Both the position numbers and the translations under genes were made by a program. The notes under the pieces are model-generated. The model was not told the DNA's origin and did not search any database. It saw only the letters and a program-made list of their open reading frames with translations. Of a DNA stretch of 64,000 nt, positions 1 through 64,000 are shown piece by piece (within the stretch, counting starts at the first letter, position 1; each line of letters starts with the position of its first letter). The stretch is taken from the NCBI GenBank assembly GCA_030431455.1, contig JAUIJE010000009.1, positions 62,001 to 126,000 of the forward strand. Reading direction: 5' to 3'. The DNA comes from a bacterium (GTDB lineage Bacteria > Myxococcota > UBA727 > JAUIJE01).

Positions 1-2
1 TT

Positions 3-2024
3 CAAGGCTCCGGCGACGTCAAGTACCATTTGGGCGCGAAGGGCGTGTACCGGTGGCAAGGCAAGACCAACGACTTCGGCGCGTTCGAGGAGCGCGAGGT
101 CCGGATCGAGCTGGCCTGCAACCCCTCGCACCTCGAGGCGGTCAACCCCGTGGTCCTCGGTCAATGCCGGGCGCGCCAAGACCTCGCCGGGGATCGGGAG
201 CGCACCAAGGTGGTGCCGGTGTTGATCCACGGGGACGCCGCCTTCGCTGGGCAGGGGGTGGTGTTCGAGACCATGCAGCTGTCGACGCTGCAAGGCTTCC
301 GGGTCGGGGGCACGGTCCACATCATCATCAACAACCAGATCGGATACACCACCGGGCCGGCCAAGGCGCGTTCGGCGCTGAACGCCTCCGACGTGGCCCG
401 GGCGATCCAGGCGCCGGTGCTGCGGGTCAATGGCGACGACCCCGAGGCCTGCGTGCGGGCGATGATGGTCGCGTTCGACTACCGCATGCGGTACGGCAAG
501 GATGTGGTCATCGACATGGTGTGCTACCGCAAGCACGGCCACAACGAGGGCGACGAGCCGAGTTTTACCCAGCCGATCCTCTACCGGGCGATTCGCGAGC
601 ACACCCCGGTGCGGGACCGCTATGCACAATGGTTGATTCGGCGGAAAGACTTCTCGGACGCCGAGGTCGAAGAAATCGAGAACGAGACCTACGACGCCTT
701 GGAGAGCGCCTTCGGGGCGATCAAGGAGCGTGGGTCCGAGGCGGTGCCCGAGCCGGGGCCGATGCGGCCGGGCAACTACGACGCGGACGCGGTGGACAAC
801 CCCGAGACCGCGGTGGCGGAAGACATTCTCAAGCGCATCACCGAGCGCATCACCTACGACCCGGAGATCGTGGAGATTCACCCCCGGGTGATCAAAAACG
901 TCCTCGAGCGTCGCCAGGAGATGGTGTTCAAGGGACGCCAGGAAGGCGCACCCGGCATCGACTTCGGCATGGCCGAGATCCTCGCTTACGGGTCGTTGCT
1001 CCTCGAGGGCATCCCGGTGCGGATGAGCGGCCAAGACTGCGGCCGGGGTACCTTCGCCCACCGCCACGCGGTGCATTACGATTGTACCGACGGCCGGCCC
1101 TACATCCCGTTGAACTACCTCGAACAATCGCGGGACGAGGGCGAGGAGGAGTGGCACCCGAGCCGGTTTCGCATCTATGACTCGCCGCTGTCCGAAGAGG
1201 CCGTGTTGGGGTTTGAGTATGGTTACTCCGTGACCCATCCAGATTCATTGGTGCTGTGGGAAGCGCAGTTCGGCGACTTCTTCAACGGAGCGCAGATTCA
1301 GGTCGACCAGTTCATCACCTCAGGCGAGGCCAAATGGGGCCAGAAGAGCCGGGTGGTGATGATGCTGCCCCACGGCTACGACGGGCAGGGCCCCGAGCAC
1401 AGCTCCGCGCGCATCGAGCGGTTCTTGCAACAGTGCGCCGAGGAGAACATCCGGGTCGCGATCTGTTCGACCGCGGCCCAGCAGTTTCATCTTCTGCGAC
1501 AGCAAGCGGTGCGGCCCAAAAAGCCGCTCATCCTGTTCACGCACAAGTCGTTGCTTCGGGCCGAGGACGCCGCGTCCGACCTCGACGAGCTCAGCGCGGG
1601 ACGTTTTGAGCGGTTGCTCGATGACCCCCGCCACCAGGGCGAGACCAAACGATTGGTGCTGTGCTCGGGCAAGTTTTACTGGGACCTGGACCGGGCCCGC
1701 CAAGAGGGCGACCTCGGCCAAGGCGTGCGGCTGGTGCGGTTGGAGCAACTGTATCCGTTCCCCAAAGACGCGGTGAACGCCCTCCTCGAGCAAAGCAACG
1801 GGGCAGAGCTGGTCTGGGCCCAAGAGGAGCCGCAGAACATGGGCGCGTTTGGGTTCATCCGCGGGCACCTGTTGGCCATGGGGCTGCGGGCCGGTTACCT
1901 CGGCCGACCGGCGTCGGCGTCGCCAGCCACGGGCAGTTCACGTCGACACAAAGAGCAGCACCAAGCGATCATCGACGCGGTGTTCAATCTCGACGACCGG
2001 GCGCCCGACCCCGCCGCGGTGTGA
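3..2024 (+). CDS. sucA: 2-oxoglutarate dehydrogenase E1 component, 5' end missing
   Basis: Thiamine-diphosphate-dependent E1 subunit of the TCA-cycle 2-oxoglutarate dehydrogenase complex. The reading frame is open from base 3, and its first residues read QGSGDVKYHLG, the conserved SGDVKYHLG segment of E1o. The gene therefore began upstream of the window, and about 673 C-terminal residues are present. Also visible are HGDAAFAGQGVVFETMQLS, the NNQIGYTT segment and the transketolase-like pyrimidine-binding and C-terminal halves (LPHGYDGQGPEHSSARIERF; WAQEEPQNMGAF). Full-length relatives have about 900-1000 residues. No E2 or E3 gene follows. A thioesterase gene starts 7 bases after the stop, probably in the same transcript. 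The identification is firm; the true start lies outside the window. Confidence 0.96.
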   Translation, partial: QGSGDVKYHLGAKGVYRWQGKTNDFGAFEEREVRIELACNPSHLEAVNPVVLGQCRARQDLAGDRERTKVVPVLIHGDAAFAGQGVVFETMQLSTLQGFRVGGTVHIIINNQIGYTTGPAKARSALNASDVARAIQAPVLRVNGDDPEACVRAMMVAFDYRMRYGKDVVIDMVCYRKHGHNEGDEPSFTQPILYRAIREHTPVRDRYAQWLIRRKDFSDAEVEEIENETYDALESAFGAIKERGSEAVPEPGPMRPGNYDADAVDNPETAVAEDILKRITERITYDPEIVEIHPRVIKNVLERRQEMVFKGRQEGAPGIDFGMAEILAYGSLLLEGIPVRMSGQDCGRGTFAHRHAVHYDCTDGRPYIPLNYLEQSRDEGEEEWHPSRFRIYDSPLSEEAVLGFEYGYSVTHPDSLVLWEAQFGDFFNGAQIQVDQFITSGEAKWGQKSRVVMMLPHGYDGQGPEHSSARIERFLQQCAEENIRVAICSTAAQQFHLLRQQAVRPKKPLILFTHKSLLRAEDAASDLDELSAGRFERLLDDPRHQGETKRLVLCSGKFYWDLDRARQEGDLGQGVRLVRLEQLYPFPKDAVNALLEQSNGAELVWAQEEPQNMGAFGFIRGHLLAMGLRAGYLGRPASASPATGSSRRHKEQHQAIIDAVFNLDDRAPDPAAV

Positions 2025-2031
2025 GGTCGAC

Positions 2032-2466
2032 ATGAGCCAGGTCAGCCACGAGGCACTGGTCGCGCTCATCGAGGCCCGCCACGCGGACACGGTGATGGGC
2101 GCGCTGGGGATGCGCTACACCTCCTACGACCCCGACGCGGTCACCGCCGAGGTCGAGGTCGGGCCAAAGTTACTGCAACATGCGGGGATCGTGCACGGTG
2201 GGGTGTACGTGGTGTTGGCGGAGAGCGTGGCGTCGGCCGCGGCCGCGTTGTCGGTGGACATCGCGACCCACGACGTGAACGGGATGGAGATCAACGCCAA
2301 TCACCTGCGCGCGGTGTCGGAGGGTTCGCTCAAAGCGGTGGCGCGTCCGATTCACCGGGGCCGGACCACGCACGTCTATGGCATCGAGGTGTTCGACGAC
2401 CGTGGCCGTCAGGTCTCGGTGTGCCGGTGCACGATGGCGATCCGGCCCCGTCGCAGCGCGTCGTAA
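2032..2466 (+). CDS. Hotdog-fold (PaaI-type) acyl-CoA thioesterase
   Basis: 144-residue single-domain hotdog protein of the PaaI/YbgC-like thioesterase group, predicted to hydrolyse an acyl- or aroyl-CoA in the cytoplasm. The family hallmark HAGIVHGGVYVVLAES, with its catalytic acidic residue, sits near residue 55. It is followed by NANHLRAVSEG and a strand rich in RGRTTHVYGIEV. The ATG at 2032 was chosen because it opens just after the sucA stop and gives the normal family length. An in-frame extension upstream would lie inside sucA. The substrate cannot be deduced; relatives include 1,4-dihydroxy-2-naphthoyl-CoA and phenylacetyl-CoA thioesterases. The fold call is firm and the substrate unknown. 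Confidence 0.85.
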   Translation: MSQVSHEALVALIEARHADTVMGALGMRYTSYDPDAVTAEVEVGPKLLQHAGIVHGGVYVVLAESVASAAAALSVDIATHDVNGMEINANHLRAVSEGSLKAVARPIHRGRTTHVYGIEVFDDRGRQVSVCRCTMAIRPRRSAS

Positions 2467-2524
2467 TATCCCGTCCCCGACGTGGCAGCAGCGTGTTAAC
2501 CAACCTGCGCACAAGGAGACCCGG

Positions 2525-3634
2525 ATGAAGACGAAAGCTGCGATCGCGTGGGAAGCCAAAAAGCCGTTGGAAGTGACCGAGGTCGATCTGGAGGGGCCCA
2601 AGGCGGGTGAGGTCCTGGTCGAGGTCAAGGCCACCGGCGTCTGCCACACGGATGCCTATACATTGTCGGGGGCGGACCCCGAGGGCCTGTTCCCCGCGAT
2701 CATGGGTCACGAGGGCGCGGGGGTGGTTCTCGAGGTGGGGCCCGGGGTGACGTCGCTGGCGCCCGGGGACCACGTGATTCCGCTGTACACCCCCGAGTGC
2801 CGGCAGTGTGAGTATTGCCTCAACCCCAAGACCAATCTGTGCCAAGCGATCCGCTCCACCCAGGGCAAGGGCCTGATGCCGGACGGCAGCAGCCGGTTCT
2901 CCAAGGACGGCAAGACCATCTACCACTACATGGGCACGTCGACGTTCGCGAACCACACGGTGTTGCCGGAGATCGCGCTCGCCAAGATCCGAAAAGACGC
3001 GCCCTTCGACATGGCCTGTTACATCGGGTGCGGGGTCACCACCGGCATCGGCGCGGTGGTGTTCACCGCCAAGGTCGAGCCCGGCGCGCGGTGTGTGGTG
3101 TTTGGGCTCGGCGGCATCGGGCTCAACGTCATTCAAGGCTTGAAGATGGTGGGCGCGAGCCAGATTGTGGGCGTCGACATCAACCCGGGCCGCAAGGCCA
3201 TGGCCGAGAAGTTCGGCATGACCGACTTCGTGAACCCCAAGGACGTCAAAGGCGATCTCGTCGGTCACCTCGTCGAGCTCACCGGGGGCGGCGCGGACTA
3301 TTCCTTCGAGTGCATCGGCAAAGTCGAGATCATGCGCCAGGCGCTCGAGTGTTGTCACAAGGGATGGGGCGTCAGCTGTGTCATCGGCGTGGCCGGGGCC
3401 GGGGAGGAAATCTCCACCCGGCCGTTCCAGCTCGTGACCGGGCGGCGTTGGATCGGCAGCGCCTTCGGCGGCGCCCGCGGCCGGACCGACGTGCCCAAGA
3501 TCGTCGACTGGTACATGGACCAGCGCATCAACATCGACGACCTGATCACCCACAAGATGCCGCTCGAGAAGATCAACGACGCGTTCGACCTCATGCACAA
3601 GGGTGAGTCGATTCGCAGTGTCATTGTGTATTGA
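2525..3634 (+). CDS. frmA: S-(hydroxymethyl)glutathione dehydrogenase / class III alcohol dehydrogenase
   Basis: Zinc medium-chain dehydrogenase (369 residues) that oxidises S-hydroxymethylglutathione to S-formylglutathione with NAD in formaldehyde detoxification. Visible are the catalytic zinc site (GVCHTDAYTLSG and GHEGAGVV), the four-Cys structural zinc loop (CRQCEYC...C), the class III segment GCGVTTGIGAVV, and the Rossmann motif GLGGIGLNVIQG followed by the NAD-ribose-binding VGVDINPGRK. The start at 2525 is preceded by AAGGAG. The length is normal for the family. The next gene, 32 bases on, encodes the S-formylglutathione hydrolase that acts on the product, which confirms the pathway. 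These enzymes can also reduce S-nitrosoglutathione. Confidence 0.96.
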   Translation: MKTKAAIAWEAKKPLEVTEVDLEGPKAGEVLVEVKATGVCHTDAYTLSGADPEGLFPAIMGHEGAGVVLEVGPGVTSLAPGDHVIPLYTPECRQCEYCLNPKTNLCQAIRSTQGKGLMPDGSSRFSKDGKTIYHYMGTSTFANHTVLPEIALAKIRKDAPFDMACYIGCGVTTGIGAVVFTAKVEPGARCVVFGLGGIGLNVIQGLKMVGASQIVGVDINPGRKAMAEKFGMTDFVNPKDVKGDLVGHLVELTGGGADYSFECIGKVEIMRQALECCHKGWGVSCVIGVAGAGEEISTRPFQLVTGRRWIGSAFGGARGRTDVPKIVDWYMDQRINIDDLITHKMPLEKINDAFDLMHKGESIRSVIVY

Positions 3635-3666
3635 GCCGGCGCGTCCGCGCGCTCGGGGAGCCATCG

Positions 3667-4500
3667 ATGGAAAGAGTCAAAGAACAGCGCTGCTTCGGCG
3701 GCACCCAAGGCACCTACCGCCACGACAGTGAGGCGGTGGCGGGGGCGATGGAGTTTGCGGTCTACGTCCCGTCCGGCGATGGTCCCTTCCCGGTGGTGTG
3801 GTTTTTGTCGGGGCTGACCTGCTCGTCGGAGAACGTGATCACCAAGGCGGGAGCCCAGCGGGTGTGCGCCGAGCTGCAGCTCGCGCTGGTGTGTCCCGAC
3901 ACCAGTCCGCGCGGACACGACTACGCCAAGGACGAGCGCTACTGGTTCGGTGAGGCGGCGAGCTATTACGTCGACGCCACCGCAGAGCCCTTCGCGGCCC
4001 ACTACCAAATGTTTACGTACCTGAAGGATGAGCTGCCGGCGGTGGTGGGCAAACATTTCCCCGTCGAGCTTTCGCGCCAGTGCATCATGGGGCACTCGAT
4101 GGGGGGGCACGGCGCGTTGATGATGGCGCTCAAACAACCGGACCGGTACGCGAGCGTGTCCGCGTTTGCGCCCATCGCGCACTACACCGCGTGTCCCTGG
4201 GGCGAAGCGGCGGTGGCGGGGTATTTCGGCGGGGACGCCGACGCGGCCCGCCGCTACGACGTGGTCAGCCTGATCGAGGCGGGGGCCCGGCCGGCGGGGC
4301 CGGTGCTGATCGACCAAGGCACTGACGATGCGTTCGTCGAGGAGCAGCTCCAGCCCCAGGTTCTGCAGAAGGCCCTGAAGGAAGCGGGCATCGGCCACGA
4401 GCTGCGCATGCAGGCGGGCTACGACCACAGCTACTACTTCGTGCAGACGTTCATGGAGGAGCACCTGCGGCACCATCACCAGGCCGTCGCCGGGGGCTGA
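3667..4500 (+). CDS. fghA: S-formylglutathione hydrolase
   Basis: Esterase-D family alpha/beta hydrolase (277 residues) that hydrolyses S-formylglutathione to formate and glutathione, the second step after FrmA. The sequence has the family's N-terminal YRHDSEAVAGAMEFAVYVP, VVWFLSGLTCSSENVITKAG, and the nucleophile elbow GHSMGGHGALMMAL. The catalytic Asp lies in IDQGTDDAFVEEQL and the His in AGYDHSYYF. ATG 3667 gives normal family length; the few in-frame residues upstream do not resemble the family. A small inverted repeat follows the stop, so this is probably the end of the formaldehyde transcript. Confidence 0.96.
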   Translation: MERVKEQRCFGGTQGTYRHDSEAVAGAMEFAVYVPSGDGPFPVVWFLSGLTCSSENVITKAGAQRVCAELQLALVCPDTSPRGHDYAKDERYWFGEAASYYVDATAEPFAAHYQMFTYLKDELPAVVGKHFPVELSRQCIMGHSMGGHGALMMALKQPDRYASVSAFAPIAHYTACPWGEAAVAGYFGGDADAARRYDVVSLIEAGARPAGPVLIDQGTDDAFVEEQLQPQVLQKALKEAGIGHELRMQAGYDHSYYFVQTFMEEHLRHHHQAVAGG

Positions 4501-4504
4501 ACCG

Positions 4505-4526
4505 CCGAAATCCCCAGGAATTTCGG
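4505..4526. terminator. Possible hairpin terminator after fghA
   Basis: A 7-base-pair perfect inverted repeat (CCGAAAT / ATTTCGG) with an 8-base loop begins 4 bases after the fghA stop codon. There is no run of T after it, so it would be a weak intrinsic terminator or an RNA-stabilising hairpin. It sits where the formaldehyde transcript would be expected to end. The rest of the space up to 4687 shows no gene; a TACCGT element near 4586-4591 could be the -10 box of the next gene. Confidence 0.4.
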
Positions 4527-4687
4527 AGCGTTACGCGGTGCGTCAGGGCCGCGCCACCGGTGTTTGGGGATGACAAATCGCGTGCCTCTGATACCGTCCG
4601 CGTGTGGGAGAGGCGCCCACCTCAGCGCCCCCATGCTCGAGACAACCGCGCGTTTCGACCAGTTGGAACGTGCCTTTGGGAGGACGG

Positions 4688-6769
4688 ATGTCCATGACCG
4701 CTGCCGCCGTGGAACACGACAAAACCATCGATGCGCCGTTCGAAGGCCTGGGCAAAGACCAGCTGCTGGACGCCTACAAGTTGATGAAAACCTCGCGGCT
4801 GCTCGACGCCAAAATGCTGGTGCTGCTCAAGCAGGGCAAGTCGTTCTTCCACATCGGGTGCATGGGCCATGAGGCGGTCCAGGTCGCGGCCACCGTCGCC
4901 CTGGAGCAGGGGCGCGATTGGGCCTATCCATATTACCGCGGCCAGGCGTTGTGTCTGGGCATGGGCATGAAGCCCTACGAGTGTCTGCTCAGCTTCTTGG
5001 CCAAAGGCGATGACCCCAACAGCGGCGGCCGGCAGATGCCGCAACACTACGGTCACAAGGACCTCAACATCCCGTCGCAAAGCTCGCCCACGGGCACGCA
5101 GTTCTTGCAGGCGGTGGGGTGCGCGCTGGCGAGCAAGCGCAACTTCGCGAAGCAAAAAAACGGCGCCCGGGCCGGCGGCCTCGAGGTCACGGTGGTCACC
5201 GCCGGGGACGGCACCACCAGCCAGGGCGACTTTCACGAGGCGCTCAATTGGGCGGCGCGGGAAAAGGCCCCGGTGGTCTTTCTCATCGAAGACAATGGTT
5301 ATGCAATCTCAGTCCCGGTGAGGGACCAGACCCCCGGCGGCAAGGTGGTGCACCTCGGGCGGGGCTACGACAACCTCGAATCGGTTGAGGTCGACGGCTG
5401 CGACTTTTTGAAGAGCTACCGCGTGTTGAAAAAGGCGGTGGAGCGGGCCCGGCGCGGCGACGGCCCGACCTTGGTGGTGGGCGACGTGGTCCGGCTGCTC
5501 CCGCACAGCTCCAGTGACGACCAGCGCAAGTACCGTCCCGAGGGTGAGCTGACCGAGGACAAGGCCCGCGATCCCGTCGAGCAGATGCGATCGGTGGTGA
5601 AAAAAGCCACCGGCATGAGTGACCAGGACTTGGACAAGCTCGACGAGCAGCTCAAGGCCGAGGTCGACGCGGAGGCGGAGCGCGCGGAGGCGGCCCCGTC
5701 GGCGGACCGGTCCACCGCGCTCGATTGGGTGCTCAGCGATACCCCGGAGCCGGCGGAAGTGGACCCGACCCCCGACGGGGGCGAGGTGGTGCTCGTCGAC
5801 GCGATCAACCGGGCCCTGGCCGAAGAGCTGGCCCGGGACGAGCGGGTGTTGGTGTTCGGCGAGGACGTGGCGGGCAAAAAGGGGGGCGTGTTCACCGCCA
5901 CCCGGGGGCTCACGGATCGGTTCGGCGAAGACCGTGTGTTCAACTCGCCCCTCGCGGAGTCGTCCATCATCGGGGTGGCCATCGGCATGGCGGTGCGCGG
6001 GCTGCGCCCGGTGCCGGAGATTCAGTTTGGCGACTACATCTGGACCGCGATGATGCAGATTCGCAATGAGCTGTCCACGATGCGGTACCGCAGCAACAAC
6101 GCGTTCTCATGCCCGGTGGTGGTGCGGGTGCCGGTGGGCGGCTACATCCACGGGGCGTTGTGCCACTCGCAGAACATCGAGTCCTATTTTGCGCACATCC
6201 CGGGTTTGAAGATCGCTCACCCGTCGACCGCGCTGGACGCCTACGGGTTGCTCAAAGCGGCGATTCGCGGCGACGACCCCGTGTTGTTCCTCGAGCACAA
6301 GGGTCTTTACCGGCAAAATCACGCCAAGAGCGTGCTCCCCGCGGGCACGGACTGGGTGCTGCCCTTCGGCAAAGGCATTGTGCGCCAGGAGGGTGAGGAC
6401 ATCACGGTGGTGACGTACGGGGCCTTGGTGCAACGTACGATTCAGGCTTCGAAGAAGCTCGAAGACGATGGCATCTCGGTGGAGGTGGTGGACATTCGCA
6501 CCATCAACCCCGTGGACTGGGCGCTCATCGAGCAGAGCGTGAAGAAGACCGGCAAGGTGATGGTCGCCCACGAGGACACCCGGTTTGGCGGGTTCGGGGG
6601 TGAGTTGGCGGCGGAGATCGGCGAGCGGTGCTTCGAGCACCTCGACGGCCCGGTGCGCCGCCTCGGTGCGGCGGATTCGCCGGTGCCGTTCAACTGGGAC
6701 CTCGAAGAGGAGGTCCTGCCCCAGATCGACGGCATCGCCCAGGCGCTGCGCGACCTCGCCAACTGGTGA
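4688..6769 (+). CDS. Fused alpha-beta E1 of a 2-oxoacid (branched-chain or pyruvate) dehydrogenase
   Basis: 693-residue protein joining the alpha and beta subunits of a heterotetrameric-type thiamine-diphosphate E1. Residues from about 20 to 340 are the alpha part, with YPYYRGQALCLGMGM and the ThDP-binding GDGTTSQGDFHEALNW...EDNGYAIS. An acidic linker (about 300-365) leads to the beta part, which begins VVLVDAINRALAEEL and contains FGEDVAGKKGGVF, FGDYIWTAMMQI and FLEHKGLYR. It resembles 2-oxoisovalerate dehydrogenase E1 fusions; pyruvate specificity cannot be excluded. A strong GGGAGG lies 4 bases before ATG 4688 and 10 bases before a second in-frame ATG at 4694, so either may be used. E2 and E3 genes are not in the window. 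Its stop overlaps the next start (TGATG). Confidence 0.9.
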   Translation: MSMTAAAVEHDKTIDAPFEGLGKDQLLDAYKLMKTSRLLDAKMLVLLKQGKSFFHIGCMGHEAVQVAATVALEQGRDWAYPYYRGQALCLGMGMKPYECLLSFLAKGDDPNSGGRQMPQHYGHKDLNIPSQSSPTGTQFLQAVGCALASKRNFAKQKNGARAGGLEVTVVTAGDGTTSQGDFHEALNWAAREKAPVVFLIEDNGYAISVPVRDQTPGGKVVHLGRGYDNLESVEVDGCDFLKSYRVLKKAVERARRGDGPTLVVGDVVRLLPHSSSDDQRKYRPEGELTEDKARDPVEQMRSVVKKATGMSDQDLDKLDEQLKAEVDAEAERAEAAPSADRSTALDWVLSDTPEPAEVDPTPDGGEVVLVDAINRALAEELARDERVLVFGEDVAGKKGGVFTATRGLTDRFGEDRVFNSPLAESSIIGVAIGMAVRGLRPVPEIQFGDYIWTAMMQIRNELSTMRYRSNNAFSCPVVVRVPVGGYIHGALCHSQNIESYFAHIPGLKIAHPSTALDAYGLLKAAIRGDDPVLFLEHKGLYRQNHAKSVLPAGTDWVLPFGKGIVRQEGEDITVVTYGALVQRTIQASKKLEDDGISVEVVDIRTINPVDWALIEQSVKKTGKVMVAHEDTRFGGFGGELAAEIGERCFEHLDGPVRRLGAADSPVPFNWDLEEEVLPQIDGIAQALRDLANW

Positions 6770-7263
6770 TGCGCGACCTGTGGTTGATGCGGCACGGTCG
6801 CGCCGCGGGGAGTTCGCCCTCCGGGGACGCAGGGCGCCCCCTCACCGACGAGGGAGCGGAGGGCATCGAACGCGTCGCGCAGTTCGCGGTGACGGCGGGG
6901 TGGCGCCCCGACGAGATGTGGCACTCGCCCTACCTGCGGGCGATCCAGACCGCCGAGCGCGTCCACCGGCGAACGGGGGGCGCCCGCAGCGTCGACGAGG
7001 GCTTGGTGCCCAACGGACGGCCCAGCAATATTGCAGATGCATTGCGACTGGCGTCAGGCTCCGTGTTCGTGGTCAGCCATCTGCCGCTCTTGCCGGCGGT
7101 GCTCGACGAGCTGTTCGGGGCCCCGGCCCAGATCAACATCAGCCCCGGCACCGTCGTGCACCTGGCGATGATGGGGCGCAGCAATGCCTTTGTGCGCGGG
7201 GTGTATGAACCGGACGTGACCGAGCCGGTCGGCGCCGCGCTGGCCAAGTCCGCTACTTCTTGA
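6769..7263 (+). CDS. SixA-like phosphohistidine phosphatase (histidine phosphatase family)
   Basis: 164-residue branch-1 histidine phosphatase. It opens with LMRHGRA, where the RHG carries the nucleophilic His. It then has RPLTDEGAEGIERVA, the second Arg region (SPYLRAIQTAERV) and a late His in VVSHLPLLPAV, as in SixA, which dephosphorylates phosphohistidine on phosphorelay or PTS-type proteins. The start overlaps the stop of the fused E1 gene by one base (TGATG), which suggests translational coupling. Its 3' end overlaps the convergent PPIase gene by 11 bases. The family is clear; the physiological partner is not visible. Confidence 0.85.
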   Translation: MRDLWLMRHGRAAGSSPSGDAGRPLTDEGAEGIERVAQFAVTAGWRPDEMWHSPYLRAIQTAERVHRRTGGARSVDEGLVPNGRPSNIADALRLASGSVFVVSHLPLLPAVLDELFGAPAQINISPGTVVHLAMMGRSNAFVRGVYEPDVTEPVGAALAKSATS

Positions 7264-8617
7264 GCTTCAGCGGGTTTTCGTCGCCGCCCATCTTGAGGTC
7301 GCCACCGGAGCTGCCCCCGTGCGGGTTTTTGACCCCGGGCCGGACGTTGTCCGCGCTCGGCGGGGGGAGGGCGTGGGCGCCGTCGCCGCCGGCTATGAAC
7401 CCCGGGGGCATGCCCGGTCCCCCGGGGCCATGTCCCATCGGGCCGGGGCCGCCGGGACCCGGGCCGCGCGGTCCAGGACCGGTGGGGAGTTGAGGCTGGG
7501 GGGCGGGCTTCACCTTGATGTCCACGTCGAGCTTTTTGGTCGTGTCCTCGACAAACTTCTGCAGCGCGTCTTGGGCGCGCTTGCTGTTTTCGACCACCAG
7601 GATGCGCTCCTTGGCTTTTTCGAACGGGATGTTGGGTCCTTTTTGCATCCCCTCCGAGAACAGGATGTGGAAACCCTTCTCGGTGCGGATGACCTCGGAC
7701 AGCTCGTTCTTTTGGAGGGTAAAGGCCGCCACCGAGAGGTCGGGGAGCAGCTGTGAGGGTTGGACCTCGCCGAGGCTGCCGCCCTTGTCGCGGGTCCGGG
7801 GGTCATCGGAATGTTTCTGCGCGGCCTCGCCGAACGCCTTGGCCCCTTTGCCGACAAGCTCGGCCCGGAGCTTGTCGGCGGCGGCCTTCTTCTCGGCCAG
7901 CGCTTCGTTGCTGACCCCGAGGGGGGCGGCGATGAGGATCTCGCGGATGGTGGCGGTTTTGCGTTCGGCGTAGACGGCGGGGTTTTGTTTGTACAACGCC
8001 TTGGCCTCGGCCTCGGTGACGCGCGGAATCGCCGCTGTGACCTGCTTCATCAGGGCTTCGATGGCGAGGTCATGGGACATTTCGGTGCGGAACGCTCCCT
8101 CGTCGGTGCGCATGCGCTCCAAGAACTGCGCGAAGGTGATGCCCTCGGGGAGCTTCTGCTTCATCTCGGTGAGCTTGGCCTCGACCACGGTCTCGGGGGG
8201 CGCGAGGTCGCGCTTTTGGGCTTCCTCGGCGAGGGCTTGCCGGCGCACCAAGTGCTTGAGCGCGGGCTCTTCGAACACCGCGCGCATGGGGCCCAACGCC
8301 GCGTCGGGGGGAACGCCCACCCGCATCGCGCGATCCAAGATCGCCCGGTCAAACATCGCCCGGGTCACGGTGGTGTCGCCGAGCTTGGCCACGACGCCGT
8401 CGGGGGGCAGGGACCCAATGGCACTGGAGGGCTGTGCGTCGGATGCGGGGGGCGGCGGTTTGACCTCCCCGGGACCCGACGGCGACGGGGCCGGGTCGGT
8501 GTCCGCGCCGGCCACGCCCGCGGGCCCCGACGGGGTCAAGGCGGGGGGCGCTTTTTCTTCGCAGCCAGCGGCGAGCAGGGCGACGAAGGGCAGGGCGACG
8601 ATCAGCGGCCGGGACAT
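7253..8617 (-). CDS. Parvulin-type peptidyl-prolyl isomerase lipoprotein (SurA/PrsA-like)
   Basis: 454-residue exported folding factor. The N-terminus has a short signal ending in the lipobox LLAAGC, so it is probably a lipoprotein facing the periplasm. A Pro/Ser/Gly-rich spacer follows, then a SurA-N-like helical region (about 75-220). A parvulin rotamase domain at about 225-335 contains ATIREILIA, FGEAAQKHSDDP, GGSLGEV and EVIRTEKGFHILF. The last 100 residues are a low-complexity Gly-Pro-Met tail ending KMGGDENPLKLKK, which is unusual for the family. It is the third gene of a leftward operon (10 bases after the preceding lipoprotein gene) and overlaps sixA convergently by 11 bases. A general role in outer-membrane or lipoprotein folding is inferred. 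Confidence 0.88.
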   Translation of the reverse strand: MSRPLIVALPFVALLAAGCEEKAPPALTPSGPAGVAGADTDPAPSPSGPGEVKPPPPASDAQPSSAIGSLPPDGVVAKLGDTTVTRAMFDRAILDRAMRVGVPPDAALGPMRAVFEEPALKHLVRRQALAEEAQKRDLAPPETVVEAKLTEMKQKLPEGITFAQFLERMRTDEGAFRTEMSHDLAIEALMKQVTAAIPRVTEAEAKALYKQNPAVYAERKTATIREILIAAPLGVSNEALAEKKAAADKLRAELVGKGAKAFGEAAQKHSDDPRTRDKGGSLGEVQPSQLLPDLSVAAFTLQKNELSEVIRTEKGFHILFSEGMQKGPNIPFEKAKERILVVENSKRAQDALQKFVEDTTKKLDVDIKVKPAPQPQLPTGPGPRGPGPGGPGPMGHGPGGPGMPPGFIAGGDGAHALPPPSADNVRPGVKNPHGGSSGGDLKMGGDENPLKLKK

Positions 8618-8626
8618 GGGAGCTCC

Positions 8627-9067
8627 TCAAGGAAAGGCGGGGGGGCAGAGGGCGTGGCCCACCGCGGCGTCGTGCATCACCACGCGAACGATGTTGTCGG
8701 TGGTGCCGGACGCGAGCTGCTCAATGGTACTGCATCCGTGGGCGATGGAGTCGGCGCGGTCGCACGCGTCCACCGCGGCGCAGCCGAGCACATCGACGAA
8801 GAACGGCGTGCCCGGCGTGACCAGCGCGTTGAGCGTTTCGCCTTCGGCGGCGTCGATTTCGAAGGGGCCGAACGCCTCCGGGGTCTGGCCCTCTTCGGCC
8901 ACCTCGACGTACAGGGCGGACACCCCCGAGAACGTCGCGGCCTCGTCGCGGAGCAGCAAGACCGTGGCTTCGGCATCGGCCCCCGCGCACCCCGCGGCGC
9001 AGGCGACGACGACGAGGGCCAACCCGAGCCGGGCGCGGGTGGGGGTCAGCTCACAGGCGCGACGCAT
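8627..9067 (-). CDS. Small lipoprotein coupled to the PEGA-TM gene
   Basis: 146-residue predicted lipoprotein of unknown function. The signal has the hydrophobic run LGLALVVVACAAGC, with Cys as the modification site. The mature part looks like a single beta-sandwich (VSALYVEVAEEG, FGPFEIDAAEGE, NALVTPGTPFFVDVLGCA), with several Cys residues that could form disulfides. Its start lies inside the preceding gene's end (17-base overlap), so translation is likely coupled to the PEGA-TM protein. The gene at 17079-18395 shows the same arrangement and a weakly similar N-terminal half. No enzymatic motif is seen. Confidence 0.7.
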   Translation of the reverse strand: MRRACELTPTRARLGLALVVVACAAGCAGADAEATVLLLRDEAATFSGVSALYVEVAEEGQTPEAFGPFEIDAAEGETLNALVTPGTPFFVDVLGCAAVDACDRADSIAHGCSTIEQLASGTTDNIVRVVMHDAAVGHALCPPAFP

Positions 9068-10334
9068 CGATCACCAGGTCGGTGCCGCCCGGGTTGGCCG
9101 GGCGGGTGAAGAAAAAGTAGGCGCCGGTGGCCCCCGCGGCCGCGACCACGCCCAGCACGACGGCGCCCAACGCGGAGCCGATGAGGGTGGGGACCAGCAG
9201 GCTCCCGTCGTCCTCAGGTTCGGTCCCGCCGCCGCCCCCGCCGAACTGCGGACCGATGCCGAGAAAGCGGGCGAGCAGGGTGTCGTCGTCTTCGATGAGC
9301 TGCGCGTTTTCGCTGGTGGCGATGTCGCTCATGATTTGGACCGCGCCGTCGAGGTCGGACAGGTCAGCGGCCACCGCCAAGGCGGTCAGGCCGATGCGGT
9401 TGTCGGGACCGATGCGGCCCATCACCACCGAAAAGCCGTCGCGGTCGCGCTCGACCACGGCGATGAGGCACACCCCCGAGACCCGGGCGGCTTCGGTGGC
9501 GAAGTCATGGTGGCTGGTTCCGTTGCGCAATAGCTGGCGCGCGCTTTGGGCCGCGTGCCGACGAGGGTCGTCGAGCTCGGCGCGCACTTCGCGGTCGCGC
9601 TTTTTGAGCACCACGTACTCCTCTTGGCGGCCGTCGCCGATCACCGCGACGTAGTGGGGGCCGGGCAACAGGTCGGTGAGCTCAAGCGGCGTCTCCCCCC
9701 GGACGACCCCGTCGACGACGACGGTGGCCCCGGCGGGCACCGAGGTGACGCGCAGGGCGGGCCGCTTCTTGCGGTCCTCGAGGTTCTTTTTGATCGTCGC
9801 GTAGCGGTCCGTGACCTTGGGCGGCACCAGGCTCGGATCGGGCACGTAGTCCGGCATCTGGGCCGCGAGGGCGAGCATGGCCCGGTCCGCGGGGTCTTTT
9901 TTGGACAAGCGCCGCAAGGCGAGGGTGCGCACCAGCATCAGTTCTGCATAAGCATTCCAGGCCTTGGTTGATTCCCGGTACGCGTAGGTGCTCTCGAACC
10001 GGGCGATGCCGTCGTCGGCGCTGGCCACGGCCTTGTCGAACTCGCCGGCAAAAAACCGGGTCCGGGCGGTGCCCAGCAACTTGTCGAGGTCCTCGAGGGC
10101 GCCCTCGGGGGGGCCTTGATCGGCTTGGTCTTCGCGCGGCCGCACCACGTCGATGTCGCGGTCGGCGAACGCTTCGGCAAATGCATCTGCAATCTTGTCC
10201 GCCACCGCTTGGTCTTGCTCGTCGGCAGAACGGGTCACCGCGCCCAAAAACACGGGTCCGTCGGCGTGGGCCGACCCCGCGGCGAACAACGCCAATGGGC
10301 AAAGCAAGAGCAGGAGCGAGGCGGCGGGCCGCAT
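9051..10334 (-). CDS. Secreted PEGA-domain protein with C-terminal membrane anchor
   Basis: 427 residues. A signal peptide (LLLLLCPLALFAAGSAHA) is followed by a helical, TPR-like region (about 75-190; FFAGEFDKAVASADDGIARF) and one PEGA domain (about 200-270; LRVTSVPAGATVVVDGVVRG, then TPLELTDLLPGPHYVAV). After a variable region come a Gly/Glu spacer, one transmembrane helix (TLIGSALGAVVLGVVAAAG) and a 20-residue tail. PEGA domains are common in myxobacterial surface and kinase proteins; their ligand is not established. It is divergent from a Ser/Thr kinase that carries PEGA repeats and is paralogous to the protein at 18392-19765. A TAGGGT box ends 7 bases before ATG 10334 and no ribosome binding site is seen, so the mRNA may be leaderless. 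The more upstream open frame lies antisense to the kinase gene. Confidence 0.8.
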   Translation of the reverse strand: MRPAASLLLLLCPLALFAAGSAHADGPVFLGAVTRSADEQDQAVADKIADAFAEAFADRDIDVVRPREDQADQGPPEGALEDLDKLLGTARTRFFAGEFDKAVASADDGIARFESTYAYRESTKAWNAYAELMLVRTLALRRLSKKDPADRAMLALAAQMPDYVPDPSLVPPKVTDRYATIKKNLEDRKKRPALRVTSVPAGATVVVDGVVRGETPLELTDLLPGPHYVAVIGDGRQEEYVVLKKRDREVRAELDDPRRHAAQSARQLLRNGTSHHDFATEAARVSGVCLIAVVERDRDGFSVVMGRIGPDNRIGLTALAVAADLSDLDGAVQIMSDIATSENAQLIEDDDTLLARFLGIGPQFGGGGGGTEPEDDGSLLVPTLIGSALGAVVLGVVAAAGATGAYFFFTRPANPGGTDLVIDASRL

Positions 10335-10341
10335 CGGCCGT

Positions 10342-10347
10342 ACCCTA
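10342..10347 (-). promoter_or_regulatory. Candidate -10 box (TAGGGT) of a leaderless transcript
   Basis: On the minus strand TAGGGT ends 7 bases before the ATG at 10334. That would put the transcription start at or next to the start codon. No Shine-Dalgarno sequence lies between them and no convincing -35 box is seen. The same arrangement recurs before at least five other genes in this window. Confidence 0.5.
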
Positions 10348-10484
10348 CACCGATCCGGTTGTCGCCGCAGGCTTTCGGCCCCTGTGTAACCCTTCAAAAA
10401 GTATGACCTTTTTGGCAGTCGCGGCCCGGTCTGGCCGGGGCCATCCGGGTGGCGCATCGCCGCAACTGATGAAATCCTCCCGCC

Positions 10485-12791
10485 GTGACCGATCCCGAGA
10501 ACACCGAACCCACGGCCGACGTCGACAGCATCGGCCGTTATCAAATCGTGCGCCCCCTCGCGCGCGGGGGGATGGCGGAGGTGTACCTGGGCCGGTCCAT
10601 CGGTCTGCACGGTTTTCAGAAACTGGTCGCGATCAAGCGCATCCGGGCCAAATACTCGAACGAGAGTTCGTTCATCAACATGCTCGTCGACGAAGCCCGC
10701 ATCAGCATGTTGCTCACCCACCCCAACATCGCGCAGGTCCTCGAGTTCGGCGAGCAAGACGGGGACTACTACCTCGTGCTCGAGTACGTCCCCGGCGAGA
10801 GCCTCTCCCACCTCGTGCGCCGGGCGGTCAAAGGGGGAGAGCGCCTCGGGGTGTTCGAGGTTTGTTACATCCTGGTCGAGGTCCTCCAAGGTCTGCACGC
10901 CGCCCACGTGCAGCGGGATCAGAAGGGCGAGCCCGCCCACATCGTGCACCGCGACGTGTCCCCGCAGAACATCCTGATTTCTTACGAGGGGTTGGTGAAG
11001 CTGATCGACTTCGGCATCGCCAAGGCCAAGCGGCGCTTGGAGCGCACCGAGGTCGGCACCATCAAGGGCAAGCTGCGGTACCTCGCCCCCGAGATGATCG
11101 ACCCCAAGCGCTTCGCCCCCGGGGGAGAGTTCGATCACCGGGTCGATGTGTTCGCCGCGGGGGTGGTCCTGTTCGAGGCCATCGCCGGGCGCAAGCTGTT
11201 CTTCGGTGAGAACGAATTCGACGTCTACGAATCGATCATGAAGGACGAGGTGCCGGACCTGGTGCCGCACGGGATCTGTGACGCCCCGTTGATGAACATC
11301 ATGCGCCGCGCGCTGAAGAAGCGCCCCGAGGACCGCTACGACAGTGCAGAAGCATTTGCGGACGACCTCCGGGCCTACATCTACCGGCGCGAGCCCAGCT
11401 TTACCCAAAAGCGCATCGCGGGTTTGATGGATCGGTACTTCGCCGACGAGCACGCCGCCACCATCCAGCTCGACGCCGCCGCCCCCCAGGAGATCGACGA
11501 CGCGCCCCGTGAGCTCACCTTCGTGGGCACGTCGCTGACGTCCCCCTCCCGCCCCGGGGACAAGCGGGGGGCGCCCCGGGTCAGCAGCGAGCCCACCCGG
11601 GCCCAGCGCGGCCCGCGGTCGAAGGAACCGCGGGGCAGCCGGTCCGGTTCGAGCGAGTCGCGCCCCGGCGGCGGCCAAATCAAGGATGCGTTGGTGGCCA
11701 ACCCCAGCGCGCCCACCGAGATGGTCGACGCCCGCGTGCTTCGCGACGCGCTGGAGGGCCCGCCCCCCGACGAGCGGGACGGACAGACGGTGACGGTGAT
11801 GGCGGACAGCGCCTCGGGGACCCGTCCCCCCGACCGCACCGACACGGGGGAAGCGGCGGCGTTGACCAGCGTGGCCGCGGTCAGTCGCCACGAGAAGACC
11901 GGCGAGACCCCGTCGACCAACACCGAGCTGGTGCGGGCATCGGGGGCGCGGTCCTGGTCCACCGTCATCGCCGCGGGGGTGGTGGTGGGCCTGTTGATGG
12001 CGGTGATGATCGTGTTCGCGGTGGAGTCGGGCGACGACGAGCCCGGCGGTGACGCGCCCGCGGAAGGCGATGCGGTACCGCTGCTCATCGATGTGAAGCC
12101 CAAGGGGGCCCGGGTGGTCGAGCGCGGGGCGAACAGCCCGCCGGCGGAGGCCCCGGTGGTGTGGATGAAGACCCCGGGCGAACGCCTGGAGGTCGAAATC
12201 ACCGCGCCGGGGTACGAACCCATGACCCGCGTCATCAATGTGCCTGCAGGGGAGGCGCGGCCGAAGCTCTCGGTGGCGTTGACCCCCAAGCCGGTGCCGC
12301 TGGTGGTCACCACCGAGCCCCCCGGGGCCACGGTCACGGTGGACGGGCAGGCCCTGGACGAGGTGGACACCGTGTTGCCGGACCGGGCGGTCCGGGTCAC
12401 GGCCACGCTCGACGGTCACCGGGACGTGACCCGCGAATTCCGCGCCCAGGTCGATGAAAAGCTCACCGTGCATCTCGTGCTGGAGCCGGACCAACCCGAG
12501 CCGGTGGATGAGCCCCCCAAGCGAGGGGACCGCAAACCAAGCCGCACGTCGAGCAAGCCGCGCAAGACGTCGCGCAAGGCCCAGTACGGCAAGCTCCAGA
12601 TCACGACCTCGCCGGTCTGGGCCCAGGTGACCATCGACGGCGACCCCATCGAGGAGACCACCCCGGTGACGGTGAAGCTCGAGGCCGGGCGGCACAAGGT
12701 GGTGCTCACCCACCCGCCCAAGGGTTATGTGAAGTCCTTCACCGTCGAGGTCAAGGCGAACAAAACCGTACGTCGTCGGGTGAGCTTCTAG
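10485..12791 (+). CDS. Ser/Thr protein kinase with transmembrane helix and PEGA repeats
   Basis: 768-residue Hanks-type kinase. The kinase domain spans about residues 19-290: Gly-rich loop LARGGMAEVYLG, Lys51 in VAIKRI, catalytic loop HRDVSPQN (Asp157; the HRDVSPQN form is common in myxobacterial kinases) and DFG at 175-177. A disordered, charged linker follows. One transmembrane helix lies at about 491-512 (VIAAGVVVGLLMAVMIVFAV). Outside the membrane are three PEGA-type repeats (LLIDVKPKGARVV; LVVTTEPPGATVTVDGQ; LQITTSPVWAQVTIDGDP) ending in SVTVRRRVSF-like basic residues. The GTG at 10485 is the only start that keeps the kinase domain at the N-terminus. Divergent from the PEGA-TM operon, 150 bases away. 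The stimulus and substrates are not visible. Confidence 0.93.
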   Translation: MTDPENTEPTADVDSIGRYQIVRPLARGGMAEVYLGRSIGLHGFQKLVAIKRIRAKYSNESSFINMLVDEARISMLLTHPNIAQVLEFGEQDGDYYLVLEYVPGESLSHLVRRAVKGGERLGVFEVCYILVEVLQGLHAAHVQRDQKGEPAHIVHRDVSPQNILISYEGLVKLIDFGIAKAKRRLERTEVGTIKGKLRYLAPEMIDPKRFAPGGEFDHRVDVFAAGVVLFEAIAGRKLFFGENEFDVYESIMKDEVPDLVPHGICDAPLMNIMRRALKKRPEDRYDSAEAFADDLRAYIYRREPSFTQKRIAGLMDRYFADEHAATIQLDAAAPQEIDDAPRELTFVGTSLTSPSRPGDKRGAPRVSSEPTRAQRGPRSKEPRGSRSGSSESRPGGGQIKDALVANPSAPTEMVDARVLRDALEGPPPDERDGQTVTVMADSASGTRPPDRTDTGEAAALTSVAAVSRHEKTGETPSTNTELVRASGARSWSTVIAAGVVVGLLMAVMIVFAVESGDDEPGGDAPAEGDAVPLLIDVKPKGARVVERGANSPPAEAPVVWMKTPGERLEVEITAPGYEPMTRVINVPAGEARPKLSVALTPKPVPLVVTTEPPGATVTVDGQALDEVDTVLPDRAVRVTATLDGHRDVTREFRAQVDEKLTVHLVLEPDQPEPVDEPPKRGDRKPSRTSSKPRKTSRKAQYGKLQITTSPVWAQVTIDGDPIEETTPVTVKLEAGRHKVVLTHPPKGYVKSFTVEVKANKTVRRRVSF

Positions 12792-12820
12792 AGCGCAGTC
12801 AGCACATCTGGACGTGCGCT
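12792..12820. terminator. Possible shared hairpin between convergent genes
   Basis: The 27 bases between the convergent kinase and metallophosphatase genes hold an imperfect inverted repeat, AGCGCA-GTC ... GAC-G-TGCGCT, with a one-base bulge. Its position suits a bidirectional terminator, but there is no T-run on either side, so the call is weak. Confidence 0.3.
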
Positions 12821-13802
12821 AGCCCATGCGCGCAGGCAACGGGCCGAGCCGCACCCGGGCGCGGTCTGGCCGCCACGCGAACATCTGGCCGCGCTCGACG
12901 TAGTAAGCGCCCACCGTGCCCCCGCTGCCCCCGAGGCCGACGTCGGTGAAGCACAGCCGGCCGTTGCGGCGCAGGTAGGGCATGCCCTTTTCGCCCCCGA
13001 TGAGGTCGGTGCGGGTGTGGCCCACACACATGGAGCTGGCCCGGACCGCGCGCAGGGTGCGTTCGAGCAGCCCATCGGTGATCTCATCGTTGGCGATGGC
13101 AAAGGTGCGGCACCACAGGGGCCCCTCCTCGGACACCAGCGGGCTGTCCACCGGGAGGTCGAGGCTGGTCTCGGGGTGCGTCGACCAATGGTCCTGCACC
13201 ATGCGGTGCAGCCGGGGCAGACCCAGCGCGGCGAACCGCGGGTGGAGCCCGCCGTGGGTGATCAGGACCGACCCGACGCGGATGGCCACCGGCAAAGACC
13301 GCAAGAACCGACCGTAGGGCCCGTCGGGTCCAAAGGCATTGCGGTAGGCGTCGCGCCCGGGGACGTTTTTTTCTTCCCAGTCCCGCAGCGCCCCCACCAC
13401 CGGATCGGTCTCGCCGCCCCGGGTGCGGGCGTCGAGCAATGCATAGACATGCGCGGCCCGGGCGGCGTCGAAGCGAGCACGCTCCTCCCGGCCGGCGAAC
13501 TCCAAGAACTCTTCGGGGTGGCACCAGGCCAGGTTGCCGAGGGTGACCATGGCCTCGTGGTTGCCGAGCAGCATGGTGAAGCGGCTGGCCCGGCGGCGGG
13601 CCTGGCGGGACAGGCGCATGATCCGATCGAGGGCGACCCGGGCGGTGGCCCCGCGGTTGACCACGTCCCCCACCTGGACCACGTGGGTGTCGCGCGCGAT
13701 CCACACCCCGTCGTGGTCGGTGATGCCCATGCCGCATAGAATTGTGTGCAGCGCGTGGTCGTCACCGTTGAGGTCGCCGATGACCACCAGCCGCTCCGGC
13801 AT
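12819..13802 (-). CDS. Calcineurin-like metallophosphatase (Shewanella-type PPP relative)
   Basis: 327-residue soluble metallophosphoesterase. Motifs run in the usual order: VVIGDLNGDDHALHTIL (metal site 1), VVQVGDVVNRG (GDxVDRG-like, with Asn in place of Asp), LLGNHEAMV (GNHE), VLITHGGLHP and SSMCVGHTRTD. The first motif reads GDLNG where the family normally has GDxHG, so a metal-ligand His is replaced by Asn. The start at 13802 (MPERLVVIGD) puts motif 1 near the N-terminus; an in-frame extension upstream exists but reads as basic low-complexity sequence. It lies 162 bases downstream of a sensor kinase gene on the same strand. Whether it is a protein phosphatase is an inference from family resemblance. 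Confidence 0.82.
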   Translation of the reverse strand: MPERLVVIGDLNGDDHALHTILCGMGITDHDGVWIARDTHVVQVGDVVNRGATARVALDRIMRLSRQARRRASRFTMLLGNHEAMVTLGNLAWCHPEEFLEFAGREERARFDAARAAHVYALLDARTRGGETDPVVGALRDWEEKNVPGRDAYRNAFGPDGPYGRFLRSLPVAIRVGSVLITHGGLHPRFAALGLPRLHRMVQDHWSTHPETSLDLPVDSPLVSEEGPLWCRTFAIANDEITDGLLERTLRAVRASSMCVGHTRTDLIGGEKGMPYLRRNGRLCFTDVGLGGSGGTVGAYYVERGQMFAWRPDRARVRLGPLPARMG

Positions 13803-13964
13803 GGCGTACACCACCCGAGAGCGTTGCAGCCCTTCGCGCGGCGGTCTTCGCAACCGAAACGAAAACCGTGGGCGCACTGTGCGTTTGGCTGGTCGATTCA
13901 GAACAAACCCCCAAACCGACAAGACCAAATCCGGCCTGACAGATCAAACCCGTGGCCAGGCGGA

Positions 13965-15437
13965 TCACGCCGCGGTCGGGATCTCGACCTTGAATGTGCT
14001 CCCTCGTCCCACCACGCTCTCGATGTAGATCCGGCCGTGGTGGCCCTCGACGATGCCGCGGGTGATGGCGAGCCCGAGGCCCGAGCCTTGGCGGCCCTGG
14101 GAGAGCAGATCCCCCACCCGGTAGAACCGGTCGAACACCCGGCCCCATTCGGATTTGGGCAACCCCGGTCCGTTGTCCTGCACCCCGAACACGATGCGGC
14201 GCCGCCCTTGGTGGGCGAAGATGTGAATGCGCTTGTCCGCCCCGGTGTACTTGTAGGCGTTGCCGAGGAGATTGACGAACACCTCGACGAGGGCCTCCTT
14301 GTCGGCGAGCACATCGGGCAGGTCGGCGTCGACGGAGCTGGTGAGGGAGAGCGCGGACTCTTCGCCCGGGGCCACGGTGTGGGCGCGGAAGGCCTCGATG
14401 GCGTCGTCGATGACCCGCCGGGCGGGCACGGGCCGGAGATTGAAGATGCGGCGGCCAGCCTGGAGGCGGGCGTAGCCCAGCACGCGTTCGATCATGTCGG
14501 AAAGCCGCTCGGTCTCGCGGGACAGGAGGTCGAGGCACTCCTCGCGTTCGGCCGCGTCGGCCCGGCCGAGCTTCAGGGTCTCGATGAACATGCGAATCGA
14601 CGTCAGCGGGGTCCGCAGCTCGTGGCTGACGTGGGACACGAAATCGGTCTTGAGCCGGCTGAGCTTCGTCTCTTGCCAGATGAGCCGGGAGGTCAAGACC
14701 ACGCCGGTGACCAGGGCGATGTTGAACACCAACAGCAGCACCACGTAGATGATCGCGAGGGTGCCCTCAGGCTCGGGGGCGGTGACCTCCAGGGTGTACC
14801 GGTTGAACGGTGGGGGCAGGTCCGAGACTGCGAGCTGGGAGACGGACGGCGCGCTGGCTTCGGCCATCAACGTCTGCACCAAGCCTTCGGGGGAATCGGC
14901 GAGGGACACATCGTCGTCGGGACCGACCCGGAGGCGCACGGTGAGCTCATCCTGGTCGCGGCCCACCGACTCCACCGCGGACGCGAGCTTGTCGTCGTCG
15001 AGGCGGTAGGCGACCAGGCCGCCCGCGTCGGTGCGTTGCACGGCGACAATGCCTTCGTCCACCCGCAGGTGGGTCACGCCGCCCGGCCGCAGCGCCGCGC
15101 CCGCCCCCCACACCGGGTCGTCACCCGCGGCTTCGGGGTCGTCGGGCGGCGACATCACCCCCGCCACCGGCAACCGCTCGTCGTCGAACTCGGACGCGTC
15201 GTTCCGGAGCCGCTTGGCCGCTTCCGCGGTGCGTTGCACGAGCGCAAAGAGCACGCTCTCCGCCTCTTTGATCAGGGCCTCGGCCGCTTCCCGTTGGCGC
15301 TGCTTTTCCGCTTGGCGTTCGTTGCGGGCCGCGATCACCCCGAACCCAGACAGGGCCATCGAAGGCAACACCACCAACGTGCAGAACAGCACGAAAATGC
15401 GGCGAAAACCGACGACGTCTTGTCCGCTTCTGGCCAT
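13965..15437 (-). CDS. Membrane sensor histidine kinase
   Basis: 490 residues. TM1 is at about 12-36 (IFVLFCTLVVLPSMALSGFG), then a roughly 190-residue extracytoplasmic sensor region that begins with a charged helix (NERQAEKQRQREAAEALIKE). TM2 lies at about 226-250 (AIIYVVLLLVFNIALVTGVV). The HisKA domain has the phosphoacceptor His272 in FVSHVSHELRTPLTSIRM. The HATPase domain has the N-box NLLGNAYKYTG, G1 DNGPGLP and G2 GSGLGLAI. No HAMP domain is evident, because the kinase helix follows TM2 closely. ATG 15437 is preceded on the minus strand by GAGGAG. No response regulator is adjacent. A metallophosphatase gene lies downstream and a thioredoxin-like gene is divergent. The signal is unknown. 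Confidence 0.93.
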   Translation of the reverse strand: MARSGQDVVGFRRIFVLFCTLVVLPSMALSGFGVIAARNERQAEKQRQREAAEALIKEAESVLFALVQRTAEAAKRLRNDASEFDDERLPVAGVMSPPDDPEAAGDDPVWGAGAALRPGGVTHLRVDEGIVAVQRTDAGGLVAYRLDDDKLASAVESVGRDQDELTVRLRVGPDDDVSLADSPEGLVQTLMAEASAPSVSQLAVSDLPPPFNRYTLEVTAPEPEGTLAIIYVVLLLVFNIALVTGVVLTSRLIWQETKLSRLKTDFVSHVSHELRTPLTSIRMFIETLKLGRADAAEREECLDLLSRETERLSDMIERVLGYARLQAGRRIFNLRPVPARRVIDDAIEAFRAHTVAPGEESALSLTSSVDADLPDVLADKEALVEVFVNLLGNAYKYTGADKRIHIFAHQGRRRIVFGVQDNGPGLPKSEWGRVFDRFYRVGDLLSQGRQGSGLGLAITRGIVEGHHGRIYIESVVGRGSTFKVEIPTAA

Positions 15438-15521
15438 GGGTGCTCCTCGGGTGTCACTAACCGGGCCGGGACTACGTTGTTAGAGTGGACAAAGGCGGGA
15501 CAAAAGACCCGCGGAGGCGTT

Positions 15522-16058
15522 TTGACAGAAGCCAGCCGCACCTTCGATCTCAAAGGCATCGCCGCCCTGGGGGCGCGCGTCGTCCTGTTTGGGGGCGCCT
15601 TGTTCCTGCTGGTCACCATCGTCACCGGCCAAGGCGGCATGCTCGAAAAGGGGGGGCCCGCGCCTCCGCTGCACCTCACATCCTACGACGGCAAACACTG
15701 GGACTTGTCGGTGTTCGAAGGGCGTCCGGTGGTGGTCAACTTCTGGGCCACGTGGTGCCCGCCCTGCATGGCCGAGTTGCCCCATTTTGCCCGCACCGCA
15801 CAGGAGCGTGACGACGTCGTGCTCGTGGGCGTGGCGGTGCAAAGCCCGCCGCAGGAAGTGTTCGACACGTTGCGCCGCCTCGACATCCGCTACCCGATCG
15901 CGACGAGCGATGCCCACTCGCTCGAGGCTTGGCAAGCCCAGACCCTGCCGACCACCTACGTGCTCGACGACAAGCACCGGGTGGTGTGGGCCGCGCGCGG
16001 GCAGCTCACCAAGAGCCAGCTCGACGACGCCATCGCCGAGGTGGTGCCCGCGCCGTGA
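15522..16058 (+). CDS. Membrane-anchored thioredoxin-like protein (TlpA/ResA type)
   Basis: 178 residues. A signal anchor (LGARVVLFGGALFLLVTIVT) is followed by a TlpA/ResA-like thioredoxin fold facing the periplasm. Its active site is WATWCPPCMAEL, the cis-Pro region is TLPTTYVLDDKHRV, and the redox-family lead-in is PPLHLTSYDGKHWDLSVFEG. Such proteins usually reduce apocytochrome c or other exported thiols; the partner here is not visible. The start is inferred as TTG 15522 because GGAGG lies about 5 bases before it and no ATG fits. A TAGAGT element at 15481-15486 may be its -10 box. The stop overlaps the next gene by 4 bases (GTGA), which implies translational coupling with the deacetylase. 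Confidence 0.87.
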   Translation: MTEASRTFDLKGIAALGARVVLFGGALFLLVTIVTGQGGMLEKGGPAPPLHLTSYDGKHWDLSVFEGRPVVVNFWATWCPPCMAELPHFARTAQERDDVVLVGVAVQSPPQEVFDTLRRLDIRYPIATSDAHSLEAWQAQTLPTTYVLDDKHRVVWAARGQLTKSQLDDAIAEVVPAP

Positions 16059-17101
16059 GCGGCGCGGCCCGCGTCTTTTTTGACCCCGTGGTGCGCGATC
16101 ACGACCCGGGGCGCGGGCACCCCGAGAGCCCGGCGCGGGCCGACGCCATCGCGGCCATGCTCGGGGCGCGCGGCGCGACCGTCGAGAGCGCGCCCCCCAT
16201 CGATGAAATGGCATTGGGCCAGACCCACGCCCCCGCCCATGTGGCCCGGGTGCTGGGCGCGGCCGGGCGGCCCCATTCCTTTGACCCCGACACGCACGCG
16301 GCGCCCCCCTCGGTGGGTGTCGCCCTGCGCGCCGCGGGCATGACCTGCGCCGCGGTGGACGCGGCGTTGGCCGCCCCGGGCACGGCCGCGTTCGCCCTGG
16401 TGCGGCCCCCGGGCCATCACGCCACCCCCGATCAGCCCATGGGGTTCTGTTTCTTCAATAACATTGCGCTGGCGGCGGAGCGGGCCCTCGCCACCGACGG
16501 CGTGGACCGGGTCCTGATCGTGGATTGGGACGTCCACCACGGCAACGGGACCGAGGCGTGCTTCTGGGCGCGCGACGACGTGCTGGTGTTCAACACGCAT
16601 CAGTTTCCGTTCTATCCCGGCACCGGGGCGGCCCACGACGTGGGCGCGGGGCCGGGCCGCGGCTACACCGTGAACCTGCCGCTCGGCCCCGGCGCCGACG
16701 ACGCGACCTTGGGCACGCTGTACCAAGAGATCCTCCGGCCGCTGGCCGCGGCCTACCGACCGGACCTGGTGTTGGTGTCCGCGGGTTTTGACGGGCACCG
16801 GCGCGACCCGCTCGGCGGCTTCGACCTCAGCACCGAGGGGTTCGCGGCGCTGTGCGGCGTGGCCCACGAGATTGCCCGCGACCACGCCGCGGGGCGGTTG
16901 GCGTTGGCCCTCGAGGGCGGGTACGACACCGAGGCCCTCGCCGAGAGCGTGTCCGCGGTGCTCGATGTGCTCGACGGGCGGGCACCCCCGCCGGTCCGGA
17001 CGGGGAGCCGCCACGCGGACGCCGCCATCGCTGCGTTCGATGACGCGCACCGGGGCGTCGGCCCGCTGGCGGCTCCGGTCAGCCTGCCTCGGGGCGGATG
17101 A
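16055..17101 (+). CDS. HDAC/AcuC-family deacetylase (class II-like)
   Basis: 348-residue zinc-dependent deacetylase of the arginase/HDAC fold, acting on acetyl-lysine, acetylpolyamine or a related amide. Visible are ERRHPESP-like HDPGRGHPESPARADAI, the His-His dyad in RPPGHHATPDQPMGFC, the zinc-binding VDWDVHHGNGT with its second Asp/His, and VSAGFDGHRRDPLGGFDL. Near the end is ALEGGYD. All catalytic positions look intact. The start is GTG 16055, overlapping the upstream stop by 4 bases. The 3' end overlaps the convergent kelch lipoprotein gene by 23 bases. Substrate preference cannot be read from sequence; coupling to a thioredoxin-like gene is unusual context. Confidence 0.93.
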   Translation: MSGAARVFFDPVVRDHDPGRGHPESPARADAIAAMLGARGATVESAPPIDEMALGQTHAPAHVARVLGAAGRPHSFDPDTHAAPPSVGVALRAAGMTCAAVDAALAAPGTAAFALVRPPGHHATPDQPMGFCFFNNIALAAERALATDGVDRVLIVDWDVHHGNGTEACFWARDDVLVFNTHQFPFYPGTGAAHDVGAGPGRGYTVNLPLGPGADDATLGTLYQEILRPLAAAYRPDLVLVSAGFDGHRRDPLGGFDLSTEGFAALCGVAHEIARDHAAGRLALALEGGYDTEALAESVSAVLDVLDGRAPPPVRTGSRHADAAIAAFDDAHRGVGPLAAPVSLPRGG

Positions 17102-18395
17102 CGAGCACGCCGGGTTGGTTCCCCCCGACGACGAACAACGCACCCCCCCGGCCGGCCACCAAGTGGCCGAAGGGCCGTTCCTGTCCCCCGGGGAAGGCCA
17201 TGGTCACGGTCCCGTTGGCGCTGATGAGATACACCCGGTCGCCGGCCGCGTTGAGGACTGCAAAGACATTGTCCTGCTCGGCCACCTTCACCGCCCGCGC
17301 GGCGTCGAACGCCGCGGGCACGTCCGCGTCCGCGGCGTTGATCACGGTGACGTTCTCGGGGTGCAGACGGATGACCGACCCGGTGTTGCTCACTTGAAAG
17401 ACCTCGGCGCCGGCTTTGGCCAACGGTCCGGACCCGGCGAGCTCGGTGAGCGACCCATCCTCGTCGAGACGGGCGGTGCCGGGGGCCCGCGTCAGCCCGT
17501 CCAGGGCCAACGACCCCCCCGCGACATAGGCGATGCCGCCCACCGCCACCACATCGGCGTAGTACCGGGAAGTACTGAGCGGCACGCTCGTCAGCAACGC
17601 CCCGTCGGGGTCGCGCCGCTCGAGCACGTCGTCGTACTGGACGAACACGTCGCCCCCCCCGGTGGCCAACGCCGCGCCGCAGGTGTTCTTGGTGGTCTGC
17701 AGGGTCTCGCCGCCCACCGCAAACGGGGCCGCGGCCGACGCCGAGGCGCTGACTTCAAACCCGCGCAGGGCGGTGCCGTCCCCGTCGCACCCGCCGGCCA
17801 GGAACATGCGGTCCCCGTCGAGGGCGCAGCCGAACTGCTGCCGTGCCCGGGGCAGACCCGGGCCCTCCCGCACGGCGCGGTCGGCCCGCGCCACGGCAAA
17901 GCTCCCGGGCACCAGGGTGTTGCCTTGCACGCCGCCGAGCACATAGATGTCCCCGTCGACGGACGTGCACACCGCGGGGTGGGTGCGCCGGTTGGGCAGG
18001 TCGGCGATGAGCGTGTGCGCGCGCCGCACGGGGGCGAGGACCAGAACTTCGGGCGCCACCGCGTCGGGGCTGATGGTGAAGGTCGCGGTCTGGCCAAAAG
18101 CGTCATCGCCGGCCTCCGCGGTGGTCTCGACCCGGACCTGCATCTCGCTCCCCTCCGGCGGGGTCTCGAGGTCGGTGAGCACGATGTCCTCACCCGGGCC
18201 AAAGCTGCGGTTGGTGATCCGGTCCTCGATCACCACCGTCACCTCGACGCTGGTGGCGTCGTCGAGCGGCGGCGCGCCCCCGCCGGCCAGCTCCTCCGGC
18301 TCCCACACGAGCACCTCCGCGGCGGGGAAGGGCACATCGCGACACCCGGCCGCGACCACCACCGACAATGCCACTGCGACACACCGCCCGGTCAT
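17079..18395 (-). CDS. Kelch-like beta-propeller lipoprotein
   Basis: 438-residue predicted lipoprotein (signal VAVALSVVVAAGC). The N-terminal 120 residues look like a beta-sandwich (SVEVTVVIEDRITNRSFGPG, then MQVRVETTAEA). Kelch-type repeats follow, with the typical double Gly and spaced aromatics: VDGDIYVLGGVQGN, CALDGDRMFLAGGCDGD, VVAVGGIAYVAGGS and GRGGALFVVGGNQPG. It is probably exposed in the periplasm or at the cell surface. Its ATG overlaps the stop of the upstream PEGA-TM gene by 4 bases, so the two are translationally coupled, as in the pair at 8627-10334. It is convergent with the deacetylase gene and overlaps it by 23 bases. The ligand is unknown. Confidence 0.78.
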   Translation of the reverse strand: MTGRCVAVALSVVVAAGCRDVPFPAAEVLVWEPEELAGGGAPPLDDATSVEVTVVIEDRITNRSFGPGEDIVLTDLETPPEGSEMQVRVETTAEAGDDAFGQTATFTISPDAVAPEVLVLAPVRRAHTLIADLPNRRTHPAVCTSVDGDIYVLGGVQGNTLVPGSFAVARADRAVREGPGLPRARQQFGCALDGDRMFLAGGCDGDGTALRGFEVSASASAAAPFAVGGETLQTTKNTCGAALATGGGDVFVQYDDVLERRDPDGALLTSVPLSTSRYYADVVAVGGIAYVAGGSLALDGLTRAPGTARLDEDGSLTELAGSGPLAKAGAEVFQVSNTGSVIRLHPENVTVINAADADVPAAFDAARAVKVAEQDNVFAVLNAAGDRVYLISANGTVTMAFPGGQERPFGHLVAGRGGALFVVGGNQPGVLVIRPEAG

Positions 18396-19765
18396 CGTCG
18401 CACCGTCACGTCGATCTTGCCCCGGGGGGCGACATCGAGTTGGCCGTCGGGCGTGATGTAGCCCTGCCAGAACAACACCCCCGCGGTCGCGCCCGCGGCC
18501 ACCACCGCCGCCGCCACCAACGCCGCGGCGCCGCCGACCCCCACGCCGGTCCAGACCCAGACGCCGGCCCCGCCTTCGTCCTCGCCCGCCTCCTCGTCGA
18601 CCGCCGGCGCGGCCACCGCGGGGGGGGCATCCGCGTCCCCGTCCGCGCCGGGTCCCGGCGACGCCACCGGCACCGCCGCGTCGGGGGGCGCGGGCGGGTC
18701 GCTTCCTGGGGCGGGCAACACAAACGCGGGGCGCTCGGCGCTGTACGTGGGCGACGCCCGGCCGAGCGCATCTCGCAATGCCTTTGCGTCCGCCGTGCGG
18801 GGGGCGAGGGCCAAGCGCGGCGGGCCGTCCCCGGTGGCCTCGACCACGAACGCGTGGTGATCGGTCTGGCCCACCATCACCAAGCGCTCGACCTCGAGCA
18901 GCGCGCGCAACTTGTCGATGTAGGCGGAATCCAATGCTTGTTGATCCGTGAGCCACACCCCCGCGCCCTGCGGCCACAACGTCACGTCGAGCGCGGCGTC
19001 GACCACCACCGGGACGGCGTTGTCCCGCTTGACCTCGACCCACCGGGCGGCGGTGCGGCGCCCCTTGTGCTCGAGCCACAACCGCACCCGGCCGGGCGGC
19101 AACACCGAGAACAACCGCAGCGGGGTCGTGCCCACCGGGCGGCCCTCGACCATCACCGTCACCCCCGTGGGGTTGGACCGCACCTCGAGCCCCCCGAGCC
19201 CCTGTCGCTGCACGTTGGCCCTGGCGGCGTTGAGCAGGGTGCGCACCTTTGGCGGATAGCGGGCCGCGTCCAGGTTCATGGCGGGGTCCTCGCGAAACGC
19301 GTTCTCCAAAAAGCCGATCGCGTCCTGGCCCTGCAACGACTCCGCCCGGCCCGTCTCCTCGGGGTCGGCCACCGCGAGCAACGCCACCGCGAGGTCGACC
19401 CGCGTCTGCTGGAGCAACGCCCGCTCGCCATCGGACAGCTCAACCTCGTCGGCGAGTGCGCCGACCACCTCGCGGTAGCCCGACACCGCGCGCTCGATCT
19501 CGAATTCGCCGAACGCGGCCTTGGCCTGCTCCGCCTCGTGCCGCAGGCGAACCAAACGATCCGCCGGGGGCGGCACATAGGCCCCGTGCAACCGCTGGGC
19601 GGTGGCCGCTTTGTCGAGCACCGCGGGGTCGGCGGACCGCAACAGGCCGCGCACATCATCCGCCGCTTGGGTGTCGAAGGCGCCGCCGCGCCCGACGACC
19701 AGCACGGCCGCATCAGGCGCTGCGGTCGACACCACCGCGAGCAAGGTGAACGAAACGACCAACAC
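18392..19765 (-). CDS. Secreted PEGA-domain protein with C-terminal membrane anchor (paralogue)
   Basis: 457 residues, same plan as the protein at 9051-10334. It has an N-terminal signal (LVVSFTLLAVVSTAAP), a helical TPR-like region (about 70-185; FGEFEIERAVSGYREVVGAL) and a PEGA domain (about 190-260; LEVRSNPTGVTVMVEGRPVG, then TPLRLFSVLPPGRVRLWL). Then come a mixed domain, a Pro/Ala/Asp-rich spacer and one transmembrane helix (GGAAALVAAAVVAAGATAG). The tail (ITPDGQLDVAPRGKIDVTVR) is rich in beta residues. GTG 19765 is used as the start, because the signal peptide begins there and the upstream gene stops 7 bases before. Its stop overlaps the kelch lipoprotein ATG. Function unknown; a surface or periplasmic scaffold is plausible. 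Confidence 0.77.
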   Translation of the reverse strand: MLVVSFTLLAVVSTAAPDAAVLVVGRGGAFDTQAADDVRGLLRSADPAVLDKAATAQRLHGAYVPPPADRLVRLRHEAEQAKAAFGEFEIERAVSGYREVVGALADEVELSDGERALLQQTRVDLAVALLAVADPEETGRAESLQGQDAIGFLENAFREDPAMNLDAARYPPKVRTLLNAARANVQRQGLGGLEVRSNPTGVTVMVEGRPVGTTPLRLFSVLPPGRVRLWLEHKGRRTAARWVEVKRDNAVPVVVDAALDVTLWPQGAGVWLTDQQALDSAYIDKLRALLEVERLVMVGQTDHHAFVVEATGDGPPRLALAPRTADAKALRDALGRASPTYSAERPAFVLPAPGSDPPAPPDAAVPVASPGPGADGDADAPPAVAAPAVDEEAGEDEGGAGVWVWTGVGVGGAAALVAAAVVAAGATAGVLFWQGYITPDGQLDVAPRGKIDVTVRR

Positions 19766-19771
19766 CGCGCC

Positions 19772-22700
19772 CTAGTTGCATGTCTCGGGCGTCGACGAAA
19801 GGGACAACAAGAAGGAGACGTCGGCGGTGGGCCCCGAGTACTGCACCTGCGACGCCGCGCTCCATTGGTCCGTGACGTAGCTGGTCGAGCCCAGCGTGCA
19901 CTGGATGCCGTCTACGAAATCGCCGGGCACGGCAATGGACGTGTTGGGGAAATAGCGCTGGCGGGCATCGCCCCCGGGGCACGAACTCTGGGTCGCGCCC
20001 TGCAGCTCGTACAGCACCGTGCCGTCCGACGCGATTTGGTGTTCCAGGTTGCCGGCGAGCCAGGTGAAGTTCACCACGGTGAAGTTGATGTACTCCACCT
20101 GCGGCACCCGCACCGTGTTGCCGGAGCCGCAGCTGTGCACCGCGCGGAGGTACACGGGGTCGCCATCGGGATCCTGCACGTCGGTCTGGGCGTGGAACGT
20201 CGTGTTGGGCAGCGCGCTGGGGTCGGTGCCGAGGCAAACCTGGCCGGGGGCCAGGTACGGGCAGGCGCTTCGTTGCCGGGCGACCTGGTCGTAGTTGTCA
20301 CCCGCGACAATGTCGTAGTTGAGGAATCCGTGGAACGCGATCTCGGACTTTTGGTTGTCGAGATAAGTGACATTGTCAAACGTCGTCGGGATCCGATTGA
20401 GGAAGACCGTGGTGCCGGCCGCGGACGCATTGGCGCCGAAGGGGTCGGTGGCGCGAATGTCGTACTCGACGGGGGCGCTCCGGATGCTGATGTCACACTC
20501 GAGCTCGTGGCTCACTTGCACATTGGTGACCTGAACGTCGGTCGCCACGCAGTTGCGGTTGATCGCGTTGTTTCCGGTCATCACCACGCTGTGCACGATG
20601 GGGTCGCCGTTGGGGTCGATCATGATGCCGGCGTGCCCGATCCGCGTTTCGCCCGCGATGCGACCGGCGCCGACGTAGAGGTGGTTTTGGTTGGTGACGC
20701 CGTTGAAGGGGGTGGCCACGTAGGGCACCCCGTTGGACACGTCGTGCTTGAGGATGGTGTGCACGCCGGTGGTGGCCACGCCGTCGGTGAACGCGCCGTT
20801 GAGGCCAAACTGTCCATGGATGTTGGTGGTGACTTGGGTCCGGTAGGAGATGAAGCCGTCGTTGACCACCGCCTCGCTCTGGCTGCCGCAGGTCCCGGTG
20901 CCGGACGACAGGCTGGAGCTGGACGCGTTGGGGCAGGACAACAGCAGGCCGGTGAAGTCGAGGGTGATGGGGTCGCCGTCGGGGTCGATGACCGCGACCT
21001 GGGCGGCGGAGTAATCGAGGGTGGCGTTGTACGACGACGTCGCCGCGTCGTACGTGTGTTGGGAGCTGTCGAGGAGCAGAGGACCGGCTTGCGGGGCGCG
21101 GTTGACCACGCGGAACGAGAAGCTCTGGGTGTCCGACGCGCCGTCGGCATCGGTCACCGTGACCTGCGCGCTGTACCATTTCATGGCGTCGGTCAGCGTG
21201 GTGGCGGCGACGACAAACAACGCAGATTCGTCGTTGCCCGCGGCGGAGATGGTGAAGTCGATGTTGGGGTTGGTGCAGCCGGTGAACGGCCCGGGCAACG
21301 GGGGGTCGTCGGTGCAGCTGCGAACCTCGTAGGTCGTGGTCACCAGGTTGCCCTCGGCGTCGGTGGTGGTCCAGCTCGCGCCGGGGTTGGCGCGGTACAG
21401 GGCTTCGACCCCGTCGTAGAAGTGGTCGATGTCCCCGAGGTTCGGCGTGGCGGTGTCGATGTCGGGGGCTTGGTTGGTGACGACGAAGGGGGCGAGGTCG
21501 GTGGCGGTGGGGCTCGGGGCCTCGTATTCGTCGACGTCGTCCACCGCGACCTCGATCTGGTACGACCCGGCGAAGGGGCCGAGGTCGGTCCGGTGGAGGG
21601 TGACGTCGAAGGTGGTGTCCGAGGTGCGGGTCCAGGTGGTGGTGGCGGCGATGCCGGCTGGGGCCTCGGCCACGGAGAACGTCATCGTGAGGTCGGCGGG
21701 CGCGGTGTAGTCGTCGGTGGCCTCGACCGTCACGGGGAACACCAGGGTGCTGCAGCCCCCCGCATCGCAGGTGTAGCCGGCCGGGGCGCCGGCGGAGAAG
21801 GCGGTGATCACGGGGCTTTCGTCCTCGGGGCTGATGCTCGCGGTGCGCTGGTCCAGGCCGCCGTACTCGTCGGTGGCGGTGAAGGTGAACGTCCAAGTCT
21901 GGGGCGTCACCGTCGAGGTGTCGACGTCGAACGCACAGGAGTCTGGGTCCCCGTCGTCGACGAGAGCGGGCACGAGGGCGGGGACGTCGGTGGTGGCGGC
22001 GCAGGTCACGGCGTCGGCGTCGGCGTCGGACACCGGGACGGTCACCCGAAACGTCGCCCCCGCGTCGAACACGGGGACGTCGGGCACGCCCAGGACTGGG
22101 TTGTTGTTGAGCACCTCGATGTCGGCGGTCGCGTCGGCGGTCGAGACCACCCCGGTCACGCGGGCCCGGGCGGTGAGGGCCAGGGGCAGGTGGGGCGAGG
22201 GGGGGATCGCGGTGAACTCGTTGCCGCTGCTGGTGACGGTGGCGGTGGCACCGTCCTGGAGCGCGTCCACCTCGAAGGTCACCGCATCGAGGAACGCGGG
22301 GGGCACCGAGTCGGGGTCGACCTCGAGGGTGAACGTCGCGGCCGCGGGATAGGGCATCGGCACCACGTCTTGGAAGGACACCACCAAGCTGGCGCGGACC
22401 GCGATGGCGGTGTCGAGAGTGGCGGAGGACACGCTGTCGGCGGCGGTGACGGTGAACGTGTGGGTGCCCGGGCAGGCCGGGGTGAACGTGGTGTTGGCCG
22501 CGTTGGCGTCGGCGAACGTCCCTTGGTCGCAGTCCTCGTCCGCCGGCCGCGCGACCGACCATGTGTACGACAGTGGTTCTTCGGAGGCGGCCACCGTGCC
22601 GGAGGCGTCCAATGCCAACGCAAACCCGTCGTAGCCGACGTTGTCCGCGTCCACCACAATCAGATGGTTGTCCGGCCGCAGCACCGACAGCTCGACCTCG

Positions 22701-23077
22701 ACATCGTCGGAGATGGGGTCGTCACCGAACGTCGAGACCGTCAGCCGGATGCGGTGGACGCCCAGACACCCGGGGGTGTACTGCACTTCGGCGGAGGCAT
22801 CGTCGGGGCTGAATCCCACGTCACACCCTGGCGGCACGTCGGCCTCTTCCCAGCGGTACACGAGCAAGCCGCCGTCGGGGTTGACCGACTCGCCCGCGGA
22901 CAGGACCGCGGTCTCCCCGAGGACCACGCCGTTTTCAGCCCCGGTGATCACGGCCGAAAGCTCATCCGCGGGGCGCTCGGGCTCAGGCTCGCCGGTCGTC
23001 CCCGGCGGACAGCCGGCCACGGCCAAGGTCAAAACAAGAAGGGCGGATTGGGCGCAGACGCCAGAACGACATGACAT
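19772..23077 (-). CDS. Large Ig/PKD-like multidomain lipoprotein
   Basis: 1101-residue predicted surface lipoprotein. The signal ends in LVLTLAVAGC at residue 23. The mature protein is a chain of Ig-like/PKD-like beta-sandwich repeats, with phrases such as GESVNPDGGLLVYRWEEAD, PGCLGVHRIRLTVSTF, CPGTHTFTVTAADSVSSA, TFTATDEYGGLDQRTASI and AQVTVTDADGASDTQSFSF. These are typical of PKD and cadherin-like modules that extend adhesins. There are many paired Cys residues and Asp-rich loops (DPDGDPI) that could bind calcium. ATG 23077 was chosen because the signal peptide starts there. It is first in an operon with the PEGA-TM and kelch genes. No catalytic domain was seen; an adhesive or structural role is inferred. 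Confidence 0.8.
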   Translation of the reverse strand: MSCRSGVCAQSALLVLTLAVAGCPPGTTGEPEPERPADELSAVITGAENGVVLGETAVLSAGESVNPDGGLLVYRWEEADVPPGCDVGFSPDDASAEVQYTPGCLGVHRIRLTVSTFGDDPISDDVEVELSVLRPDNHLIVVDADNVGYDGFALALDASGTVAASEEPLSYTWSVARPADEDCDQGTFADANAANTTFTPACPGTHTFTVTAADSVSSATLDTAIAVRASLVVSFQDVVPMPYPAAATFTLEVDPDSVPPAFLDAVTFEVDALQDGATATVTSSGNEFTAIPPSPHLPLALTARARVTGVVSTADATADIEVLNNNPVLGVPDVPVFDAGATFRVTVPVSDADADAVTCAATTDVPALVPALVDDGDPDSCAFDVDTSTVTPQTWTFTFTATDEYGGLDQRTASISPEDESPVITAFSAGAPAGYTCDAGGCSTLVFPVTVEATDDYTAPADLTMTFSVAEAPAGIAATTTWTRTSDTTFDVTLHRTDLGPFAGSYQIEVAVDDVDEYEAPSPTATDLAPFVVTNQAPDIDTATPNLGDIDHFYDGVEALYRANPGASWTTTDAEGNLVTTTYEVRSCTDDPPLPGPFTGCTNPNIDFTISAAGNDESALFVVAATTLTDAMKWYSAQVTVTDADGASDTQSFSFRVVNRAPQAGPLLLDSSQHTYDAATSSYNATLDYSAAQVAVIDPDGDPITLDFTGLLLSCPNASSSSLSSGTGTCGSQSEAVVNDGFISYRTQVTTNIHGQFGLNGAFTDGVATTGVHTILKHDVSNGVPYVATPFNGVTNQNHLYVGAGRIAGETRIGHAGIMIDPNGDPIVHSVVMTGNNAINRNCVATDVQVTNVQVSHELECDISIRSAPVEYDIRATDPFGANASAAGTTVFLNRIPTTFDNVTYLDNQKSEIAFHGFLNYDIVAGDNYDQVARQRSACPYLAPGQVCLGTDPSALPNTTFHAQTDVQDPDGDPVYLRAVHSCGSGNTVRVPQVEYINFTVVNFTWLAGNLEHQIASDGTVLYELQGATQSSCPGGDARQRYFPNTSIAVPGDFVDGIQCTLGSTSYVTDQWSAASQVQYSGPTADVSFLLSLSSTPETCN

Positions 23078-23278
23078 GACGAGTTCACTCCCCGTCGCGC
23101 ACCGGAGGAGATTGAACCACGCGAAGGCGTCTCCCCCATGCGACGCGAACCACCCTGTGATGCCACGCACGGCTCTTGCCGACAATGCACGGCTTGCGAG
23201 GTTCTGAACTGAGGCAGTGCGACACGCCCGCACATTCGTCGTCGCTACACTGGTGACGATGAGTGGATGGAGGTGGTG

Positions 23279-23827
23279 ATGAAGCCGCGCAACGTGATCG
23301 TACTGGCTCTGGCCCTTTCGGCGACGCAAGCCAACGCGGTCGAGCACCGCGGAGCAGAACCCGTGAGTGCTCCCCGGGGCTTTGTCGAGATGGAAGTGGC
23401 CGGGGTCGTGCCCCACGACGAGGGCAACACCGTGCTCCTCGCGGACAAGACCCGGGAACACTTCTTGCCCATCGGCATTGGCAACACCGAAGCGCTGTCG
23501 ATCTACCTCAGGATGGAAAAGAGGCGGTTCGAGCGGCCGCTCACCCACGACTTGCTCGACACGGTGTTGTCGCGGTTCGGCGGCGAGGTCATCAAGGCGC
23601 ACATCCACCGGGTGCAAGGGGATGTCTTCTACGGCACGGTCTTCGTGCGGCGGGGCGACGAGGTCATCACCATCGACGCCCGCCCGTCCGACGCGATTGC
23701 CATGGCATTGGGCCGCGGTGCGCCGGTGTTTGTGGCCCGGGCGGTGGTGCGCGACGCCGGGGTCACGCCCGAGGACCTGGTGCCGCAAGAGCCCCCCGAA
23801 CCGCCGGAGACGATCCTCTCCCTCTAG
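23279..23827 (+). CDS. Exported DUF151 bifunctional-nuclease-family protein
   Basis: 182 residues. A signal peptide (VIVLALALSATQANA) is followed by one BFN/DUF151 domain (about 35-165), recognised by FVEMEVAGVVPHDEGNTVLL, FLPIGIGNTEALSIY, RPLTHDLLDTVLSRFGG and IDARPSDAIAMAL. The family includes nucleases with RNase and DNase activity, although many bacterial members are uncharacterised. A secreted form is notable. ATG 23279 is preferred over ATG 23267 because GGAGG (23269-23273) sits 5 bases before it and the signal peptide then starts normally. A TACACT element at 23246-23251 may be its -10 box. The next gene begins 70 bases downstream with its own -10-like element. Confidence 0.84.
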   Translation: MKPRNVIVLALALSATQANAVEHRGAEPVSAPRGFVEMEVAGVVPHDEGNTVLLADKTREHFLPIGIGNTEALSIYLRMEKRRFERPLTHDLLDTVLSRFGGEVIKAHIHRVQGDVFYGTVFVRRGDEVITIDARPSDAIAMALGRGAPVFVARAVVRDAGVTPEDLVPQEPPEPPETILSL

Positions 23828-23884
23828 GGCTAACTGGCTGTTTGTAAAGGGATTGTTGGCCTTCAATCCCGGCCCGACCTTTTG

Positions 23885-23890
23885 TAGGGT
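23885..23890 (+). promoter_or_regulatory. Candidate -10 box (TAGGGT) of a leaderless transcript
   Basis: TAGGGT ends 7 bases before the ATG at 23898, with no ribosome binding site in between. A poor -35 candidate (TTCAAT, 23862-23867) lies 17 bases upstream of it. This fits transcription starting at the start codon. Confidence 0.5.
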
Positions 23891-23897
23891 CGGCCCC

Positions 23898-25751
23898 ATG
23901 AAGACCACCATCCGTTCGTTTGCCGTTCTCGCTCTGCTCGCCTCCGGCGCCTGCACCGGGGACAAACAGCCCGACACCAAACAAAAAGTCGACGCGGTCC
24001 AGGATGCCCCCCCGACCGCGGAGGAAGCAGAAGCCTTCGCCGGGCGGGTGAACGCCGACCTGAAAGAGAAGTGGACCGACTCCGCGCGGGCTGCGTGGGT
24101 GGCGGCGACCTACATCACCGATGACACCGAGCAGCTCGCGGCCGACGCCAACGAAGACGTGATGGCGTACACCGCGGCCGCGATCCAGGATGCCACTGCA
24201 TTCGATGGGCTCACCCTGGACCCCGCCACCGCCCGGCAACTGCACCTGCTCAAGGTCTCGAGCTCGCTCCCCGCGCCGTCGGACGACGCCAAGCGCAGCG
24301 AGTTGGCCCAGATCGCGGCGAAGATGGAGAGCATGTATGGCAAGGGCAAGTACTGCCCGCCGGGGATCGAAGAGGGCAGCGAAGGCTGTCAGGACCTCGC
24401 CGAGCTGTCCCGCCTCATCCGCGAAGGCAAGACCTACGAGGAGAAAGAGCAGGCCTGGAAGGGGTGGCGCACCATCTCGGTGCCCATGCGGCCGCTGTAC
24501 CAGCGCTACGTCGAGCTCGGCAACGAAGGAGCGCGCGAGATCGGCTTCACCGACATGAGCCATCTCTGGAAGTCCCGCTACGACATGCCCCCTGAGCAGT
24601 TCGAGGCCACGGTCGAGAAGCTGTGGCAGCAGGTGCGTCCGCTCTACGAGGACCTTCACTGTTACGCGCGCAGCAAGCTCGCCGCGCAGTACCAGGGCAA
24701 GGTCGACGAGAAGGGCGCGATCCCGGCCCATTTGCTGGGCAACATGTGGGCCCAAGAGTGGGCCAACCTCTACCCGCTGCTCGAGCCCTACCCGGGCAAG
24801 ACCAGCCTCGACGTGACCAAAGCGCTCAACGACAAGGGATATGATGCCAAGCGGATGGTCAAGCTCGGCGAGAGTTTCTTCACCGGCATCGGCCTCGATG
24901 CGTTGCCCGACAGCTTCTATGAGCGGTCGCAGTTCTTGCAGCCGCGGGACCGGGATGTGGTCTGCCACGCCTCGGCCTGGGACGTGACCTACGAAAAGGA
25001 TGTGCGCATCAAGATGTGCATCAAGGTCGACGAGGAAGACCTGATCACCATCCACCACGAGTTGGGGCACATCTACTACTACATGTACTACTACAACCTC
25101 CCGGTGTTGTTCCAAGACGGGGCCCACGATGGGTTCCACGAGGCCATCGGGGATGCGTTGGCATTGTCGGTCACCCCGGGCTACCTCAAGCAGCAGGGCA
25201 TCCTCGACGAGGTGCCCAAGGACGACCAGGGGCTGCTCAATGTGCAAATGAAGGTCGCCCTCGACAAGATCGCGTTCTTGCCCTTCGGTCGCATGATCGA
25301 CCAATGGCGCTGGGATGTGTTCTCCGGGAAGGTGCCGCCCACGTCGTACAACCAGCACTGGTGGAAGCTGCGCGAAGCGTACCAAGGGGTGAAGGCGCCC
25401 GAGGCCCGGGGCGATGAGTACTTCGACCCGGGCGCGAAGTATCACATCCCCGCCAATGTGCCTTACGTGCGGTATTTCTTGTCGTTCATCATGCAGTTCC
25501 AGTTCCACCAAGCGATGTGCCAAGCCGCGGGCCACGAGGGACCGCTGCACACCTGCAGCATCGCCGGGTCCACCGCGGCGGGGGACAAGTTGCGCAACAT
25601 GTTGGCGCTGGGCTCGTCGAAGCCCTGGCCGGATGCGTTGGAGGCGATGACCGGCACCCGGGAGATGGACGCGTCGGCGATTCTCGAATACTTCGCGCCT
25701 TTGGCCGCCTGGCTCAAACAACAAAACGAAGGCAAGACCTGCGGCTGGTGA
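23898..25751 (+). CDS. ACE-like M2 family dipeptidyl carboxypeptidase lipoprotein
   Basis: 617-residue peptidase family M2 (angiotensin-converting-enzyme family) protein, predicted to remove C-terminal dipeptides outside the cytoplasm. The N-terminus has a lipoprotein signal ([10 protein letters not shown]). The zinc site is intact: [17 protein letters not shown] carries HExxH, and the downstream Glu ligand is in [14 protein letters not shown]. The preceding [10 protein letters not shown] and the later [19 protein letters not shown] are also typical of M2. Length matches single-domain ACE relatives. Bacterial M2 enzymes occur sporadically. No ribosome binding site is seen; the TAGGGT just upstream suggests a leaderless message. 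Confidence 0.94.
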
Positions 25752-25770
25752 GCGCCCCCGCCCCGCGCGG

Positions 25771-25776
25771 TAGTCT
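25771..25776 (+). promoter_or_regulatory. Candidate -10 box (TAGTCT) of a leaderless transcript
   Basis: TAGTCT ends 6 bases before the GTG start at 25783. The spacer is all C/G (CGGGGG) and holds no clear Shine-Dalgarno sequence. No -35 box is evident. Confidence 0.45.
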
Positions 25777-25782
25777 CGGGGG

Positions 25783-26526
25783 GTGAGCACGGTCGATGTT
25801 CTGCTGGTGACCGCGGTCTCGTTCGGCGCGGCGGTGCTGTCCGCCATCGTGGGCATGGGCGGCGGCTCGGTGCTTGTCGGCACCATGTCACTGGTGCTTC
25901 CTGGCGCGGCGGTGATTCCCGTGCACGGCGTGGTGCAGCTGGCGTCGAACGCCACCCGCACGCTGGCGTTTCTGTCCGCGGTGCGGTGGCGCTTGTTCTT
26001 CCTGTTCGCGCCGGGTCTGGTGGCGGGGACCGCGGTGGCCGCGTGGGTGTACAGCGGGGTGAAGTTCACCTCGTTTCGCCTCGTGATCGGAGGGTTTTTG
26101 GTGGTGGCGGTGTTGTGGCGGCGCTGGGCCCCCGCGCTGCGCCGGCCCCCGCACGGGCTGTACGTGGTGGTGGGGTTTGTGTCCGGGGTGTTGGCCTTGT
26201 TCGTGGGCGCCACCGGGCCGTTTGTGGCCCCCTTCTTTCAGCGTGACGACCTCGACAAGGAGCACATCGTGGCCACCAAGGCGGTGTGCCAGAGCCTGAC
26301 CCATGCACTGAAGGTGCCCGCGTTCTTGGCGCTGGGTTTCGCGTTCGACGCGTATGCAGTGCCACTGTTGTGCTTCGTGCTCGCGGTCGTCGCGGGCACC
26401 TTCGTGGGCAAGCAGTTGCTGACCCGCATCTCCCGCCGGTCGTTTGAACGGTTGTTCGAGATCGTGCTGCTCGGGTTGGCCGCGGTGTTGATCGTGTCCG
26501 GGGTCCGGGCGCTGTCGACCCCGTGA
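25783..26526 (+). CDS. TauE/SafE-family membrane permease (putative sulfite/sulfonate exporter)
   Basis: 247-residue polytopic membrane protein of the TauE/SafE (DUF81) family. It has about seven or eight hydrophobic helices and the family pattern near the N-terminus: VSFGAAVLSAIVGMGGGSVL, with the GxGGG turn. The second half repeats it with FVSGVLALFVGATGPFVAPF. Members move sulfite, sulfoacetate or other organic anions across the inner membrane; the substrate here is unknown. The GTG at 25783 starts immediately before the first helix. It is separated from the peptidase gene upstream by a -10-like element, so it may have its own promoter. Confidence 0.87.
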   Translation: MSTVDVLLVTAVSFGAAVLSAIVGMGGGSVLVGTMSLVLPGAAVIPVHGVVQLASNATRTLAFLSAVRWRLFFLFAPGLVAGTAVAAWVYSGVKFTSFRLVIGGFLVVAVLWRRWAPALRRPPHGLYVVVGFVSGVLALFVGATGPFVAPFFQRDDLDKEHIVATKAVCQSLTHALKVPAFLALGFAFDAYAVPLLCFVLAVVAGTFVGKQLLTRISRRSFERLFEIVLLGLAAVLIVSGVRALSTP

Positions 26527-26573
26527 CCGGGCACCCGCCGCGGATGGAGGGTGCAAGTCGAGGGGCGCGCGCG

Positions 26574-26579
26574 TACACT
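26574..26579 (+). promoter_or_regulatory. Candidate -10 box (TACACT) of a leaderless transcript
   Basis: TACACT ends 6 bases before the ATG at 26586, within very G+C-rich surroundings. The six intervening bases (GGCGCG) contain no Shine-Dalgarno sequence. No matching -35 box was found. Confidence 0.5.
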
Positions 26580-26585
26580 GGCGCG

Positions 26586-27848
26586 ATGAACCCCGAGAAA
26601 ATTCCCGGTCCGGTGGTGGCGCGCGACGAGGAGCCCGGGTTGTGGGCGCTGATCGACGAGGTGTGCGCGGCGGCTGGCGCCCCCCGCATGGAAGTGCTCA
26701 GCGTCGTGCCGTCGGTGGAGGCGGGGGCGTACCTGCAGGACCGGCTGTCGGGCGACCCCGACCGCATGATTGTGCTCGGCTCCGGTCTGGTGTCGTTGGT
26801 GACGCGTGGGCAGCTGCGCGCGGTGCTGGCCCACGAGCTGTACCACTTGGTGAGCGGCGACGCGGCCAAGCTCGGCTGGCTTGGCGACATGCGCGAGTTG
26901 GTGGACGACGTGCTCGACGGTGAGCTCGGCGGGTTCGTGGCCCGGCTGTTTCGGCGGCCGGGGCAAGCCTTGCTGCGTGCCTCCGGCCGCTATTCACAGG
27001 CGCGCGAAAAGGAGGCGGACGCGTTTGCCGTCCGCCTGTACGGGGTCACCGCCCACCGCGAGGCCCTGGTGAAGGCGGTGGTCGGCGACGAGATGTTCCA
27101 GCGCTTTACCCAGTCTGAGGTCGAGCCGTTGCTGGCCGCAGGGGTGCGGCCCCGCCGCATCGTCGACGGGTTTTCGGCGTACCTCGAAGCGCTCGAGGCG
27201 CAACGCGAAGAGGTGATGCAGGACTTGTTCGCGCAGGAGACCGACGAGATCGCCTTCCACCCCGCCCTGGTGGAGCGCCTCACCGAGGCCGCGGCCCGGG
27301 CCCCCGACGCCCCCGAAGCGGGGGCCGCGGACGACGACGACCAGCCTGCGTTGACATTGTGGCGCGATTTTGAGGGCGTCGACGAGCGCAGTTGCGCAGC
27401 CTGGATGACCGCTCTCGGGGCCGCCGACCACCGGGTGGTCGAGTGGGCGGAGGCCCATCGCCAAATCATGTCCGACGCGCCCGCCCGGTTGCGTGAAGCG
27501 GTGGCCCCGGTCCAGGCCGCGTGGGCCGACGACGGCGCGGCGCCCGCGGCGGTGACCGACGCGCTGTTGCGCGCGCTCTCGGCGAGCGACCCGGCCAAGG
27601 TGGCGGCCACGGTCGCGGGGGAGCCCGTCGAGGCCGCGGCCGATGCGGTGCTGGTCATGCTCGTGGCCTGCTTGGGCCACGAGGCCGCCGAAAACGGGGC
27701 CCGGATCGAAAAAGGCTTCGGCGCGGACATGGTCGTGGTCCGCGACGGGCGGCGGGTGAGCGTGGTCGAGACCGCGCGGTCGTTGCTCGACGGGGTCGAA
27801 CCCCAGGCCACCTTGGCCGCGTTCCGCGCCGCGGTGGGGGCGGGCTGA
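26586..27848 (+). CDS. M48-like zinc metallopeptidase, soluble
   Basis: 420 residues. The catalytic HExxH lies in LRAVLAHELYHLVSGDAAKL (near residue 85), and the third ligand is probably the Glu of KEADAFAVRLYG (near 145), as in M48 (HtpX/Ste24-like) peptidases. The usual HtpX transmembrane helices are missing, so it is likely cytoplasmic. The C-terminal half is a helical, acidic region with no recognised domain. It may read stress or regulatory inputs, but that is speculation. The stop overlaps the start of the next gene by one base (TGATG), which suggests coupling. The start follows a TACACT box by 6 bases with no ribosome binding site. Confidence 0.84.
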   Translation: MNPEKIPGPVVARDEEPGLWALIDEVCAAAGAPRMEVLSVVPSVEAGAYLQDRLSGDPDRMIVLGSGLVSLVTRGQLRAVLAHELYHLVSGDAAKLGWLGDMRELVDDVLDGELGGFVARLFRRPGQALLRASGRYSQAREKEADAFAVRLYGVTAHREALVKAVVGDEMFQRFTQSEVEPLLAAGVRPRRIVDGFSAYLEALEAQREEVMQDLFAQETDEIAFHPALVERLTEAAARAPDAPEAGAADDDDQPALTLWRDFEGVDERSCAAWMTALGAADHRVVEWAEAHRQIMSDAPARLREAVAPVQAAWADDGAAPAAVTDALLRALSASDPAKVAATVAGEPVEAAADAVLVMLVACLGHEAAENGARIEKGFGADMVVVRDGRRVSVVETARSLLDGVEPQATLAAFRAAVGAG

Positions 27849-28819
27849 TGCGCGGGCTGTTCATCGGCGACGATGGGTTGCGGTACCGCACGGATCTGCC
27901 GGAGCCGGCGCCCCTGCGCGGCGGCGACGAGGTCGAGGTCGCGGTGCGCACGGTGGGGGTGTGCGCCACCGACCTGGCTTTGCTCGACGGCTACATGGAC
28001 TTTCGCGGCGTCCCCGGACACGAGTTTGTGGGGGTGGCCCAAAGCGGACCCCTGCAGGGGCGTCGGGTGGTGGGCGAGATCAATGCCGGCTGCGGAATGT
28101 GCCTGGATTGCCGACGGGGCGATTCCCGCCACTGCGCGGCCCGGTCCGTGCTCGGCATTCTCGGCCGGTCGGGCGCATTCGCCGAACGGCTGCGGCTCCC
28201 CGCGGAAAACCTCGTCGCGGTCCCCGACGAGGTCAGCGACGACGCGGCCTGTTTTGTCGAACCCTGGGCCGCGGCTTGGCACATCACCGAGGCGGTGCCG
28301 CTGGCCGGCCGGCGCTGCGCGGTGGTGGGCGACGGCCGGCTCGGGCTTTTGTGCGCGTGGGCGGCGCGGCTGGCCGACGCGGATGTGGCGGTGTTCGGCC
28401 GGCACGAGGGCCACCAGGCGCTCCTGCCCCCGGACGCGACCTGGCGGGGGCCGCTCGAGGGGCGCCGCCCCGACGGGGCGGCGGGGTACGACGTCGTCGT
28501 CGAGGCCACCGGACGCGGGGCGGTGCTCGAGCACGCGATCTCGTGGGTGCGGCCGCGCGGCACCCTCGTGCTCAAGACCACCTCGGCCGCGGCCGCGCCG
28601 CTCAACCTGTGGGAGGTGGTGGTCAACGAAGTGCAGGTGGTGGGCTCGCGGTGTGGCCGGTTCGCGCCCGCGCTGGCGTGGTTGGCGCGCGGGGCGGTGC
28701 CGGTGGAGCGGCTGGTGAGCGCGCGCTTTGATCTCTCCGCGGGGGCCGCGGCGTTCGCGGCCGCGCAAAAACGAGGGGGGCTGAAGGTGCTGGTGGACGT
28801 GGCGGAGCGGCCAGTTTGA
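27848..28819 (+). CDS. Zinc-type medium-chain alcohol dehydrogenase-like protein
   Basis: 323-residue MDR-superfamily protein. The GroES-like half has the catalytic zinc ligands (GVCATDLALL and PGHEFVGVA) and a four-Cys structural zinc loop (CGMCLDCRRGDSRHC). The Rossmann half carries VVGDGRLGLLCAWAARL and VVVEATGRGAVLEHAI. At about 25 residues shorter than typical members, the nucleotide-binding half is compact. It is most like threonine- or sorbitol-dehydrogenase-type enzymes, but the substrate cannot be assigned. The gene starts in the stop of the M48 peptidase gene (TGATG). The 141 bases after it, up to rpmF, contain only a short tandem repeat and A-rich sequence. Confidence 0.85.
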   Translation: MRGLFIGDDGLRYRTDLPEPAPLRGGDEVEVAVRTVGVCATDLALLDGYMDFRGVPGHEFVGVAQSGPLQGRRVVGEINAGCGMCLDCRRGDSRHCAARSVLGILGRSGAFAERLRLPAENLVAVPDEVSDDAACFVEPWAAAWHITEAVPLAGRRCAVVGDGRLGLLCAWAARLADADVAVFGRHEGHQALLPPDATWRGPLEGRRPDGAAGYDVVVEATGRGAVLEHAISWVRPRGTLVLKTTSAAAAPLNLWEVVVNEVQVVGSRCGRFAPALAWLARGAVPVERLVSARFDLSAGAAAFAAAQKRGGLKVLVDVAERPV

Positions 28820-28868
28820 GGTAACCATCTAAAAGATAAGGGAAAAACGAAAATCGGTCCCGGTGCGA

Positions 28869-28888
28869 AAAGACCCACAAAGACCCAC
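28869..28888. repeat. Tandem 10-mer upstream of rpmF
   Basis: Two perfect copies of AAAGACCCAC lie back to back about 70 bases before rpmF, in an A-rich gap. They could be an operator or leader element controlling the ribosomal protein-lipid gene pair, or chance. I see no further symmetry. Confidence 0.4.
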
Positions 28889-28960
28889 AAGGGCGTCGAC
28901 AAACCCGGTTGAGACAGCTACGGAAGTGAGGTTTTCCAATCGTTTTCCGAGGAGACTGCC

Positions 28961-29146
28961 ATGGCGGTGCCTTATCGACGCAAATCGAGGGCTCAATCCC
29001 GCGCTCACCGCGCGGCCAACCTCAAGTACAGCCCGACCCGTTTCACCTCCTGCAAGCACTGTGGCGAGCCCAAGCGCCCCCACTACGCCTGCGGTTCGTG
29101 CGGCGCCTACAACGGCCGCCAGGTTCGCGAACGCGTTGAATACTGA
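28961..29146 (+). CDS. rpmF: 50S ribosomal protein L32
   Basis: 61-residue L32. It starts MAVPYRRKSRAQSRAHRAAN, has the conserved basic N-terminal arm, and carries a four-Cys zinc ribbon (CKHC...CGSC), so this is the zinc-binding (C+) form. GAGGAG lies 7 bases before the ATG. The usual order in bacteria is yceD-rpmF-plsX-fabH; here yceD is absent upstream and only plsX follows. The stop codon is followed closely by a very stable hairpin. Confidence 0.95.
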   Translation: MAVPYRRKSRAQSRAHRAANLKYSPTRFTSCKHCGEPKRPHYACGSCGAYNGRQVRERVEY

Positions 29147-29153
29147 TGTTCGC

Positions 29154-29173
29154 GGGCCGGCTTCGGCCGGCCC
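29154..29173 (+). promoter_or_regulatory. Stable UUCG-loop hairpin between rpmF and plsX
   Basis: An 8-base-pair perfect G+C stem (GGGCCGGC / GCCGGCCC) is closed by a TTCG tetraloop, one of the most stable RNA loops. It starts 7 bases after the rpmF stop and ends 20 bases before the plsX GTG. No T-run follows, so it is more likely an attenuator, a processing signal or a 3'-end stabiliser of rpmF mRNA than a strong terminator. It would also hinder translation from the in-frame ATG at 29146. Confidence 0.65.
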
Positions 29174-29193
29174 CTGAACAAGAGCCCATCTCT

Positions 29194-30267
29194 GTGACGG
29201 ACACGTCCAACGACAGTGCCGATCTCCCCGTCGCCATCGATGCGATGGGGGGAGACGGCGGCGTGCCACCCAACGTCGGCGGGGCCATCGAGGCCGCCGC
29301 CCGCGATGGCGTGCGCACGATCCTCGTCGGGGACGAGCGGTCCGTGCGCGAAGAGCTCGCCCAGCAGAAGGGTGAGCGTTGGCTCGAGACCGGCATGATC
29401 GCGGTGCGCCACGCCCCCGAGGTGGTGGCGATGGACGAAAAGCCCGCGGTGGCGGTGCGCCAGAAAAAAGGCTCCTCGATGCGCGTGACCTGCGACCTGG
29501 TCAACGCGGGGGAGGCGTGCGCGGCGCTGTCGGCGGGCAACTCCGGCGCGATGATGGCGGTGGCGCTGTTCGTGCTGAAGCGCATCCGGGGGGTGATCCG
29601 GCCGTGCATCGCGAGCCCCTTCCCCAAGCTGGAAGGCATGGGCGTGCTCGTCGACGCCGGCGCGAACATCGAGTGCACCCCCGAGCAGCTCTTTCAGTTC
29701 GGGGTCATGGGCGAGGCCTTCTTGCGCTGCTCGTTCGATCTGGTGCGCCCGGTGGTGGGCGTGCTCTCCAACGGGTCCGAGGACAGCAAAGGCACCGAGC
29801 TGACCCGCGAAGCAAAAGCATTGTTGGAAAAGACCGACCTCAACTTCGCCGGCTACGTCGAGGCCAACCACACCGCGGTCAGCGACGTGCGGGTGGTGGT
29901 CACCGACGGCTTCACCGGCAACATCGTGCTCAAGACCGCCGAGGGCGCGGCCCGGTTCATGACCAGTCAGATTCGGCAGGGCTACGAGCGCGCCGGGCTG
30001 TTCACCAAGTTGGGCGGCCTTCTGTCCAAGGCCCTGTTTGACGACATCAAAGCCCAGAACGACCCGCGCGAATATGGCGCGGCCCCGTTGCTCGGCCTGA
30101 GCCACGCCGCGTTCATCGCCCACGGCAACTCGGACCCGTACGCCATGCGACGGGCCATCGGCGCCGCCCGACGACACACCAAGCGGGACGTCACCGCCCA
30201 GATCGCGGCCGCGGTCGAGCAGACCTTGCCCCTCATCCAGCGCCCCGAGCAGGAGGCCGCGGGATGA
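29194..30267 (+). CDS. plsX: Phosphate acyltransferase PlsX
   Basis: 357-residue PlsX, which makes acyl-phosphate from acyl-ACP for phosphatidic acid synthesis, peripheral to the inner membrane. Visible are the N-terminal VAIDAMGGDGGVPPNVGGAI, then VRQKKGSSMRV, CAALSAGNSGAMMAVALF, ANIECTPEQLFQFGVMG, GVLSNGSEDSKGTELTREA and VVVTDGFTGNIVLKTAEGAA. The GTG at 29194 gives the conserved N-terminus about 11 residues later. A longer frame from ATG 29146 would run through the hairpin. The downstream lipoprotein gene overlaps its stop by 4 bases; fabH, often next, is absent here. Confidence 0.95.
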   Translation: MTDTSNDSADLPVAIDAMGGDGGVPPNVGGAIEAAARDGVRTILVGDERSVREELAQQKGERWLETGMIAVRHAPEVVAMDEKPAVAVRQKKGSSMRVTCDLVNAGEACAALSAGNSGAMMAVALFVLKRIRGVIRPCIASPFPKLEGMGVLVDAGANIECTPEQLFQFGVMGEAFLRCSFDLVRPVVGVLSNGSEDSKGTELTREAKALLEKTDLNFAGYVEANHTAVSDVRVVVTDGFTGNIVLKTAEGAARFMTSQIRQGYERAGLFTKLGGLLSKALFDDIKAQNDPREYGAAPLLGLSHAAFIAHGNSDPYAMRRAIGAARRHTKRDVTAQIAAAVEQTLPLIQRPEQEAAG

Positions 30268-30716
30268 AGGCGTGGGGGGCGTTGGTCTTGGTCGCGCTGG
30301 TGGGCTGCACGTCGTCGACCCGCGCGGTCAAGCAGGACGAGCCGGCCAAGGCCCCCGCGGCCGAGGCCCCGGCGCGGGTGGCGCCGCGGTCGCAGGTGTC
30401 GTTCCGCGCGCCCACCGTCAACGGCGGGTTGGACCCCGCGGCGGTGGAAAAGAATGTCACTGCGCGCATGGCCGCGCTCGAGGCGTGCCACCGGGCCGCG
30501 CTTGAATCCGCGCCCGACCTCGCGGGCACGATGGCGCTCAGCCTTCAGGTCAACAGCCAAGGCAAGACCGTCGGCGCGCAGATCGTTGATGACACCATGG
30601 GCGATGTCGCGCTCGCCACCTGCGTGGCCGGGGTGGGGCAACAGATGGGGTTTGGTGCCCCCGACGACGGCCAACCCGCCTACGTGAGCGTGCCCCTGAC
30701 CTTCGCGGTGAAATAG
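30264..30716 (+). CDS. AgmX/PglI-type C-terminal domain lipoprotein
   Basis: 150 residues with a lipobox (ALVLVALVGC) and an Ala/Pro-rich spacer. One domain of the AgmX/PglI C-terminal type follows (about 55-150): VEKNVTARMAALEACHRAAL, LAGTMALSLQVNSQGKTVGA and VALATCVAGVGQQMGF. These TonB-C-like domains occur in myxobacterial gliding and envelope proteins and are thought to bind envelope partners. Two Cys residues may pair. The start overlaps the plsX stop by 4 bases (ATGA), so it is probably translated from the plsX message, an unexpected link between phospholipid synthesis and an envelope lipoprotein. The exact role is unknown. Confidence 0.78.
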   Translation: MKAWGALVLVALVGCTSSTRAVKQDEPAKAPAAEAPARVAPRSQVSFRAPTVNGGLDPAAVEKNVTARMAALEACHRAALESAPDLAGTMALSLQVNSQGKTVGAQIVDDTMGDVALATCVAGVGQQMGFGAPDDGQPAYVSVPLTFAVK

Positions 30717-30752
30717 CCGCGAAGCCGGCCGGCGCTCGTCACAATTGAAGCG

Positions 30753-32300
30753 CTATTGCTGCTGGTCGTACACGACCAAGTAGTCGAACACGGTGGCGGC
30801 ATCGTTGGTGCGGAAGCCGACGAAGGTGCCGCCCCCGTTGGACGGGCCGGTGTAGGCCAACGGCTCGCTGCCCTCGAGAAAACACGATGCCCCCCCGGGC
30901 TCGGCCGCCCCCCACAACACCGCAGGGTCATCGGGGGGCTGGTCCGAGGGCACGTTCACCAACGAGGTGTTCACCTGGCCGGACTCCATGCGGTACAGCC
31001 CGAGGAGGCCGGCGACGTGCCGGGTGCAGAGCCAGCCGTTGGCCCCGGGTTGGTCGACCGCGACGAGCACCCCGGCGTTGGAGAACGTGGCCGAGGCGGC
31101 GTCGACGATGGTGGCGCGCGTGACCACCACCGGGATGCCCACCGTGGGGCCCGCGTCGCGGATGAGGCGGCAACTCTTGGCCGACGCGTTGAGCTGGTGC
31201 AGGCTGGCCATGGTGCTGGTGTCCCAGGTGCAGCCGCCGGGGGTGCCCGCGTACGTGAGCCAGTCCGGATCGAGGGGACCGGCGAACGGCTCGAACAAGA
31301 TCTGCACCGTGCCCGGGGTGACGGGGTAGGGGTCGCAGGCGTCGCCGACCCCGTCGGGGGTGTTGCCGGCGAGGGCTTCGCCGACGTCGTCTTGGGCGGG
31401 GTTTGGCATGTGGGGACAGTTGTCGCAGACGTCCCCCCAGCCGTCTCCGTCGTCGTCGCGCTGGCTGGCGCTGGCGGTGAGGGGGCAGTTGTCGTCGGCA
31501 TCCAACACCCCGTCGCCATCATCGTCGTCATCGCAGGCGTCGCCCTCGTCGTCACCGTCGGTGTTCAGCTGGTCGAGGTTGGGCACCCCGGGGCAGTTGT
31601 CGGGCCCATCGTCGATGCCGTCGTTGTCGTCGTCCGGGTCACAGGGGTTGCCCAAGCCGTCGTCGTCGTGGTCCACCTGAAAGGCGTTGGCCACGGTGGG
31701 GCAGTTGTCGACGTCGTCGAGGACGCCGTCGTCGTCATCGTCGTCGTCGCAGACGTCACCCAGGGCGTCGCCGTCGAGGTTCAGTTGTGCGGGGTTGGCG
31801 GCGGTGGGGCAGTTGTCGACGTCGTCGAGGATGCCGTCGTCGTCATCGTCGTCATCGCACGCATCACCCAGCGCGTCACCGTCGAGGTTCAGCTGTTCGG
31901 GATTGGCCAGGGTGGGGCAGTTGTCCACGCCGTCGGCGATGCCGTCCATGTCTTGGTCGCCGTCTCCATCCCCATCCCCATCGCCGTCTCCATCGCCATC
32001 CCCGTCTCCATCTCCATCTCCATCGCCATCGCCATCGCCGTCTCCATCGCCATCCCCGTCTCCGTCTCCATCCCCGTCTCCATCTCCATCGCCGTCTCCA
32101 TCGCCGTCTCCATCTCCATCCCCGTCGCCGTCGCCATCCCCCACGAACACCAACGGTTCGCAGACGCCATCGCGGCATTGCTCGTCGCCGCGGCAGTCGA
32201 CGTCGGTGTTGCAGGGGGCGAGGGGGTCACCATCGGTCCCGTCGGTGCAAGCACCCAGACACAGGAGCACGAGGGCGCCGGCGGGAAGCAGCGTGCGCAT
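30753..32300 (-). CDS. Lipoprotein with Asp-Gly tract and thrombospondin type 3 repeats
   Basis: 515-residue predicted surface lipoprotein. It has a signal (ALVLLCLGAC), a short Cys-rich module (CNTDVDCRGDEQCRDGVCEP) and a Gly-Asp tract of about 61 residues. Then come six to seven calcium-binding thrombospondin type 3 repeats (DGIADGVDNCPTLANPEQLN and variants, with Cys in each) and a roughly 170-residue C-terminal domain with a beta-sandwich look (VQILFEPFAGPLDPDWL). Aspartate is extremely abundant, so calcium-dependent folding is likely. The start is ATG 32300, 8 bases after a TACGAT element on the minus strand, without a ribosome binding site. It lies 40 bases downstream of asnS. The Cys module and Asp-Gly tract are shared with the gene at 33826. 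Confidence 0.85.
   Translation of the reverse strand: MRTLLPAGALVLLCLGACTDGTDGDPLAPCNTDVDCRGDEQCRDGVCEPLVFVGDGDGDGDGDGDGDGDGDGDGDGDGDGDGDGDGDGDGDGDGDGDGDGDGDGDGDGDGDGDGDQDMDGIADGVDNCPTLANPEQLNLDGDALGDACDDDDDDDGILDDVDNCPTAANPAQLNLDGDALGDVCDDDDDDDGVLDDVDNCPTVANAFQVDHDDDGLGNPCDPDDDNDGIDDGPDNCPGVPNLDQLNTDGDDEGDACDDDDDGDGVLDADDNCPLTASASQRDDDGDGWGDVCDNCPHMPNPAQDDVGEALAGNTPDGVGDACDPYPVTPGTVQILFEPFAGPLDPDWLTYAGTPGGCTWDTSTMASLHQLNASAKSCRLIRDAGPTVGIPVVVTRATIVDAASATFSNAGVLVAVDQPGANGWLCTRHVAGLLGLYRMESGQVNTSLVNVPSDQPPDDPAVLWGAAEPGGASCFLEGSEPLAYTGPSNGGGTFVGFRTNDAATVFDYLVVYDQQQ
31959..32141 (-). repeat. Coding hexanucleotide minisatellite (Asp-Gly tract)
   Basis: About 183 bases of degenerate hexamers GAYGGN on the minus strand encode roughly thirty Asp-Gly pairs. 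Third positions vary between units (GGC, GGA, GGG; GAT, GAC), so it is not a perfect satellite, but it is prone to slippage. It lies inverted relative to the similar tract at 33994-34200. Confidence 0.9.
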
Positions 32301-32308
32301 CACCTGTC

Positions 32309-32314
32309 ATCGTA
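32309..32314 (-). promoter_or_regulatory. Candidate -10 box (TACGAT)
   Basis: On the minus strand TACGAT ends 8 bases before ATG 32300. A TTGCCG 18 bases upstream, just inside the end of asnS, could be the -35 box. This would give the thrombospondin-repeat lipoprotein its own, probably leaderless, transcript. Confidence 0.4.
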
Positions 32315-32340
32315 CGTCGGCCGGGCGCCGGGCGGCAATG

Positions 32341-33693
32341 TCAGGGGCGGAGCCGGTCCAGGGTCCGGGCGAAGGGAATGGTCTCGCGCAGGTGCCGGAC
32401 CCCGCACATCCAGGCCACGGTGCGTTCGATGCCGAGCCCAAACCCCGCGTGGGGCACGCTGCCGTATTTGCGCAGGTCGAGGTACCAATCGAAGTCGGTC
32501 ATGTTGAGCTCATGCCGTTTGATCTCGGCCATGAGGTTGTCGAGGTTGTCCTCGCGTTCGCCCCCGCCCACGATCTCGCCGTAGCCCTCGGGCGCGAGCA
32601 CATCGACGGACTTGGACACCTCGGGGCGTCCTTCCCACTTCTTCATGTAGAAGGCCTTCACCGCGCTCGGGTATCCATAGACCATGATCGGGCGATCGTA
32701 GCGCTTGGTGAGTTCGGTCTCGTGGGGGGACCCAAAGTCCATGCCCCACTCGATCTCCAGCTGTTGCTTGAGCTCGGGGTCGTCGGTCTCGGCCTGGATG
32801 GCTTTGATCTCCTTCACCGCGTCGTCGTAGTGAATGCGCGGGAACGATTTCTGGACGTTCTTGAGCACGGTGAGGTCGCGTTCGAGCACCGATTCGAGCT
32901 CGTCCCCGTGCTTGGCGAGAGCCGTCCCCACAATGCTGCAGAGAAAGTCCTCGATGAGATCCATGTCTTGGTCGAGGTCCATGTAGGCGGCCTCGGGCTC
33001 GACCATCCAGAACTCGTTGAGGTGGCGGCGGGTCTTGCTCTTCTCCGCCCGGAAGGTCGGGCCGAAGCAGTACGTGCGGCCGAAGGCCATGGCGGTGGCC
33101 TCCTGATAAAGCTGCCCCGACTGCGACAGATACGCCTCGCTGCCGTCGAACCAGGGGGTCGAGAACAGCGTCGACGTGCCTTCGCACGCGTTGGGGGTGA
33201 ACAGCGGGCTGTCCACGAGCAAGAACCCGTGGTCGTCGAGATAGTCGCGGATGGCTTTGATCAACGTGGCCCGGACCCGGAGGATCACGTGTTGTTTGCG
33301 GGACCGCAGCCAGAGGTGGCGGTTGTCCATCAAGAACGCGTCCCCGTGGGCCTTCTTGGTGATCGGGTAGTCACTGGCCGCGGCCACCAGCTCGACCGCG
33401 CTGGCGTGGATTTCGTGCCCGCAGTAGGGCGCGCGCTCTTCTTTGTGCACCGTGCCGCGGATGATGATCGACGACTCCTGGCTCAGCGAGCGCGCGGTGG
33501 CGAACATCTCCTCGGAGACATCGGTCTTGCCCATCACGCATTGGATGAAGCCGCTGCCGTCGCGGGTGTGGATGAACTGCACCTTGCCCGAGCCGCGTCG
33601 GTTGTAGAGCCATCCCTTCAGGGTGACTTCTTGGCCGACGTGGTCGGCGATGTCGGCGATGCGCACATGCGGGGGGGTGTTGCTGGCTGTCAC
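32341..33693 (-). CDS. asnS: Asparaginyl-tRNA synthetase
   Basis: 450-residue class IIb aminoacyl-tRNA synthetase charging tRNA-Asn. The N-terminal OB-fold anticodon-binding domain begins VRIADIADHVGQEVTLKGWL and contains VQFIHTRDGSGFIQCV. Class II motif 2 reads FGPTFRAEKSKTRRHLNEFW, whose RHLxEFWMVEPE form distinguishes AsnRS from AspRS. Motif 3 is GFGLGIERTVAWMCGV. The GTG at 33693 is the start because GGAGG sits about 6 bases before it and the OB domain starts soon after. The frame upstream is Pro/Gly-rich and unlike the family. Divergent from the Asp-Gly lipoprotein at 33826 and upstream of the thrombospondin-repeat lipoprotein. Confidence 0.95.
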   Translation of the reverse strand: MTASNTPPHVRIADIADHVGQEVTLKGWLYNRRGSGKVQFIHTRDGSGFIQCVMGKTDVSEEMFATARSLSQESSIIIRGTVHKEERAPYCGHEIHASAVELVAAASDYPITKKAHGDAFLMDNRHLWLRSRKQHVILRVRATLIKAIRDYLDDHGFLLVDSPLFTPNACEGTSTLFSTPWFDGSEAYLSQSGQLYQEATAMAFGRTYCFGPTFRAEKSKTRRHLNEFWMVEPEAAYMDLDQDMDLIEDFLCSIVGTALAKHGDELESVLERDLTVLKNVQKSFPRIHYDDAVKEIKAIQAETDDPELKQQLEIEWGMDFGSPHETELTKRYDRPIMVYGYPSAVKAFYMKKWEGRPEVSKSVDVLAPEGYGEIVGGGEREDNLDNLMAEIKRHELNMTDFDWYLDLRKYGSVPHAGFGLGIERTVAWMCGVRHLRETIPFARTLDRLRP

Positions 33694-33747
33694 GGTTGCC
33701 TCCGGCGCGCAAAATACCCGTCCGATGCCGCCGCGCAAGCCCAGACC

Positions 33748-33780
33748 GGGGGGCGGGGGGGACGCCGGGCGGGGCGGGGG
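33748..33780 (+). other. Potential G-quadruplex in the asnS/lipoprotein intergenic region
   Basis: Five G-runs of 6, 7, 3, 4 and 5 bases, separated by 1-5 bases, lie on the plus strand within the 132-base divergent gap. They meet the usual G3+N1-7 rule for an intramolecular quadruplex. The motif lies on the non-template strand upstream of the lipoprotein gene and on the template strand upstream of asnS. Confidence 0.5.
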
Positions 33781-33813
33781 CACGGTTTCAGGCGGGTCTC
33801 AGCGGGTGCGTGG

Positions 33814-33819
33814 TAGGCT
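33814..33819 (+). promoter_or_regulatory. Candidate -10 box (TAGGCT) of a leaderless transcript
   Basis: TAGGCT ends 6 bases before the ATG at 33826. No ribosome binding site fits in the six bases between. No good -35 box at the normal distance is seen; G-rich sequence lies there instead. Confidence 0.5.
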
Positions 33820-33825
33820 CGAGCC

Positions 33826-35325
33826 ATGCGTTTGGTTTGGACGGTTGTGTTGGTGCTGGCGGCAGGCTGTACGGGTTCGGTGATGTCGGACCCGGAATGT
33901 ACGGTGGCCGCGGATTGCCCCCAGGACGAAGCCTGCGTGGCCAACGAATGTGTGCCCCTCGCGGCGGAGGACGCCGGGACCCTGCCGATCGTGGGGGATG
34001 GGGATGGGGATGGCGATGGCGATGGCGATGGAGATGGGGATGGGGACGGCGATGGCGATGGGGACGGCGATGGAGACGGGGATGGGGATGGGGACGGAGA
34101 TGGCGACGGAGATGGAGATGGAGATGGAGACGGTGACGGCGATGGAGACGGGGATGGAGACGGCGACGGGGATGGCGATGGCGATGGCGACGGGGACGGC
34201 GACCTCTGTGATCCGACCGAGTGCAACGACGGGGTGTTCTGCAACGGGGTAGAGACCTGCGGCCCCGATGGCTCGTGCCAGCCTGGGGTCTACCCGTGCA
34301 CCGGCAACACCGCGGTCTGCGACGAGAACATCAACGCCTGCGTCGGGTGCACCGGCCCGCAGGATTGCCTCGCCAACGAAGCCTGCGTGAACAACGTCTG
34401 CACCTGCCAGCCCGACTGCGCGGGCCGCGAATGCGGCGACGACGGGTGCGGGGGCACCTGCGCCCCGGGCTGTTTTGGGTTCGATTCCTGTGACGACGCG
34501 ACCGGGCAGTGTTCGTGTACGCCCGATTGCGTGGGGCGGGAGTGCGGCGACGACGGGTGCGGGGGCACCTGCGATCCGGGCTGTGTGGGACCGGACACCT
34601 GCAGCCCGTCCGGCCAATGTGGTTGTGTCCCTGACTGTGACACCGAAGAGTGCGGGGACGACGGGTGCGGGGGCTCATGCGGAACCTGCGGCAACGACGA
34701 GGCCTGCAACGGGCTGCAACAATGCGCGTACGTGGGGCCGATCTGCAACGTGCTGAACGACGGGGTCCCGGTCTTCGTCGAGGACAACTACGGCGCGGTC
34801 CTGGGCACCGGGGACGCGCGCTACATCTGGGACAACCGGCCCGAGCGCTACCTCGACGACTACGTGGTCGAAGCGGTGCGGGAGATGACGATGACGTACA
34901 CCCTCGAGAGCACCGACTTTGATGCGTATTTGTACGTCTACGAAACCGAAGGCAGCTGTACACTTCTGGAGTTCGACGACGACGGGGGCACGGGCACCAA
35001 CGCCCAGGTCACGGTGGACATCACCAACAGCAACGAGCACCGGGTGGTGGTCACGACCTATCCCGGCAACACCACCGGCGACTACACCATCCTGTCCACC
35101 GACGCGCAGCTCTGTGGGGCCCCCATCAGCCAGGCGGTGTTCGACGTGTGCGGCGCCCGGTACGCGTCCCGGGTGGACAACGGGGTATCCCAGCCCTGCG
35201 GCACCAACCCGTGCACCGGGGTGGACACCAACTTCTGCTGCATCACCGAGCAGTGCCGGATGGATTTCGGGGTCACCGAGGTGACCTTGTTCCCGGATGC
35301 GTCGGGCACGTGCACCGGTCCCTGA
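33826..35325 (+). CDS. Cys-rich lipoprotein with Asp-Gly tract
   Basis: 499-residue predicted surface lipoprotein. Signal VVLVLAAGC; Cys-rich module (CTVAADCPQDEACVANECVP) like that of the gene at 30753; Gly-Asp tract of about 69 residues. A Cys-rich region follows with three near-repeats of the form CxPDCxxxECGDDGCGGxC (CQPDCAGRECGDDGCGGTC and so on). The C-terminal part has a pre-peptidase C-terminal-like beta-sandwich (STDFDAYLYVYETEGSCTLL, then EHRVVVTTYPGNTTGDYTIL). Such proteins are usually exported and disulfide-bonded. No catalytic residues were recognised. ATG 33826 follows a TAGGCT box by 6 bases, so the mRNA may be leaderless. Confidence 0.85.
   Translation: MRLVWTVVLVLAAGCTGSVMSDPECTVAADCPQDEACVANECVPLAAEDAGTLPIVGDGDGDGDGDGDGDGDGDGDGDGDGDGDGDGDGDGDGDGDGDGDGDGDGDGDGDGDGDGDGDGDGDGDGDLCDPTECNDGVFCNGVETCGPDGSCQPGVYPCTGNTAVCDENINACVGCTGPQDCLANEACVNNVCTCQPDCAGRECGDDGCGGTCAPGCFGFDSCDDATGQCSCTPDCVGRECGDDGCGGTCDPGCVGPDTCSPSGQCGCVPDCDTEECGDDGCGGSCGTCGNDEACNGLQQCAYVGPICNVLNDGVPVFVEDNYGAVLGTGDARYIWDNRPERYLDDYVVEAVREMTMTYTLESTDFDAYLYVYETEGSCTLLEFDDDGGTGTNAQVTVDITNSNEHRVVVTTYPGNTTGDYTILSTDAQLCGAPISQAVFDVCGARYASRVDNGVSQPCGTNPCTGVDTNFCCITEQCRMDFGVTEVTLFPDASGTCTGP
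33994..34200 (+). repeat. Coding hexanucleotide minisatellite (Asp-Gly tract)
   Basis: About 207 bases of degenerate GAYGGN hexamers encode some thirty-four Asp-Gly pairs. It is in inverted orientation to the tract at 31959-32141, with asnS between the two. Length variation by multiples of six bases would leave the frame intact. Confidence 0.9.
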
Positions 35326-35411
35326 CCGGTCGTCCCCGTCGACGAGCGATTGACGCCCTGGGTCTGACGGCCCATGCTCCGCGCGATCTCTAGACGAGGA
35401 CCAACGATCGC

Positions 35412-36047
35412 GTGAGCGAAACCGCCATCGGCAGACCGGGCCAGATCGAAGTCATCTGCGGTCCGATGTTCTCGGGCAAGACCGAAGAGTTGATCCGCCG
35501 GGTCAAGCGCGCCCAGATCGCGCGCCGGGTGGTGTGGGTGTTCAAGCCCGCGATCGACGACCGGTACGACGCGATCCAGATCGTGAGCCACTCGGCCCAG
35601 CGGCTGGAGTCGATTCCGGTCAAGACCACCGCCGACATCGAGGCGCACTTCGAGACGGTGCGCCCGCGGCCCGAGGTGGTGGGCATCGATGAAGCCCAGT
35701 TCTTCGACGAGCGGCTGGTCGACGTCGTCGAGCGCATGGCCGAAGCGGGCATTCGGGTGGTGGTGGCGGGGCTCGACCTGGACTACCTGGGCCAGCCCTT
35801 CGGGCACATGCCGGCCCTGTTGTCGGTGGCCGAGCTGGTGACCAAACAATCCGCGGTGTGCATGAGCTGCGGGGCCCCGGCCTCGCGCAGCCAGCGGGTG
35901 CACCCCCGGGCGTTTGCGCTGTTCAAAGACAAGGACCGGCCCGCCGACGAGCAGGTGCTGGTGGGGGCGGGCGATCACTACGAGGCCCGGTGTCGACGAT
36001 GTTTTGTGCGGGCGGTGGACACGCCCACGACGTTCACGGTTTCGTAG
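35412..36047 (+). CDS. tdk: Thymidine kinase (type II)
   Basis: 211-residue type II thymidine kinase for salvage of thymidine to dTMP. The P-loop is in IEVICGPMFSGKTEELIRR. The Walker-B-like lid is VVGIDEAQFFDERLVDVV, followed by VVVAGLDLDYLGQPFGHM. A four-Cys zinc site is formed by CMSCGAP and CRRCF. The start is GTG 35412, which places the P-loop at about residue 17. It begins a salvage cluster with upp and hpt on the same strand, with gaps of 31 and 13 bases, so one transcript is likely. Confidence 0.95.
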   Translation: MSETAIGRPGQIEVICGPMFSGKTEELIRRVKRAQIARRVVWVFKPAIDDRYDAIQIVSHSAQRLESIPVKTTADIEAHFETVRPRPEVVGIDEAQFFDERLVDVVERMAEAGIRVVVAGLDLDYLGQPFGHMPALLSVAELVTKQSAVCMSCGAPASRSQRVHPRAFALFKDKDRPADEQVLVGAGDHYEARCRRCFVRAVDTPTTFTVS

Positions 36048-36078
36048 GCGCGACGAACGCGCCGGGTGGGAAGGTGTC

Positions 36079-36903
36079 ATGACCGACTGGGTTGATTCTG
36101 CCTATGCACAAATGCCGCGCATCAGCGGCGAGCTCGAGCACGCCTACGGCGACAACGTGCACATTCTCGCGGATACATTCTTGCTCACCCACCTTGGGTT
36201 TTTGTGTGCCAAGGGCACCGGCCAACCCGCGATCAACCACGTGGTGCGCGACCTGTACCGGTACCTGATCAAGGCGGTGCTCAATGGGGAGTTCCCCCGG
36301 CGGGTCGCGACCATCACCACGCGCATGATCGACCACGCGCCCCAGGGGCAGTGGGTGGGGCAAGTCCTCGACGAGCAGCAGCGGGCGATCACGGTGAACA
36401 TCCTGCGCGCGGGCACCCTCCCGAGCCAGGTCTGTTACGACTTTCTGAACAAGACGCTGACCCCGTCGCTGGTCCGCCAAGACCACGTGGTCATGGCCCG
36501 GCTCACCAACGAGGCAGGGGAGGTCACGGGGGCACACTTCGGGGACAGCAAGATCGGCGGTGACATCCAGGACGCGATCGTGCTCTTTCCCGACCCGATG
36601 GGCGCGACCGGGGGCTCGCTGTCGTCGGCGATCAGCTACTACAAGGACCAGGTCGAGGGCACACCCAAGAAGTTCGTGTGCGTCAACCTCATCGTCACCC
36701 CCGAGTACATCAAGCGGCTGCACGACGACCACCCCGACGCGGTGGTGTACGCGGTGCGCCTCGATCGGGGCGGCTCTCCCGCCGATGTGCTCGCGGAAAA
36801 GCCCGGGGTGCGCTGGGACGAGGAGCGCGGACTCACCGACAAGCAATACATCATCCCCGGCGGCGGCGGGTTTGGTGAAATCATGAACAACGCGTACTGT
36901 TGA
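36079..36903 (+). CDS. upp: Uracil phosphoribosyltransferase (long form)
   Basis: 274-residue type I phosphoribosyltransferase that makes UMP from uracil and PRPP. Recognisable are NILRAGTLPSQ, the PRPP loop LFPDPMGATGGSLSSAI (Upp usually DPMLATGGS) and the uracil-binding end YIIPGGGGFGE. It is about 65 residues longer than the E. coli enzyme, mainly at the N-terminus, and one loop residue differs (Gly for Leu). Position between tdk and hpt supports a nucleobase salvage role. ATG 36079 lies a few bases after GGGAAGG. An alternative base preference cannot be excluded. Confidence 0.86.
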   Translation: MTDWVDSAYAQMPRISGELEHAYGDNVHILADTFLLTHLGFLCAKGTGQPAINHVVRDLYRYLIKAVLNGEFPRRVATITTRMIDHAPQGQWVGQVLDEQQRAITVNILRAGTLPSQVCYDFLNKTLTPSLVRQDHVVMARLTNEAGEVTGAHFGDSKIGGDIQDAIVLFPDPMGATGGSLSSAISYYKDQVEGTPKKFVCVNLIVTPEYIKRLHDDHPDAVVYAVRLDRGGSPADVLAEKPGVRWDEERGLTDKQYIIPGGGGFGEIMNNAYC

Positions 36904-36916
36904 GCAGGAGCCCCCG

Positions 36917-37474
36917 ATGGCGTCAGAGAGCTTTTTTACGGACGACAACATCGAAGTGATGTTCGATGCAGAGACGTTGCAGGCCCGCATCGTCGAGCTG
37001 GGGGCGGCCATCGCCCGGGACTACCAGGACGACGCTGACGACCTGGTGCTGATCGGCATCCTCAAGGGTTGTTTTGTGTTCTTGGCCGACCTGGTGCGGG
37101 CGGTGGACCTGCCGTTGGCGGTGGATTTCATCGGGCTGTCTTCATACGGGGACTCCACCGAGTCGTCGGGGGTGGTGCGCTTGACCACCGACGTGTCCAA
37201 GTCCATCGAGGGTCGACACGTGCTGGTGGTCGAGGACATCGTCGACACCGGCCTGACCATGAATTACCTGCTGGAGAATCTCCGCACCCGCGGGCCCAAG
37301 AGCGTCAAGCTCTGTTCGCTGTTGGAAAAGCCAGACAAGAACACCTCCGGCATCAAGATCGACTACCTGGGCTTTTCCATCCCCGACAAGTTCGTCATCG
37401 GGTACGGGCTGGACTATGCAGAGCGGTACCGCAACCTGCCGTACGTCGGCGTGCTGAAGTCCACCGATGGGTAG
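36917..37474 (+). CDS. hpt: Hypoxanthine phosphoribosyltransferase
   Basis: 185-residue type I phosphoribosyltransferase converting hypoxanthine (and usually guanine) to nucleotides. Family motifs are LVLIGILKGCFVFLADLVRA, the flexible loop start DFIGLSSYGDSTESSG, the PRPP motif VLVVEDIVDTGLTMNYLL, and the base-binding C-terminal FVIGYGLDYAERYRNLPYVG. Length is normal. AGGAG precedes ATG 36917. The 3' end overlaps the next gene by 8 bases, so the GAF-GGDEF protein is likely co-translated with the salvage enzymes. Confidence 0.95.
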   Translation: MASESFFTDDNIEVMFDAETLQARIVELGAAIARDYQDDADDLVLIGILKGCFVFLADLVRAVDLPLAVDFIGLSSYGDSTESSGVVRLTTDVSKSIEGRHVLVVEDIVDTGLTMNYLLENLRTRGPKSVKLCSLLEKPDKNTSGIKIDYLGFSIPDKFVIGYGLDYAERYRNLPYVGVLKSTDG

Positions 37475-38618
37475 GAACGCGCAAAAGCGGCGGGCCCGCA
37501 AGCTGCGGCAGCGGCCGGGGGACGGCGGTGCGGAGGACGGCACCGGCCGGACGCCGTCCATCGACGACGTCGAGGACGAACAGGCGGTGCGCTGGCTGGA
37601 GAAGACCATCTTCCGGTCGCGGGCGGAGTTGCCCCTCCCCGAGCGGCACGACTTTTTCGGGGCCATCCTGCGCGCGAGCTTTGCCTTGATGGTCGATGAG
37701 GACCTCGACGCGGTGGCCGCGGAAGTGGGCCGGATGATGCGCGCGGACCGGGTGGTGGTGTGCTGGGGCGATGACCTCGCGGTGCGGGGACGGTTCCGGG
37801 CCGCGGCCCGCGACTCGGCCGTGCCCCTCGAGACCATGCTCACCGACGTGGCCCGGCGGCGCATCATCGAAGACGGGGAGGCGGTCATCATCGAGGACGT
37901 GCCCCGGGACGACTCGTTGCAAGCCCCGGTGGGGGCCCGGCAAGAGTTCGGCGCGTTGATCGCGGTGCCGCTGCACGATGGCCCCGCGCGGCGGGGCATT
38001 CTCTGCGCGGCCCGGCGGGAGGTGTGCTCCTTTCACGCCGACGATGGCGCGCTGCTCGTCGAGCTGGCCACGGTGCTGAGCCGCGACTGGCGTCGCTCGC
38101 GCTTGCTCAAAGAAGCGCTCACCTGTGACGTCACCGGGCTGCTGTCCCGTCCGGGGGCGCTGTTCCTGCTCGAGCGCGACCTCGAGCGGGCCGACCGCGA
38201 ACAACGATACTGCGCGGTGGCGATGCTGGACGTAGACGGCCTGAGCGGTCTCAACCAGGAGCTCGGCCGCGACAAGACCGACGTGGTGTTGCGCCAACTC
38301 GCCGACGCGCTGACCGAACAGAGCCGCGGGAGCGAGTGGATCGCCCACCTCGGGGGCGGGACCTTCTGCACCGTGCTCGGGGGCGCGGACAAGGTGGACG
38401 TCGAGGGGGCTTTGCACCGGCTGGCCCAGACCGCGCAAGAGGTCGCGGCGCAGACCGGGGTCACGCTGTCGTTGTCCGCGGGCGCGGCGGTGCGGGGCCA
38501 ACAGGAGTCGGCCGCGGACTCCCTGCGCGCGTCGATCCGCGCCCTGCTCCGGGCCAAAGCGGAAAGCGGCGGCCACCTCGTGATCGCCGAAGCGGGCGGA
38601 TCGGAGCCCGGCCAGTGA
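37467..38618 (+). CDS. GAF plus degenerate GGDEF protein
   Basis: 383 residues. A basic N-terminus (MGRNAQKRRARKLRQRPGDG) precedes a GAF-like sensor (about 65-215; DEDLDAVAAEVGRMMRADRV). A GGDEF-family domain follows (about 225-375) with LTCDVTGLLSRPGALFLLER and AVAMLDVDGLSGLNQELG. The signature loop reads HLGGGTFCTVL instead of RxGGDEF, lacking the Asp-Glu needed for catalysis. Diguanylate cyclase activity is therefore unlikely; binding of GTP, c-di-GMP or a protein partner is possible. No inhibitory RxxD is obvious. Its start overlaps hpt by 8 bases. A role sensing nucleotide status is an inference from context only. Confidence 0.8.
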   Translation: MGRNAQKRRARKLRQRPGDGGAEDGTGRTPSIDDVEDEQAVRWLEKTIFRSRAELPLPERHDFFGAILRASFALMVDEDLDAVAAEVGRMMRADRVVVCWGDDLAVRGRFRAAARDSAVPLETMLTDVARRRIIEDGEAVIIEDVPRDDSLQAPVGARQEFGALIAVPLHDGPARRGILCAARREVCSFHADDGALLVELATVLSRDWRRSRLLKEALTCDVTGLLSRPGALFLLERDLERADREQRYCAVAMLDVDGLSGLNQELGRDKTDVVLRQLADALTEQSRGSEWIAHLGGGTFCTVLGGADKVDVEGALHRLAQTAQEVAAQTGVTLSLSAGAAVRGQQESAADSLRASIRALLRAKAESGGHLVIAEAGGSEPGQ

Positions 38619-38671
38619 TGTGATCTCGGGGACCAAAGGCTGTTAGGCTCTGGCCTCTCGGAGGATCTCCC

Positions 38672-41600
38672 ATGACGGAGCCCCTGCCCGCCAGCACGGA
38701 CTTGTTGCAGCAGCTGCCCCGGTTCTTGTTCCTCGAGGAGACCCTCGAGGGGAGACGGGTGTTGGAAGTCGGCGCGACCTCGTTCGCGCTGGCCGAGGTC
38801 TTGATCGCCCTCGGGGCCAAACGCGTGGTGTGCGCGGTGGACGACGACCACGTCGAGACCCTGCGGGAGGCCGGCGCCCCCCGGGGCGTCGACGTGCGGC
38901 GCGTGCGCGACGGGGTCTTGCCCGGCGACGACGGCGCGTTCGATCTGGTGATCGACTTTACGCTCCCGCAGGCGCTCGCCGGACCCGACGCCGAGCGGGA
39001 CGCGGAGATCGCGCGGCTGTTGAGCGAAGACGGCTTCGCCTTGACCGCGGTCGCCGGCGACCCGGCCACCGCCCAATCGCCGGTGTTGCCCGTGCCCGAT
39101 GCCGGTCGCGGCCTCGGCTACCGTGACCTGGCCGAGCGGCTGCACGACATGTTCGACGTCGTGGAGGTCTATTTCCAGAGCCTGCTCGTCGGCTACCTGT
39201 TCGGCTCGTTCGACGCCGACCCCGGGGACGATGGCGTCGCCCCCCACACCGGGCTGATGGGAGACGAGGCCGAGCCCGCGTCGTACTACCTGTTCGCGTT
39301 TGGCAACGCGGTCCCCGTCATCGACGACGTGAGCCTGGTCCAGGTGCCGGTGGGCTCGCTCCCCGCGCCGGTGCGGGTGGCCGCGCCCGCCGCCGCCCCG
39401 GTTCCGTCGACGTCGCCGGCCGAGCTCGACGCCTTGCGGGAGGCGTTGTCCGAGCGTGACGAGGTCATCGCCTCGTTGGCCGAGCGGGTGCCGGTGCTGC
39501 GCGACAACATCCAGCGGTTGTTCTCGGCGCTGGCCGAGGAGCAGCGCACCGAAGAGGTGTTGCGCATCCAGCTCGACGAGCTGGTGCGCGCGGGGGCGGC
39601 CAAGGACGCCCAGGTCGCGGCGTTGGCCGATCAGGTGGCGGAGCTGTCCGTCCACCAGCACGAACAAGGCGCGCACGACGACGAGCGGTTGATGCAGCTC
39701 GAGCGTGCGTTGCACCAAAGCGACCAACGCGTCGCCGAGCTCGAGCACGCCTTGGGGCGGGCGCAGCAGAAGCTCGACCAGGCCGAGCAGGGACAACACG
39801 AGGCCGAACGGGTCGCGACCGCGTTGCAGGAGGCGCTGCGGGGCAAGGACGAGTCGGAGCGCTCGCTCAACGCCGAGCTGTCCCGGCTGCAAGCCGAAGG
39901 CCTGAGCCCCGAGGAGACCGAAGCGATCCAAGAGGAGTTCTCGGCGCTGCGCCAGGCCTCGGCCCAACAGATCGAGTCGCTGCGCATGCGGCTTGAAGAC
40001 GTGGTCAAATCCTCGGCGCAAAAAATCGAGGGCCTGCAGTTCGAGATCAATGGGTTGCAGGTCGCGCTCAGCGACGCGCGCGACGAAGGCGCGTTCCTCT
40101 ACAAAAAGCAGCAAGCGCTCAAAGAGAGCGCCCGCACGCTCGAAGCCGAGCGCGACAAGATGGAAAGCGAGCGCAACCGGCTCGCCGACGGGGTCAACCG
40201 CTTGATGCGGGACCGCGCCCAAGAACGGGACCGCGTCGCGGCCCTGGAGCAACAGCTCGCGCAGGTCCGCGCCAGCGCGGCCGACGCCCCCGGCCCCGAC
40301 GAGCTCGCCGCCCGGGAGCAGGCCCTGGCCGAGGTGCGGCAACAGCTCGAGGTCGAGACCCAAAAAAGTGTTCGTGCCCAAGAGGCCCTGGCCGAGGTCG
40401 CGGCCCAACGGGACGCGATGCAAAAGACCGTGCTCGCCCGCGATCGCGAGATCGTGGAGCTGGCCGAGGACCTCGAGACCGCCCGGCACGCGCACGAAGC
40501 CCGCGACGACGAGATCGAAGCGCTGCGCAAAGACATTGCCCAGCGGGACGAACAGCTCGCGGAGTTGGGCCAACACCTCACCTACGAACAGCAGACCCGG
40601 GGCAAGCTCGAGCAGGCGGTGCGCGAGGCCAACCACGCGCGCGACCAAGCGGTGCAGAGCGCGATGTCGACCAAGGCCGCGCTGGAGCAGGTCGAGCTCG
40701 AGCGCGACGCGGCCCGGCGCGAGCTGGCGGAGATGGCGGCCCAGCTCGACGACCTGTCCCGCGCGGCGGCCGATCGTGAGCAGCTCACCGCCCAGGTCAA
40801 GGACCGGGACGAGCGGTTGTCGACGCTGGCGGCCAAGGTCACGAGCCTGACCGAGGCGGTCGAGCAGTCCGAGCGCGCGCTGGTCGCCCAGGGCGCGGCC
40901 GCGGACGAGCAGGTGTCGTCGCTGACCGCGCGGTTGGAGATCGCCGAGACCGAGCGCAGCGCCGCGCTCGAGGCGGGGGGCAAGGCCGCCGAGCAAGTGC
41001 GCACCCTGCAAGAGCGACTGGACGTGGTCACGCGGAAAGCCGCCGCGCTGGCCGACGACCTGGAGAACACCAGCGTCGAGCGCACCTCGCTGTCCGCGCA
41101 GCTGGAGGCGGTGCGCGAGGACCTGACCCAATCCCAACAGGCCCAGCACGACGTCGACGAGGCGGTGCGCAGGGTGCGCCACGAGCGCGACGCGCTTCAG
41201 GCCGAGGTCAACGAACGACGCCGCCGCGCGGACGAGCTGCTCGCGGACATTCGACGGCTGTCTGGCCAGGTCGAACAGGCGGAGAGCGCGCGCCGGGCCC
41301 TGGCCATCGACCTCGAACAGGCCCGCAAGACCCTGCGCATCCTCCGCGAAGACGGCGGCGCGGCCGAAGAAGCCCGCGACGCCCTGATGCGCCAGGTCGA
41401 CGAGCTGTCCGTGGCCCTGCGCGAGGCCCGGGCCAGCGCCGAGGCGAGCGGGAGCGCGTGGGAGCGGGCCCAGGCGGAGGTGGTCGCGGCCGAACAGACC
41501 CGCGACGACGCGTTGCGCCGGGCCTCGTCGGCGGAGACGCACAAAGCCGCGGCCGAGGAGGAAGCGCGCTTTTCCGCCCAGAAGCTGTCGGACGCGACCC

Positions 41601-42829
41601 AGAGCTTTGAAGAGGAGCGCGCGCGCCTGCTCGCCGAGGGCACCCAGCTTGCAGCGACATTGGGCCAAGCCAAGGCCCGGGCGGTGTCCGCCGAGGAGAG
41701 CGCGGCCGCGCTGCGGCGCGAGCTGTCCGCGGCGGAGGAGAAGGAGCGGGCGCTGTCCGAGGCGTTGGCCGAGGCCGAGGGGGCGCTGTCCGCCCAGCGC
41801 CACGAGCTGCTCGCCCGTCTCGAGACCGGCCGGGTCGAGGCCACCCAGCGCGAGGTGGAGCGTGACCTGCTCGCGGCCCAGCTCGAGGAGGCCCAGGGCC
41901 AGCTCATCGCGGAGCGGGCCCGGGGCGAGCTGTTCGGGCAGTTGCTGGAGGACGCGCGGACCGCCGCCGCCGATGCACAGGCATTGGGCGAGCTGCACGC
42001 GGCCCAGCTCGAAGAGGCCCAGTTGTTGCTCTACACCGAGCGGGCCCGGGGCGCCCTCTACGCGGCCCAGCTCGAGGAGGCCCAGGAGCGGCTCGAGTCC
42101 GAGCACACCGAGCGCAACCTGTTCTCGGCGGAGCTGGACGAGGCCCAACGGGCGGGGGCGGACAAGGACGCCAACCTCGTGATGCTCAAGGGCCGTTTGG
42201 TGAAAAAAGCCGAAGAGGACGCCGAGGCCCAGCAAGACCTGTCCTCGCGCATCGACGAGGAGCGCGCGCGGACCGAAGGCTGGGAACGGCGGGCGCTCGA
42301 AGCCGAGGTCGTGCTCGAGCGGGAGCGGGCCGAACACGAGACCCAGACCGACCGCCTGCGCACCGAGCTGGAGCAGGCCGAGTCCGCCCGGCGCGACGCC
42401 GAGCGGGACCGCGCCGACCTCGAGCTGCAGGTCAGCGACAGCGCGGCGCGGGTGAAGGCGTTGGAGTCGGCGTGCCAAGCGCTCAACGTGAAGGTGGCAG
42501 AAGCGAACAAGCGCGTGGAGCAAGAGGGCGCCCAAGCGGTGCGGGAGGAGCTGCGCGCGGCCGAGCAGGCGTTGCTGGCCAAAGAGGGGGAAGTGGCCGC
42601 GCTCAAGCAAGCCCTGGATCGGTTGCGCGACGAGTTGGTCGACGCCAAGAACGTGCTCGCCAAGTCCACCACCACCGTCGAGGGCGGGGCGGTGATGAGC
42701 GCCGAGGACCTGCGCGCCCAGATCGAGGACCTGGAGCGCCAGAAGGCGGCGCTGCTCAAGGACAACACCGAAAAGAACGAGCGCATCAACCGCCTGACCC
42801 AGCGCTTGGTGGCCAACGAAGGTCTCTAG
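38672..42829 (+). CDS. Giant coiled-coil protein with N-terminal pseudo-methyltransferase domain
   Basis: 1385 residues. Residues 1-225 resemble a Rossmann methyltransferase (GRRVLEVGATSFALAEVLI, FDLVIDFTLPQALAG), but motif I lacks the GxGxG loop, so SAM binding is doubtful. From about 250 to the end it is almost unbroken, Glu/Arg/Ala/Gln-rich coiled coil with heptads. There is an internal repeat near residues 1068-1160 (AAQLEEAQ...ERARG) and a final segment (LEDLERQKAALLKDNTEK) ending VANEGL. The plan recalls the myxobacterial motility and polarity proteins AglZ and FrzS, where a pseudo-receiver domain precedes a long coil, but the globular domain differs. TAGGCT at 38644-38649 and GGAGG before ATG 38672 suggest its own promoter. 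Function unknown; a polar or cytoskeletal scaffold is an inference. Confidence 0.82.
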   Translation: MTEPLPASTDLLQQLPRFLFLEETLEGRRVLEVGATSFALAEVLIALGAKRVVCAVDDDHVETLREAGAPRGVDVRRVRDGVLPGDDGAFDLVIDFTLPQALAGPDAERDAEIARLLSEDGFALTAVAGDPATAQSPVLPVPDAGRGLGYRDLAERLHDMFDVVEVYFQSLLVGYLFGSFDADPGDDGVAPHTGLMGDEAEPASYYLFAFGNAVPVIDDVSLVQVPVGSLPAPVRVAAPAAAPVPSTSPAELDALREALSERDEVIASLAERVPVLRDNIQRLFSALAEEQRTEEVLRIQLDELVRAGAAKDAQVAALADQVAELSVHQHEQGAHDDERLMQLERALHQSDQRVAELEHALGRAQQKLDQAEQGQHEAERVATALQEALRGKDESERSLNAELSRLQAEGLSPEETEAIQEEFSALRQASAQQIESLRMRLEDVVKSSAQKIEGLQFEINGLQVALSDARDEGAFLYKKQQALKESARTLEAERDKMESERNRLADGVNRLMRDRAQERDRVAALEQQLAQVRASAADAPGPDELAAREQALAEVRQQLEVETQKSVRAQEALAEVAAQRDAMQKTVLARDREIVELAEDLETARHAHEARDDEIEALRKDIAQRDEQLAELGQHLTYEQQTRGKLEQAVREANHARDQAVQSAMSTKAALEQVELERDAARRELAEMAAQLDDLSRAAADREQLTAQVKDRDERLSTLAAKVTSLTEAVEQSERALVAQGAAADEQVSSLTARLEIAETERSAALEAGGKAAEQVRTLQERLDVVTRKAAALADDLENTSVERTSLSAQLEAVREDLTQSQQAQHDVDEAVRRVRHERDALQAEVNERRRRADELLADIRRLSGQVEQAESARRALAIDLEQARKTLRILREDGGAAEEARDALMRQVDELSVALREARASAEASGSAWERAQAEVVAAEQTRDDALRRASSAETHKAAAEEEARFSAQKLSDATQSFEEERARLLAEGTQLAATLGQAKARAVSAEESAAALRRELSAAEEKERALSEALAEAEGALSAQRHELLARLETGRVEATQREVERDLLAAQLEEAQGQLIAERARGELFGQLLEDARTAAADAQALGELHAAQLEEAQLLLYTERARGALYAAQLEEAQERLESEHTERNLFSAELDEAQRAGADKDANLVMLKGRLVKKAEEDAEAQQDLSSRIDEERARTEGWERRALEAEVVLERERAEHETQTDRLRTELEQAESARRDAERDRADLELQVSDSAARVKALESACQALNVKVAEANKRVEQEGAQAVREELRAAEQALLAKEGEVAALKQALDRLRDELVDAKNVLAKSTTTVEGGAVMSAEDLRAQIEDLERQKAALLKDNTEKNERINRLTQRLVANEGL
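41873..42150 (+). repeat. Internal coding repeat in the coiled coil
   Basis: Four imperfect units of about 21 residues centred on AQLEEAQ, three of them followed by an ER- or TER-containing segment ending RG or RN plus Leu-Tyr/Phe, lie within the giant coiled-coil gene. DNA copies are clearly related (GCGGCCCAGCTCGA then GGCCCAG), so they arose by local duplication. Confidence 0.75.
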
Positions 42830-42862
42830 CCCGGCCTGGCTCGGCGGGGCGGGACCATATCC

Positions 42863-44851
42863 CTATTCATTGTCGGTGGGCGGAAACCATGTATAGCGGG
42901 CGGGGGCGGCGGGGACGGGCCGGCTCTCGTCCAAGGCCATTTGTACGGTGCCGGTGGACAGCCCGCGGTAGACCGCTTCGCTGGCGAGGATCTTCTTGGC
43001 GTAGTTGCGCGTCTCCCGAAACGGGATGTTCTCGATGAACGTCACCGGGTCTTGGCCCCGGTGTTTGTCCATCCACTGGGCGACGTTCTGCGGGGCGCCG
43101 TTGTAGCAGGCCGCGGCCAGCCACAAGGTGCCGAACTCCTTTTGGCTCCGGGCCAAAAACGCGATCCCCAGGTCGATGACCCGGGCCTTGTCTTGCACGT
43201 CGAGGAACGCGGGGGGCTCTTGGCCCAGGGCCTTGGCCATGCCCCGGGCCGAATACGGCATCAGCTGCATCAGGCCCACCGCCCCGGCCACGCTCACCGC
43301 GTCCTCGAGGAAGCCGGACTCGGTGCGCATGATCGCGTAGGCCAACGACGGGGCGAGCCCGTGCCGGGCCGCCGCGGGACGCACAATGTCTCTGTGCGGC
43401 TCGGCGTAGGACGCCCGCCACCCGATTGTGCCCCGCACATGGTGGCCCTTGACCCGGGGGTGCGGCAGCTGGCGGGGGCCGTTGCGGTATCCATAAAAGA
43501 AGTCGCCCACCGATTGGGCCCGGGCCACGTCGCGCAGCCGGCCCCGGGCCCGGTCCCGGGCGTGGGCCCGCGCCGCCTCGGCGAACCCCGCCTCGAACAG
43601 CGCGCGGGCCTCGACGGTGGCGGCGTCCTTTCCCCGCCGGGCGGTGGTGTCGGGGGCCGCGACCTTCGGCATCACCAAGGGGGGCAAGCCCCGCCGTCGC
43701 CGGGCCAGCAGGCCGTAGTACCCGAGCGGGTTTTGGCGGAGGATTTGGTCCCAGGCCCGCCGCGCGGCCTGGTCGTCCCCGGCCCGGGCCGCGGCCACCC
43801 CCGACCAGTAGCGGTGCTTGTGGACCTCGGCGTCGCTCGGGTATTTCGTGAGCAGCCGGTCGAGGAGCAACCGCGCCTCGGGCTTTTGCTGCTGCAGGGC
43901 CATCCACGCGCGGTACCACAGGGCGGCGGCTTCCCGGCTGTGGCCCTCGAGCACCGTCGCGCAGGCGGCGAGCCTGGCGTCGGCCCGGGCGAAGTCGTGG
44001 GCTTCGTAAGCCAAAAAGCCCGAGAGAAAACACACGTCCCCTTTGGCCTCGGGGTCGTCGAGGGGGTCGACGAGGGCTTCGTAGAGCCGGGACGCCTCCT
44101 CGGCGCGGCCGGCTTTGCCCACCGCCCAGGCGTGGGCCTTTTTGAGCGCGAGGCCGGCCCCGGGGCGCTCGGCCAATGGGGCTGCGTACCGGGCGGCCTC
44201 TTGTTCTTTGCCGTTGCGCACCAGGGCGGTGATGGTGGCGATCTCCAACGGTTCGTCGAGGCCTAGTTCGGGGCGGGGGGCGGCACGCGCCTCGGACAGG
44301 GCGCGCTCCATGCGGGAGGCGACGATGAGATTCTGGATGCGTTGCGCGCGCTGGACCGGTGACAGGATCGTGGGGCCCGGTGCGCGTTCCACCGTTCGTC
44401 CCGCCGGGCTCGACACGTGGTCGACGAGAAGGCGGGCGGCCACGCCGCGCGCGGCGGGGGCGTCGCCGGCAGAGGCGTGGGCGGTGTAGAGGTCGAGCAG
44501 GGCCGCGGCCCGCTCGTCGCCGTGGGCGAGCTCGACCCGCGCCTTGGCGGTGGCCGCGGTGGCGGCCCAGTCGTTGCGCGCGACGTGCAGGCGGGTGCGG
44601 GCGGTGAGCAGGTCGAGGTCGAACCGGGTGCGTTCGCGTTTTTGCAGGTCGGCGTCGATGCGGGCGGCCTCGGCGCGGTCGAGCAGCGCCTGGGCCTCGT
44701 CGAGCTTGTGTTCGCTCAACGCGTTTTGGGCCTCACGCAGGGTGAGCCAGGGCTGCAAAAACGCGGGGGCGCCGGGGGAGGCCGCGCCCACCACCGGGGC
44801 GGCGAGGACCAGGACCGCGGCGGCCCACCAGCGCCGGGCGAGGCGCGCCAT
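42863..44851 (-). CDS. Soluble lytic transglycosylase (Slt-like)
   Basis: 662-residue exported lytic transglycosylase that cleaves peptidoglycan glycan strands. A signal peptide (RRWWAAAVLVLAAPVVGAAS) is followed by a long helical superhelix of TPR-like hairpins (about 25-470), as in Slt70. The C-terminal SLT domain has catalytic Glu in AYAIMRTESGFLEDAVSVAG, then AVGLMQLMPYSARGMAKALG, AACYNGAPQNVAQWMD and FIENIPFRETRNYAKKIL. ATG 44851 begins the signal peptide; longer frames upstream lie inside the response-regulator gene. The start overlaps that gene's stop by one base, making it the last gene of an FHA-kinase-regulator operon. Confidence 0.93.
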   Translation of the reverse strand: MARLARRWWAAAVLVLAAPVVGAASPGAPAFLQPWLTLREAQNALSEHKLDEAQALLDRAEAARIDADLQKRERTRFDLDLLTARTRLHVARNDWAATAATAKARVELAHGDERAAALLDLYTAHASAGDAPAARGVAARLLVDHVSSPAGRTVERAPGPTILSPVQRAQRIQNLIVASRMERALSEARAAPRPELGLDEPLEIATITALVRNGKEQEAARYAAPLAERPGAGLALKKAHAWAVGKAGRAEEASRLYEALVDPLDDPEAKGDVCFLSGFLAYEAHDFARADARLAACATVLEGHSREAAALWYRAWMALQQQKPEARLLLDRLLTKYPSDAEVHKHRYWSGVAAARAGDDQAARRAWDQILRQNPLGYYGLLARRRRGLPPLVMPKVAAPDTTARRGKDAATVEARALFEAGFAEAARAHARDRARGRLRDVARAQSVGDFFYGYRNGPRQLPHPRVKGHHVRGTIGWRASYAEPHRDIVRPAAARHGLAPSLAYAIMRTESGFLEDAVSVAGAVGLMQLMPYSARGMAKALGQEPPAFLDVQDKARVIDLGIAFLARSQKEFGTLWLAAACYNGAPQNVAQWMDKHRGQDPVTFIENIPFRETRNYAKKILASEAVYRGLSTGTVQMALDESRPVPAAPARYTWFPPTDNE

Positions 44852-45543
44852 CAAATGTCGATGATGCCCTGGCGGATGCCCTCGGTCACGGCTTCGACCC
44901 GGTTGGTTACGTCGAGCTTTTGGTAGATGTGCTCGAGGTGGGTCCGGATCGTGGCCTTGGACAATCCAAGCACATTGGCGGCCTCGTTGTTGGACAGGCC
45001 CTTGGCGATGATCTGCAAACACTCGAGCTCGCGCTCGGTGAGTTGTCGACGACCGGACTGGGCCCCGGCGTCGCCCTTCTGCAGGCGGTTCTGGGGGGCG
45101 GGCCCGGTCTCCGGCATGCGGAAGTGGCGCAACAAGGCCCGGGCCAGGCTGGGCTGAATCACGCTGCCGCCTTGGCGCACCTCTTTGATCGAGTCGACGA
45201 TCTTCGAGGCCTCGGCCCCCTTGAGCAGGTACCCCGAGGCCCCGGCCTTGACCGCCTCGAGGACTTTGTCTTCCTCGTCGAAGATGGTGAAGATCAGGAT
45301 CTCGATCGCGGGCCACTTTTCCTTCACCTGCCGGGTGACGTCGATGCCGCTCATCTGCGGGAGCCCGAGGTCACAGAGCAACACGTCGGGCATCTTGTCC
45401 ATTCCCGACAGCTCTTCCATCGCCTCTTCCCCGGACAGGGCGGTGCCGATGATTTCGATGTCGTCGAACGACTCGAGCAGCTTGAGCTGGTTCTTGAGGA
45501 TCTTGGGTTGGTCCTCGACCACAAACAAACGAATCGCTTCCAT
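44851..45543 (-). CDS. NarL/LuxR-type response regulator
   Basis: 230-residue two-component regulator. The receiver domain (about 5-120) has the acidic pair in FVVEDQPKIL, the phosphoacceptor Asp in VLLCDLGLPQMSG, a conserved Thr in ILIFTIFDEE and Lys in GYLLKGAEA. A linker leads to a LuxR-type helix-turn-helix (about 165-225; LTERELECLQIIAKGLSNNE, then VLGLSKATIRTHLEHIYQKL). It is very likely the partner of the histidine kinase gene just upstream (48-base gap). ATG 45543 is preceded by GGAG on the minus strand. The regulon is unknown; co-transcription with a lytic transglycosylase suggests a cell-wall or envelope response. Confidence 0.94.
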   Translation of the reverse strand: MEAIRLFVVEDQPKILKNQLKLLESFDDIEIIGTALSGEEAMEELSGMDKMPDVLLCDLGLPQMSGIDVTRQVKEKWPAIEILIFTIFDEEDKVLEAVKAGASGYLLKGAEASKIVDSIKEVRQGGSVIQPSLARALLRHFRMPETGPAPQNRLQKGDAGAQSGRRQLTERELECLQIIAKGLSNNEAANVLGLSKATIRTHLEHIYQKLDVTNRVEAVTEGIRQGIIDI

Positions 45544-45591
45544 GCACAACTCCGCCAGAGACGGGGGCAGCGTACCCCATTTGGGGCCCGA

Positions 45592-46812
45592 TCACATGGG
45601 CTGTTGGGCGGACGAGGCACCGCCCCCGGGGGTGATGAACAGCCGCACCTCGGTGCCCTCGCCGGGCGCGGATTCGATCTCCACCCGGCCCCGGATTTTT
45701 CGCGCGCGTTCGCGCATGTTCTGCAGCCCGTAGTGGTGCCGGGGGGTCTTTTGGGGGTCAAACCCCTTGCCGTCATCCCGGATGCGGAGCGTGACCTCCT
45801 CGTCGGAGAACTTCACCTCCACCACCACGCTCTGGGCCGCCGCGTGTTTGGCGATGTTGGTCAGGCACTCCTGCAAGATGCGGAACACCGTGAGCTGTTG
45901 CTCGTCGGTGAGCGCGGGGACCTCGCCGTCGACGGTGAGCTCGGCCGGGAGCCGGTTGCGGGTGGTGAAGTTGGTGCACGCATTCTCAAGCTGCGGAATC
46001 AGCTCGAACTCGTCGCGCATCATCGTCAACGCCCGGCGCACCTCGTCGATGGCTTCCTCCGCGGCGGACTTGAGCTCGGTGATTTCGCTGAGCAGCTCGG
46101 GCTTGTCCTTGGCCAGGGTCTGCAGGTACTCCGACTGGATGATGAGCCCGGACAAGGCCGCCCCGGTGCCGTCGTGGATGTCGCGGGCCAAGCGGTTGCG
46201 CTCCTCGACCACCGCGAGTTTTTTGAGCTCCGCCTCGAGCTCGAGGATCTCCCGCGCGTCCTTCTCTTCCCGGCCGGTGAGGTAGACGATCACGTACACC
46301 GCCACGCCGTTGAGCACCGCGTGCAGGCTGACCAACAGCACCGACAACAGCAGCGGGGTCTTGCCCGCTTCCCCCGACGCGGTGGCGGTGACCAACGGCA
46401 ACATCAAAAACGGGGGCACGATCGCCACCGGGCTCGGGAACAACAACGCGAAGAAAATCGTGAGCAGCACCAGGCCGGCCATAAACGGACTGTTGAGCCC
46501 GCCGCTGACCGAGACCAGGCTGAGCAACACCACGAGGTCGACGATGAGGCTCAAGAACATCGCCCACCGCCCGTGCCGCGGGTGCGGGGCGACGACGCGG
46601 GAGGCCACCGCAGACACAAAAAACAGCGCGTAGACCGGGACCCCCCGGCTCAGGTCGGAGGCGAACAACGCCCGCCAGGTCGGGACCAGGAGCAGCGCGG
46701 CCCCGAGGCACAGGCAGGCCACCCGCGCGTAGAACACCGCGTTGGCCCGGGTCAAAAACCGCTCGCGCAAGCGCAAGGCTTCGCGACTGGAGATTTGCAC
46801 CGGGGCCGTCAC
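45592..46812 (-). CDS. NarL-family membrane sensor histidine kinase
   Basis: 406-residue DesK/NarX-type kinase. The N-terminal half holds about six transmembrane helices (ARVACLCLGAALLLVPTW; VYALFFVSAVASRVVA; FLSLIVDLVVLLSLV and others) with no large extracytoplasmic loop, so the signal may be sensed within the membrane. HisKA_3 has the phosphoacceptor in VVEERNRLARDIHDGTGAAL. The HATPase has FRILQECLTNIAKHAAA and RIRDDGKGFDP, then YGLQNMRERARKIRG. GTG 46812 is the start, 6 bases after the upstream FHA gene. Its response regulator follows at once. The C-terminus (FITPGGGASSAQQPM) is unremarkable. Confidence 0.94.
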   Translation of the reverse strand: MTAPVQISSREALRLRERFLTRANAVFYARVACLCLGAALLLVPTWRALFASDLSRGVPVYALFFVSAVASRVVAPHPRHGRWAMFLSLIVDLVVLLSLVSVSGGLNSPFMAGLVLLTIFFALLFPSPVAIVPPFLMLPLVTATASGEAGKTPLLLSVLLVSLHAVLNGVAVYVIVYLTGREEKDAREILELEAELKKLAVVEERNRLARDIHDGTGAALSGLIIQSEYLQTLAKDKPELLSEITELKSAAEEAIDEVRRALTMMRDEFELIPQLENACTNFTTRNRLPAELTVDGEVPALTDEQQLTVFRILQECLTNIAKHAAAQSVVVEVKFSDEEVTLRIRDDGKGFDPQKTPRHHYGLQNMRERARKIRGRVEIESAPGEGTEVRLFITPGGGASSAQQPM

Positions 46813-46818
46813 CGGCGC

Positions 46819-47946
<1,128 letters not shown>

Positions 47947-48053
47947 ATCGGCCTCCCACGCCCAAGTCAGAGTGAGGGGATGGATACCACAGATTCGTGG
48001 GGAACAAGCCCGCGGGGCCTTTACCGCCAAAAAAACAGAGCTACGACCAGAGC

Positions 48054-48854
48054 ATGACCGACGCGCCAGACCCGTCCCGCTTCGTGCGCCAGACCCGCCT
48101 GGCCGCCTTCGGCCCGGCGTCGCAAGCGCGGCTGGGCGCGGCGCGTGTGTTGGTGGTCGGGGCCGGCGGGCTCGGGGCGCCGGTCGTCCAGTACCTCGCC
48201 GCGGCCGGGGTCGGTCACCTCACCATCGTGGACGACGACGCGGTCGAGCGGTCCAACCTCAACCGCCAGGTGCTGTTCGGTGATGCCGACGTGGGCGCCA
48301 AAAAAGCGGAGGTCGCCGCGGCCCGGGCCCGCGCGATCGGGGGGTGTGCCACGGTGCGCGCCGCGGTCGTGCGGCTCACGCCCCTCAACGGCGCCGACCT
48401 CTTGGCCGGTCAGGACCTCGTGGTCGACTGCACCGACGGGCTGCCGTCCAAGTACCTGCTCAACGATCTCTGCGTGCACCAGGGCGTGCCGTTGGTGCAC
48501 GGCGCGGTCACCGCGTTCGACGGCCGGGTGATGGTCATCGCGCCGTCGGGGCGGCCGTGTCTGCGCTGCGCGTTTCCCGCGTTGCCCCCGGCGGGCACGG
48601 TGCCGACGTGCCAACAGACCGGCGTGCTCGGGGCCAGCGTGGGGGTGGTGGGCAGCGTGATGGCGCAGCACGCGGTGATGTGGTTTTCCGAGCGCGCCCC
48701 CCGCACCGGGGTCCTGAGCAGCATCGACCTCGCCGCGTGGCGCATCCACCACATGTCACTGCCCCCAGACCCGGACTGCCCCGCGTGCGGCACCGCGCCC
48801 CGCGTCGACGGCACCGATCCCGAAGACTACCGGCCCCCCCGCGGGGGCGCGTGA
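48054..48854 (+). CDS. ThiF/MoeB-family adenylyltransferase (E1-like)
   Basis: 266-residue E1-like enzyme that adenylates the C-terminus of a ubiquitin-like sulfur carrier (ThiS, MoaD or similar). Motifs: RFVRQTRLAAFGPASQ, the nucleotide loop VLVVGAGGLGAPVVQYLAAA, TIVDDDAVERSNLNRQVLF, the Asp-containing DLVVDCTDGLPSKYLLND, the candidate thiol in VPTCQQTGVLG, and paired zinc Cys (CLRCAF and CPAC). The rhodanese domain of larger MoeB relatives is missing. ATG 48054 is the first methionine of the conserved region. The downstream JAMM peptidase gene overlaps its stop by 4 bases. No ubiquitin-like carrier gene is adjacent, so the substrate is uncertain. Confidence 0.9.
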   Translation: MTDAPDPSRFVRQTRLAAFGPASQARLGAARVLVVGAGGLGAPVVQYLAAAGVGHLTIVDDDAVERSNLNRQVLFGDADVGAKKAEVAAARARAIGGCATVRAAVVRLTPLNGADLLAGQDLVVDCTDGLPSKYLLNDLCVHQGVPLVHGAVTAFDGRVMVIAPSGRPCLRCAFPALPPAGTVPTCQQTGVLGASVGVVGSVMAQHAVMWFSERAPRTGVLSSIDLAAWRIHHMSLPPDPDCPACGTAPRVDGTDPEDYRPPRGGA

Positions 48855-49285
48855 GCCTGACCCTGCCACAGCTTCGGGCCGCGGTGCGCGCGCACCTCGA
48901 GGAGGCCTACCCCGGCGAAGGGGTGGGGGCGGTGTGGCGCGGGCCTCTGGGGGTGCGGTACACGCCGCTGGCCAATGTGGCCAAAGCGCCCCGGCGGGGC
49001 TTTGCCGTCGACGTGGGCGCGTGGGTCGCGGCCCAGAAGGCGGCGGCGCGGGCGGGGGAGCGCCTGGTGGCGTTGGTGCATTCACATCCCGACGGGGAGG
49101 CGGCGCTGTCCGCCGAGGACGTGGCCGGGTTCGTGGTCGACGGAGAAGAGACCTATCCCGGGGTGTTTCTCCTCGTGGCCGCGATCGAAAAAGGCGCGTG
49201 GCGTGCATTGTCAGCGTATGCATATGAGCGAGATCGCAAGGAATTTCGGCGGTTCAAGGGCGGCTTGGCTGTGATATTCATGTGA
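48851..49285 (+). CDS. JAMM (JAB1/MPN) zinc isopeptidase-like protein
   Basis: 144-residue single JAMM domain, relative of Mec+/Mov34-type peptidases that trim the C-terminus of ubiquitin-like sulfur carriers. The metal motif is complete: HSHPDGEAALSAED (HxHP...SxxD), with a likely upstream Glu in EAYPGE. The lead-in YTPLANVAKAPRRGFAVD matches the family. The GTG at 48851 overlaps the E1-like gene's stop by 4 bases (GTGA), so the two proteins are made together. E1 plus JAMM pairs serve cysteine, thiamine or molybdopterin sulfur carriers, or defence-type ubiquitin-like conjugation. Without a carrier gene I cannot choose. Confidence 0.86.
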   Translation: MSLTLPQLRAAVRAHLEEAYPGEGVGAVWRGPLGVRYTPLANVAKAPRRGFAVDVGAWVAAQKAAARAGERLVALVHSHPDGEAALSAEDVAGFVVDGEETYPGVFLLVAAIEKGAWRALSAYAYERDRKEFRRFKGGLAVIFM

Positions 49286-49331
49286 GGTGCGCGACGTCGT
49301 GACCCCTGGCGGCGGGTGCACCGGGAGAATC

Positions 49332-51908
49332 ATGCGCCGCATTGCCCTATTGATGGTCGGCCTGTCTCTGGTCGTCGGGTGCACCGACACCGGATGCGAC
49401 GAGGTCCTGACCCCGCTCGAAGAGCCGATCCCCAACTACAAGTTTTTCGCCGACGGTGCGGTGGCCCGCGTGTCCCCGGCCGGGGTCAACTTCCTCGAGG
49501 ACAACCTCGCCGAGATCGTGGGCGATTTGGCCGCGTTTGATTGCGGCGATCTCAACTGCCCCGCCAGCTGGGCCACGTGCGACGCGGACAACCAGTGCAA
49601 ATCCAAGTTCGCGGGGTACTCGTTCATCGGGGCGCGCATCCCGCCCGCCACCGAGGACATCGGCGGCCTGGGCGGCGTGTTCATCGACAAGTTCCACGTG
49701 TGCCGGCCCAGCGAGGCGGGCTTCAATGACTGCAGCGTCTACGTCGAGGTCGGCGAGATCAACATCGACCCCGGCGCGGGCAACGGCGCGGTGGGCCTGA
49801 CCGCCGACGTGTTGGTGTGGTCGAGCCCGATCAAGACCAAGATCGAATACCTCGTGGGCAGCCAAGACTGCAGCATCTTGCTGCGCCAAGCGGACAACTC
49901 CACCCTCGCGGTGGAAAAGACCTTGAGCACGACCCTGTCGTTCTCCACCGATCCCAACACCGGCCGTCTCGCGGTGGAGGTGGCCAACCCCGACGTCGCC
50001 ATCACCGAGGACGACGTTGTGTTGTGCAGCCCCTTCGACGGCATCCTCAAGGGGTTGGTGTTCGGCTTTGTCGAAGACTCGATCAACGAGCAGATCCAGA
50101 GCTTCACCACCACCGCGATCGAAGGCTTCCTGGGGCAAGCCTGCACCACCAGCACCCAATGTGACGACATCGACGAGGGCGCCACCTGCAACAGCGACGA
50201 CCTCTGCGAGTTCCCGGACGGCAAGCTCATGCCCCGGCTGCTCGGCTTTGAAGGCGCCCTCAACCTCAACGCGCTGCTCGGCGGCTTCGCGGGCGACGCC
50301 AGCGCGGTGGACTTTTCGATCCAGGCCGACGACGCGGCCGGGTCCGGCTCCGCGATCACGGTGGCGCTCAAGGGCGCGGTCGACGGCGAAAGCTCGACCT
50401 GCGTGCCGTCCGCCACCGTGCCCAACCCCACCATTCCCGACTTCTTCCCCGCCGTCATCGGCGACCACATCGCCCTCGCGGCCTCGGACAAGCTGCTCAA
50501 CCGCCTGATGTACGAGGTCTACCGCAGCGGCGCCTTGTGCCAGAGCTTGTCCGGCGAGAGCATTCCCCAATTGCAAAGCGGGGTGCTCTCCAGCCTGCTC
50601 ATCCCCTCGCTCAAGGACATCACCAAAGGCAGCGTGCCCCTGACCATCGACCTGCGCCCCACGTCGCTGCCCACCTTCGAAATCGGCAAGAACGTCATCG
50701 GGCCCGATCCCAACAACCCCGACCAAGACGTCCTGCTCGAGCCGCTGCTCAACCTGGTGATGAACGACCTCGACCTCGACGTGTACGCCGAGGTCGAATC
50801 CGCCCTGGTGCGGGTGCTGACCCTGCGCGTCGACCTCATCGTCGACCTGTCCCTCGCCCTCGGCGCGTCCGGGGAGTTGGTCCTGGTGGCCGGCGACGCC
50901 GCCAACTGGGTGAACAACGCCGAGGTCATCAACTCCCAGCTGCTCGCCGAGGACCCGGCCACGGTGGCGGAGTCGATCCCCACCCTGCTCGGCATCGCCT
51001 TGCCGTTCCTCACCGATTCCCTCGACCAGCAGTTCGCCATTCCCTCGTTCGCGGGCTTCAACGTCAGCGTCAACGACATCACCGGCAGCCAGAGCATCGG
51101 CACCACCGTGCGCGGCGACACCCGCTATGCCCATTTGGGCATCTACGCCGACCTCGACTACGACAGCTCCCAGGCCGACACCTTGCAGATCGAGACCGTG
51201 GCCACCCTGCGCAATGTGGACGTGCCCACCCCCGAGGCGATCCAGGCCGGAGACAAGGTGCGCGTGACCATCGACGTCGACACCCTCCCGGCCCTCGACG
51301 AGGCCCCGGTGGTGTGGGTGCGCGTCGACGGCGGTCTGTGGCGGCCGCCCGCGTCGCGCCGCACCGTGGTGGTGACCGACCCGCTGCTGCACGCCGAGGG
51401 CACCCACACCATCGAGATCGCCGCCGCCCGCGCCGCCGCCCCCGCCACCCTCGACCGCGACCCGCAGGTCATCGAAGTGGTCGTCGACGCGCGGGATCCC
51501 GTGATCGTCACCGAGACCGACGGCGAGACCCTGTTCGTGACCGTCAGCGACACCCTCACCCCCGCGGCCGCGCTGCGGGTCGAAGCCCGACGTGACGGCG
51601 GGGTCTGGGACGAGCTCCTGGTCGACGACGCCGGGAAGGGCTCGATGCCGTTCGACCCGTCCACCGACCTCGTCGACGTGCGGGTCACCGACGGCGCCGG
51701 CCGCTTCGCCCACACCCGGGTGGGGGGCGTACACGGCGGCCCCGCGGGGCCGGATGGTCTGCAGGTGGTCGAGCCCGGCACGCCCGACGCGGACGCCCCC
51801 ACGGTGAGCGCCGGGTCCTGTTCGCACACCGGGGTGCCCGGCACCGCCCCCTGGGGGGCGCTGGTGTGGGGCGCGATGCTGGTCGTGGCCCGCCGCCGCC
51901 GCCGGTAG
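49332..51908 (+). CDS. Large lipoprotein with MYXO-CTERM-type tail
   Basis: 858-residue predicted surface protein. The N-terminus is a lipoprotein signal (RIALLMVGLSLVVGC, Cys18). The body is mostly beta-rich and of unknown fold, with two Cys-rich inserts (CDADNQCKSKF; CTTSTQCDDIDEGATCNSDD) and long amphipathic stretches that could bind lipid. The last 30 residues (SAGSCSHTGVPGTAPWGA, hydrophobic segment, RRRRR) have the Cys, transmembrane and poly-Arg layout of MYXO-CTERM sorting tails. Having both an N-terminal lipobox and this tail is unusual. ATG 49332 follows GGGAGA; the frame also runs upstream to a GTG at 49287 without signal-like sequence. Function unknown. Confidence 0.83.
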   Translation: MRRIALLMVGLSLVVGCTDTGCDEVLTPLEEPIPNYKFFADGAVARVSPAGVNFLEDNLAEIVGDLAAFDCGDLNCPASWATCDADNQCKSKFAGYSFIGARIPPATEDIGGLGGVFIDKFHVCRPSEAGFNDCSVYVEVGEINIDPGAGNGAVGLTADVLVWSSPIKTKIEYLVGSQDCSILLRQADNSTLAVEKTLSTTLSFSTDPNTGRLAVEVANPDVAITEDDVVLCSPFDGILKGLVFGFVEDSINEQIQSFTTTAIEGFLGQACTTSTQCDDIDEGATCNSDDLCEFPDGKLMPRLLGFEGALNLNALLGGFAGDASAVDFSIQADDAAGSGSAITVALKGAVDGESSTCVPSATVPNPTIPDFFPAVIGDHIALAASDKLLNRLMYEVYRSGALCQSLSGESIPQLQSGVLSSLLIPSLKDITKGSVPLTIDLRPTSLPTFEIGKNVIGPDPNNPDQDVLLEPLLNLVMNDLDLDVYAEVESALVRVLTLRVDLIVDLSLALGASGELVLVAGDAANWVNNAEVINSQLLAEDPATVAESIPTLLGIALPFLTDSLDQQFAIPSFAGFNVSVNDITGSQSIGTTVRGDTRYAHLGIYADLDYDSSQADTLQIETVATLRNVDVPTPEAIQAGDKVRVTIDVDTLPALDEAPVVWVRVDGGLWRPPASRRTVVVTDPLLHAEGTHTIEIAAARAAAPATLDRDPQVIEVVVDARDPVIVTETDGETLFVTVSDTLTPAAALRVEARRDGGVWDELLVDDAGKGSMPFDPSTDLVDVRVTDGAGRFAHTRVGGVHGGPAGPDGLQVVEPGTPDADAPTVSAGSCSHTGVPGTAPWGALVWGAMLVVARRRRR

Positions 51909-51940
51909 GCGCGCTTTTCCGCGTGAAGCGCGCGGGCCGG

Positions 51941-53149
51941 TTACAGCGGCTGGCCGTCCAGTGACATGGCGCCGGCCGCGTCGATGGACAGCTCAATGGT
52001 GCCAAGGCCGAGGCTCCCGTTGTCGGGGGCGTTGGTCAAAAAGTCACACGCCCCGTCGGTGACCATGCCCGCGCCGGTGGCGAGCAGCTCGGTGGAATTG
52101 GCCGCGAGACGCGCCAACACCTGGGGCGCGGGGTGGCAGTAGGCGTTGTCGGTGCCGACGGACAGCACGGTGAGGCGCGGGGACCAGGCGGACACCGCGG
52201 CCGCGTTGCTCGACGTGGCCGAGCCGTGGTGACCGGCGCGGAGCACGTCGACGGCCCCGGTGCGTTCGGCCACGGCGCTCTCGATGTCGACGGTGCCGAG
52301 CCCGCCGCCGGTGAGGTCGCCAAGGATGAGCACGCTGCGGTCGGCAAACGTGGCGCGCACCACCAAGGACACGGCGTTGTCGTCGAGCCCGGCGGGGGCG
52401 GGGGCGGCGCCGGTGCGGCCCCCCACCGCCTCGACCACCAGCGACAGGCGGCCGAGGGCGAGGGTGTCGCCGGGGGCGGGCACGGTGAAGGGATAGGCCC
52501 GCAACGCCCGGAACTCGTCGCACAGCTGGCTTTGGCAGGCCCCGTCGTCGCTGGGGGCGTAGCGCTCGGCGGGCACGATGTCGTCGTCGGTGCCCGCGGT
52601 GCCGTCCGGCCCCTTGAGCAGGCCGACCACGCCCCCGAGGTGGTCGGCGTCGTAGTGGCTGAGAATCACCATCGTCAAGGTGCCGCCCGCGTCCTCGACC
52701 GCGGCGCGCACGACGTCGGTGCGCGATGGTTTGCCCCCGTCGATGAGGGCCCGTTCGCCGTCGGGGGCGAGCAGCAAGGTCGCGTCCCCTTGTCCGATGT
52801 CGAGAAACCGAACGCGCGCCGCGTCGGCGAGCACGGTGAGCGCGTCGGGAAGCTCGGCGACGGTGCCCGCGTTGTCCGCGCTCAGGGTGTAGAGCCCGGC
52901 CGGGGTGGTGGCGGGGGCCTCGACCTCGGCCGCGCCGGTGTCGACCGACAGCGTGCGCAGGGCGACCGACAACCCCGGCGCGACCAAGCTGAAGGTCGTG
53001 TCCTCGGAAAAACCGCTGCCGGTGATCGCGAGGGTCGAGGCCGCGCCCTGGGGGATCACGTCGGGGCTGATCCCGGTCAGCTCGATGCCGCATCCGGTTC
53101 CGAGCAGCACGAACCCCGCGACGGTGGCGCAACGCAGCAAACGACCCAT
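51941..53149 (-). CDS. Lipoprotein with IPT/TIG and ComEC-like metallo-beta-lactamase domains
   Basis: 402 residues. Signal and lipobox (TVAGFVLLGTGC), an IPT/TIG Ig-like domain (about 22-108; ELTGISPDVIPQGAASTLAI), then a metallo-beta-lactamase fold of the ComEC C-terminal type (about 110-390). The motifs are FLDIGQGDATLLLAPDGERA, LIDGGK, ILSHYDADHLGG, LILGDLTGGG and RAGHHGSATSSN. The metal-binding SHYDADH is intact. In ComEC this domain is thought to degrade the non-transported DNA strand, but free secreted forms have unknown substrates. It is divergent (88 bases) from the propeller and helix-hairpin-helix genes. ATG 53149 lies 6 bases after TACGTT with no ribosome binding site. Confidence 0.87.
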   Translation of the reverse strand: MGRLLRCATVAGFVLLGTGCGIELTGISPDVIPQGAASTLAITGSGFSEDTTFSLVAPGLSVALRTLSVDTGAAEVEAPATTPAGLYTLSADNAGTVAELPDALTVLADAARVRFLDIGQGDATLLLAPDGERALIDGGKPSRTDVVRAAVEDAGGTLTMVILSHYDADHLGGVVGLLKGPDGTAGTDDDIVPAERYAPSDDGACQSQLCDEFRALRAYPFTVPAPGDTLALGRLSLVVEAVGGRTGAAPAPAGLDDNAVSLVVRATFADRSVLILGDLTGGGLGTVDIESAVAERTGAVDVLRAGHHGSATSSNAAAVSAWSPRLTVLSVGTDNAYCHPAPQVLARLAANSTELLATGAGMVTDGACDFLTNAPDNGSLGLGTIELSIDAAGAMSLDGQPL

Positions 53150-53155
53150 GGGCAA

Positions 53156-53161
53156 AACGTA
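53156..53161 (-). promoter_or_regulatory. Candidate -10 box (TACGTT) of a leaderless transcript
   Basis: On the minus strand TACGTT ends 6 bases before ATG 53149, and no ribosome binding site lies between. It shares an 88-base divergent gap with the propeller gene starting at 53238, so the two directions may be co-regulated. Confidence 0.45.
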
Positions 53162-53237
53162 CCAAACCGCGACGAAGACCGGTTCGGCCCATCGCGCCTT
53201 TTTCTCTCCGGCGCGGCTGGTGTATGCCCCTCGCCGG

Positions 53238-55469
53238 ATGACAGGCACAGACCACTGGCGGGGGGCATGGCTCGCGCGCCTCTCCGCGTTCACGGTGGCC
53301 GCGGGGATGGCGCTGTCACCGCTGGCGCGGGCCCAGGACGATGATGCCGTCGACGAGCTGCCCGACGGTTCGCTCGATTTTGACGACGACCCGCTCACCG
53401 ACGACCCCGGCGACGACTTGCCCGACGACGAGGTCCCCGCCGACGGGCCGGGCTTGGCGCCGGTGGAGGTGCCGGCGCCCCGGGACCCCGCCGACAGCCT
53501 GCGCGACATTTTGCGCCCCAGCGACGTGCCGCGGGCGGAGCGGTTTTTCCGCGACCTGAGCTACGGGTTGCCCCGGGTGCCGTTGACCGCGGTGGCCACC
53601 GATCCGGGCGACACCGAGGTGATTCTGGTCGGGGCCGACGGCTTTGTGTTCAAGTCGGACGACGGGGGCGACACCTGGCGCCCGGTGTTGAGTTTTCCCC
53701 GGGGGCTGCCCGACGGGACCCCGCTCCCCCGGGACACCGACAACGATTTTGACGACGCCGACGACGACGCGGACGACCCCAACGCGTTGCCCATGCGCGA
53801 GGACGACGACGACCCCGAGCAGGTGGACCTCGATGACCCCGACGATGCCGAGGACTTGCTCGAGGACGCGGAAGACAACGACGTGCCCGACTTCGAGGAC
53901 CGCGCGTTCACCGACGAGGACTTGCCGGACGGGGACGTGGACACCGCGCTGTCCGGCAACATCAGCCCCCGGTTGCTCGAGGGGGTCCGGGCGATCAAGT
54001 TCATCTCGCCGCGGTACCGCACAGTGTACGTCGCCACCCCCCGCGGGCTGTTCCGCAGCATCGACATCGGCGAGACCTTTGAGCAGATAGCGCTCCCCGG
54101 GGGCCTGGCCGCCAACGACGTGCGCGACGTGGCCATCGACCAGCGCTCGCCCACCCGCGTCTACCTCGCCACCCGCCAGGGGCTGTTCGTGTCCGACGAC
54201 GGGGGCGCGTCCTTTGAAGAGGGCAACCTCCCGAATCGGGTCCCCGCGCTGTGCGTGTACACCGCCCAGGTCGGCGACGAAGACCTCGTGCTCGTCGGGA
54301 CCGAGCGCGGTCTGTTGCGGTCGTGGGACCGCGGCTTCACCTTTGGCCAGCTGTTGCTCTCGGGGGTGAACGCCTTCACCCCCGTGCAGGACGTGGCTTT
54401 CGATCCGCGCGAGGACGTGACCTACGCGGCGACCAACCTCGGCTTGTTCGTGTCGGTGCGCCGGGCCCCGATCCTCGAGCGGCGCCGCGAGATGGGGTCG
54501 GTGCCCGTGTACGCGGTGAGCGTCGACCCGGCGCGCCCCCTCGGGGTGGCCGTGACCCAGCGCGACATGGGGGTGCTCATCTCCGACGACACCGGCTTGT
54601 CACAGGTCCCGTTGCCCGACCCGTTCCCGGCCCCGGACGCGTTGGGCCTGACCCGTTCCCCCGACGACGGCGACCGGCTTTTGATCGCCACCGAGCGCGG
54701 GCTGTTCGCCCACGCCAAGGGCTCGGGGGTGTCCGCCACCGCCGACCAGCTGCGCAAACTCCAGGACGCCTACCGCAAAGAGCCGACCCTGTCCGAGGCC
54801 GCGCACATGGCGATGCGGTATTTCCGCATCCACCCCGACAGCTACAACTACCTGGCGCGCCGGGTGCGCCACATCGGGTACGGCCCCGCGGTGCAGTTCA
54901 TCTACCGCTACACCAACGGCCGCAGCACCCGCTTCGACGAGGACCTCGTGCTCACCGAGGACGCTCCCGACGATTTTGACACCAGCGACATCAACGACAT
55001 CAATGAGCTGTACGAGCTCGGCATCCTGGTCCGGGCCCCCCAGCGGGGCAACTTCCACGCCGTGTTCGTGCTGTTCCAATGGGACTTCGACCGGCTTTGG
55101 TACAACGAGTACGAGCGCTCGGTGATGAGTTTTCGGCCGCGCCTGCGCACCGCCCAGCAGCGGGTGATCAACCGCCTGGAGATTCTGTACGGGGTGCGCC
55201 GCCGCATCGTCACCGACGTCGTGCTCGGGCGCGATCCCCAGGACGTGTCGTCCCTGGCCACCCGCGCGATCCGCCTGCAAGAGGTCACCGCCCAGCTCGA
55301 TGGCCTCACCGGCGGGGGCTACTCCGACGCCATGCTCGAGCTCGGCGGCAAGCCCTGGGAGCTGACCTTTGAGCCCCCGCCGCGCCGCCTGAGCTTCACC
55401 CCCGCTTTGGCCCCCGACGCGCCCCGCGTTGCCAGGGGGCGATTCACCCTTCACCATGACGTCCCGTAG
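53238..55469 (+). CDS. Secreted beta-propeller protein with acidic insert and novel C-terminal domain
   Basis: 743 residues. A signal peptide (FTVAAGMALSPLARA, near 32) is followed by an acidic Asp/Pro stretch. A sialidase/BNR- or YCF48-like propeller starts at about 100, with repeats such as ILVGADGFVFKSDDGGDTWR, VYVATPRGLFRSIDIGETFE and VYLATRQGLFVSDDGGASFE. The propeller is interrupted by an Asp-rich insert (about 165-235). The C-terminal 190 residues (EPTLSEAAHMAMRYFRIHPD ... FQWDFDRLWYNEYE ... RLQEVTAQLDGLTGGG) match the C-terminus of the next gene's product and no family I recognise. It is 9 bases upstream of the helix-hairpin-helix gene, so one operon. Role unknown; a periplasmic or surface scaffold is an inference. 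Confidence 0.8.
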   Translation: MTGTDHWRGAWLARLSAFTVAAGMALSPLARAQDDDAVDELPDGSLDFDDDPLTDDPGDDLPDDEVPADGPGLAPVEVPAPRDPADSLRDILRPSDVPRAERFFRDLSYGLPRVPLTAVATDPGDTEVILVGADGFVFKSDDGGDTWRPVLSFPRGLPDGTPLPRDTDNDFDDADDDADDPNALPMREDDDDPEQVDLDDPDDAEDLLEDAEDNDVPDFEDRAFTDEDLPDGDVDTALSGNISPRLLEGVRAIKFISPRYRTVYVATPRGLFRSIDIGETFEQIALPGGLAANDVRDVAIDQRSPTRVYLATRQGLFVSDDGGASFEEGNLPNRVPALCVYTAQVGDEDLVLVGTERGLLRSWDRGFTFGQLLLSGVNAFTPVQDVAFDPREDVTYAATNLGLFVSVRRAPILERRREMGSVPVYAVSVDPARPLGVAVTQRDMGVLISDDTGLSQVPLPDPFPAPDALGLTRSPDDGDRLLIATERGLFAHAKGSGVSATADQLRKLQDAYRKEPTLSEAAHMAMRYFRIHPDSYNYLARRVRHIGYGPAVQFIYRYTNGRSTRFDEDLVLTEDAPDDFDTSDINDINELYELGILVRAPQRGNFHAVFVLFQWDFDRLWYNEYERSVMSFRPRLRTAQQRVINRLEILYGVRRRIVTDVVLGRDPQDVSSLATRAIRLQEVTAQLDGLTGGGYSDAMLELGGKPWELTFEPPPRRLSFTPALAPDAPRVARGRFTLHHDVP

Positions 55470-55478
55470 GAGGCGCCC

Positions 55479-56348
55479 ATGTCCCTGACCATTCGACCTG
55501 TCCTCGTGACGATGTTGCTGATGCTGCTGTCCACCGCGGCGTGGGCGGACAAGATCAACATCAACACCGCCAGCGAAGAAGAGCTGCAGGAACTCGACGG
55601 CATCGGACCCAAGCTCGCGGCCGAGATCGTGCGGGACCGCACGGAGAACGGCGGCTTCACCACCGTCGAGGACCTCGCCCGGGTGCGGGGGGTGAGCTCG
55701 CGCCTGGTGGAAAAGCTCCTCGACAAACTCAGCACGGGCGGCAGCAGCGGCGGGGGCGGCTCCATCGTGCTCAAGCAGGGCGAGAAGGTGCCCCAGCAGG
55801 TCGTCGAGCAGATGATGCGGGCCTTTGGCGACGAGCCCACCATCCGCGAGGTACAACAGGCGGCCATCGACTACGCCCGGGCCGACCCCGGCATCGTCGA
55901 CTCCATGCACATCCGGGCCCGCACCGCGGCCGCGCTCCCCGAGATGCGCATCCGCCCCTGGACCTACATCGACCGCGACGTGCGGACCCGCACCAACCTC
56001 GACGCCTCCGAGGCCGTGGTCGAGACCAAGGACGACGACAACTCCTTCCGTTTCGAGGTCCGCGCCACCTGGGACCTCGACGAGCTGATCTTCAGCCCCG
56101 CCGAGCCCCGCATCTGGCGCGAGTCGGCCCGGCTCACCAACCTCCGCGACCGCGTGGTCAACGAGGCCACCCGCCGCTACTACGAGCGCCGCCGGCTCCA
56201 GATCGACCTCAAGCTCTCGCCGCCCACCGATCTGTCCGACCGGGTGCGCAAGGAGTTGCGGGTGCAGGAGCTGACCGCCGACCTCGACGCCCTCACCGGC
56301 GGCTGGTTCTCGGCGGAGCTGTCCGCCGCGGGCAAGGAGCCGTACTGA
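55479..56348 (+). CDS. Exported ComEA-like helix-hairpin-helix protein with the same C-terminal domain
   Basis: 289 residues. Signal peptide (TMLLMLLSTAAWA), then a ComEA-type double helix-hairpin-helix at about 24-85 (DKININTASEEELQELDGIG; PKLAAEIVRDRTENGGFTTV; EDLARVRGVSSRLVEKLLDK), a fold that binds DNA backbone. A Gly/Ser linker follows. The remaining residues (from about 107; EPTIREVQQAAIDYARADPG ... ATWDLDELIF ... RYYERRRLQIDL ... LRVQELTADLDALTGG) align with the propeller protein's end. GTAGGAGG precedes ATG 55479. The protein is not full-length ComEA-plus-membrane-anchor; the mature form appears soluble in the periplasm. DNA binding is expected but unproven. Confidence 0.85.
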   Translation: MSLTIRPVLVTMLLMLLSTAAWADKININTASEEELQELDGIGPKLAAEIVRDRTENGGFTTVEDLARVRGVSSRLVEKLLDKLSTGGSSGGGGSIVLKQGEKVPQQVVEQMMRAFGDEPTIREVQQAAIDYARADPGIVDSMHIRARTAAALPEMRIRPWTYIDRDVRTRTNLDASEAVVETKDDDNSFRFEVRATWDLDELIFSPAEPRIWRESARLTNLRDRVVNEATRRYYERRRLQIDLKLSPPTDLSDRVRKELRVQELTADLDALTGGWFSAELSAAGKEPY

Positions 56349-56442
56349 CCCACCGCGCCCCGCCGGCGTGCGTGCGCGCGTCGATGCGGCACACTAGCCA
56401 AAGAGGCACCCACCCGCCGCCCACGCCCGCCCGGGAGAGCTC

Positions 56443-58164
56443 GTGAACCGACCGCAGCGTCTACGCCCCGTCCTTGCCGCCCTCGGTGCCTTCACCGCCC
56501 TCGGCCTGTGCGCCAGCTGCGCGCCACCGGGCGACGACGGGGGCACCGACCTCAGCCCCCCGCGGGTGGTGCGGGTGGAGCCCGCGGGCCCGATCATCCC
56601 CATCGACGCGGACTTCACGATCACGTTCTCCGAGGACATCGCCACCGCCCGGCTGTTCGATCCCGATCCCGACGACGACGAGCCCATCCGTGACTTCGTG
56701 GTCCTGGTGCCCGCCGCGTCGGTCACCGACACCTGGCTCACCGACGTGGCCAACCCCCCGCTCATCGACTCGCGCCAAGACGACATCGTGCCCGGCACCC
56801 TCGAGGTCATCGACAGCGTGACCCTGAAGTTCTCCCCCGAGGGGGTGCTCGCCCGCGGCACCAACTACAATCTCATTGTGAGCGCGGACGTGCGCGACAC
56901 CAGCGGCAACCCCATCGTGGGGGCGGATGGCGAAAAACAAAACTTCGTCTACGACCTGCGCACCGACGCGGGCCCCCCCCAGGTCACCTCCACCAATGCC
57001 TTTGCCACCCTCCCGCCCAACCAAAAGCGGTTCACCGTGGACTTCAACCAACCGGTGCAGAACGTCGACCTCTCCACCGTGCGCTTCTCCGCGTCCGGCG
57101 GCGCGGCGCCGCCGACCATCCAGAGCATCGAAATGAACGCGGCGCGGACCCGGGCCACGGTGTTGGTCAACACCCTGGGCGCGGGGTGCGAACGCTTCAC
57201 CCCCTCGAGCAGCTACGAGCTGCTCGTCGGTCCCGGCATCGAAGACGACAGCGGCCGGGTGATGGGCCAAGAGCCGTTCGAATTTTCCACCGGCGCGGCC
57301 TGCGACCTGAGCCCCAATGTGGTGTTCGGCCGGGGGGTGTCGTGGTTCGCGCGGTTTTTGTCCACCGGCGAAACCGAGGTGCGCATCACCGTCTATTTCT
57401 CCACCACCAAGCCGTCGACCACCGCGGTGCGCTACGGCAACCGCAACGAAGAGCTGGACTGTCTCGACCGCACCTGCCCCGCCCTGGGCGACGACGCCCG
57501 CTTGGTCAACGACCAGGGCTTGTACGTCCACCAAGTGACATTTGAAGACCTGGTGATCGACCAGTCCTACGACTACGCGGTGTTCGCGGAGGACGACGTG
57601 GGCAGCGTCGCGGTGGGCGGCGGCTCGTTCGTGGTCACCCCCACCCCCACGGTGGCGGTGAACGAAATCCTCCCCAACCCGGTGGGCGACGAGGCCAGCG
57701 GGGAGTTCATCGAGCTGGTCAACTACGGCGATGGCCCCGTCTCCCTGCGCGAGTTCGGCATCATCGTCGGCGACAAAGACGAGTGCGCCTTCGGCACCGG
57801 CGCACCCACCATCCAGCCCGACGACTTCGTGGTGGTGGCCAAGCAGTCCTTCGATCCCACCCTCTACCCCGGCTTCGACGAGCTCAAGCTCTACACCCCG
57901 GAGACCGACGACGGCGACTGCGGCTCAGGCGACCTCACGTTGACCAACGACATCCAAGCGGTGCAGCTCACCGACGACTTTGGCGTGTCCATCTCCGCGT
58001 ACGCCGGCTACGCCAACATCCGGCCCACCGACAGCCACGAAGGCGAGAGCATCGAACGCATCAACCCCACCGCCCCCGATGAGAACCCCTCGTTCTGTTT
58101 TGGCGGCGGCGCCCCCTCGCCGGGGCGGGCCAACAGCGTGCTGTCGGTCGGCTGCCGGGAGTGA
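56443..58164 (+). CDS. Lipoprotein with Ig-like and lamin-tail domains
   Basis: 573 residues. Lipobox ALGLCASC in the signal; two Ig-like (Big_5-type) domains (about 32-160 and 168-290; PPRVVRVEPAGPIIPIDADF, TFSEDIA; then KRFTVDFNQPVQNVDL). A central beta-sandwich follows, then a lamin-tail domain (about 405-565) recognised by VAVNEILPNPVGDEASGEFI, ELVNYGDGPVSLREFGI and a late SIERINPTAPDENPSFCFGG. Bacterial lamin-tail domains are commonly attached to exported nucleases or ComEC-like hydrolases, and here the gene is in the same locus as such proteins. GTG 56443 follows GGGAGAG. It lies 94 bases after the helix-hairpin-helix gene, probably the same operon. Confidence 0.85.
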   Translation: MNRPQRLRPVLAALGAFTALGLCASCAPPGDDGGTDLSPPRVVRVEPAGPIIPIDADFTITFSEDIATARLFDPDPDDDEPIRDFVVLVPAASVTDTWLTDVANPPLIDSRQDDIVPGTLEVIDSVTLKFSPEGVLARGTNYNLIVSADVRDTSGNPIVGADGEKQNFVYDLRTDAGPPQVTSTNAFATLPPNQKRFTVDFNQPVQNVDLSTVRFSASGGAAPPTIQSIEMNAARTRATVLVNTLGAGCERFTPSSSYELLVGPGIEDDSGRVMGQEPFEFSTGAACDLSPNVVFGRGVSWFARFLSTGETEVRITVYFSTTKPSTTAVRYGNRNEELDCLDRTCPALGDDARLVNDQGLYVHQVTFEDLVIDQSYDYAVFAEDDVGSVAVGGGSFVVTPTPTVAVNEILPNPVGDEASGEFIELVNYGDGPVSLREFGIIVGDKDECAFGTGAPTIQPDDFVVVAKQSFDPTLYPGFDELKLYTPETDDGDCGSGDLTLTNDIQAVQLTDDFGVSISAYAGYANIRPTDSHEGESIERINPTAPDENPSFCFGGGAPSPGRANSVLSVGCRE

Positions 58165-58271
58165 TCGCCGCGGCAGAATCTGCGCAAATGTTCAGTTGAG
58201 ATCTTTATCCCCGCCGCGGATCGGGGCATACTCACCCCGGCAGGGCGCCCGCGGGCGCGGCATGGTGGGTG

Positions 58272-59036
58272 ATGGCTGGGCACAATAAGTGGTCGAAGAT
58301 TAAGCACAAAAAGGGCGCGGCCGACGCCAAGCGGGCCAAGCTCTGGACCAAGCTCATCCGTGAAATCACCGTGGCCGCCCGCCTCTCCGGGAGCGACGCG
58401 GCGGCCAACCCCCGGCTGCGCAAAGCCTTGGACGATGCCCGCGCGGCCAACATGCCCAAGGACACCATCGACCGCGCGGTCAAGCGCGGGGACAGCGAAG
58501 ACGACACCGACAACTATGAAGAGCTGGTGTACGAGGGCTACGGCCCCGCCGGCGTGGCCCTGTTCATCGAGTGCACCACCGACAACCGCAACCGCACCTC
58601 CGCCGACGTGGGCTCGACGCTGCGCAAGCGGGGCGGGAGCCTGGGCAAGAGCGGCTCGGTGGCGTTCGTGTTCGACAAGAAGGGCCACTTCGTGTTCGAC
58701 AAGACCCCCGAGGAGGGCAAAGCCGCCGAAGAGGTCGCGCTCCTCGAGGTGGGCATGGCGCATGGGGCCGAGGACGTGTCCGACGACGGCGACAGCTTCG
58801 CGGTGGTGTGCGACCCCGCGGTGTTTCAAGAGCTGCGCGAGGCCTACGTGGCCGCCGGCTTCGTGCCCGCCAGCGCCCAGGTGGCGATGCTCCCCCAGAC
58901 CACCGTCGAGGTGGCGGGCGAAGACGCGGAGAAGCTGATCAAGCTCATCGACGCCCTCGAGGACCTCGACGACGTGCAGAACGTGTGGGCCAACTTTGAC
59001 ATCGACGCCGACGAGCTCGACCGGTTGACGGCATGA
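58272..59036 (+). CDS. yebC: YebC/PmpR-family protein
   Basis: 254-residue member of the YebC (TACO1/PmpR) family: MAGHNKWSKIKHKKGAADAK, NPRLRKALDDARAANMPKDT, YEELVYEGYGPAGVALFIEC, then NRTSADVGSTLRKRGGSLG. Members act as transcription regulators in some bacteria, and recent work links the family to translation of difficult nascent sequences. ATG 58272 is used instead of the in-frame GTG at 58269 because the family starts MAGHxKW. Its stop overlaps ruvC by 4 bases, placing it first in the conserved yebC-ruvC-ruvA-ruvB order. Confidence 0.96.
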   Translation: MAGHNKWSKIKHKKGAADAKRAKLWTKLIREITVAARLSGSDAAANPRLRKALDDARAANMPKDTIDRAVKRGDSEDDTDNYEELVYEGYGPAGVALFIECTTDNRNRTSADVGSTLRKRGGSLGKSGSVAFVFDKKGHFVFDKTPEEGKAAEEVALLEVGMAHGAEDVSDDGDSFAVVCDPAVFQELREAYVAAGFVPASAQVAMLPQTTVEVAGEDAEKLIKLIDALEDLDDVQNVWANFDIDADELDRLTA

Positions 59037-59620
59037 CCGGGCGGGCCCAGCGCATCTTGGGCGTCGACCCCGGGTCCCGCAAGACCGGGTGGGGGGTGGT
59101 CGAGTGCACCGGGCGCCACGCCGCCATCCGCCACGTCGACAACGGCGTGTTCATGCTCAGCGAGGGCGCGCCCTTGGCCGAGCGGTTGCGGGAGCTGTCG
59201 GTGGGCCTGGCCGACGTGATCGAACGGCACCGGCCCCACCACGCCGCGGTCGAGGACGTGTTCGTGCACAAGGGGCCGCGTTCGGCCCTGATATTGGGCC
59301 AAGCCAGGGGGGCGGCGCTCGCCACATTGGCATTGGGCCGGGTGCCGGTCACCGCGTTTGCGTCCACCCAGGTCAAGGCCCGCATCACCGGGCGGGGCCG
59401 GGCGAGCAAGCTCCAGGTCGCGGACATGGTGTGCGTGCTCCTCGGGCTCGCCGAGCACCCGTTCGAGGACGCGGCCGACGCGCTCGCCATCGCGCTGTGC
59501 CACGCGATGTCACTGCAAAGCCCGGTGCCGCTGGCCCCGGCGAAAAAGGCGCCCCCCCGGCGGGGCGGGGTGCGGGGTGGCCTGGCCGAGCTGGCCCGGG
59601 CCCAGGGGAAGATTCCGTGA
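59033..59620 (+). CDS. ruvC: Crossover junction endodeoxyribonuclease RuvC
   Basis: 195-residue Holliday junction resolvase. The acidic active site is present: Asp in RILGVDPGSRKTGWGVV, Glu in HHAAVEDVFVHKG, and the paired Asp residues in FEDAADALAIALCHAMS. The C-terminus has a basic extension (PAKKAPPRRGGVRGGLAELA) beyond the usual end. It starts at an ATG overlapping yebC (ATGA) and its stop overlaps the ruvA GTG (GTGA), so translation is coupled through the cluster. Confidence 0.97.
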   Translation: MTGRAQRILGVDPGSRKTGWGVVECTGRHAAIRHVDNGVFMLSEGAPLAERLRELSVGLADVIERHRPHHAAVEDVFVHKGPRSALILGQARGAALATLALGRVPVTAFASTQVKARITGRGRASKLQVADMVCVLLGLAEHPFEDAADALAIALCHAMSLQSPVPLAPAKKAPPRRGGVRGGLAELARAQGKIP

Positions 59621-60213
59621 TTCGGTATTTGCGCGGGCGCGTCCGGGACAAGTCCCTGGCCGGGGTCATCATCGACACCGGCGGGGTGGGCTACTTCGTG
59701 ACCATGCCCCTGACCGACATCGCCCAGCTGCCGGACGACGGGGGCGAGGCCGAAGTGCACGTGCACACCAACCTGCCCCGCGAGGGGAGCATCGAGCTGT
59801 TCGGGTTTTTGTCCACCAAGACCCTGGACATGTTTGAGCGGTTGATCTCGATCAGCGGGGTGGGCCCGCGGTCGGCCATCGGCATCCTGAGCGGCATCGA
59901 CGTCGACGACCTGGTCGCGGCGGTGATGGCCGGCGACGAAAAGCGTCTGCAAAAGGCGCCCGGGGTGGGCAAAAAGACCGCCGCCCGCATCGTGCTCGAG
60001 CTGCGCGACAAGCTCGAAAAAGAGGGCTTGGCGAAAAAGGGCCAAGCGGTGTTGCCCGTGGCCCGCGGCCCCCTCTCGGACCTCGAGAGCGCCCTGGCCA
60101 ATCTCGGCTACCGCGCCCCCCAGATCGAACGCGCCATCGCCGCGGTGCGCCCCCTCGTCGAGCAGGGCGCGCCCCTCGAGCAGCTGGTGCGCGAGTCGCT
60201 CAGCCACGTATGA
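59617..60213 (+). CDS. ruvA: Holliday junction branch migration protein RuvA
   Basis: 198-residue RuvA that binds four-way junctions and loads RuvB. The OB-fold domain begins MIRYLRGRVRDKSLAGVIID (GTG start 59617). It is followed by two helix-hairpin-helix motifs (LISISGVGPRSAIGILSGID and LQKAPGVGKKTAARIVLELR) and the C-terminal RuvB-interacting domain (DLESALANLGYRAPQIERAI). The frame overlaps ruvC by 4 bases and ends 12 bases before ruvB. Confidence 0.97.
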   Translation: MIRYLRGRVRDKSLAGVIIDTGGVGYFVTMPLTDIAQLPDDGGEAEVHVHTNLPREGSIELFGFLSTKTLDMFERLISISGVGPRSAIGILSGIDVDDLVAAVMAGDEKRLQKAPGVGKKTAARIVLELRDKLEKEGLAKKGQAVLPVARGPLSDLESALANLGYRAPQIERAIAAVRPLVEQGAPLEQLVRESLSHV

Positions 60214-60225
60214 CGGTGACCGCTC

Positions 60226-61284
60226 ATGAATGACCTCGACCGGGGCCCCCTCGACATGACCGCGCACCTCGACGACGAGGGCGCGGAGGTCGCGCTGCGC
60301 CCCCAGACGTTCGATGACTACGTCGGCCAGCAAAAGCTCGTCGAGAACCTCCGGGTGTTCGCCCGCGCGGCCAAGGACCGGGGCGAGCCCCTCGACCACA
60401 TCTTGCTCTCGGGCCCGCCTGGCCTCGGCAAGACCACCCTCGCGCACATCCTCGCCCACGAGATGGGCGCGCGCCTGCACGTGACCTCGGGCCCGGCGAT
60501 CGAAAAAAAGGGCGACCTCGCGGGCATGCTCACCAACCTCGCGCGCGGGGATGTGCTGTTTATCGACGAGATTCACCGGCTCGCGGCCCAGGTCGAAGAG
60601 AACCTCTACCCGGCGATGGAGGACTTCCGCTTCGACGTGATCATCGGCGAGGGGGCCCACGCGCGCAGCATCGCCCTCGACCTGTCGCCGTTCACCCTCG
60701 TGGGGGCCACCACCAAGACCGGGCTTTTGACCTCGCCGCTGCGCGATCGGTTTGGCTTTTCCGCGCGGCTCGATTTTTACACGCACGACGAGCTCACCCG
60801 CATCGTGATGCGCAGCGCCGACGTGCTCAGCGTGCACATCGAACCCGCGGGGGCGCAGATGATCGCCAAGCGCTGCCGCGGCACCCCCCGCATCGCCAAC
60901 CGCCTGCTTCGGCGCGTTCGCGACTTCGCCCAGGTGCTGCACGACGGGGTCATCACCGAGGACGTGGCCGACCACGGCCTGTCCCGCCTCGGGGTGGACC
61001 CCATCGGCCTCGACGCGATGGACCTGCGCATCCTCACGTTCTTGACCGAGTCGAGCGCGGGCCGCCCGGTGGGGCTCGAGACCCTGGCCGCGGCCCTGGG
61101 CGAGGAGAGCCACACCATCGAGGACGTGTACGAACCCTTCTTGCTCCAAGAGGGCTTGTTGCTGCGCACCCCGCGCGGGCGGGTGGCCACCGAAAAGGCC
61201 TTCCGCCACCTGGGCAAGACCGCGCCCCGGGCCGCGGTGGGGCTGCAGGACCCGCTCTTTCCCCAGGGCCCGGCCGATGACTGA
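60226..61284 (+). CDS. ruvB: Holliday junction branch migration ATPase RuvB
   Basis: 352-residue AAA+ motor. Key features are [20 protein letters not shown], Walker [19 protein letters not shown], Walker [12 protein letters not shown], sensor 1 [20 protein letters not shown], sensor 2 [18 protein letters not shown] and the winged-helix end ([20 protein letters not shown]-like). The N-terminus is slightly extended and acidic. All ATPase residues look intact. It closes the yebC-ruvCAB cluster. Confidence 0.98.
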
Positions 61285-61312
61285 GCCTGTCCCCCGCGTG
61301 CGCCGGGCCGCT

Positions 61313-61341
61313 TTGGGGCTTTCCCGCGGAGTCGATACACT
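61313..61341 (+). promoter_or_regulatory. Candidate promoter of bpt (TTGGGG-17-TACACT)
   Basis: A TTGGGG at 61313-61318 and a TACACT at 61336-61341, separated by 17 bases, form the best two-box promoter near a start in this window. The transcript would begin about 61348, between the two in-frame ATGs at 61345 and 61351. The second ATG would then give an almost leaderless message. Confidence 0.5.
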
Positions 61342-61344
61342 CTC

Positions 61345-62244
61345 ATGAGCATGTCGCACGAACGCGCTCCCCGGGTGATCCCCCCGCCGGCCACCCTCCC
61401 GTCCCTCGGCCCCCTCGTGGTGGTGGACGGTGATTGCGCGTATTTCCACGACGGGCGCCCCACCTGCACCGCGTTCGCGCTCCCCGGCCACCTCTCGGGC
61501 TCCGAGTACCAAGCCGCGATGAACATCGGCATGCGCCGCTCGGGCACGGTCGTGTACCGGCCCATCTGCGATGGCTGCCGCCGCTGCCAGCCCATCCGGG
61601 TCCGGGTGGGCGACTTTGTGCCCTCGCGCAGCCAAAAGCGGGTGCAAAAACGCGTCGACGGCATGTTCCAGGTGCGCTGGGGCCGGCCCATCCTCGACGA
61701 CGAACACCTCGAGCTGTACGCGCGCTACCAAGCCGGCCAACACGGCGAACACGCGCAGTCGGCGGATGAAAAGAGCTACCGCCGGTTCCTGATCGACTCG
61801 GTCACCGACACCATCGAGCTGTCCTGGCGCGACGAGGACGGGACCCTGATCGGGGTGGGCATCCTCGATGTGACCCCCGACTCGCTCTCCAGCGTGTACT
61901 TCTATTGGGATCCGACGTTGCGCAAGCTATCGCTTGGCACCTATTCCGCGCTCTACGAAATCGAGCTCGCCCGTCGCTGGAAAAAGCGCTTCTACTACTT
62001 GGGCTACCTCGTGGCCGGGTCCAAGACCATGAGCTACAAAGCAGACTTCGCCGCCACCGAGGTGTGGACCGGCCACAACTGGGACGCGCTCGACGGGCGC
62101 GGGGTCGAGGCCCCCGGCGTGCAGCGGCAGCTCAAACAGGCCGAGGTGCAGGCCATCCACGCGGACATGTCGCGTTTTTCTTTGTCCGACGCCCGGCCGC
62201 TCCCCATCGTGGCCGAAGAGGACGACGACGAGGACGATCTGTAG
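61345..62244 (+). CDS. bpt: Aspartate/glutamate leucyltransferase (Bpt/Ate family)
   Basis: 299-residue aminoacyl-tRNA-protein transferase of the N-degron pathway. It adds Leu (or Arg) from tRNA to N-terminal acidic or other destabilising residues for ClpS/ClpAP recognition. Family features: DCAYFHDGRPTCTAFALPG near the start, the Cys cluster YRPICDGCRRCQPIRVRV, then SVYFYWDPTLRKLSLGTYSA and KKRFYYLGYLVAGSKTMSYK. The C-terminus is acidic (VAEEDDDEDDL). The start may be ATG 61345 or 61351, depending on the transcription start. Bacterial Bpt-type leucyl specificity is assumed from family distribution. Confidence 0.91.
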   Translation: MSMSHERAPRVIPPPATLPSLGPLVVVDGDCAYFHDGRPTCTAFALPGHLSGSEYQAAMNIGMRRSGTVVYRPICDGCRRCQPIRVRVGDFVPSRSQKRVQKRVDGMFQVRWGRPILDDEHLELYARYQAGQHGEHAQSADEKSYRRFLIDSVTDTIELSWRDEDGTLIGVGILDVTPDSLSSVYFYWDPTLRKLSLGTYSALYEIELARRWKKRFYYLGYLVAGSKTMSYKADFAATEVWTGHNWDALDGRGVEAPGVQRQLKQAEVQAIHADMSRFSLSDARPLPIVAEEDDDEDDL

Positions 62245-62270
62245 CCGTCAGGCGACCGGGCGCACCGCCA

Positions 62271-63143
62271 TCAGCCGGCGTTGCCCACGCAGAGGTCGTA
62301 CTCGATGTCCACGTCCGGGTCTTCGAGGTTGGCCTGGCAGGTGGTGTCGCAAATGCTCGACTTGCACTCGAAGCTGAAGTCACAGGTCTCGCCAATGTCT
62401 TTGAGTCCGGCGCAGGTCTGATCGAAGGTGTCGAGGTCGAGCTCGCAATAGCTGGTCTGGGGGTCGCAGATTTCGCCGTTGTCGCAGCTGTCGCCCACCC
62501 CGGCGTACTCGGTGCACTCATCGGCGGCGAAGTCGCAGTACAGGCCCGGGGCACAGGGCACGTCTTCGCCGACGCAGTCGTCGCCTTCTTCGAGCGGGTC
62601 GGTGCACTCCCCCTTGTAGGTCACGATCACGTCGTCGGCGTCCCCTTCGTCGATCACGCACACCGCGCCGTCGGTGGCGCACTCGTAGTCGCCGTAGCAG
62701 TCGCCCCCGTCTTCCACCAACCCGGTGACCGGCTCGCCGCAGTCGTCGTCTTCAAAGCCTTTGTAGAAGGTCTCGGCGTTGCACTCCGCGGCCCCGGTCT
62801 CGTAGTTGGCCATGCACGCCTGGGCCCGGGCCCGATCCCACTGGCTGCGCCCGGCCGCCTCCGACTCCTCGTAGAGCTGGGTCGTGGGCCGGAAGAACTT
62901 CGCCGCCTCCTCGAGGCACTCTTCCTTGTTCGAGATCGCGTTGGCCCCGATGGTGGTGATGTTCAGCCGGCTGCGCTCGGCCGCGTTGCAGCAATCGAAG
63001 TAGAAGCTGCAGTAGGCGTTGGCGAAGGTCGCGTCGAAGCCGCCCGGCCCGTAGGGGTCGAGGGCGTCGGTGAGGTTGCAGCCGGTCAGGCCGGCGGTGG
63101 CGGCCAGGCCGAGGCAGGCGAACAGGGCAGGGCGCATCATCAT
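62271..63143 (-). CDS. Cys-rich lipoprotein
   Basis: 290-residue predicted exported lipoprotein with signal ALFACLGLAATAGLTGC. The mature protein is rich in Cys and acidic residues, with short modules such as ANAYCSFYFDCCNAAERSRL, DGGDCYGDYECATDGAVCV, CAPGLYCDFAADECTEY and GETCDFSFECKSSICDTTC. This pattern of small disulfide-bonded repeats is common in myxobacterial surface proteins of unknown function. Three consecutive ATGs (63143, 63140, 63137) follow GGAG on the minus strand; the second or third has better spacing. It lies downstream of the sodB terminator and so needs its own promoter. Confidence 0.8.
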   Translation of the reverse strand: MMMRPALFACLGLAATAGLTGCNLTDALDPYGPGGFDATFANAYCSFYFDCCNAAERSRLNITTIGANAISNKEECLEEAAKFFRPTTQLYEESEAAGRSQWDRARAQACMANYETGAAECNAETFYKGFEDDDCGEPVTGLVEDGGDCYGDYECATDGAVCVIDEGDADDVIVTYKGECTDPLEEGDDCVGEDVPCAPGLYCDFAADECTEYAGVGDSCDNGEICDPQTSYCELDLDTFDQTCAGLKDIGETCDFSFECKSSICDTTCQANLEDPDVDIEYDLCVGNAG

Positions 63144-63236
63144 GGACTCCGGGTGCGGGACCGCGCGAGCAAATCACCCCGGGCCAAAAACACAATGGCG
63201 AGGGGGCTCGCATCTGGCGGGACCGCGCGCCCCAAC

Positions 63237-63263
63237 AAAAAAACGCGCCCCGGGGGGCGCGTT
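63237..63263 (-). terminator. Intrinsic terminator of sodB
   Basis: On the minus strand a 10-base-pair perfect stem (AACGCGCCCC / GGGGCGCGTT, 2-base loop) is followed by a run of seven Ts. It lies 58 bases after the sodB stop codon. It is the only strong factor-independent terminator I found in the window. Confidence 0.85.
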
Positions 63264-63320
63264 CTCGTGGTCCGGGCCACAGCCACATTGGACCGGGTAC
63301 GGCGCGTCGCGCCGACGGGC

Positions 63321-63896
63321 TCAGCCGAGGTTCTTGTTGGCGAAGTCCCAGTTGACCAGGCTCCAGAACGCTTCGACGTACTTGGGCCGGGCGTTCTGGT
63401 AGTCGAGGTAGTAGGCGTGCTCCCACACGTCGCAGGTCAAAAGCGGGGTCTTGCCGTCGGTGAGGGGGCAGCCGGCGTCTTTGGTCTGCACGATCTCGAG
63501 GCTGTCGCCCGACTTCACCAGCCAGCACCAGCCGGAGCCGAACAACGTCGAGGCGGAGTTGGTGAACTCTTCTTTGAACTTGTCGAAGCTGCCCCATTTT
63601 TTGTTGATCGCGTCGGCGATGGCGCCGCTGGGCGCGCCGCCGCCGCCGGGCTTGAGGGAGTTCCAGTAAAAGGTGTGGTTCCAGATTTGGGCCGCGTTGT
63701 TGAAGATGCCGCCGGACGCGCCCTTGATGATGTCCTCGAGGGACTTGCCCGCCCACTCGGTGCCGTCGATGGCCGCGTTGAGCTTGTTCACGTAGCCCGC
63801 GTGGTGCTTGCCATAGTGGAACTCGAGGGTTTGCTCGGAGATGTGGGGGGCGAGGGCGTTCTTTTCGTAGGGGAGCTTGGGAAGTTCGTGAGCCAT
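63321..63896 (-). CDS. sodB: Superoxide dismutase, iron type
   Basis: 191-residue Fe/Mn-family superoxide dismutase that detoxifies superoxide in the cytoplasm. Metal ligands are visible: His in TLEFHYGKHHAGYVNKLN, His in NAAQIWNHTFYWNSL, and Asp plus His in CDVWEHAYYLDY. The outer-sphere Gln in FNNAAQIWNH is in the iron-type position, and GSGWCWLV also fits FeSOD. Length is normal. ATG 63896 follows AGGAG (minus strand). A strong terminator ends the transcript. The last 100 bases of the window, upstream of the gene, show no other coding sequence; a TTGAAG could be part of its promoter. Confidence 0.96.
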   Translation of the reverse strand: MAHELPKLPYEKNALAPHISEQTLEFHYGKHHAGYVNKLNAAIDGTEWAGKSLEDIIKGASGGIFNNAAQIWNHTFYWNSLKPGGGGAPSGAIADAINKKWGSFDKFKEEFTNSASTLFGSGWCWLVKSGDSLEIVQTKDAGCPLTDGKTPLLTCDVWEHAYYLDYQNARPKYVEAFWSLVNWDFANKNLG

Positions 63897-64000
63897 GGTG
63901 ATTCTCCTAAACGTCTGCGGTGGTCCGCTTCAAGGGTTGCATCAGGGCCGACACCATCGTCGACCAGGATTTCGTCGCCGATCGATCAATGCTGGTGGGC

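Follow-up and report, generated by a model that had tools for sequence, protein, structure and literature searches.

The window analysed here, a stretch of 64,000 nucleotides from a member of the Myxococcota, contains two genes for PEGA-domain proteins with a C-terminal membrane helix (PEGA-TM proteins), each overlapping a downstream lipoprotein gene, and one of the two is divergent from a gene for a PEGA-repeat Ser/Thr kinase. This arrangement raises the question of whether the two copies represent a locally duplicated module encoding a two-protein envelope device, as the original prediction proposed, and whether the kinase is its signalling partner.

Annotation of both copies bore out the proposed shared plan of signal peptide, TPR-like helices, PEGA domain, one C-terminal helix and short tail, as well as the overlaps of 17 bp (copy 1) and 4 bp (copy 2) with the downstream lipoprotein genes. 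In copy 1, PEGA1 (427 aa; 9051..10334, minus strand) carries its PEGA domain at residues 193-232 (9639..9758, minus strand; Pfam PF08308, E 2.6e-9), followed by a glycine/alanine-rich membrane helix placed by hydropathy at approximately residues 377-405 (9120..9206, minus strand) and a tail ending in VIDASRL (9054..9119, minus strand). The 17 bp are shared with the gene for LP1, a short lipoprotein of 146 aa (8627..9067, minus strand) in which a lipobox cysteine follows the signal peptide (ACAAGC/CAG, read from the sequence). Homologues retain the lipobox, and the further cysteines are largely conserved. LP1 contains no Kelch propeller, and an AlphaFold fold from its single sequence reached a pLDDT of 32, a meaningless model. 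An intergenic region of 150 bp (10335..10484) separates PEGA1 from the divergent Ser/Thr kinase gene (10485..12791, plus strand), whose product contains a Pkinase domain and three outside PEGA matches in Pfam. The PEGA scores of the kinase, PEGA1 and PEGA2 (60.2, 37.3 and 32.7 bits, respectively) all exceed the curated cut-off of 20.8 for PF08308.

Several other genes lie around copy 1. A lipoprotein gene with a parvulin-type PPIase domain (7253-8617, minus strand) follows LP1 after 9 bp on the same strand; it was considered as a part of the module and dropped, its homologue being convergent in G012. A calcineurin-like phosphatase gene (12819-13928, minus strand) is convergent to the kinase gene at a distance of 27 bp, and was likewise dropped as a candidate counter-enzyme of the kinase, with no match found near the kinase in relatives. 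Further along, a single gene (4604-6769, plus strand) encodes fused alpha and beta subunits of a 2-oxo-acid dehydrogenase E1, and stays near the copy-1 pair in G012.

In copy 2, PEGA2 (457 aa, GTG start; 18392..19765, minus strand) has its PEGA domain at residues 191-252 (19010..19195, minus strand; PF08308, E 6.8e-8), a membrane helix by hydropathy at approximately residues 406-433 (18467..18550, minus strand) and a tail ending in KIDVTVRR (18395..18466, minus strand). It shares the 4 bp ATGA with the gene for LP2 (438 aa; 17079..18395, minus strand), a lipoprotein with an N-terminal domain and a Kelch-type propeller. Its lipobox after the signal peptide reads VAAGC in the sequence and is retained in homologues. 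Kelch motifs were found in the C-terminal half (Pfam Kelch_1 above cut-off, E 8.4e-8), and an AlphaFold model built from two sequences was usable for the propeller half at moderate confidence, with the N-terminal domain below a pLDDT of 50. The best Foldseek matches to this model were Kelch and other propellers; as modelled, the C-terminal half of LP2 is a Kelch propeller. In its Kelch motifs and propeller-like model this half resembles Kelch beta-propeller proteins (PF01344 and relatives), whereas LP2 as a whole differs from other Kelch proteins in being a lipoprotein, in its extra N-terminal domain and in the gene order that ties it to a PEGA-TM protein. Upstream, a large lipoprotein gene with PKD-like repeats (19772-23077, minus strand; approximately 1101 aa) stops 6 bp before the PEGA2 start and probably forms a three-gene operon with PEGA2 and LP2 in this genome. 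It was rejected as a part of the module because the PEGA2 genes of relatives do not have it upstream. A full-length M2 peptidase of the angiotensin-converting-enzyme family (E 6e-226) is encoded at 23940-25751 on the plus strand.

Comparison of the two PEGA-TM proteins by plain BLASTP gave a weak match (E 0.006), whilst their family profiles matched with 99.4 % probability (E 1.9e-21). With the PEGA domain removed the profiles still matched at 94.9 % (E 4.3e-8), through the part that precedes PEGA, and therefore the shared plan reflects homology and not merely a common PEGA domain. The part after the PEGA domain barely matched (52.8 %). The idea of a local duplicated module did not hold, however: PEGA1 and PEGA2 each score much higher against homologues from other families than against one another, in G012 the two kinds are found on separate contigs and well inside them, and each copy has its own relatives elsewhere, in unlinked places. 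Copies 1 and 2 represent old lineages that are distinct from one another. Their occurrence within 10 kb, which had been taken as evidence for a module, carries little weight, since some 0.3 such close pairs are expected by chance on our estimate of approximately 16 PEGA-TM genes in 7.7 Mb and the 8-kb closeness is uninformative. A common beta-sandwich in LP1 and the N-terminal half of LP2 also found no support at the sequence level: BLASTP detected no similarity, hhalign of LP1 against the LP2 N-terminal domain gave 4.3 % and 0.5 %, and the LP1 profile matched neither LP2 nor any of 17 lipoprotein N-terminal domains.

The pairing itself proved robust. In this genome a lipoprotein gene directly follows 6/16 PEGA-TM genes compared to 22/542 (4 %) of other genes (p 5e-5), where the 16, by our own count, are the PEGA proteins that have a C-terminal membrane helix and are not kinases, and the background gene calls are crude. 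Spacing to the lipoprotein gene in these six pairs ranged from -17 to +3 bp. Among PEGA-TM homologues sampled across the phylum, 12/40 are followed by a lipoprotein gene, as against 9/262 background genes at the same loci (p 7e-7). For the reverse comparison, the N-terminal domain of the lipoproteins was made into a profile (A7), which was searched in 193 genomes and matched in 89, nearly always once per genome. Thirty of these loci were fetched, one without flank, and a PEGA-TM gene was found directly upstream at 28 of the 29 inspected (the exception being L299); nine of the 29 had helped to build the profile, and the independent figure from loci outside it is 19/20. The upstream genes, some of them cut by contig ends, encode a membrane-helix protein with a short conserved tail. 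All eight that were scanned with Pfam contain PEGA, seven above the cut-off and one at 20.1 vs 20.8. Overlaps of 4-7 bp are common between PEGA-TM and lipoprotein genes across pairs. The two genes are kept adjacent well outside this genome and recur together across the phylum, so that the refuting outcome named with the original prediction, unrelated lipoproteins whose adjacency is not conserved elsewhere, did not arise. This supports the two-protein envelope unit originally suggested; the pairing is real and not the product of drift.

Mapping the two lineages separately, we found a lipoprotein gene directly downstream of PEGA1 homologues within the same order and beyond. The LP1 family was present in 8/195 genomes, and a PEGA-TM gene precedes those inspected matches that have enough flank. 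Besides this genome, G012-G015, G026 and G184/G185 have pairs of the LP1 type, some of those in G012-G015 being truncated by contig ends. PEGA2/LP2 pairs with the 4-bp overlap were identified in G012, G014, G015 and G001, with a related pair in G027. A third pair of the same plan is present in this genome on contig C24 (L072), and its lipoprotein consists of the N-terminal domain plus Kelch-like repeats. As read from the sequences, this is also the composition of most lipoproteins downstream of PEGA-TM genes elsewhere, the remainder being short or Cys-rich. Further PEGA-membrane proteins with an overlapping or adjacent lipoprotein gene in this genome were noted at L106 (7536-9056, plus strand), L065 (8068-9363, plus strand) and L070 (8268-9281, minus strand), where the lipoproteins are of other types (Cys-rich, 1010-aa and others). 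A further large group of PEGA membrane proteins (L233, L183 and others) was also observed in genomes of 12-13 Mb and 9-10 Mb, with a C-terminal strand pair finishing in F, e.g. VSVGVTAGPDGAGATLSGTF. This group is without the lipoprotein, and some of its genes are instead followed by one for a secreted protein.

The suggestion that the kinase is a possible signalling partner was strengthened by its genomic context, as almost all of the copy-1 pairs identified, from three families, have a divergent kinase gene next to them. The divergent PEGA-repeat kinase was seen directly at seven loci, in G012, G013, G014 and G015, plus G185 and G184 from another family, and kinase-domain identity within the order was about 47-61 %. 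G013 has a second PEGA gene at a contig end, and its kinase is likely that at the end of C422, the same repeat being present at both ends. There are 45 matches to the copy-1 kinase in this genome. When nine genomes were searched with it, the copy-1 neighbour was the best match in G012, G014, G015 and G185; in G013 the C422 kinase came first, followed by the C142 neighbour, in G026 the top match lay on the same contig approximately 4 kb away, and in G184 the neighbour ranked second. No constant kinase neighbour was found for copy 2 in the relatives examined, indicating that the kinase is not a general part of the module. In a wider sample, a kinase gene lies within approximately 130 bp upstream of 8/40 PEGA-TM genes compared to 11/252 background genes (p 0.0015), a background that is itself enriched, the loci having been picked for their PEGA genes. 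Only copy 1 shows conserved linkage with a Ser/Thr kinase gene.

The segment after the membrane helix was compared across 41 members. It has a median length of 15 residues and an alternating beta-strand pattern, and falls into VIDASRL-like (copy 1), VTVRR-like (copy 2) and, elsewhere, RPVTGTVTASW or SVTVRW types. In the copy-1 tail D-x-S-x-L is invariant in eight members, with NGTAL in G026 and the Ser missing in G184/G185. The LP1 start codon falls within the D-A codons of the tail where the overlap is 17-20 bp; gene overlap was nonetheless rejected as the cause of tail conservation, since loci with a 4-bp overlap or none at all retain D-x-S-x-L. The residues before the helix carry a more negative net charge than those after it (p 0.001, an optimistic value given that the members are related). 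This bias is a modest sign in favour of a cytoplasmic tail, being small in itself and found in tails that are not strongly basic.

Drawing on the pairing and its conservation, the conserved tail and the kinase linkage of copy 1, we tentatively favour a coupled envelope sensor composed of lipoprotein and PEGA-TM protein, whose receiver in copy 1 would be the kinase, a proposal to which we give a little less than an even chance. We infer its topology, complex formation, ligand sensing and direction of signal as follows. The signal peptide would export the PEGA-TM protein, which one C-terminal helix would hold most likely in the inner membrane, leaving the TPR-PEGA part in the periplasm and the short conserved tail in the cytoplasm. 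The overlapping downstream gene would yield the lipoprotein, and translational coupling would ensure that both are made in step, which suggests that they act as a complex. The lipoprotein, bearing a Kelch propeller in the widespread form, may be the part that contacts a ligand or the wall, and the PEGA-TM protein may relay its state across the membrane. At copy 1 the output would be the divergently encoded Ser/Thr kinase, the outside PEGA repeats of which could meet the PEGA-TM protein, whilst its kinase domain could act on or read the tail. Against the sensor stands the loss of the conserved Ser from the copy-1 tail in G184/G185, and the position of the LP1 start codon over the tail motif at some loci weakens a reading based on the tail. 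The proposed topology must accommodate the modest charge bias and the lack of strongly basic tails, and the varying neighbourhood of copy 2 speaks against the kinase as a general component.

The main rival is a structural scaffold: the PEGA-TM protein would serve to tether or place the lipoprotein, and thereby the wall or outer membrane, and would have no part in signalling; on this view the kinase would merely share the promoter region or control expression. That the pair mostly occurs without a kinase neighbour agrees with such a role, as does the nearly constant single N-domain lipoprotein in each of 89 genomes, which fits a housekeeping part of the envelope. TPR and PEGA are, moreover, generic protein-contact modules. 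A scaffold, however, leaves unexplained the retention of a single kinase lineage next to copy 1 in different families, as well as the conservation of the tail beyond the membrane, and we regard it as possible but doubtful. Dedicated export, whereby the PEGA-TM protein acts as chaperone or exporter and takes its own lipoprotein to the cell surface in the manner of other one-client surface lipoprotein systems, would account for one lipoprotein per PEGA-TM gene, for coupled translation and for the variety of lipoprotein types (Kelch, short, Cys-rich). It appears unlikely given that Pfam identified no barrel or known exporter domain in PEGA-TM proteins and that a single, strongly hydrophobic helix is in keeping with the inner membrane. 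The helix lies near the C-terminus, as it would in a removable sorting signal from which a soluble or surface-attached mature PEGA protein is released, but the tail is long for such a signal (median 15), is a conserved part with a beta-strand pattern and lacks a basic cluster, and no NCBIfam sorting-signal model matched, making this explanation very unlikely. That two abundant kinds of protein came to be neighbours by chance or through operon drift, as would happen for some pairs in a genome with approximately 45 PEGA proteins, is the least credible explanation in view of the forward and reverse associations and of overlaps kept across many families, and for the pairing the reverse test already refutes it.

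The coupled sensor that we favour brings together known domains in a combination that is undescribed in Pfam, NCBIfam and the open literature searched. Neither Pfam nor NCBIfam holds a family for the PEGA-TM/lipoprotein combination, and the open-licence literature searched yielded no system in which a lipoprotein gene overlaps one for a TPR-PEGA-TM protein, which is weak evidence of absence. PEGA (PF08308) denotes a domain and not a system; the pair described here adds an overlapping lipoprotein gene to a TPR-PEGA-TM protein. The closest comparison for the kinase is with PASTA-type receptor Ser/Thr kinases (PknB/Stk1, NF033483), which are likewise membrane kinases with outside repeats and a related kinase domain (214.7 bits). 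It differs from them in falling below the NF033483 cut-off of 450 bits, in having PEGA rather than PASTA repeats outside, and in the conserved two-gene envelope pair divergently alongside. A Ser/Thr kinase gene that adjoins the gene of its substrate is known from pkn4-pfk in myxobacteria (PMC2887360). There the partner is a cytoplasmic enzyme encoded in the same operon, whereas here the candidate partner is a divergent pair of envelope proteins.

In sum, the two-gene pair is a conserved feature of the envelope of this phylum, its lipoprotein N-terminal domain being found in 89/193 genomes. We put forward more speculatively, as a possibility short of a probable one, that it represents a class of envelope receptors found throughout the phylum: a lipoprotein and a PEGA-TM adaptor, encoded by overlapping genes, would form a co-receptor signalling through the conserved cytoplasmic tail, with a dedicated PEGA-repeat Ser/Thr kinase as receiver in one old lineage. 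Ser/Thr kinases are very numerous in myxobacteria (PMC2887360). A kinase kept by the same two envelope proteins across families offers a concrete candidate partner. The kinase linkage of copy 1 points to a candidate envelope-sensing unit hitherto unstudied, and such a receptor class, if real, would supply a defined input for some of the many orphan kinases that these bacteria carry.

Follow-up and report, generated by a model that had tools for sequence, protein, structure and literature searches.

Two adjacent genes in the window (the whole stretch of DNA analysed here, 64,000 nucleotides from a contig of a Myxococcota genome) encode proteins, called A and B in what follows, that begin with different modules and end in stretches resembling each other. 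The locus raises the questions of whether the two ends form one domain, to what kind of fold this domain belongs, and what it could do when attached to such different partners. An earlier note, made from the sequence alone, knew no family with the signature of the shared end and took it for a possible docking or surface-targeting module.

Gene layout and N-terminal modules

The genes of A and B are co-directional, with 9 bases between them, and the N-termini of both proteins are signal-peptide-like. The features of the locus are collected in Table 1.

Table 1. Features of the A/B locus, in window positions; OMF-related assignments are predictions.
Feature	Position	Strand	Content or basis
TIG + ComEC-type metallo-beta-lactamase, probable lipoprotein	51941..53149	-	Pfam Lactamase_B; TIGR00361; PDB 9ic4
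Protein A gene	53238..55469	+	ORF, 743 aa; signal peptide, Asp-rich segments, BNR/Asp-box beta-propeller, C-terminal half-OMF domain
Putative half-OMF domain (single TolC/OEP-type repeat) of protein A	54735..55346	+	Profile match E 2.4e-47 (own genome); AF2 model; OEP profile comparison
Protein B gene	55479..56348	+	ORF, 289 aa; signal peptide, ComEA-like HHH, C-terminal half-OMF domain
ComEA-like helix-hairpin-helix (HHH) domain (B residues 24-84)	55548..55730	+	HHH_3, TIGR00426, VIA-align
Putative half-OMF domain of protein B	55779..56342	+	AF2 model; Foldseek/VIA-align to TolC, OprM, OprN, CusC, VceC
Beta-hairpin strands of B domain (residues 155-171, 181-197)	55941-55991 and 56019-56069	+	AF2 model
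Big_5 + lamin-tail-domain (LTD) protein, probable lipoprotein	56443..58164	+	Pfam; conserved third gene

The N-terminal part of A is a BNR/Asp-box propeller, with strands from E102 to E494 in the AF2 model. Its Pfam matches (Sortilin-Vps10, BNR and PSII_BNR) are all below cut-off, and its Foldseek matches are of the YCF48, GH74 and WD40 kinds. The fold of A and of its fused homologues is that of the BNR/YCF48-type propellers and, weakly, that of the PorZ N-terminal propeller, from which A differs by the predicted OMF repeat that it carries. In B, the N-terminal module matches Pfam HHH_3 (E 2.1e-19) and exceeds the cut-off of TIGR00426 (62.1 against 53.1 bits), which assigns it to the tandem HHH of ComEA type, and it superposes on the ComEA structure 8dss with a VIA-align Z of 13.2 at 0.8 A. 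B stays below the full-length ComEA model TIGR01259, with 64 bits against a cut-off of 152. The resemblance to ComEA covers 45% identity over 64 aa of the HHH part and the predicted export, whereas ComEA occurs alone or on an inner-membrane anchor and the HHH of B is joined to a putative outer-membrane repeat, its DNA binding being likewise putative. The attachments had been correctly read in the earlier note, the propeller of A being of the BNR/Asp-box kind and the "DNA-binding-type hairpin" of B being a ComEA-type HHH_3.

A domain shared by the two C-termini

When the whole proteins are compared by BLASTP, A residues 505-707 align with B residues 109-289 at 26% identity (E 2e-13). The Smith-Waterman score of the two C-termini is 156, as against 32.7 +/- 5.0 (maximum 54) for 1000 shuffles and 29 for the reversed sequence, and profiles built separately from 31 relatives of B and 12 relatives of A match with 99.9% probability (E 1.6e-34, 182 columns), so that the profile-profile similarity is significant and A and B share a C-terminal domain, as had been proposed. 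The landmarks described earlier (EPT, a Pro 17 residues on, WD(F/L)D, RRR and R(L/V)QE(V/L)TA.LD.LTGG) are all there in the same order, and the coordinates first given for the two ends were accurate to about 40 bases. Across the 31 domains of the second-gene type, P54, W98, E109, R137, D170, T173 and G174 (second-domain numbering) are invariant.

Sequence relationship to TolC/OEP proteins

In the Pfam and NCBIfam scans made, no member exceeded any cut-off for the C-terminal domain, and the earlier remark that no family with this signature was known holds at that level; below the cut-offs, a remote match to a named domain, Pfam OEP (PF02321) of TolC, was found for both C-termini. Such sub-threshold matches were obtained for 9 of 48 and 4 of 31 members of two sets (best E 0.0014), OEP being the sole non-HHH Pfam family to match more than two members in either. 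No scanned member reached the OEP cut-off of 22 bits, the best value among those read out being 18.9, and the seven matches read out individually lie in one register, with domain positions 48-51 placed on OEP 29-30. The NCBIfam scan of the family gave only a stray match to TIGR01844 (TolC, E 0.0038), and the family profiles matched no PDB sequence significantly.

Profile comparison by hhalign extends these matches. Against 71 OEP repeats the whole family gave a P of 2.7e-6 over 114 columns, and its sub-profiles gave 5.2e-6 (B only), 2.4e-4 (A only) and 1.1e-4 (fused forms only), with the three sub-profile alignments all beginning at OEP 29-31; the controls (reversed OEP, propeller and HHH) gave P values of 0.2-0.7. 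A smaller OEP set from the genome itself gave a weaker similarity (P 2e-4 to 1e-3), which became stronger with the 71 repeats. Column-shuffled controls scored at most 17.8 in 149 of 150 cases, compared with 28.7 observed, and the remaining one reached 134, a spurious score from 27 columns where its alignment ends raggedly and is rich in gaps. Hydrophobic and polar residues alternate in the second strand (192-200) and at the start of the first, with marginal statistics (p 0.02-0.05).

Predicted structure

The AF2 model of B has a mean pLDDT of 86, with most ten-residue blocks of the domain at 84-98 and the hairpin tip at 58-76, and arranges the domain as H122-133, H137-152, E155-171, E181-197, H208-246 and H252-273. 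In a separate run, the domain of A followed the same order (H502-548, E551-568, E606-614, H624-663, H670-691), its beta-hairpin being partly of low confidence and irregular. An OMF repeat combines two transmembrane strands with a long helix and paired helices, and each protomer contains two such repeats that arose by duplication (PMC8277102); both models show the topology of one such repeat, in which a helix is followed by two long antiparallel strands, then by a long helix and a return helix.

Foldseek searches of the PDB with B returned ComEA/HHH-type matches first and then mostly OprN, TolC, ST50, VceC, OprM, CmeC and MtrE, the E-values to OMFs being 0.04 or worse. VIA-align places B residues 118-287, approximately, on the first OMF repeat (TolC 21-215, CusC 42-236, OprM 45-249), and the domain also fits the second TolC repeat (228-440). 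These alignments superpose 155-171 residues at 5-10 A rmsd with Z of 5.1-5.5, and a Z of about 5 at such rmsd lies in a range described by the tool as common among arrangements of helices; by itself, this superposition of a predicted model would not be convincing.

The weakness of the structural scores, together with the fact that OEP was never matched above threshold, would be in keeping with a domain that is an unrelated envelope fold, its helix-hairpin arrangement being a common one that converged with that of OMFs. This explanation is very improbable, given that the A, B and fused sub-profiles, although built separately, align to OEP in one register where reversed and unrelated controls fail, and that sub-threshold OEP matches recur in one register among members of several phyla. 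Taking profiles and models together, the C-terminal domain is very probably a homologue of the OMF repeat or a very close analogue of it, and the ends of A and B are predicted to be remote, shortened single TolC/OEP repeats, for which the term half-OMF is used here. Fold, topology and profile comparison point to such a repeat in place of the docking or surface-targeting module suggested earlier; a tag of that kind was also considered and rejected, no sorting-signal family having been matched.

The half-OMF domain is like the TolC/OprM proteins (PF02321) in repeat topology, in collinear profile similarity and in the conserved Pro that starts strand 1. The differences are that TolC/OprM proteins carry two repeats per chain and A and B one each, that the half-OMF proteins are fused to a propeller or an HHH, and that their sequence match is sub-threshold. 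The long helix has 39 aa here compared with 67 aa for H3 of the OMF repeat, and the return helix 22 compared with 36 aa for H4 (PMC8277102), so that the predicted alpha-tunnel, if straight, would be about 40 A shorter than that of a canonical OMF. Since OMFs carry their repeats in pairs on one chain and no scanned member reached the curated OEP cut-off, the proteins are not filed as OMFs; they are considered an OMF-like one-repeat variant.

Distribution and evolution

In the genome of the window, the domain is found in the genes of A and B only. A scan of Myxococcota genomes, which the earlier note had proposed, showed the family to be real and widespread, with the domain in 67 of the 193 sampled genomes of the phylum (broad profile) and in none of the large family f13. 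Same-strand clusters of two or three copies within 0.5 kb number 17, in 15 genomes, and one domain copy per protein was found in the loci examined. One genome (G053) has, besides the usual pair elsewhere, three tandem half-OMF copies in 1.7 kb (contig C69, 46655-48354).

Among named genomes, the domain was found in Myxococcota, Nitrospirota, Omnitrophota, Deferribacterota and Cyanobacteriota/Melainabacteria. Outside the myxobacteria, nearly every form is a single protein, about 510-660 aa long, with a propeller of the same family ahead of one domain copy; in locus L087 propeller and domain are on two separate adjacent genes. Most Myxococcota pairs consist of a first gene with propeller and domain and a second with the domain alone or with HHH and domain. 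No propeller was detected near the domain gene in L011-L016, in several single-copy families and in Nannocystaceae. L011-L016 except L014 belong to family f2 of the same order, with sharply reduced genomes of 1.1-1.8 Mb, and have kept a half-OMF of the second-gene type, within 1.5 kb of which no propeller was detected.

A tree separates the A and B copies of Myxococcota, together with the Nannocystaceae and Melainabacteria forms, from 30 fused forms, mainly of other phyla, with a support of 99/100. The A copies lie on very long branches, and the order of A and B is not settled because of branch length. The tree is compatible with the domain having been duplicated in Myxococcota and the propeller-borne copy having then diverged rapidly, a scenario for which long-branch effects preclude firm claims.

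A possible outer-membrane assembly

In OMFs, three protomers close a 12-strand barrel (PMC8277102). The half-OMF pair probably, though by no means surely, forms a six-chain tunnel in the outer membrane with propeller and HHH at its periplasmic mouth, a proposal built on sequence comparison and predicted models. After export, the strand pair of each chain would insert in the outer membrane, and six chains would be needed to close a 12-strand ring because each gives two strands where TolC gives four; the ring could be a homohexamer where there is one gene and A3B3 where there is the Myxococcota gene pair. The helices would form a tunnel shorter than that of TolC. The propeller of A and the ComEA-like HHH of B are placed in the periplasm, on the grounds that the ends of the OMF repeat lie there, and may surround the tunnel mouth, gating it or presenting substrate. 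The computed support comprises proteins of exported type, the shared repeat, the association with a propeller across phyla, as fusion or as neighbours, and conserved adjacency.

An unlikely alternative, and the one closest to the earlier docking idea, is an OMF-derived anchor with no open tunnel, a relic by which the propeller or the HHH would be held at the outer membrane or on a partner. The domain is always C-terminal to other modules, and the A copies diverge fast and have irregular hairpins, as expected if A had lost the pore; against this, a hairpin of two strands is unlikely to be stable on its own in the membrane unless a ring is closed, and lineages with a single gene show strong conservation of the helices with RRR and ELTA.LDALTGG, which suggests that assembly was retained.

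Neighbouring genes and a possible link to DNA

Between 46.8 and 62.2 kb, where the window genes were scanned, no periplasmic adaptor (MFP), pump or T1SS gene was found. OMFs are frequently encoded alone. The gene at 49287-51908 (+) encodes a secreted protein of 873 aa that has a MYXO-CTERM sorting tail and matches LBP/BPI very weakly, and a homologue of it stands beside the same cluster in L065.

The metallo-beta-lactamase (MBL) protein upstream of A scores 66 bits with TIGR00361, under the 190-bit cut-off of that model, and matches the MBL structure of ComEC (PDB 9ic4) with an E of 7.4e-17. It has the H-x-D-x-D-H motif in common with the ComEC MBL domain, from which it differs as a separate exported TIG-MBL protein without the transmembrane part of ComEC. 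Seven other loci have homologues of this divergent gene close to the domain, among them those of Enhygromyxa and Nannocystis, in which no propeller was detected. Elsewhere in the genome of the window there is another TIG-MBL-type match (contig C8). The Big_5/LTD gene stands downstream of B here, a position that it keeps in many relatives from several families, and its homologues adjoin the domain in L064, L065, L075, L079, L102 and others.

The recurrence of the MBL and LTD genes and the match of the B HHH to ComEA would suit a DNA-handling portal, in which the HHH would bind DNA at the tunnel mouth, the ComEC-type MBL would be a nuclease and the LTD protein a surface partner. This role is improbable: within the wider group of the window the HHH was found only in 9 proteins of the second gene, and most fused forms are without it, the Omnitrophota and Nitrospirota loci covered gave no MBL match, and the genome carries a separate full-length ComEC (contig C10). 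Equally doubtful is the broadest version of the proposal, in which an A3B3 half-TolC tunnel, ringed by propellers and HHH and served by the ComEC-type nuclease, would be a Myxococcota DNA portal and the fused one-repeat forms elsewhere would preserve the kind of unit behind the two-repeat TolC.

Significance

The domain picked out in the earlier note is real and unannotated and, on the profile and model evidence, is predicted to be a relative of TolC with a single repeat. Duplication of a one-repeat ancestor is held to have given rise to OMFs such as TolC, and in the open literature searched, the coverage of which is limited, no description of a one-repeat OMF family was found. A widespread one-repeat OMF-like family, encoded by single or paired genes, would make the duplication step testable, and in Myxococcota, Nitrospirota and Omnitrophota it would mark out a class of predicted outer-membrane tunnels that lacks annotation and carries propeller or HHH modules.
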